The position numbers and the translations under genes were made by a program. Positions 1 through 29,191 of a DNA stretch of 29,191 bases are shown here, piece after piece. Source of the stretch: Polychytrium aggregatum (taxonomy: Eukaryota > Chytridiomycota > Chytridiomycetes > Polychytriales); NCBI RefSeq assembly GCF_025602895.1, contig NW_026516503.1, positions 1-29,191 on the forward strand, read 5' to 3'. How positions within the stretch are numbered: position 1 is the first letter of the stretch; each line of letters begins with the position of its first letter. The notes beneath the pieces are model-generated. The model ran no database searches. It was not told the DNA's origin and worked only from the letters and a program-made list of their open reading frames with translations.

Positions 1-559
1 GAAACGCCGGGCGAGAGGGTGTGCCGAGGTGGTGTTGCCGGTGACATAGCTTGAGCCGCCGCCGCGGGCCTTTGAAGAGGAGAGGATGCATGTGAGTCGG
101 AGCAGCGGAGGAGTGGCAGACGCAGATGGGTGATGGAGGGAGCGGAGGGCCCTCGGAAAGACAACTTACATATGCCCTGATGTCGAACCAGTTGGTGTTG
201 TTGAAAGGGCCATCGGAAGTGACGTTGATGGTGACGGTGTTGTTGGTGGTGCTCCAGACGCTGCTGGCATTGGGAGACTGGAATGCGAGAGGTATGAGAG
301 TCGCTGTTAGATAAAGGACAGGCAGACACGCAGACCCGACTGGATGACTGGATATCTGGGCTGGCGAGTGCACACGATGCGGGTCCACACGATGCGGGTG
401 CAATCCATCGATGCATCAATCGATGTGCTGGCCGAGCCGAGCCGAGCCGAGCCGGTTGACACACGGTTGGCGACTCACAATGAACGAGACGCCGAGGGCA
501 TGGACGCCGGAACCGAGGAGCAGCGGCAGAAGTGCCTGGGAGAGCGAGCGGTGCAGCAT
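1..559 (-). CDS. KRE9/KNH-like secreted cell-surface protein (5' part, runs off the window)
   Basis: Three exons join in phase 0 on the minus strand: 559-479, 277-170 and 69-1, giving the first 86 residues. Exon 1 (27 aa, starting MLHRSLSQ) is a good signal peptide: basic start, then a Leu-rich core and a VHA-type cleavage site. It ends at GTGAGT (478-473). Exon 2 begins after TTCCAG and encodes SPNASSVWST followed by NNTVTINVTSDGPFNNTNWF, the usual start of the KRE9/KNH N-terminal Ig-like domain (sPn.ssvW....tItv.sdgp). It ends at GTAAGT (169-164). Exon 3 continues with a Gly/Ser stretch. Several N-glycosylation sequons (NAS, NNT, NVT, NNTN, NTT) fit secretion. In fungi such proteins are cell-wall or GPI-anchored surface proteins tied to beta-1,6-glucan; chytrid members are not well characterised. 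The C-terminus and any GPI signal lie outside the window. The gene is divergent from ARPC5 and shares a roughly 590 bp intergenic region with it. The family call rests on motif recall only. Confidence 0.68.
431..453. repeat. (GCCGA)n short tandem repeat
   Basis: About four and a half copies of GCCGA. The repeat lies in the first intron of the KRE9-like gene. Confidence 0.8.
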
Positions 560-580
560 CGTCCTGGACAGGGGAGAGGG

Positions 581-745
581 ACCGAGGATGGATCGAGGGG
601 AAGATCGAGGGAGAGATCGAAGGAGGGATCGAGGGAGGGATCGAGGCGAAATGCAGGGACGAGGAAGACCGAGGCGAAGCAGCGGATGGAGCAATGGACA
701 GAGCAATGGACAGAGCAATGGACGGGGCAATGGACGAACAAAACG
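581..745. repeat. Tandem repeats in the divergent KRE9-like/ARPC5 intergenic region
   Basis: A purine-rich block at 581-660 repeats units like GATCGAGGGAGG. It is followed at about 687-740 by four copies of a 12-mer close to GAGCAATGGACA. Long overlapping reading frames here on both strands are low-complexity by-products. No gene is supported between 560 and 1148. Confidence 0.7.
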
Positions 746-949
746 CGACACGGACAAGGCCGACGTTTCGGAAGTGTTGCGGCACAAGGGCGCTGTTTTT
801 GTCTGTTCTGTTGCGCGGTGGGGATCTGTACCACATTGGGTGGCGTGACGTGGCACAGACGCGCGGCCACTGTGTGGCGGTGGCGGCGCGGCAACATGCC
901 TGTGCGACCTGGATCCAGCCGTGGATCCGCACTCGATCCGCTCCCACGT

Positions 950-1003
950 GTCCCGCTCGACCCGCACTCGACCCGCACTCGACCCGCACTCGGCCCGCAC
1001 TCG
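950..1003. repeat. 11-bp tandem repeat (CCCGCACTCGA) upstream of ARPC5
   Basis: Four to five imperfect, contiguous copies of CCCGCACTCGA, about 150 bp upstream of the ARPC5 start codon. They could lie in the promoter or 5' UTR; no function can be read from the sequence. Confidence 0.75.
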
Positions 1004-1148
1004 AGCCGGCTCCCTTGGCCCTGGCGCTTTCTGGCCTGGGCTGTTCCCCCCTTTTGCCCCACATCGCCATCGCCCTTCGCCGTTGCATCGTCACCGCCTT
1101 CGTCACCGGATCGCTATCGCCTTCTCTCGCCCATCCACAGCCGCAGCC

Positions 1149-2262
1149 ATGTCCAGCAAGAAAACAGACATCGACGTCGAAGACGACGACCAGGCTTTCC
1201 AGGAAGACGCCGGGCTGGAGCAAGGATACGCCGAAGTCGAGCAGCTGGTCAATGCCCGCGCCCATCACGTCCAGGGCCTTTTGTCGAGGTGAGCGCCGGC
1301 CCGGCTTTGCACAGCCAGCCCTGTTCTGTCTGGCTGGATCATCATGGCTTGCATATCTCTGCAGCCCGGATTACTAGTTCTTGGAATGGTCTTGTCGCCT
1401 GGCCCCGAGCGGAGCTCTCTGGCAATCAGGCGCCGCTAGCTCGGCTGCACCCTCCGGAAGCCCTCCCAGTCGTGGCCGCAGCCAAGATTGTTCATCTCCG
1501 CAGAGCCTGCATCCTATAATACCATCAACGCGCTGTCGATATCGACCCATTGCCACCTGTCGAGTGTGACTTCAAATGTGCATCTCTGCCTCTCGCCAAC
1601 GCCAACACCAACGCCTTCGCGCTTTGTGATGTCTACAGATCCGATTTCCTCGGCGCCATCCGAGCTTCGCTTGATAGCCCTCCTACTGGCCGCGCTCCGG
1701 CAGAGCTCAAGGTGCGTTGTGCAAGGCTCGACACTCATGAAGGCGCCTGCAGCGGCCGATCATGCATGAAACGGTCTCTATTGGTCGTTGGCCCCCAAGC
1801 CGCAGCGCCGCTCTCTGCCCTTCTCCCTGATCTCACCAACCGCGCTCTCGCTCTCGGCATTCCAGGATTTGAACACAAAAACAGTCATGGCGGCTCTCTC
1901 AACTCTCCGGCCCAACGACATTCCCGAAGTCATCAAGTCCCTGAGCCCTGCCGAAGTTGACTCCCTGGTGAAGTACATCTACAAGGGCATGGCCTCGCCC
2001 GAGCAGTACAACTCTGGTCTGCTCCTGGCTTGGCACGAGCAGGTGAGTGGTCGCTGGCGACTTTGCTGCCGCTTTCCTCGATCGTTCGACGAGTCTGAGG
2101 CCTGACGTTGCGCTAGAGATGACATGCGATGTGTGGATTCCTCTGCGTCTCATGTGCTTGCTGTGCACCACCAAACTCACCTTGGCTCTGCATCGACAGG
2201 CGGTCAAGACCGCGGGACTGGGATCGATCGTGCGCGTGCTGACGGATCGCCGCACTGTATAG
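1149..2262 (+). CDS. ARPC5: Actin-related protein 2/3 complex subunit 5 (p16-Arc)
   Basis: Exons 1149-1288, 1639-1711, 1866-2042 and 2200-2262 splice in frame to 150 aa, matching the usual ARPC5 length of about 150. All introns are GT-AG with donors GTGAGC, GTGCGT and GTGAGT. The N-terminus is acidic (DIDVEDDDQAF), as in other ARPC5 proteins, followed by the helical segment SDFLGAIRASLDSPP. Exon 3 holds the most conserved part (RPNDIPEVIKSLS, VKYIYKGMASPEQYNSGLLL, WHEQ). The C-terminus is GLGSIVRVLTDRRTV, nearly identical to animal and fungal homologues. ARPC5 is a structural subunit of the seven-protein Arp2/3 complex that nucleates branched actin filaments, used for endocytic patches and, in zoosporic fungi, amoeboid movement. 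The start is the first ATG in frame with the acidic leader; further upstream the frame is low-complexity. No frame breaks are seen, so this gene works as a quality control for the assembly. Confidence 0.96.
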
Positions 2263-3069
2263 AGGCGCACTTTCTGTTCCCGACTTGGATGGCGGGATGC
2301 GCATGTACATTTCAGTGCTATGCTTGGCAGGTCCCGCCCAACACGAACTCGCATATCCACGCTGCTGGCAATGAACATGGGCAATGTCGCCGATACCCAG
2401 CACGCGCAAGCGCTGTCCCCTACACATTGGCGAGCATCCGCCCGAATCCCAATGCGGAGACGGTTCGCATGAGATCGGCCATGCTGATTGAGCATCTCGA
2501 GTCCAGCACGTACTATCGCCGCATATCCCGGCGACTCATGTGCCGCAATTGAGTGACAGACTCTCGGTTTGCGAGCATTGTTGGAGCATTCGAGCATTGT
2601 CCACTTGTCTTTAGTCTTGGATTCCATGCTGTGATGCCCCCTCTTGGTTGCTGATTTTGATACCCGTGATTGGCCGACATATGTCTTGAACTGTGCGCCT
2701 ATCCATAGCGGAACCATTGTCTCGGAGTCGCCTCAGGTCGGCGTGCATGTGCGTGAAAGATAATGAGGCCGTTCTCGTGCTCGAAAAAACAATCGGATAG
2801 AGCCCGGCCGGGATTCGGCATCGGCACAGAGCGTCTTCGGGCTCTTGAACTCCAGAGCCTCTGTCCATTCATTCCGGCGGATCCAATCGCTTTGTTCAAG
2901 GCAGACCAGGCGCTCCTTCACGACGAGATATCTTTCGTAAATGCCCTCCTTTCCTCGATGGTAGCTCGTCGCGAACACAGAAGCAAGCACCGCACCGTAT
3001 CTGTCCTGCCATCTGATTTCTCTCCCACTATCGCAAACCGTTGCGTCTCGCAAGTCACCGCCAGTATTC
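2263..3069. other. Intergenic stretch without a supported gene
   Basis: Reading frames here, including a 272-codon minus frame that starts at 2717 and runs into ARPC5 exon 3, show no recognisable motif, no membrane pattern and no convincing splice structure. The stretch should hold the ARPC5 3' UTR and the promoter of the membrane-protein gene at 3070. Confidence 0.5.
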
Positions 3070-4570
3070 ATGGGTGTCCCATCCCCACCCACGCAATGGG
3101 CTCTATCGCTCGGCATCAGCTTCATGATCCTTGGTCTTTGCCTCACCGCCGCCAGCCAGATGCTTGCTTTCAAGCTGCATCGACGATTCATTTTCAAAAT
3201 CGTGTGGTTTGACGTTGGCATGCTCATCATTGCCGGGATCTTGGTGATAATCACGATATCGGGGCTTCTAAACTCAAACGACATGAGCCAGTACGAATAT
3301 GTGATTGCGGTTTATGCTGGCCTGGAGAACATATCCATATTTCTGGGAATCATTGGTAAGTTTCGCGCGGATGGGGGCGACCGGGGCGGGCACAGCTGGA
3401 AAGTCTCAGGTGCTACTCGATATTGTGCTTGATGAAGTCGATAAATATGCTGAGGACGCCTTCAGAGGAGCCATGTGCATAACTCCATATCGATTCCTTC
3501 ATCGGATGTTTGGATTGCACATGCCTTGATGTCGTTCCTGGCAAATTGCGGCCCTCACCAACCCGATCACTTGGAGCTGACTTGACCCCATATGCACCAA
3601 AACCTTGCTTCGATCGAACGACAGAATCGACGGACCGGTAGGTGTGATGCTGCATGTCGATCTTGTCGGGAACTACGAACTGCAGCGCCGGCAAGGAAAC
3701 GCGGACATCGATTGAGGGATGGACAATGCCCCGGGGACTGACTTGGCGTTATTTTGGTCAGGTTTTGCGCCTTCGTTCAGAGCAGCAGGAATCGCATGAT
3801 CATCAAGACGGTTGTGTGGGCGATCTTTGCCCTCTCGATGCTCTTCATCATTGGGTCTGGATTCATAGGCATCCTGATCATCTATCCAGGATTCTTTGCC
3901 TTTGCAGCAACGTCATACTATGCCAACGTCTTGAATCCATTTCTGACGTTCTACTGTGAGTTCGCGATGGATCGTGCGCCACAGTCGGCCTCGCTGCCCT
4001 TCCGGTTCCGGACTTGATTCTCGCAGAAACTAAGCCGGACCCATCGCCAGCGCAGATAATGCCTATCTTGTGACAACGTCGTTCATGGACTTTCATTTTC
4101 TGTACAAGCTCGTCCAGGCCATGGGCCTCCAGCTCGACAAGATGCCCGACAGCAAGGAAAAGTACATTGTCCACAAACCACGTCCTCTGGGTCTTGATGT
4201 GCCTGGTCGCCAGCATCGTCGCCTTTTGCGTCAACATTGCGCAGCCGCCACAAACACCTATACGTTCAGCAACCACCTCAACTGCCTTGCGCATTCCTAT
4301 CGTCTTTGCGTCTTTGTTGACTTTGGTATTCAGATCCACGAGCTCTTGGGCAGCGAGTATGTCAAAAGTGCCAGTGCCAACCTGGATGTTGACAAAATCG
4401 CCTCGACCATCCCTAACCCAACCACAACGAACGTCACCAAGACTCGGGCGGCAACGGGAGTATCCGAGCGTGATATGAGAGTCGGGCGCTCTGGTGGACG
4501 CCTTGCCAAGGCTCAACATTTGGCGGGGCAGGGTGGATATCTGCGGAATGAATATAGGGGCTCTATGACG
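3070..4570 (+). CDS. Multi-pass (about seven-helix) membrane protein, unknown family, frames disturbed
   Basis: Exon A (3070-3355, donor GTAAGT) encodes three hydrophobic helices, such as WALSLGISFMILGLCLTAAS and GMLIIAGILVIITISGLL. Exon B (3762-3955) encodes helices including IIKTVVWAIFALSMLFIIGS. Exon C starts at 4056 after CGCAG and joins exon B in phase (Y-N-A-Y-L-V), continuing to DSKEK near 4160. A further helix, HVLWVLMCLVASIVAFCVNI, is encoded next but one frame over, with no room for an intron. From about 4255 the original frame resumes (NTYTFSNHLNCLAHSYRLCV) and runs into a Ser/Thr-rich, cytoplasm-like tail. Exons A and B also differ by one base of phase. So this is either a decayed gene, a gene with single-base assembly errors, or one with an unseen small exon between A and B. 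I do not recognise the family. The helix count and soluble tail resemble orphan seven-helix receptors, but no diagnostic motif is present. The 3' end is approximate. Confidence 0.42.
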
Positions 4571-4788
4571 ACCACAACGGAGGATGTTCTCGTCAATCGA
4601 GGGTCATCGAGAGTGGCGATGCTGAACCGAATCGCAGCCCCGAACCAGCCCATCACATGGTTGTGGCACGCGCTGTGGCTTGGGAATGGCTTCGCTGGCT
4701 TTGCCTCTTGCCCCATATCTTCTCGCCATTCGCCTCACCGCCCCCCTCTTCCCCATCACCAGTCGCCTGTTCTCCCATCTCCTGCAGT

Positions 4789-6417
4789 ATGGCCAACAAC
4801 CCCGTCGATCAGTCCGCCTCGGGTGCTGCTCTTGAGCAGCACGGTGTCGGCTTGCGTCCTGCACCAGACATCTTCACCATTGTGTGTTCCAACGACAGCT
4901 TCCAACTGGCCCTCGACCACACCACAACCAAGACCATGCTCCGAGTGTGCAAGCAGGTCCAGCCACTCCTGAGCTCCAAAGTAGCTGGCTTCCACGACTG
5001 GTGCCAGAAGGCAGGACTGTGCCGTCCGGACGGCCAGTTGATGATCCGCCTCACCATCAGCGACCAGATTGCCCTCTCGCTGCACAGCAAGGGCCAAGAC
5101 ACAGCCGGTATATCATGGGTTGTAGCTCTGGCCGACCAAGGCCATGCCGCTGCCTCGTATCTCCTGGCCTGGGTTCTCCTTCTCGCGTCCATCGTCAAGC
5201 TGCCTTTGCCCGAGGTCGACTTCATTTCCAGACAGAAAGAATGCGCCCGCCATTTGGAAACGGCCGCCAACGCCGGCCATTCCATGGCACAACTCCAGTT
5301 GGCCGACTGCTATTATAATGGCATCGGGGGTCGACCGAGACCGTGCCAAGCCTTTGAAAGCTACCGCAAGCTCGCAACGACGGGATCCACCGGGCCCAAG
5401 TTGCCGTTGTCGATACTATGCAGATGGCGAAGGTATCGATCAGACTTCAACACAGCCATCGAGTGGTATTCCAAGGCTGCCGCCCAAGGAAGCGAAGATG
5501 GCCGGCTTCATGTCGTGTTCCTCCAAGGATGGTTCTCGCTCATCGGCCATGATGGTGTCGAACAGAACGATTCGATGCCTTCAACCGCTGGCTGGAGGTC
5601 AGCAGCAAGTCCACTGACCTCAGCTATCAGGTCCATTGCCACGCACATGGTCGGATGGATGCACTACCTTGGCAGGGGTACCGTGCGAGACGAACAGAAG
5701 GGCGGTCCAAAATGATCCGAGACAGCAAGTCGATTGAGTTCCTTCTCGGAGAAGGGGACGGCCTGACCGGCGGAGGTGACGGAGCGTTATGTCGTTGGCC
5801 ACCCTCGGACTCGGCCATATCACGCAAGTTCTTTGGGCTGTGCCGACTGGGGTCCGACCACGACTGGTTGTGCCAGCAATCTGATGGCGCTGTGCCTGGT
5901 GCATGGATTTGGAACGACGAAGGACCAGGAAAAGGCCGTGGCCATCTTTGAGCAGCTCGCCAACGACGGCCGCAGCAGCAAGCCAGTACTGGGTCGGCAA
6001 ATGCTGGTGGGAGGGCTGGGGAGTGTCGGGAAGCTACTCGACGGCGTTTGAGTGGTTCAGCAAGTCGGCCGAGCAGGGGCAGCTCGTACGGACAGTTCAT
6101 GGCTGGTGTGTGCTACAAGATAGGACTCGGTGTCGATAGGACAATGCTCGTGCTTTTGAGTGGCTTCCGCGAGTCGGCCGAGCAGGGCAATCGATACGGA
6201 CAATACTACCTCGGCAGCTGCTACAACAACGGCAATCGGCATCGACAAGGACACTGACACGGCCGTGTTCTGGTATCGCAAGTCCGCAGACCAAAGCCAC
6301 TACCTCGGCTGTCAACGAGCTCAAGTCATTCGGCTTGTGTGTCCTGGGCCTCGAGCAGGCAATCAGAAGCGCCTTGAAGCTGCGACAAACCCCGCGGAAC
6401 AGCAAATGTATCGATGA
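4789..6417 (+). pseudogene. Sel1-repeat (TPR-like) protein, frameshifted copy A
   Basis: The ATG at 4789 opens a frame with an Asn/Asp leader and a conserved block (DIFTIVCSNDSFQLALDH; LLSSKVAGFHDWCQK), then Sel1 motifs of the type A..WY.KAA.QG: TAIEWYSKAAAQG near 5450, AFEWFSKSAEQG near 6045, ESAEQGNRYGQYYLGSCYNN near 6170 and AVFWYRKSADQ near 6260. Sel1 repeats are alpha-helical protein-interaction solenoids. The reading frame changes at least six times. Examples are a G5 run at 5326-5330 with one base too many, AAGCC near 5350 and CAGACTTC at 5441 each apparently one base short, and further shifts near 5620, 5705 and 5800. No introns explain these. The minus-strand gene at 19425-20996 is a clear paralogue over the full length. 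Either the gene is decaying or the assembly has homopolymer errors here. The 3' end is set by homology to the paralogue's end and is approximate. Confidence 0.75.
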
Positions 6418-6486
6418 AGCGACAAGGGTCGAGAGTGCTGCGTGTTATCCAATCTGTCCATGGCACCCATCACATTCCAATGGATC

Positions 6487-6552
6487 CGAATACATCTGAA
6501 TACATCTGAATACATCTGAATACATCTGAATACATCTGAGTACATCTGAATA
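6487..6552. repeat. 10-bp tandem repeat (GAATACATCT)n
   Basis: Six to seven contiguous copies of GAATACATCT with minor variation, located just downstream of the Sel1 copy A. Contiguous copies without spacers rule out a CRISPR-like arrangement. Confidence 0.9.
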
Positions 6553-7372
6553 TATCCAGCATATCCCAGTGTGAATGACTGCGCTGTCCCACAACAATCC
6601 AGGACAACTTTTTACCCTGTTGGCGTGAGGGTGCATTGCTGCTGATCAAGTCTTTCAATCTTCCGAGTCCGGTCTGTATCGATAGCTCAATCGCGCCGGC
6701 TTCTCCGGTTGGCCCCCTTCCCACCCGGCATGCGCCAACGACTTGCCATCCTGGATTGATCCATTGATTGCTTCAAGGCATCCGCCTAGCTTTGCCTCGT
6801 GCAACCCGTCCACCGCCGTCTCAGTCGTCGCCGTGGCTGCCTCTCATTCGCCCATTCACCCAACAACTCCAGGGCCGTTGTGCGATGGACCAACGCCCTG
6901 TGATCGGCTCGGTTGGTTTTTGTTTGTGGCGGCGCTGGGGCTGAGCGGCCCACTTACTGGATGCTTGCTTTGGCTGCTTGCTTTGGATGCATCGTCCGTT
7001 GGGTGGCCGGGCTATCTGTCCCCCCCCCCCGCTTTGCCATTTTTTCCGAGCTGCTCCTATGGTTTCGTTTCGACTTGGGCGGCGGCTCGGTTCCGGCATG
7101 CCCACACAACGACACCTCCAACAGCGCTCCATCGCAACATCCACGCGATTCCCCCGAGGTGATGTTTGCGCATGGCCTCCTTGCGGCAGAGCTTTTCCGT
7201 CAACCCATCCATCAATCCGTCAACCCATCCATCAATCTACCGATTCGCACCAGACAGCACCGCCCCCAGCAGAATCAGTCTGTGTCCGCCCGGCACCGGC
7301 TCCCGCCATCGCTTTCGCTGCACCCGTTCTTGTTGTCATGAACATGGCGCCACAAGCCGGCCCTGGAACGGC

Positions 7373-7378
7373 TATATA
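7373..7378 (+). promoter_or_regulatory. TATA-like box upstream of the transporter
   Basis: TATATA lies in a GC-rich setting (ACGGCTATATATGTCC) 213 bp upstream of the transporter start codon. The spacing implies a 5' UTR of roughly 180 nt. Sequence resemblance only. Confidence 0.4.
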
Positions 7379-7551
7379 TGTCCCTCGGCTGTTCCCACCC
7401 ATTCGCTCTCACCTCCAGCCCAGCTCCGCGACAGCAGCCCGACGGCCATCTTGGCAGCGAGTTCGTCTTCTTACTCTTTCACCTCATCCATCGTGCTCGT
7501 TTTGTCGGACCTTTCCCTGTCCGCTTGATCCCGGCCCATCTCGAGTCCACT

Positions 7552-7589
7552 GCCTCTACTTCCTCTACTGCCTCTACTGCCTCTACTGC
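7552..7589. repeat. CCTCTACTG tandem repeat abutting the transporter start codon
   Basis: Four copies of a 9-10 bp CCTCTACTG unit end two bases before the ATG at 7591, so they belong to the 5' leader. Confidence 0.8.
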
Positions 7590-7590
7590 A

Positions 7591-10030
7591 ATGGAAGCCG
7601 CGACTCCAGCCCACCCCGACAAGCTCGTTCACTCCGAGTCGGCCGACACCACTGTCGAGCTCGACAACCAGAACGACTATATCGACCGGGACGAGGATAT
7701 TTCCAGCTACTCCTTGGAGGAGCGCCATCTCTTTCTGAAGCTGACCCGATATCTTGTCCCGTGGATGTTCGTCATGTACTTTTTTCTGCTACATTGATCG
7801 CGCAAATCTGTGTAAGTGCTGCTGGTTCTCGCGGCAGGACGATTGGTGGATGGGAGGATTAGCTTTGCTTGATCGCTGTCGTTGCCAGAAGCGGATCGCG
7901 CAGCTTTCGGCAGCGATCAAATCCGCTGCTTGCTGGCGGATCGTGCTCTGATCATGGTCTCCCCATCTCCTCCTCGGCATAGCGAGCGCGCTGGTAATGA
8001 ACAAGGAGACCGGTCACTCCCTCAAACAGATGGTCCTCTCCGACCAGGATGTCTCGATCGGTCTCGGACTCTTTTACCTGGGTATGTTATCCCGCATCTG
8101 TGAGCATGGGGGCATATGGTCTGAGGAAACAGGCCGGGTGCTGTCATGATGACGGCGGCCGAGGTTTCGATTGGCATACCGGCTGTCCGAAGCCGCTGGC
8201 GGGTGCTGGGGTGATCTTTCTCTGTGGCTCACTCTCCCACCGCACATCCAACCAACCGCACATCCAACCGCACACAGGCTACGTCATCTTTGAGATCCCC
8301 TCGAACTGGGTCCTCACCAAGGTCCGCCCCAGTCTCTGGTTCGCGCGGATCATGGTCAGCTGGGGCATTGTCCTTGGCTGCTTTGCCCTGATCTCCAAGA
8401 GTTGGCACTTTTTCCTCCTGCGGTTTCTGCTTGGGGCCACTGAAGCTGGGTAGGTGTACCTGCAGCGACGCAATGCGATGGCCGCCAATGCCTCTGCTGC
8501 ATCGTGGCGACTGCATCCGAGTCTAACTGCTGGCCCTCGCAGTCTCTTCCCTGGCATGTCATACTACATGACCCTCTGGTTCAAGCGGCGCGAGACGTCC
8601 ACCGCCTATTCGGGCTGGTACATTGGCCTCCCGCTCGCCGGAATGGTCTCGGGCATCCTGGGCGCCGTGATCGGCAATATGGATGGGATCGGCAATCTGC
8701 GCGGATGGCAGTGGAACTTTCTTCTGCCGGCTATCCCGACCATTCTCATCGGCATTGCTGCGTACTTTATCTTGGTGAGTTTTCGCAGTCGCTAGCTTGT
8801 TGCGATATATCGAGCGAGCAGCCTAGACTTGATAGGTGGCCTGTTCGTTATCAAGCACATCGACTACTGTCTTTGGTTTGGCATTCACTGGCGGGTGGGT
8901 GCTGTTTGACGGCAGCCTCGGAGAAGGTCGCATGGACCGCTCGGAACGATGCAGACCCACACTCGGATCTTGTTTGGCTGACGCTTCGCTCTCGTTTACC
9001 AGCCCGACGAGCCCAGTCCAACATCAAGCAGCCTGCGCTACCGATTTTTGTCGACGGAGGAGCACAAGATGGCCGAGTCCCGGATGGCTACCCGCAAGGC
9101 CCAGCTGCTGTCGGCGACCCACAATGCGCACAGTCTCAGGACGCTGTGGAGATCGATCTCGGATTGGAAGGTGAGCCCTCAGCTCGATTCCTGACAGATC
9201 TGTTGCCAGTCTCGCCGGGCCAGCATGGCAAGGAACATGATTGTCTGATATGTCGATGGTGGTTCACTCGGCAGGTGATTTTCTTTGCGATTGTCTATCT
9301 CCCTGGGCTCGTCGCATCGACAAGCCTGGCGTACTACCTGCCTCTGTTTGTCAGCGGCCTCGGCTTCAGCTCTGTGTTAAGCCAGATCATGGCAGCGGCC
9401 GGCTGGATCTACGCTGCCATCCACATGGTCATCGCCGGTCGCATATCCGACAAGTTTGGTAGCCGCAGTCTACCCCTGGTCGTGAACATGATCCTGGCCA
9501 GCATTGGCTTTCTCGGAATGGGGCTTGGCGGCAATCTGTGGGTTCTGCGCTATGTGGCAGCATTCCTGGCCCTTGGCGGCACCAAGAGCGTCACGGCGAT
9601 CTGCATGCCGGTAAGCACCGACATCTTGATGTGCACGTCAAAAGGCCGATGGCCGCTGTCTTGAGAGACGTTGCAAACCTGCTCTCAGCAGGTTCCGACC
9701 GAGTGGCCTCGACTGACTCTCTCCATGTTCCTCCCATGTTCTCTCGCGACTCAGTGGACAAGCAACAATTTTGTCGCCCAGTTCGCTCCCGGTGCGATCG
9801 CAGCAGTCACCACGCTGGGCAACATCGGCAACATCGTGACGAGCTTTACGATCTTTTCGGCCTGGGCAGCCGATGCACAGAGGAACTATGAGTATTCGTG
9901 TGTGGTCGTCGCAGGGCTGATGTGGCTCTCTATCCTATCGACGGTATTCTTGCGTGTGTTCTTTATCCGCGAGAACGGCAAGCCCAAGGGAGCCAAGACA
10001 GCCGAAGCGGTCGAGCGATACATTATATGA
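7591..10030 (+). CDS. MFS transporter, anion:cation symporter (Dal5/Tna1-like) family, one frameshift in exon 1
   Basis: Seven exons join in phase: 7591-7811, 7983-8081, 8278-8449, 8543-8774, 9003-9170, 9275-9610 and 9755-10030. After correcting one base they give 500 aa, the normal length for this family. Family marks are a long acidic N-terminal tail, YIDRANL after helix 1, VIFEIPSNWVLTKVRP (about 109-124), RFLLGATEAG (155-164) followed by LFPGMSYYMTLWFKRRE, a charged central loop (FLSTEEHKMAESRM), and the repeat loop GRISDKFGSR (352-361). These fit the allantoate/nicotinate/biotin-type ACS symporters, plasma-membrane carriers of organic anions, vitamins or small peptides; the substrate cannot be read off. 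The T run at 7780-7785 has six T where five would keep VMYFFCYIDRANL in frame; as written, translation stops at 7795. The gene is co-oriented with the Pls-like gene 1.8 kb downstream, so it may move a precursor or product, but that is inference. Confidence 0.88.
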
Positions 10031-10673
10031 TTTGAATCAGAGCAGCGCAAGGGAGGGATCAGAGCCCAGAATGAGTCAGCGAGAGTTGCTTGGCAATAGT
10101 GCCGCCCATGGATGTAATGGATATGGATTGGAAGCATAATACAGCTTGTTGTGCACAAGCCCGTGTGCCCAAGATGTGGTCCTCCTAAGGTGGTCCTCCT
10201 GATCCCGTCTTGCTAATGCCGTCCTCAAGACGCAGTCTCCACGATGGCATCTCCAGAGACACCGCTATCACGGCTCCAACACAAGCGATCTGTTCAGGAT
10301 CCGGGGAAAGGTCCTCTTGTCGATCCAGTCGCCGGCCAGGACTCGTTCCAAGGAGGATCTGTCTGCTCTTTCAGCGTTGCGGCGGACAACCAGCACTGAG
10401 CAGCGGACAGGCCGAGCGGCGTGCCGGAGCATCGAGCTGCGATGGCAGGATCCAAGCTGGGCCCTTGTCTGGCGATAATCGCCGCCGTTGCTGAGCGGGC
10501 GGCGCTGGACGGAGGGAAGAGCAGAGGAAAAAGCCAAGGGTGCGGAGACAGCCCAGTTCTGGTGTGCGTTGTTGCCGCGGAAGAGAGTAAGCTTATCCAC
10601 GACCTCAGCCCGAATCTGCCGCCCAAGAGGCGGTTCGCAAGACACCTCCGAAACCGCCGCTCCATATCTCCGC

Positions 10674-10716
10674 CGTTGATGCCGCCGTTGATGCCGCCGC
10701 TGATGCCGCTGCCGCT
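10674..10716. repeat. 12-bp tandem repeat (GCCGTTGATGCC)n
   Basis: About three and a half imperfect copies of the unit GCCGTTGATGCC, noncoding. Confidence 0.75.
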
Positions 10717-11406
10717 TGGATAATACCGCCAAATCGACTCCAATACGACTGTCAGGCTTCTTTAATGAAGCGATGCCACGGCAGTTATAAGTTATGTTAT
10801 CGTTATTCCGTAGCGACTAAATGCCTCTTATTCAGCCCTCACAGCTCTCGCTGCTCGGATCCCCCGTCTCCGATACCACCGCAGCGCACATCTTGTCTCT
10901 TGCCTTGCTCCGACCCACTGACTGGTTGGTCAGCTGGGAGTGCTGGGACATCCCCAATGCTGTCCCTTGCGTGCTTGGTCCTCCTGCGTGCGTGCTCTTC
11001 CGGGTGCCCTGGGCACGATCGCGCGGCGCAAACGGACAGCTTGCCGTGCCGCTCAGACGAGCGCAGAGGAATGCACCATTGGAATGGAAACGAAGGCGAC
11101 CGCAGACGGTGTCTGTCCCATGCCGGCCGCTGGCGACGCTGGTCCGACTGGCCGCGCTGGCAAACCCGCTGGTTGGCCTCGCTGGTTGGCCAGCAATGCT
11201 CCGTCACCCCGAGCCGCAAGCCCGATGCCTGCCCAGGCCAAGAGCCCCCGGCCAGCGCCCGCGGCTGGCGGCCCGGGGTCCGATCTCGAGCGGCAGCGGC
11301 CGTGGTCGGATCATTCCACAACCGCACGGCACAAAGGGAAATACATTGACAGCTGCAACGGCCGCCGCGCTGACAGTGGTTTGTGCCACCATCATGGCCA
11401 TCCCGC

Positions 11407-11471
11407 TGTGATCTGCTGTGCACTGCTGTGATATGCTGTGCACTGCTGTGATCTGCTGTGATCTGCTGTGC
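11407..11471. repeat. CTGTGATCTG-type tandem repeat
   Basis: Interleaved copies of GTGATCTGCT and GTGCACTGCT in the upstream region of the Pls-like gene, 320-390 bp before its start codon. Confidence 0.8.
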
Positions 11472-11601
11472 GGTGCGGGCGCTGCTGTGCCATGGGCACA
11501 CTCCGCTGTTCGTTCCGTCCGTGTCGACGCTCTCCCGGTTGTCCCGCCGCTCCGACGTCCACCACCCTCGCTCCTGCCCACCAACGGCCTCCTCCTCGAG
11601 C

Positions 11602-11607
11602 TATAAA
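11602..11607 (+). promoter_or_regulatory. TATA box of the Pls-like gene
   Basis: TATAAA in the context CGAGCTATAAATCGG lies 187 bp upstream of the ATG at 11794. The intervening sequence is pyrimidine-rich, as is usual for a fungal 5' leader. Confidence 0.5.
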
Positions 11608-11793
11608 TCGGTTCCTCCCCGAAGACCACCATGTCATCCCGTCCCTCGCCGAAGCTGCCAGTCTCCAGCAGCATTGCCATTTTCCCGTCCACGCTCTGGC
11701 TTCCGGCATCCCCTCGCTTCTTTACACCCCCATCGACGTTCCCACGGCTCTGTCCCCGTCGACCCTTGCTCCACCCTTCCCTCACTAGAGAGA

Positions 11794-14700
11794 ATGCTCT
11801 CAAAAAAGACCCTCGAGGCCGTCTCGGCCGTCACCGAGGACCTCAAGCGCCACGACTATGCCGCCTTCATCACCGTCGGCTTTGTCGCCGTCCTGGCCCG
11901 GTACTCCGACTCCATCGAGAACTACGACCTGCACTTCAGAATCGACAGCCGCCTCGCGAGCGCGCCCGTTGGCTCCAAGTGCACCGTCAATGTCACTCAG
12001 TCCTTCAGTCATATCCACCGCATGATTCTCGGCGTCCTGTTCACCAGCCATCCCTTGGACGAGAATGAAAGCTGCAAGATCACCGTCGCCTGGTCCGAGA
12101 CCGGCGACTTCCAGTCCAGGTTTGTGTCGCTCACCTTCTCCTCTGGAGACTTTGGATCAGGTATGTGGCCGTATTTATAACAGGCTTGTCGCTGGTGCCT
12201 TCCCACTATCTACCATCAATCCCACGCCACTGCTTGCCCCCCGTTACCACCGCCTACCACGACTATCCGTCCCACACATCCTCCGGGCTGTACAACGCCA
12301 CAAATGCATTCCTGACGCACTCGTCGCCCTTGTCTGTCGCCTCATGTCGAATCTGCATCTCCTTCATCGACTGACCGGCTGCACTATCATCCTCTGTTCC
12401 TTCCAGGTTCCTCCGACTTTGTCGAGGAGATGATTGGTCTCGACTGTCAAATGGCTGGCTTTGCCGGCCTCTCCCCCGCCGAGATGGCGCTGGTCAACAT
12501 CGAGGGCTCCGTCACGGCCTTCCTCGAGTCGCTGGCACAGCACCCCAACTTCCGCAAGATGCCCCTCGACAGCTTCAACGTCATCTGCCCCGAGGACTAC
12601 CAGCGTCTGCTCGTTCTCAGCAACGCCAACAACCTCTCTCCTCAGCCGCCTCGCAAGAGCGACCAGTACCTGGCCAACATCTTTGTCCGCACCGTCCAGA
12701 AGCACCCGCGCATGCTGGCCCTGATCCACGAGACAAAGTCCATCACCTACGAGAAACTCTTCCATCTGTCCAAGCTGATCGCCCAGCATCTCATCGAAAA
12801 GTGCGGCGTTCAGGCCAACGACCGCGTCGCCCTGATGTTCCCAAAGTCCATCGAGGGCTTTGCCATCATGCTCGGTGTGATCCTCGCCGGCGCTGCCTAT
12901 GTCCCCATCGACAACGAAAAGACCCCGCCCGAGCGTGCCGCCTACATCATCATGGACTCGGCCTCCAAGGTCTCTGTCATCGTCGACGACGCCCTCTGCG
13001 ACAAGGTCTCGGCCGAACTCGACAAGCTCGGCGTCTCCGGCAGCACCATCCTCCTGACCGTGCCGGTTCTGTACTCTGCCGCCCGCGATCTCTTCATCTC
13101 CTCTGGCTCACAGAGCATCTCCATCACCATCGACGACCTCCCTGTCGACCGCAAGCCCTCCGATGGTGCCTACATCATCTACACCAGTGGAACGACGGGC
13201 AAGCCCAAGGGCGTGCTCATCAGCCAGGGCGCCATCGCCAACCTGGTGGTGGTCGAGCGCGATCTCTTCCAGCTGTCGCCCGGCGATCGTGTCTTCCAGA
13301 ACTTTTCCCACAGCTTTGACTTTTCGATCGAGGAGATCTGGATGGCGTACTCGACAGGCGCCTCGCTGGTCATCCCGACCAAGGACATGATCTACGCCGG
13401 CCCCGATCTGCCCAAGCACATCCAAAAGTACAGCGTCACCGTGTTCTGCTGCGTCCCGAGCCAACTCGGCATCCTCGTCGGCGAGATGCCCTCGGTCAAG
13501 ATGATTGTGCTGGGCGGCGAGGCTGCCCAAGAAAATATTGTGCAGCGCTACCGAATGAGGGGCCGCAAGATCTTCAACACCTGTAAGTGCTGTTGTTGTG
13601 TGGAGTGGTGTGTGGAATGGTGCGGTGAACCTGGGGGCAACCAGAGTCCCGGTGAGACAGACGATGCTCGATCTTCCACACATTCATCACATACTCATCA
13701 CACACTCATCACACACTCATCACACACTCACCACACTTATCCCACTTGCGCTGCCCCAGACGGCCCCACCGAGACCACCTGCAGCTCCACCTACCTCGAC
13801 ATCTCCGAGCCTGTTGAGAAGATGACCATCGGCCGGCCCTTCATCAACTACACGTCGTACGTCGTCGACTCCAAGAACCGCCTGGTTCCCATCGGCGCCA
13901 TGGGCGAGCTCGTCATCGGAGGCAAGAGTGTCGCCGAGGGCTACATCAACAGGTGCGTCCGACTACTCGCCCCACGAACTGCTCTCGATTCTGCCCCTCG
14001 GCTCGCTGCTGCTTCCGTGGCGCTGACGCTGCATTCTCTCCCCATACAGAGACGACCTCACTGCCGAAAAGTTCATCCACAACCCCTTCGATCCCAGCGG
14101 ACGCATGTACAAGACCAGCGATCTCGTCAGGTATGCTGTCGGTCTCGATCGTGTGCACCATCATTGCTCCAGCAAATGTGCCTGTCCCACTTGGCCCTGT
14201 CGAGGGTGGTACGCCTTGGCCATGACCGACACATCGCTATGAGCTCCGTGTCTCATCGACATGCCATGATGTGTGCTCTGGTCCACAGATACACTCCCGA
14301 GGGCAACATCGAGTACTTTGGCCGCATCGACTGCCAGGTCAAGATCCGCGGCTTCCGCGTCGAGGTGAGCATCGCACGCTGTCCTGTCCATCCTGCCCGC
14401 ACTGCTCGTCGATGATCGTCGATGATCGAGCCATGCCCATGCCGCGGTTGGCATGTCGATCCATCAACTTTGCATCACGGCACCGCACTCTGCGATTTCA
14501 TCTTACTGACCCACTCTGGGGTTTCTCTCCCCTCGCTCCCCCCAGCTCGGTGAGATCGAGTCCAATCTCTCGGATTGTGACGGAATCCAGAGCGCCATCG
14601 CTCACGTCTGGACCGCCCCGAACCCAGACACCGGCAGCACCGAGCAGACCCTCGTTGCCTATCTGGTGCTCGAGACCTGGTGCCACGAGATCGACGACCG

Positions 14701-14879
14701 CAAGATCCGCGAGAAGCTCCGTGCCACTCTGCCGCCGTACATGATCCCCTCGGTCTTCCAGCGCATGCTCCCAGAGGACGTGCCGCGCCTGACCAGCGGC
14801 AAGATTGACCGCAAGAAGCTGCCTCCCATCATTGCTCCCGTGAGCACCGATAGAGGCATTGGTTCCGGCTCTGGCGCTG

Positions 14880-14910
<31 letters not shown>

Positions 14911-17900
14911 CTCCAGCCCGACCGCCGCTTCTGGCTCCGAGAAGCCTCGCCCCAAAAAGTCAGTCGATGGCCCAGAGCCCATGAATGGCTCGATGGAGGA
15001 TGTCATCACTGCCGTCTGGAAGGACCTGCTGGGCAGCGATCGTATCGCCAAGACCGACAACTTTTTCCACGACCTTGGCGGACGTAAGTGCCCCACTCGG
15101 CTCGCTGTGACCGCCTTGCAATCATGTATGAGCGACGAGCAGAGTCTAATCATGGATCTCGTTCTACTCCCCAGACTCGTTCCTTGCGGCCAAGACCATC
15201 GGTGCCCTGCGCAAGCATCCTCGACTGGCCGGACTCAGCGTCCGCGACCTCTACGAGAACCCCACCATCGCCCAACTCGCCACTCTGGCCGCCCCCGCCC
15301 AGGCCGAGAACCGCACCGAGGAGCGCAAGAGCAGGCGCTTCAGCAGCATCAAGCGCACCGCCAAGGTCCACCGCCCTTCGCTTCCGGCCAAGGCATTCTG
15401 CGGCCTGATTCAAGCGTCGTTCTTGTATCTCTCGACCTTCTTCGGTGGCCTTCCTCTCTACCTGGGCATGTTCTATCTCTACAACTTCCAAACTACTATG
15501 GAGCTCTGGACTTGGCACTATGTGCTGATCACAGCCATTCTCTTCCTCCTCGTCACCTCGGTGGGTCGCATCTTTGCGATCATGTTTGTGGTTGTCCTCA
15601 AATGGCTCCTCCTCGGCCAGATGCGCGAGCGTTCCGTCCCCGTATACTCCTTCTTCTATCTCCGATGGTGGATCGTCAAGACACTTTCTGGTAGCCTTGG
15701 TCTGACGGATCTTCAAGGCTCGTTCCTGCTCCCGTTCATCCTTCGTCTGCTGGGATGCAAGATTGGCCGTGACTGCAACATCTTCAGCATTAGCGTTGAT
15801 GGATTTGATCTGATCGAGATTGGCCACGGATCCACCATCGGCAACAATGCCACGATCATCGCTTACGAGTTTGCCAACGGATACGTGCACTTTAAGAAAA
15901 TCAAGATTGGTGAGTGTCGCTGATGGAGGTTGTCAGTAGTGTGGTTGTTCTTGCCGTTGTTGGATCTTTCAGCCGCACTCGGCCTGGGCGATGAAAGTGG
16001 TCTGCCAATGAGTCTGTGTTGGAGTCATCCCCGCATACGACCCAAACTATCACACTGACATCACTGCTCTCCCGTCTCAGGCGAAAACTGTGTCGTCGGA
16101 GCCAGCTCCGTTGTCGAGGCCGGCGGAATCATGAACGACGGCTCCGAGCTCATGGATTCGTCGCTCCTGTCGTGCAATGACGTTCTCGAGGCCAACCACT
16201 ACTGGGGCGGCTGCCCCGGCCGCGACCGCGGCAAGAAGCAGCCCTCCGCCAAAGCCCGCTCGCTCTCCGACGGCAACTTCATCTATGTCTTCACCTACTC
16301 GATCTTGATGATCCTCGCGTGGTTTATGGCCCAGGTTTTCAAGGGCCTCACCTTCTACCCCGGCTTTACTCTGTACCTGTACGCCAGCTCGGTGTTTGGA
16401 ACCAAGAACCTGATCTGGGCCTTTGCCCCTGCTGCGGCTCTGGTGTAAGTCGACAACGGCGATGCAGGTTTCTACTTTGGTCTGCAGCTGGTGTGAACCA
16501 GCGGCTGGCCCAGCATGCCACGTACATTCAAGCATGCGTTTCCATCACCGACATTGTCGCTGACTCTGTTTCCTCTGGACTTCCAGCAACATTCTGTTCT
16601 CGCTCTTCCTGGCCATCGTTCTCAAGTGGATCCTCCTCGGAAAGGTCAAGGCCGAGCGTATCCCGGTGGTGTCGTTCACCTACATCAAATACTATCTCTT
16701 TGATGCCTTTGTGAGTAGCTTGCATCGCCGTCGAGGATTCGGACTGCATCAGAAGGCTTGCTGTGTCCAGTGTCTTGTCTGCGATGCGATGCGATGCGAT
16801 GCGATGCGATGCGATGCGATGCGATGCGATGCGATGCGATGCGATGCGATGCGATGCGATGCGATGCGATGCGATGCGATGCGATGCGATGCGATGGGAC
16901 TTGCTCACATTCCTCTTGTCGATGGCCACTTTCTTCAAACGTAGTACCATGATATGCTGACCTCCTTCAAGACCGTCTTCAACACCCAGTATGTGGTTCC
17001 CTGGCTCCGCATGATGGGCTGCCGCTTGGGCAAGTTTTCCGAAGTGGCATTCTTCAGCCCGTTCCCTGGCGAGCTGCTGACGGTACGTTGTCCTTGACAT
17101 GCAATCTTCTGCCACTCCGAGCCTGTCTGGCCATGCTCAGGACACTCACTGTGCGCTCTGATGATTGTAGACCGGACAAGGATCCTTCATTGCCGATGCC
17201 GCCGTGATTGCTCCGCCCTACGTCTCGAACGGCTGGTACAGCACCGGACCCGTGCACATTGGCGACAAGAGCTTCGTTGGCAATGCGGCTGTTGCTCCCG
17301 CATACACACACATTGCCAGCGACTCGCTTCTGGGTATGTTTGTGGAAAGAATGGACAGACGCATGCTGCACACTCCTGCTCGCTTTCGAGGCAAACGACA
17401 TGATACTGCGTCGTATGGCTGCGTATCCTCTAGTCCTGCCTCGAAGCCTTCCTCGTGGCTCGTCGCTCTCGTACGGTGCAGCTCCGTGACTGACAAAACC
17501 CCACCTGCATTGATCCGTGGCTCCAGGCGTCGCCTCCCTGCCGCCGAGATGCCCTCGTAACCCTGAGGCTGGCGGATACTGCATCAATCAAGGCGAGACC
17601 TGGCTGGGCAACGAGGCTGTCCGTATCCCCTTCCGCAACAAGGACGGCAACGACCGCTTTGGCGATTCGTCGACCTACCAACCCTCATTTGCGATGAGAC
17701 TGCATCGCTACATCTGGGGTGAGTGACAGTCTCAGTGCTGTATGATGATGATGAGTGTGTGTCGGTCTCGGTGGAGAACGTACTCGAGGCAGTGAGAGTT
17801 ACTGCTTGCTGACTGGATCCTCCACGTATCCTGCAGAGGCCTTCCGTATCCTCGTTCCCTCTGCGATCTCGGCCGCCTTTGTTCTCTTCCAGCTTGAGTA

Positions 17901-18672
17901 CTTTGCGCAAGGTTTCCTTGACAACTACCTGGACCATGTCCAGAAGATGGTTTTGTTCCCTGCCCTCGTCTGCTTGCTCGGTGTCTTTGAGCTCTTGCTG
18001 CTGATCGTGCTCAAGTGGATCTTGATTGGCCGCTACAAGAAGACGGAGCAGCCCATGTACTCGACCTTTGTCCGCCGCACCGAGTTCCTCACGGGCATGC
18101 AGGAGCAGAATGTTGCGCCCTTCCTCGGGGCACTCATAGGTGAGTGCAGCAGACCGCACGACTTGCATGCTTGATGTGCAGGCGGGGTTCAGAGGCAGGC
18201 GGGCGATGCGGTGGCCATGGCGCATCTTGGTGGCTTGAACTGCATGGATGTCAATGTCGGCCTGTTTCATTTGCTGACCTGTTGGTGATATACTCGGTTC
18301 CATCACGCAGGCACACCCTTCATGTCGATCGTCTTCCGCATGCTCGGCGCCCGGGTCGGCAAGAATGTCTTCTGGGCCACCGTTGACTTGACCGAGCACG
18401 ACCTGCTGACGATTGGCGACAACTGCACCGTCGGCTCCTATGCAGTCTTCCAGACACATCTGTTCGAGGACCGCGTGATGAAGCTCGGCCCGATCGAGAT
18501 CGGCAAGAACTGCAACATCCGCACCCGCACGATCGTGCTCTACGACGTGGCCATCGGCAACGAAGTCGACGTCAACCCGCTCTCGCTCGTGGTCAAGGGC
18601 GAGAGTCTCCCCGACAAGACCACCTGGGAAGGCCTGCCGGTCCGCCACACCGACCGCCGTCTCCTATGCTAG
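11794..18672 (+). CDS. Pls-like NRPS: (partial C)-A-T-three membrane/hexapeptide units (epsilon-poly-lysine synthetase type)
   Basis: Fourteen exons join in phase to 1603 aa: 11794-12160, 12407-13582, 13760-13952, 14050-14130, 14289-14364, 14546-15083, 15175-15909, 16081-16444, 16587-16710, 16945-17082, 17171-17333, 17527-17718, 17837-18139, 18311-18672. Residues 1-190 look like the C-terminal part of a condensation-type fold (VLARYSDS; a PEDYQRLL linker before A) and lack any HHxxxDG. The adenylation domain has A3 YIIYTSGTTGKPKG (378-391), A5 YGPTE (515-519), A8 YFGRIDCQVKIRGFRVE and A10 SGKIDRKKL with Lys717. The carrier motif is DNFFHDLGGHS with Ser812 (phosphopantetheine site). From about 885 come six helices in three pairs, each pair ending LKW(I/L)L(L/I)G (952, 1189, 1441) and followed by a soluble domain with hexapeptide-like turns. 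Streptomyces epsilon-poly-L-lysine synthetase has this A-T-6TM/3-soluble-domain plan and polymerises lysine iteratively at the membrane; a related Epichloe enzyme is known. The product here is inferred, not shown. No frame breaks. Confidence 0.93.
13676..13742. repeat. CATCACACACT tandem repeat inside a Pls-like intron
   Basis: Four or five copies of an 11-12 bp CATCACACACT unit occupy the middle of intron 2 (13583-13759), just upstream of its acceptor. Confidence 0.8.
14855..14921 (+). repeat. Coding GGCTCT hexanucleotide repeat (Gly-Ser linker)
   Basis: Repeated GGCTCT units encode an alternating Gly-Ser linker (about residues 735-757) between the adenylation and carrier domains of the Pls-like protein. 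The uniform codon pair suggests expansion by slippage; length changes in units of six keep the frame. Confidence 0.9.
16781..16896. repeat. (GCGAT)n pentanucleotide microsatellite, about 23 copies
   Basis: A perfect run of GCGAT over about 116 bp lies in intron 9 (16711-16944) of the Pls-like gene. The flanking exons join cleanly across it, so it is noncoding despite open MRCDA-type frames in every phase. Confidence 0.97.
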
Positions 18673-19424
18673 AAGGCTTTGGCCACACCATTATCTACAC
18701 TATTCCAATCGTTCACCCCCTCCCGTGAAAGATTTATAGACACCCATCGCGTGTAGTGCTCTGTTGTGCCAACTCTCCGTTATCAAGATACTCCTTGGTC
18801 GTCACACACACCATCATTATCATCATTATCATCACAATCCTCATTATCATCATTATCATCATTATCATCATTATCATCATTATCATCATTATCATCACAA
18901 TCCTCATTATCACAATTATCACCACCATCATTATGATCATCTCCGATAACGATCAGCCCAAAGTTCCCATTGTATCCAATCTTGCATTTTCCACCATATT
19001 TCGCATCCACATTCATGATTGCATTCGTCTATCTATCTCACTTCTTCATTTTACAATCTCTTCAAACATTTTTAGCCCCTCGTTCGGTCATTTGTTGGCT
19101 ATTTTGCGAAGGTGGGTGTTGACCATCCCAAGCAACGAGGGCACAGCCCATTTGCATGTTTCTCTCACAATGGCTCTTGGCTTACAGCCCGGGCTACTCG
19201 CTAAATCTTGAATATAGCAGTGGAATGATAGCTCGTTGCTTGCATTCTCTGGTAAAATGTGGTCAAGGAGGATCTGGATGGTGCTGAGTCCTTCCACAAT
19301 CTACTATTGTGAAGCTGGAATCGACGGACGAAAGTTGCATATGCCATTGTTGCTTCACGGAGTCATTCGATGTTTCTCTCGATCAGTCAAGATCAGCGAG
19401 TGTTTCGAGACAGCATTGCTGTGA
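18673..19424. other. Intergenic, 3' region between Pls-like gene and Sel1 copy B
   Basis: Holds the 3' UTRs of two convergent genes. It is AT-rich compared with the rest of the window and contains the ATC/ATT microsatellite. No gene is supported. Confidence 0.6.
18811..18932. repeat. (ATCATT)n / (ATC)n microsatellite
   Basis: About 120 bp of ATCATT units with occasional ATCACAATCC interruptions, 140 bp downstream of the Pls-like stop codon. It is open in several frames (Ile-, His/Tyr- or Asp/Asn-rich) only because of its composition. Confidence 0.95.
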
Positions 19425-20996
19425 TCAGTTGCCGAGATTCTTGAGGAGACGGATGGAACCTACGTGACCCTGGTTGGCGGACTTGCGGTACCAGAAGATG
19501 GCGGCGTTGATGGTCCTCGGGGACACCACTGCCACCGTGGTAACAGAAGCTGAGCCACCATTGTCCGATCCGATTGCCCTGCTCGGCAGATTTGCGATGC
19601 CACTCCACTGCCTTGGTGTGGTCCTCAGTGGTTCCGTATCCATGCTAGCCTGAACACCAACCAACCATCCACTGCCCATATAAGTTGCCTAGGTCGGCCG
19701 ACTTGCTGAACCACTCGAATGCCTTCTCGCATTCCTCTGATACTCCAAAGCCACTCAAGTAGCACACTCCGATCCAAAACTGACTGTCACTGTGGCCTTC
19801 GTTGGCGAGCTGCTCGAAGATGGCCGCTGCCATCGTACGGTCCACGGTAGTTCCAAATCCAAAGTACACACACACAGCGATGAGATGCTCGCACAACCAG
19901 TCACGGTCCGATCCCAGCTGGCACAACTGGAAGAACTTGCGGGCGACAAGCGAGTGTGATGTGGCAGCCCAGTGGGAGGATGCCAGACACTCGGCTTCCC
20001 CAAGCGGGAATGCATTTGATCGATTATCGCGAATGATCTTGACACCTTTCTGCATGTCCTGGACAGTGCCGCGGCCAAGGTAGTGCATCCAGCCAACCAT
20101 GTGGGTGGCGATGGGCTTGATGACTGGATCGTCGGATTGGGTGCTGACTTCCTGCCAGCGGTGGAACCATCGACATCGCTCTATTCGACACCATGGACGA
20201 TGAACGAGAGCCAGCCACGGAGAAACACGATATGGAGTCGACCACCTTCGTTGCCCTGGTCGGCAGCCTTTGAGTACCACTCGATGGCTGTGTAATAATC
20301 TTGTTCGACACCTTCGCCATTCTCATAGCAGCATCAGAGAGCCGCTTGTGCCTGAGGGAGTTCAAGCTCTGTAAGCTCATGGTACAGCTCGAAGGCCGTG
20401 GTGTGGTCATGATCGATTCCAATTTTGTTGAGATAACACTAGGCCAGGTGGAACTGAGCCATTGCGTGGTTTGTGTTGGCCGATGTTTCCAGATGGCGGA
20501 AGATTCGCTGACGAATGGCTCGCTGCTCGTACCATTTCATTCCTCCTTGGTCGAGATCGACTTGGAGGATCCTTGAGAGGAAGTATGAAGCATAGGTGTT
20601 TCCTTGGTCCGCCTGAGCGACGAGCCAGGATCGGTCGGCTGAGCTTGGATTCGCGCAGTGCGGCGATAGGGCAATCTTGTCGCAGGGCGCAAGCCCGAAC
20701 CAAAGGGACCCATCTGGATTGCACAGCTCTTCCTTCTGGCACCAGGTGTTGAATCGAGGCAGCTTGGAGCTCAGGAGAGGACGGGCTCGCTTGCACACTC
20801 GAAGGAGGGTCTTGATGGTGTTGTGATCGAGGGCAAGTTGGAAGCTGTCGTTGCAGCAGATGATGGTGAAGATGTCTGGGTTGTGTTCGAGTGAGAGCTG
20901 GTTGATATTGGGCATTGACGAGGTCGATCTGGCCACAGCTTGGGTTTGGTGGGTGGCAGATGCTGTAGTTGAAGCAGGCTCGTTCATGCTGGCCAT
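19425..20996 (-). pseudogene. Sel1-repeat (TPR-like) protein, decayed copy B
   Basis: The likely start is the ATG at 20996 (MASMNEPAS). The conserved block DIFTIICCNDSFQLALDHNT and SSKLPRFNTWCQKEELC aligns with copy A at 4789-6417, and both share the segment ATHMVGWMHYLGRGTV. Sel1 units include YYTAIEWYSKAADQGNEG (about 20280), IFEQLANEGHSDSQFWIGVC (about 19790), AFEWFSKSADLGNLYGQW, AVEWHRKSAEQGNRIGQWWL and IFWYRKSANQG near the end. The frame is broken by a TAG after MAQFHLA (20439), a TGA just before CCYENGEG (about 20330), a frame change near 20190, a TAG before HGYGTTEDHTKAVEW (about 19645) and another frame change near 19520. In-frame stops plus frame changes make decay more likely than assembly error alone. 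Copies A and B lie in opposite orientation on either side of the transporter and Pls-like gene. The original function is unknown beyond protein interaction. Confidence 0.75.
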
Positions 20997-21279
20997 GTTG
21001 ACGGAGACTGGATGGAGACAAGTGGTGACGGAGCTGGACAGGAGACAGTGAGGGAATTTGTGTCGAAGCAAACCAAACACTGGCCATCGAACACACACAC
21101 ACAAACCTGGCTCGATCCGATGGTTTGCTGGCTGGACTCGCTGTTGTATAAGTACTGCCACATACACTGCCACAGATATTGAACATGGAATCAGATTCTC
21201 CATTCTCGTCGTCCAAGGCCAGACGCACCTCACTATAGGCGATCCAATCTTTGTCCATTCTTGACCCCTCGGTTACACT

Positions 21280-21745
21280 CATCCCCTCGACATCAAGGCG
21301 CCTACGACACTGTCTGGAGGGAGAAGTTCTGGGACAAGATTGAAGAGCGCACCCCGTGCACGGTCACCCTCAGGCTCTTGAAGGCCATGTTCGACGATGT
21401 GAAGATTCAAGTCGTCAGCAAGAGTCGTCGGTCCAATCCGGTCTGGCTGCAGAAGGGACTGATCCAAGGATCGGTGCAGATCCCACTCATGTTCAGCGTG
21501 TTCATCGACGACCTCCCTGGGAAACTCCGGGCAGACGGTGGAACGACCCTAACCACCACCCGAGGACGACCCGTCCAGGTCAACTCGCTGTGGTTTGCCG
21601 ACGATGGGGTGCTCATCTGCCGCCCCAACCAGACCCAGCGCCTCCTCGACATCTGCGAGGCCCGCAGCATCGAGAACCGATACCAGTTCTCGCCCCCGAA
21701 GTGCGAGATGATGTTCACCGAACAGCACCCGTGGATTGGGATCCT
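21280..21745 (+). mobile_element. LINE-type reverse transcriptase fragment
   Basis: One open frame encodes the middle of a non-LTR retrotransposon reverse transcriptase: HQGAYDTVWREKFWDKI (finger/palm motif near the first catalytic Asp), KGLIQGSVQIPLMFSVFIDD (normally QGsplSPlLF..fiddL), LWFADDGVLIC (the YADD catalytic motif as FADD) and a following C-rich KCEMMF. Endonuclease, upstream RT motifs, the connection domain and a poly(A) tail are absent, so this is a dead internal fragment. It lies just upstream of Sel1 copy B and 0.6 kb from the 3' end of the A-T-R gene. Confidence 0.82.
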
Positions 21746-21829
21746 GTCGCCAGATGATGGATACCCTGGCTGCCAATGGACGACAAAGGAATCAATCCTT
21801 GATCAAGCAACAGGAGAGACATGAGAACG

Positions 21830-22319
21830 GGCACTCCCACTCATCTCTGTCGCTCTCCCTCTCGGCCTGCATTGTGTCCTTGCTTCTCTCCTGATCGTTC
21901 ACTCACTCGTGTCTGTGCGCCGTCCGTGACGACCTGTGGCGATCACTTTCCAAATCGTCTGGGAAGATGACAGTCACTGGAATGGATAGGTGTGCCCGAA
22001 CCACAGATGCGACAACCATCATCCGAGGATCGAGTCCCATCGTCGATATGACCACAATGGGCTGCAGAAGGCAATACCAGTGCGGTCCGGGAAGTTCGCT
22101 GTCCTGTCACGGTCAGTCTCACCATATCAATCGTGTTCACATCACAAGACTTAGACAGGACTTGACCAAAGACCAACATCATGGAAGCGAAGGGAGCGGA
22201 TCAATCGAGTGATCCGCCGTTTATAGATGAAAAGAAAGAAAATGAAAGAAGAGACTCAAGCAGAAAGGAAGAGGAAAGAAACGACCTGATCAATCTATTG
22301 CTGAATCACCGTCCGCTGA
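21830..22319. other. Intergenic stretch without a supported gene
   Basis: Sequence between the RT fragment and the A-T-R stop codon. A purine-rich tract (GAAAGAAAATGAAAGAAG) occurs near 22230. No coding signal is seen on either strand. Confidence 0.5.
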
Positions 22320-25300
22320 TCAGTTGCGGCCGGTGCGGGTGAAGATGCTGACTTCGGGATACTCGTCGTCCTTCAGCTCGCTCGACGGCTGGATGGGGTT
22401 GGGAAGGAAGTGGGCGTGGTTCAAGTAGCTGAGACACTTCTTGGCGATCAGTACAGTCGAGGGACAGGGTGTTGGGTAGATCGAGCGGGTGTTGGCGTTG
22501 TCGAGCTTGAAGGACATGTCCATCATCATGTGCATGAGCGGGGACAGGGCATTTTGGTCAAACAAGGGGTTGGTGGAAAGAATGTACTTGAACTTTTCAC
22601 GAGTTTCAAAGAGGACGGGCCAGCCAAAGGAGTTGACGATCTCGAACAGCTTGGTCTCGGAGAGGACACTGCGGTGAGTGAGTGAGTGAGTGAGTGAGTG
22701 AGTGAGTGAGTGAGTGAGTGAGTGAGTGAGTGAGTGAGTGAGTAATCAGAGTCAGAATACACCATCCACACCACACCACATCGCACTTCACACCACATCA
22801 CACACTCCTCACCTGTGCTCCGAGTCGCTGATGTGGAACACAAACTTAGACAGGGACTCCTCCGAGCCGGCAATCTCGGCAACCACCTTGGCGACATGGT
22901 CGACGGGATCCATGGTCAGGGTGACGGGAGTGGCATACGACGGAGCAACACCAAGTTGGATGCATCCCTTGACATATCGCCAGATGTAGTCATCAGAGTT
23001 GGACACTGGAGCAATGGAGGGTGTGAAGGTGTCAGTTGGTGTCAGTTGGTGGATGAGTGCCACTTGACAATCGAGACCATCGATTCATGGCCAGTCCGTG
23101 GGAATGAATGAGACATCTCCACCACATCACATCTCCACCACACCACACCACATTCGACTCACCTCCGTACTGGCTGTCGCCGGCAATGACGGCCGGGCGG
23201 ATGATCGTCACCGGCACTCCCCTCGATCGTGCCTTGTTGATCAGCTGCTCAGAGACCCACTTGGTCTGGCCATACCCGCCAGAGATGTTCCAGGCCGAGT
23301 AGATCTTCTCCTCGAGCGGCTTGTCTGCCTTCTTGGCCATCGGGATCGTGCCGATGGTCGAGATGTAGTGCAGCGGCTTCAGGTGGTGGGTTGTGGCCAG
23401 TCTCAGGGCCGTCGCCGTGCCGAGGACATTGGGTCCCTTGAGTCTGTCATAGTCAAACAGCCAGTGGACCTCGGCGCCGTTGTGGACAATCATGTCGGTC
23501 TCCTCGCTGATCTCCTTCCATCGCTCGTCCGAGAGTCCCCACTTGTCCTGCGACAGGTTGCCGCACAGTCCAACGAGTCGAGACTTGAGGCTGTGCTCAA
23601 GAAAGGCTCTCTGGTCCGGATCGAGGACCAACTTCTGAGCCGTGCTGATGATGCGCTCGACAGCCTCCTGATCGTCCTTGGCTCGGACCAGGCAGTAGAT
23701 CTTGGCCCGAGGGAACTTGTGGGCCAGCTCAAAGACCAGGAAGGCACCAAGGAAGCCAGTGGCACCGGTCAGGACGATGCCGCGAGGGTCCTTGGGATAG
23801 ACAAACGGAGGAAGACCCTCGGTCGTCACACTCGCATCGTCGAGCTTGGCGGCCTCGGCAGCCAGATGGACGGTCGGGGGAATCATCGGTTTGTCGTCGA
23901 GGATGTCGACGACCAACTGGGCGACATCGAGCGGCGTCATTCCGTTCGACAGCAAGATCATCGGTGAGATCTCAACATCCAGCTCGTCCTTGATGGCGAG
24001 AGCCAGACGGCCGACACTCAGCGAGTCAAAGCCGACACCGCCGATGTAGTAGTTGCGGCCGTCGAGGGCGGGGTTGTCGATGATCTGGCTGCCAAGTGTG
24101 GAGATCTTGGCGGCAGTGCGGGACAGGGGAGTGTTGACGATGTCAAGGGTTGGATAGATAACCGACTCGCCAAAGTACTTGGCATGCTCGGCGAAACGCC
24201 TGAGCTTCTTGAGGTCGCGCTTGCCCGAGTCATTGAAGGGGAACTGGTAAAGTTCGAAGACGTTGTGGATCGGGAACTTGGCGACGTTCTCGAGGGTAAA
24301 TAGCTCCTCGGTGCGGCGGATCATCTCGCTGGGGGTTACTTTGAAGCCCGATCCCTTTCGAACGACGTAGAGCATCACGATCTCCTTCTCGGAGGTTTGG
24401 ACAAAGGTGCAGTCTTTGATGGTATCAGGCATGTGCTTGTAAACCAGCTCCTCGAGGGCGTTGAGGTCGACATAGACGCCGTTGACCTTGATCTTCTGGT
24501 CGAATCTGGAGTGATGGTGTGGAGCGAGGGAGTGAGGGAATGGATGACGTGAGTACTCGGGATGCAGGAGTTGGATGTGTCCCCAGGATGTCAGATGTGC
24601 AGTCGCCATCAACGAGAGATGCAACGCCCGGCCGTCGACCTCACCTTCCAACCACAGTGAACTGCTTCTCGTCAACCATCTCGACCCAGTCCATGGTGCA
24701 GACACGGGGCGAGCCATCCTCGAGGAAGCCAAATGTAGCAAGCTTGTTGTTCGGATCGATGTTGGCAAAGCTCGGGTGGTGCTTTGCAAGATGATCCTTG
24801 TCGACGGCAAAGCCAAGCACGCCGCTCTTCGAGACCTTCTGGTCGACGATATTCCCCTCTTCGTCAAAGAGGATACAGCGCACACCGGGCTTCGCAAGTT
24901 TGTAAACCACTTTGTCTGGAACGAGTCCGTTACTGGCTGGCAAGAAGAACACCGAGACAGCACCAATCGTTCCCAACTGTCGGTAAAGCCGTGGTCAATG
25001 ACAATCCAGGGTGACTAGCTGACAAGATGTTTATGTTAATCCTACCTCACTTGCTCCATATATAATCTGAATATCGGCCTTTGGACAAACGTCTCTGGCC
25101 ATTTTGACAACGTTTGCAGGAACAAGCTCGGAGCCCATAACGATTTTTCTCATCTCATTCCACTTGACTTTCGGGTTCTGAGTTCGAGCCACGCTGATGA
25201 TCATCTTCATGAATGAGGGCGTCTGGGAAGAGTGTATCAAAGAGGAATAATCCATCAGCACTGGGATGAAGGGCGGTTTGTCATCAATGCATATTCCCTA

Positions 25301-26650
25301 CCATATACAGGTTCCAGACACCATCGTCGAGCATTTTGATAATACTCTTGACTTTGTCGACAGTGTTGGGTGTGGGCTCGGGAAACCAAACGGATCCCTT
25401 GAGATTCATAATACACAAAAACTTCCAAGAGTGGCTGAAAACGATGGCGACTGGCAAAATATACTGTTAAGCGATCGGCCATCCTTCGTTCATCCCGATC
25501 GACGTCATATATCAACCATACCTGACAGATTGCACTACTACAGTATAGAATTCCGATGAGTGCTCGGGCCACTATCGTGCTCTTATGAGAATAAACAAAT
25601 CTTTGTTCATCATGGACATGCCATCAGGGTTAGTATTGGGCTGATACTGTGCATAGTGAAATGATATCAAGGCGAGGCCACCTACGTCTTCGGAATGCCT
25701 GTTTTGGTTGATCAGGGAGCAGCATCGAGGATTGAGGCACAGGTCAAACACATTTCTAACAGGTAATTCGCTATCTACCGTAACTATCGCAGCCACCATC
25801 CCGCGCTCGACTGCCCATGCTCGACCTTTGTGGCTGGGGCTTACTTTGTCAGCAATCCCAGGCACTCTCATACTCCACTCACATACCAGTTGTTCCAGAG
25901 GTTCCCAAATAGGCAACAAACTCATCAAGCGGCTCACAGACATCGAGAGACGGGGATGGAATGTTGTCCAACACCGGGAAGGTGGCAGCATCGATCAGAG
26001 TCACGCCTTCGGTGCGGCCGGGCTTGGTGTAGTGGTGGAGGATGTACTTGATTGCATGTCTGTCGGTTGGTGATGTGAGTGCCAGATCGGGATCGGACAT
26101 AGCTGGCTCGATTCAACCCCCCGGACCAGCCTGCTCATCTAACGATAGCAACCAGCACAAACCTCTCGCACAGGGCCCCGCGGGCTGCAGGTGGCAGGTT
26201 TGAGGGCAAGGTTGAGTGTTTCCTGGATGGAGTTCAAAGGGCAGGTGAGACTCGACCCTTGACATGGCGCGGAACAAGGGTTGAACATGTCCCTTGCTTG
26301 AATCGATGTTCATAGCTCCACATCCCAACATCACATCGCTGCAACAGACCAGAGATACTCACTTGCCAAGCATCCACACAGCGAGCGAGCCAATCGCCCA
26401 GCTGGATTCGGCCTCACAGAAGGTGCCGATGGCCTCGTGGCCGTCATCGTTCCAGCCAGGGAGAGCCTGAGAGCCTGGGCGATGGAGTAGGCTTGCTTCC
26501 ACACACGGAGATAGCTGAAGCGCTCCGAGGCACCGTTCTCGTAAGTGTTGATCAGGAGAGTATCAGGTTCGTCGCGGGCGCCGTTGATGAGACACTCGAC
26601 GGGATGGAACCAGGGACCAAACGGATCGGCGGAGGAGGGAAAGTTGGCTG
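22320..26650 (-). CDS. NRPS-like adenylate-forming reductase (A-T-R), one frame break near the 5' end
   Basis: Minus-strand exons that join in phase: about 26648-26363, 26059-25887, 25698-25686 (13 nt), 25600-25522, 25463-25302, 25222-25046, 24976-24645, 24505-23163, 23005-22813 and 22668-22320, giving about 1030 aa. Adenylation marks: YLGTSGTTGIPK (A3, split over three exons), YGASE (A5), VVGRFDQKIKVNG (A8), SGKRDLKKL (A10 Lys). The carrier motif is GVGFDSLSVGRL, Ser codon 24024-24022. The reductase domain has GIVLTGATGFLGAFLVFELA (Rossmann), HYISTIGT and GGYGQTKW (catalytic Tyr/Lys near 23274-23259), then SNSDDYIWRYVKGCIQLG as in LYS2-type reductase domains. Such enzymes activate a carboxylic or amino acid, load it on the carrier and release it with NADPH as an aldehyde or alcohol. 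The true start is not resolved: a Gln/Pro-rich stretch upstream (to about 26860) is in other frames. Near 26466 one base appears missing (QALR then ALPGWNDDG). Fusion order and size differ from true LYS2 (about 1400 aa). Confidence 0.88.
22674..22742. repeat. (GTGA)n tetranucleotide microsatellite, about 17 copies
   Basis: A perfect GTGA run lies inside the last intron of the A-T-R gene (22812-22669). On the coding strand it reads CACT/TCAC repeats that run straight into the acceptor CCGCAG, so the repeat itself forms the pyrimidine-containing tract before the splice site. Confidence 0.95.
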
Positions 26651-27828
26651 CTGGGAAACAGGGGTCTGGGTTTGGGTTTGAGTGTCAGAGATTGGGCGAC
26701 GACATCCTGGGTCTGCTCGGAGACAGGAGGCTGGCTCTGTTGGGCTGCTGGTGGTGGGTCTGCTGGTAGAGGTAGATAGGGGTCTGCTGGGAGACATCTC
26801 GGCCGTCGACCGGGTCTGAAGACCCTCCAAAAAAACAGGAGATGGCCCTGAGCATGGCGGAGAGGCGGGGTGAGGGGCGGACGAAGGTGTTGATGCCAAA
26901 GCCAGATGGGGGCAGGAGAGCGAGGAGGGAGCCGAAAGGGCAAAACGAGACAACGACGACGAGGGGAAAGGGTGAGGGAGTGCCTTTTGTCCGTCTGGGC
27001 AGCCAGGGGAAAGCGCCTTTGGCCTGGCTGCTTGCCATATTGCATTGAATGGGTGCCCTTGCTTCCTCTCGGCTGCCCTCGATGCTGTGCTGTTGCCTCG
27101 CCCAGCAAGCTGCTTGCAAATCCACTGTTCGTTCAGCGATCAGCTCACTCAGTGGGAACACATGTGCAAGTTCGACACTCTTATATCTTTGTTTGTGTCT
27201 GGCTGCAGATATGCACGCCATCCCACAAGTCGACCACCTCCTCGTGCTCTGGCCTCGTTCTGCTGGTCAAGCCCTGATCGGTCTCCAGCCTTGCCAGTCC
27301 ATCTGGCTCCGCTGTTGACGATTGTTGATGCGGATGCTGAGTGCCTCGGCGCTCCCGAACCAGTGGCTGGATTACTGCTTCCGATGCCCGGCTCCTGTTC
27401 AATTGTGCGTTCGTCTTCACGGCCAGACACTGGCCATCAAAACCCCAGGGTCCCTGGCACCTCGCTCTCTCTGTCGAGATACTCGAGTGCCCATACATCG
27501 CACTCGAGTCGCCAGGTCTGGTCTCCATCCAGCGAGAATCCACATCGAGTCCCGCACCATCTGTTCCAACCCAGCTCACAGGCCCTTTGCCGTCGTCCAG
27601 CTGATCTGCAGAGTTCCACTTGGCTGCTGCCCCTGCCGACCGCACAACCACGACATGCAGACCCGGCCAAGGCCGGTCGGCTGATGTTTCCGATTTGGCT
27701 GGTGCTGCGCATCGTATCGCTATCTCATCTCGTTTGTCTCCGCCAGATCGTCTGCCGCGATCCCTCTTCCTCCGCCCGTCCTGCTCTTTGCCTGCTGGTC
27801 CAGCATTCCCGTCCCCGCCGCAAGAACA
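26650..27828. other. Divergent upstream region of A-T-R and LYS4-like genes
   Basis: Lies between the first readable A-T-R exon (minus) and the homoaconitase start (plus). It should contain the unresolved A-T-R start (possibly a Gln/Pro-rich leader at about 26660-26860 minus) and both promoters. The long plus-strand frame at 27045-28148 is Arg/Pro/Ser-rich with no motif and crosses the LYS4 exon in another frame; I do not accept it as a gene. Confidence 0.45.
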
Positions 27829-27986
27829 ATGTCGCTCGTCTCTGTCCAGATCCAAACAGTGCTCGCCCGTCGCCAGCCGCATCCCCGCAGCCTGCGTCTC
27901 GCACGCTTCTCGACCTCCCAGCGATATGGCGCCGCCCATCCTCAGACCCTCGTCGAGAAGATCGTCCAGACCTACACGGTCGATGC
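27829..27986 (+). pseudogene. LYS4: Homoaconitase (LYS4) first exon, interrupted by an insertion
   Basis: The ATG at 27829 opens a typical mitochondrial presequence, Arg-rich with no acidic residues (VLARRQPHPRSLRLARFSTS), followed by HPQTLVEKIVQTYTVDA. The TLxEKIVQxY(x)V motif is the conserved start of fungal homoaconitases, where it precedes a GDYVSIxPxHxMTHDN block. That block is missing: after GTCGATGC the sequence turns into T14 (27987-28000) and unrelated DNA with a stop at 28006. No splice donor is present at the junction. Homoaconitase is the mitochondrial Fe-S enzyme that converts homocitrate to homoisocitrate in lysine synthesis. Either an element has split the gene, with the remainder beyond the window, or only a 5' fragment is present. 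The wider aconitase/isopropylmalate isomerase family is an alternative, but the Leu1 and Aco1 N-termini differ. Confidence 0.7.
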
Positions 27987-28000
27987 TTTTTTTTTTTTTT
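27987..28000 (-). repeat. T14 tract: probable poly(A) tail of a minus-strand retroposed sequence
   Basis: Fourteen T in a row begin immediately after the LYS4-like coding sequence breaks off. On the minus strand this is a poly(A) run at the 3' end of the inserted DNA, as left by target-primed reverse transcription. Confidence 0.55.
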
Positions 28001-29191
28001 GTTTGATAGTTGTATATTCAGGAATATTCAACATGCCATCAGTATCGCAGGATACCCGGCAGTGGGTGACCAAGCTCGCTCATACACCCCTGTTGCGGCC
28101 TTCGCCGACTCTCCAGCCCACACGGCGAGCCATGCGGGTGAACACTAATTCTAGTAACTCCCACAGGGAGTCGCACGTTTCCAGGTCCCTCTCAGGGATG
28201 TCGGGGGTTGGTTTATCCAAGTCTCCCTCTAGTATCAACTCGAACCCACTCCAGGGTTTGCTGTGCGGTGTTGGGTCTTGACTTGCCCTCAAGGGAGTGT
28301 GAGTTTGTCTGTGGGAGGGGTACTCGGGATTTATCTCGTATCCTGGGGTCTGACCTAGTCCCAAGTCATCGTCGGACTCTGGGATCGGGTCAGTACTTCG
28401 TCCTTGGGAGGGCGTGGGAACCTCTATGGTTTCGAGGCCAGAGACTATGTTTCTATTCGTCTCCCTGGCCCGGTTTCTGTTAGGGATAGCTCCTGCTTGT
28501 TCTCCACTTTGACTGCACACTTGGCTGTTCCTTTGCGCTTTGCTTGTTTGTGTGTAGCTTTGCAGTTCCCCTCCAATTTTCCGCCTTTTGCCTGTCTTTT
28601 CCGCTCCTTCCGCACTTCCGTTTTCCCGCGCTGCTCCGCTTCCTTTGTCTTCTTCGCACGCGCCGGTTTGTTTGTGCACGCGCCTTGCTGCGATTGGTTG
28701 CAATTCGGCTGCCGGTCATGTGTCCCCCCACCGGTGACTCATGACCTGCCTGACCGCCCCGATCTCTTGTTCATCTCGCATGCATTTGCCCCAACCTTAT
28801 ACTTGACCAATCCGCTTCTTGGACGTTGAGTCACATTGCTTCGCCTTTGCACGTTTCTCCTGCCAGGTGCTTCGCTTTTGCTTGCGCCTCTCTCGCTTTG
28901 GTTCTCTGCCTGTGTAACGTCCACTACTGGGACGTTGGGGCAAGACGGGGAGGGAGGGGGTACAAGACAAGACAGGACAGGGCAGAACAGGGCGGTGCTA
29001 GGCTACTCTAGCGGACGGGTGAGCTCGGGGAAGCACTTACGTTTATTCACGATAAAACCGAACTCCAGACAAACGGGGGGAACGGGGGCAACCCGCAGGT
29101 ATACCCTGCGGTGGCCTGCCTGCGGTGCGTGAAAACGCAAAGCGCAGCACAGGTCACGACCCACTGCGCCGCGCAGTACGCGCAGTACGCG
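28001..29191 (-). mobile_element. Putative retroposed insertion or unknown sequence to the window edge
   Basis: Sequence to the right of T14 shows no continuation of LYS4. On the minus strand a 207-codon frame (28703-28080) ends 80 nt before the poly(A)-like tract. Its composition is hydrophilic but not low-complexity, with a tail such as WSGFELILEGDLDKPTPDIP and an Arg-rich C-terminus. I do not recognise it; a gag/ORF1-like protein or a retroposed host transcript both fit. The last 30 bp contain repeated GCGCAGTAC units. No RT motif is visible within the window and the 5' end lies outside it. Confidence 0.35.

Follow-up and report, generated by a model that had tools for sequence, protein, structure and literature searches.

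The closest described relatives of the gene considered here are the epsilon-poly-L-lysine synthetases of Streptomyces (Pls) and of Epichloe (Epls), the latter a characterised enzyme (PMC7179176); the PDAP and PDAB synthetases, which make beta-poly-diaminopropionate (PMC4668381) and gamma-poly-diaminobutyrate (PMC8117764), respectively; and PosA, the delta-poly-L-ornithine synthetase of Acinetobacter baumannii (PMC10522769). In the available text of PMC10522769, these enzymes are told apart by the second position of the substrate pocket (Phe in PDAP and PDAB synthetases, Met in PosA, Ala in Pls), D217, E221, T304 and S313 are given as substrate contacts, and family members are placed in many bacterial phyla, several fungal genera, Metazoa, Alveolata and Amoebozoa, the non-fungal eukaryotes sharing a broad group with the diaminopropionate and diaminobutyrate enzymes. 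The original prediction for this DNA regarded the architecture as little described outside actinobacteria and a few ascomycetes: in the light of that distribution and of the Epichloe enzyme, its rarity was overstated. In our literature searches no publication described a chytrid enzyme of the Pls type, the word "chytrid" is absent from the main text of PMC10522769, and a short-diamino-acid polymer from a eukaryote is not reported in the literature surveyed.

The gene and its copies

The window (the entire 29,191-nucleotide stretch of the Polychytrium aggregatum genome analysed here) contains 14 exons at 11794-18672 (+) that join into a single open frame (CDS 4812 nt, 1603 aa), with GT-AG borders at all 13 introns and no internal stop. 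Its features are:

11794..18672, plus strand: whole gene; exons 1-7 at 11794-12160, 12407-13582, 13760-13952, 14050-14130, 14289-14364, 14546-15083 and 15175-15909; exons 8-14 at 16081-16444, 16587-16710, 16945-17082, 17171-17333, 17527-17718, 17837-18139 and 18311-18672
11794..12654, plus strand: aa 1-205, the N-terminal extension (all of exon 1 and the beginning of exon 2), perhaps what is left of a condensation domain's C-terminal half
12457..14853, plus strand: homogenised stretch including introns 2-5, 96.6-96.7% DNA identity to locus 4
12655..14830, plus strand: adenylation domain, aa 206-726 (PF00501; TIGR01733 at 381.9 bits, cut-off 317.4), interrupted by introns 2-5
13318..13785, plus strand: substrate pocket, with D427 (13318), F428 (13321), E431 (13330), C470 (13447), V490 (13507), G492 (13513), T514 (13579), C522 (13780) and S523 (13783)
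14117..14119, plus strand: Ser602 in the motif YKTSDL of the adenylation domain (loci 2 and 4, like nearly all relatives, have Gly here)
14801, plus strand: pocket residue K717, outside the 13318..13785 stretch
14978..15293, plus strand: carrier (T) domain, aa 776-850 (PF00550), with Ser812 at 15177-15179, adjoining intron 6
15381..18669, plus strand: terminal polymerisation domain, aa 880-1603, placed by TIGR02353 (aa 907-1594), hydropathy and conserved columns

The genome holds four Pls-type loci, each present on two contigs. The exon structure of the window gene carries over onto the seven further copies with GT-AG retained, except that intron 13 is absent at locus 4, and none of the eight copies, each of about 4.8 kb, has an internal stop; such a projection places the structure beyond chance. 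(A technical note: the final codons of locus 3 deviate from those of the window gene, and the projection there runs without a fixed frame end; the protein projected at locus 2 is identical, letter for letter, to the deposited P. aggregatum model P0001.) The original prediction of a complete Pls-family synthetase in 14 exons, its frame intact and its host an early-diverging fungus, stands in all these respects: the coordinates are exact, the 1603-aa frame is free of stops in the window and in the seven projected copies, TIGR02353 scores above its cut-off, and the host belongs to the Chytridiomycota.

Domain architecture

Judged by its domains, the gene is predicted to encode a single-module synthetase, membrane-bound and belonging to the Pls/PosA family of cationic homopoly-amino acid enzymes. 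Enzymes of this type build an antimicrobial polymer from a single amino acid. The terminal half matches TIGR02353, the profile of that family, at 473.5 bits against a curated cut-off of 423.1 (aa 907-1594); the TIGR01733 match contains the acidic pair D427/E431; the PF00550 match contains Ser812; and no functional condensation or thioesterase domain accompanies them. Pfam places the AMP-binding match at aa 216-576 and the PP-binding match at aa 784-847, the position of Ser812 is Ser in 119 of 119 aligned rows, and the 1603-aa protein has neither a Pfam match to a condensation or thioesterase domain nor an HHxxxDG motif. Of the positions with 95% or more conservation across 172 relatives, the chytrid protein retains 62 of 65 in the adenylation domain, 8 of 10 in the carrier and 56 of 66 in the terminal domain, where ten conserved positions are consequently altered.

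The terminal domain probably consists of three pairs of helices, with three soluble units of the hexapeptide type. Hexapeptide repeats are recognised by Pfam (E = 5e-8). The hydropathy profile rises near aa 919-961, at 1120-1148 together with 1165-1199, and at 1381-1405 together with 1414-1450; these hydrophobic stretches are compatible with three pairs, the six helices not being separable singly (aa 263-292 and 1474-1497 also lie above threshold). The domain search with NRPS terminal-domain, AMP-binding and PP-binding profiles, suggested as a check, places the C-terminal half in TIGR02353 and not in an unrelated family. The carrier serine, the hexapeptide-like units and the lack of a condensation HHxxxDG and of a thioesterase were foreseen correctly, with the reservation that the N-terminal extension may be a half-condensation relic; of the six helices in three pairs, the pairing agrees with hydropathy and the count of six cannot be read off one by one.

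If the protein acts as its family does, the adenylation domain would activate one diamino acid with ATP (the domain itself and residues D427, E431, T514 and S523 point to this), and the monomer would be loaded on the phosphopantetheine arm of Ser812. The terminal domain would then link monomers iteratively via the side-chain amine and hand the cationic chain to or across the membrane, as its family membership suggests.

The substrate pocket and the choice of monomer

Which diamino acid would that be? The pocket positions, taken from the available text of PMC10522769 and aligned to 172 relatives, spell DFECVGTCSK, the same in all four loci and absent from all 172 relatives: a pocket code without counterpart among these aligned sequences is one of three new features of the system. 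Phe at the second position is found in 29 of the 172 (14 of these begin DFEC) and Ala-type pockets in 85; 25 Met-type rows share Ser523, a position occupied by Thr in 28 of the 29 Phe rows, and Cys522 occurs in none of the 172. A short monomer is the most likely, as the pocket is filled by Phe428 at the site of the Ala of lysine enzymes, and the predicted ranking is diaminopropionate or diaminobutyrate first, ornithine second and lysine third. The whole reading, a Pls/PosA-family synthetase whose likeliest monomer is diaminopropionate or diaminobutyrate, we cautiously regard as probable. The label "epsilon-poly-lysine" of the original prediction is not supported: the Phe428 pocket is of the diaminopropionate/diaminobutyrate type, and the terminal-domain trees concur.

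Genes for monomer supply bear on the ranking. The SbnB family gives no match at E 0.001 in the P. aggregatum genome, the same search being positive in 8 of 14 control genomes, which argues against diaminopropionate via the known route. SbnA, EctB and Dat give matches below cut-off only; these say little, since even the Pls gene fails to reach its cut-off in such an exon-by-exon genome search. The SbnB result also fits a maker of poly-ornithine, that is, a PosA-like enzyme with a shifted pocket, and ornithine is a common fungal metabolite. Ser523 corresponds to Ser313 of PosA, Thr514 is retained, and most fungal relatives sit in the ornithine branch in the available text of PMC10522769. Position 428, however, is Phe instead of Met, and the terminal domain joins the Phe-type rows, not the Met clade; poly-ornithine is accordingly an improbable product.

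Conflicting signals from two domains

The check by phylogeny of both domains against bacterial members, also proposed with the original prediction, sets the terminal domain beside Phe-type rows and the adenylation domain inside the Pls family. In all three terminal-domain trees the chytrid is sister to the Phe-type rows: with 104 rows (SH-aLRT 82), with 42 rows (support 94/91) and with 48 rows (97/95). These trees exclude the pocket columns; the adenylation tree includes them. In the terminal-domain trees the chytrid has a long stem, of 1.8-2.0 changes per site, which may have pulled it to its place beside the Phe clade. The adenylation tree puts the chytrid within the Pls family (100/100 against 12 canonical NRPS domains) at an unresolved fork: holding chytrid and Phe clade together is 2.3 log units better (p-AU 0.62), so that this grouping is neither shown nor rejected there.

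(A technical note on sampling: 19 of 80 loci, which lacked a clean motif-bearing frame, and 7 of 118 protein matches, of at most 1150 aa, were left out of the relatives. The 104-row tree takes 39 of 111 protein matches, namely all 21 Phe rows and every fifth of the others; the 42-row tree samples Phe, Ala and Met rows at random and includes two of the four chytrid loci, five long or odd rows and all Leu and Ile rows being left out; the 48-row tree adds six extension rows to that set. The chytrid is the only eukaryote in the trees, Epichloe included among those absent.)

BLAST with the adenylation domain speaks differently. As a single domain it finds Pls members first (371 bits, against 322 at best for NRPSs); multi-domain NRPSs dominate the corresponding protein search because scores add up. 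Among its top 30 matches 29 are Ala-type and one is Met-type, the best Phe row ranking 31st with 342 bits against 371 for the best match. This excess of Ala-type matches, compared with 85 of 172 among all relatives, is an argument for an enzyme that makes epsilon-poly-L-lysine, as Streptomyces Pls and Epichloe Epls do; the domain order is identical as well, and lysine needs no special supply gene. Nevertheless we consider a lysine polymer quite improbable: the position that sets substrate length in the available text of PMC10522769 is Phe428, not Ala, the terminal domain clusters with Phe-type rows, and P0001 is 31-35% identical to 18 rows that are prokaryotic or without organism name, as against 51% between Epls and Streptomyces Pls (PMC7179176). 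Lysine as first-choice substrate was rejected on pocket and terminal-domain trees, despite the BLAST ranking.

Four loci, one adenylation domain

Two of the four paralogs deviate in the terminal half or at the N-terminus; the adenylation domain is nearly uniform in all four. We interpret the stretch 12457..14853 as the trace of gene conversion between loci across the adenylation domain (between window and locus 3 the similar stretch extends to 18643, at 97.4-98.8% DNA identity). Another new feature, as we interpret these comparisons, is an adenylation domain homogenised among loci whose terminal domains have diverged under purifying selection: between the old paralogs, loci 1 and 4, the terminal domain has dN 0.227, dS 0.964 and dN/dS 0.24, in keeping with the selection on the gene that had been predicted.

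Might the enzyme have lost polymerisation and transfer single aminoacyl groups instead, or might the window copy be decaying while loci 2 and 4 stay active? Ser602, in a motif that we take to be adenylation motif A7, is confined to the window and locus 3, whereas 170 of 176 rows have Gly at this position, and it may weaken the window copy. The third terminal unit has dN/dS 0.79-0.97 between young copies (few changes, and the locus 3 value comes partly from its deviating end), and to this are added the ten altered terminal positions noted above. The uninterrupted frames of all eight copies, the dN/dS of 0.24 between old copies and the retention of the carrier serine and of the acidic pocket pair speak against such a loss, which we judge very improbable.

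The N-terminal extension

The 205 aa that precede the adenylation domain, the third new feature, were absent from the domain list of the original prediction. They have no Pfam match, and a protein search with them retrieves nothing but the protein itself among 1547 candidates. An extension is present in nine of 172 relatives (P0014, P0020, P0057, P0060, P0066, P0112 and the Hymenobacter loci L062, L065 and L103), with about 140-280 aa before the adenylation domain; lengths for L062, L065 and L103 are upper bounds, since their frames were opened at the preceding stop. The pocket is of the Ala type in all nine, as against Phe in the chytrid. A single clade of the chytrid and the nine was rejected by a tree test, a weak one, the nine themselves forming no single clade.

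The relatives' extension resembles condensation domains: compared with 150 of the 218 condensation segments collected, it gives E 2.5e-9 and a score of 72.7 (maximum of 40 column shuffles, 18.5), and still 40.9 and E 5.4e-5 with linker columns removed. In a weak profile comparison the chytrid extension is collinear with that of the nine, at a probability of only 5.5%, E 0.007 and a score of 23.7; 100 shuffles reach at most 20.2, and the reversed sequence and 20 other windows 18.5. Trimmed to aa 1-155 it scores 17.1, and directly against condensation domains the linker alone matches (score 19.2, E 0.09). The tie between the chytrid extension and the condensation-like extension of the relatives is suggestive only, and the 205 aa may be half a condensation domain. 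The hint would be that part of the family descends from a C-A-T module minus half its condensation domain.

One can combine these elements into a chytrid-specific branch: a short-diamino-acid polymer made by four isoforms with one gene-converted adenylation domain, a differing polymerising domain and an N-terminal half-condensation relic, so that one monomer might yield several chain lengths. We offer this as a doubtful elaboration.

Origin

The 118 other matches among the best 120 of 1525 (8000 candidates scored) are 30-36% identical; four of these 118 carry an organism name, all four bacterial, and lower-scoring fungal relatives may lie beyond the best 120. The tree neighbours of the chytrid terminal domain are bacterial rows, its stem is long, and the listed relatives are this distant; such evidence leans to an old acquisition from bacteria. 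Vertical descent of an old eukaryotic lineage would accommodate the 13 introns, the long stem, the additional, similarly built loci of this genome, and relatives in Amoebozoa, Metazoa and Alveolata, the non-fungal eukaryotes standing, in the available text of PMC10522769, in the PDAP/PDAB group, beside the chytrid protein. Against it, no other eukaryote is named in the best 120 of 1525 matches (four of the 118 others being named), and the bacterial rows surround the terminal domain in a tree without eukaryotic outgroup; we consider vertical descent unlikely, though a serious contender. Of the two origins originally proposed, old lineage or old transfer, the second is thus favoured by bacterial surroundings and long stem, and the first less so, in a tree without other eukaryotes.

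Comparison with known systems

Should the protein prove active, a zoosporic fungus would possess a synthetase for a cationic homopolymer, its pocket code being one that the 172 relatives lack. To our knowledge, few cationic homopolymer products of zoosporic fungi are known. The analysis yields a testable substrate prediction, and four paralogs with a near-identical adenylation domain are a natural set for asking what determines chain length.

With Pls and Epichloe Epls (PMC7179176) the chytrid protein shares the A-T-terminal order, TIGR02353 and the lack of functional condensation and thioesterase domains. It differs from them in Phe428 where they have Ala, in its 205-aa extension and 13 introns, and in its distance from prokaryotic members (31-35% identity, against 51% for Epls and Streptomyces Pls). 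PDAP and PDAB synthetases have, like the chytrid, Phe at the second pocket position, and the Phe rows (14 of 29) share the code start DFEC and have sister terminal domains; Cys522, Ser523, the N-terminal extension and the failure to find SbnB in the genome set the chytrid apart. The link to them is made through the Phe residue described in the available text of PMC10522769, the trees being without a characterised PDAP or PDAB sequence. PosA, in the same source, resembles the chytrid protein in the Asp, Glu, Thr and Ser contacts of the diamino acid and departs from it in Met instead of Phe at the second position, the two terminal domains falling in separate clades.

The gene and its product

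Rebuilt from the sequence, 11794-18672 (+) bears out the original prediction of a complete Pls-type gene in 14 exons: a single open frame of 4812 nt, with 13 introns (all GT-AG) and no internal stop, encodes 1603 aa.

Pfam domains of the predicted protein
aa 216-576, AMP-binding
AMP-binding_C
aa 784-847, PP-binding (carrier serine, Ser812)
hexapeptide repeats

Membership in the Pls family is confirmed by the NCBIfam (TIGRFAM) profile of the Pls/PosA terminal domain, TIGR02353 (473.5 bits, cut-off 423.1, aa 907-1594); TIGR01733 also scores above its cut-off (381.9 bits against 317.4). The 1603-aa protein has no HHxxxDG motif. Hydropathy is compatible with three helix pairs, the six helices not being separable, and sequence comparison of the terminal domain with solved structures gives matches confined to hexapeptide-type stretches, plus one at chance level.

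Four loci, in part probably homogenized

The assembly of Polychytrium aggregatum (Chytridiomycota, Polychytriales) comprises 64.7 Mb in 418 contigs. Compared everywhere but at 19670-21999, the window (contig C226) matches C90:793459-822525 almost end to end; C226 is thus either redundant or a contig of the second haplotype. A search of the whole genome turns up four Pls-type loci, present on two contigs apiece:

Pls-type loci and their contigs
locus 1 (window), C226/C90
locus 2, C335/C369
locus 3, C382/C35
locus 4, C356/C367

Projecting the window's exons onto the seven other copies gives seven frames without internal stop, that of locus 3 judged without its end, where the final codons differ from the window's. 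The projected protein of locus 2 equals the deposited one letter for letter; in locus 4 intron 13 is absent, and the model deposited for that locus starts within the adenylation domain. The top protein match, P. aggregatum BJ171DRAFT_585221, is 97% identical across the terminal half.

Identity with the window is unevenly distributed. Locus 2 is 98.1-98.6% identical over 11561-18773, excepting the repeat array of intron 9, a (tgcga)n pentamer array of 115 bases at 16780-16894 (the intron measures 234, 139 and 204 nt in loci 1, 2 and 3). For locus 3 the figure is 97.4-98.8% over 12457-18643 but falls to about 68% in exon 1. For locus 4 it is 96.6-96.7% across the adenylation domain (12457-14853), the remaining aligned pieces standing at about 70-91%. 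Introns 2-6 of loci 1 and 4 agree at 94-99%, introns 1 and 7-12 at only 37-58%. Some introns thus show higher identity than exons in other parts of the gene, a pattern that points to gene conversion across the adenylation domain. For the terminal domain, loci 1 and 4 give a dN/dS of 0.24 (dN 0.227, dS 0.964), which indicates purifying selection. Between young copies, the third terminal unit gives 0.79-0.97 on few changes, the locus 3 value coming partly from its differing end.

Surroundings and a second family

Other features of the window
4558-6293, Sel1-repeat frame; its family counts over 30 similar sites across the assembly
8444-9661 (+), upstream, major-facilitator transporter piece (PF07690, 31.7 bits, cut-off 33.4)
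19645-20322, Sel1-repeat frame
21183-21821 (+), reverse-transcriptase domain fragment (PF00078), probably from a retroelement
23032-25014 (-), thioester-reductase gene (PF07993, TIGR01746, weak carrier match)

The thioester-reductase gene lies about 4.4 kb downstream of the Pls gene. With both contigs of each pair counted, its region turns up at over 20 further sites in the assembly; one sits some 24 kb away from Pls locus 3, on either contig of that locus. Region 5275-9500 has one other copy (92%), on C375.

Five further paired loci (L016-L025; C107/C112, C79/C94, C387/C386, C113/C383, C102/C124) have a terminal part that resembles TIGR02353 below cut-off; an 833-aa frame of L024 scores 192 bits. 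In the three loci inspected (L016, L018, L024), the frames have an acyl-activating part ahead of it, along with a carrier motif. The five paired loci are a second family, similarly laid out but more distant.

Pocket, phylogeny and origin

What would the enzyme polymerize? All four loci have the same pocket code, D F E C V G T C S K (columns numbered as in the PosA, poly-ornithine synthetase, structures of PMC10522769). It is absent from the 172 relatives compared, a set of 61 titled prokaryotic loci, one of them archaeal, plus 111 protein matches. Position 2 in these relatives is Ala (85), Met (52), Phe (29), Leu (5) or Ile (1); the code starts with DFEC in 14 of the 29 Phe-type relatives. No relative has Cys at position 8; Ser at position 9 is found in 25 Met-type rows and no Phe rows.

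Terminal-domain trees, with the chytrid as their sole eukaryotic entry, make the chytrid protein sister of the Phe-type rows (SH-aLRT 82 with 104 rows; 94/91 with 42; 97/95 with 48), on a long stem (1.8-2.0 in the 104- and 42-row trees). Set against 12 canonical NRPS domains, the adenylation domain joins the Pls family (100/100); its fork there is unresolved, and the topology test does not reject a grouping with the Phe clade (p-AU 0.62). In BLAST, 29 of its 30 best matches are Ala-type, the first Phe row ranking 31st. Pocket residue and terminal domain thus pull in one direction, overall adenylation similarity in another. Pocket code and terminal-domain trees together point to the Phe type, and the "epsilon-poly-lysine" label, like a lysine substrate generally, is not supported by them.

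Like the chytrid protein, which has 205 aa before the adenylation domain, nine of the 172 relatives (L062, L065, L103, P0014, P0020, P0057, P0060, P0066, P0112) carry an N-terminal extension, all nine with Ala-type pockets. Their extensions resemble NRPS condensation domains in the C-terminal half of the latter (E 2.5e-9, with shuffles scoring far below), and reading them as half-condensation relics is well supported by that sequence match. The chytrid extension aligns with them weakly and collinearly (probability 5.5%, score 23.7; top of 100 shuffles, 20.2), a suggestive match that makes a similar relic possible.

Among the best 120 of 1525 protein matches, the top two are from P. aggregatum and four of the other 118 are named, all bacterial. 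Old acquisition from bacteria, followed by intron gain, would fit, but the tree behind it has the chytrid as its sole eukaryotic entry, and PMC10522769 groups non-fungal eukaryotes with PDAP/PDAB (poly-diaminopropionate/poly-diaminobutyrate) enzymes.

Monomer supply and known synthetases

SbnB has no match in the P. aggregatum genome, which speaks against diaminopropionate supplied via the known route. It is the sole supply result that counts: matches to SbnA, EctB and Dat lie below cut-off, and are set aside because a search made exon by exon does not lift even the Pls gene above its own cut-off.

The architecture is less rare than first proposed: PMC10522769 already records relatives from fungi, Amoebozoa, Alveolata and Metazoa, and gene-cluster annotation labels the class NAPAA (PMC10989895). 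If the chytrid gene is an old acquisition from bacteria, Epichloe Epls, reported as 51% identical to Streptomyces Pls (PMC7179176), probably represents a separate one. What is new is a predicted enzyme on a chytrid branch with its own pocket, extension and four-locus conversion pattern. By the position 2 rule of PMC10522769 (Phe, PDAP/PDAB; Met, ornithine; Ala, lysine), it shares its Phe with the PDAP/PDAB synthetases, of which PMC4668381 describes a PDAP enzyme and PMC8117764 the diaminobutyrate enzymes with their dat gene.
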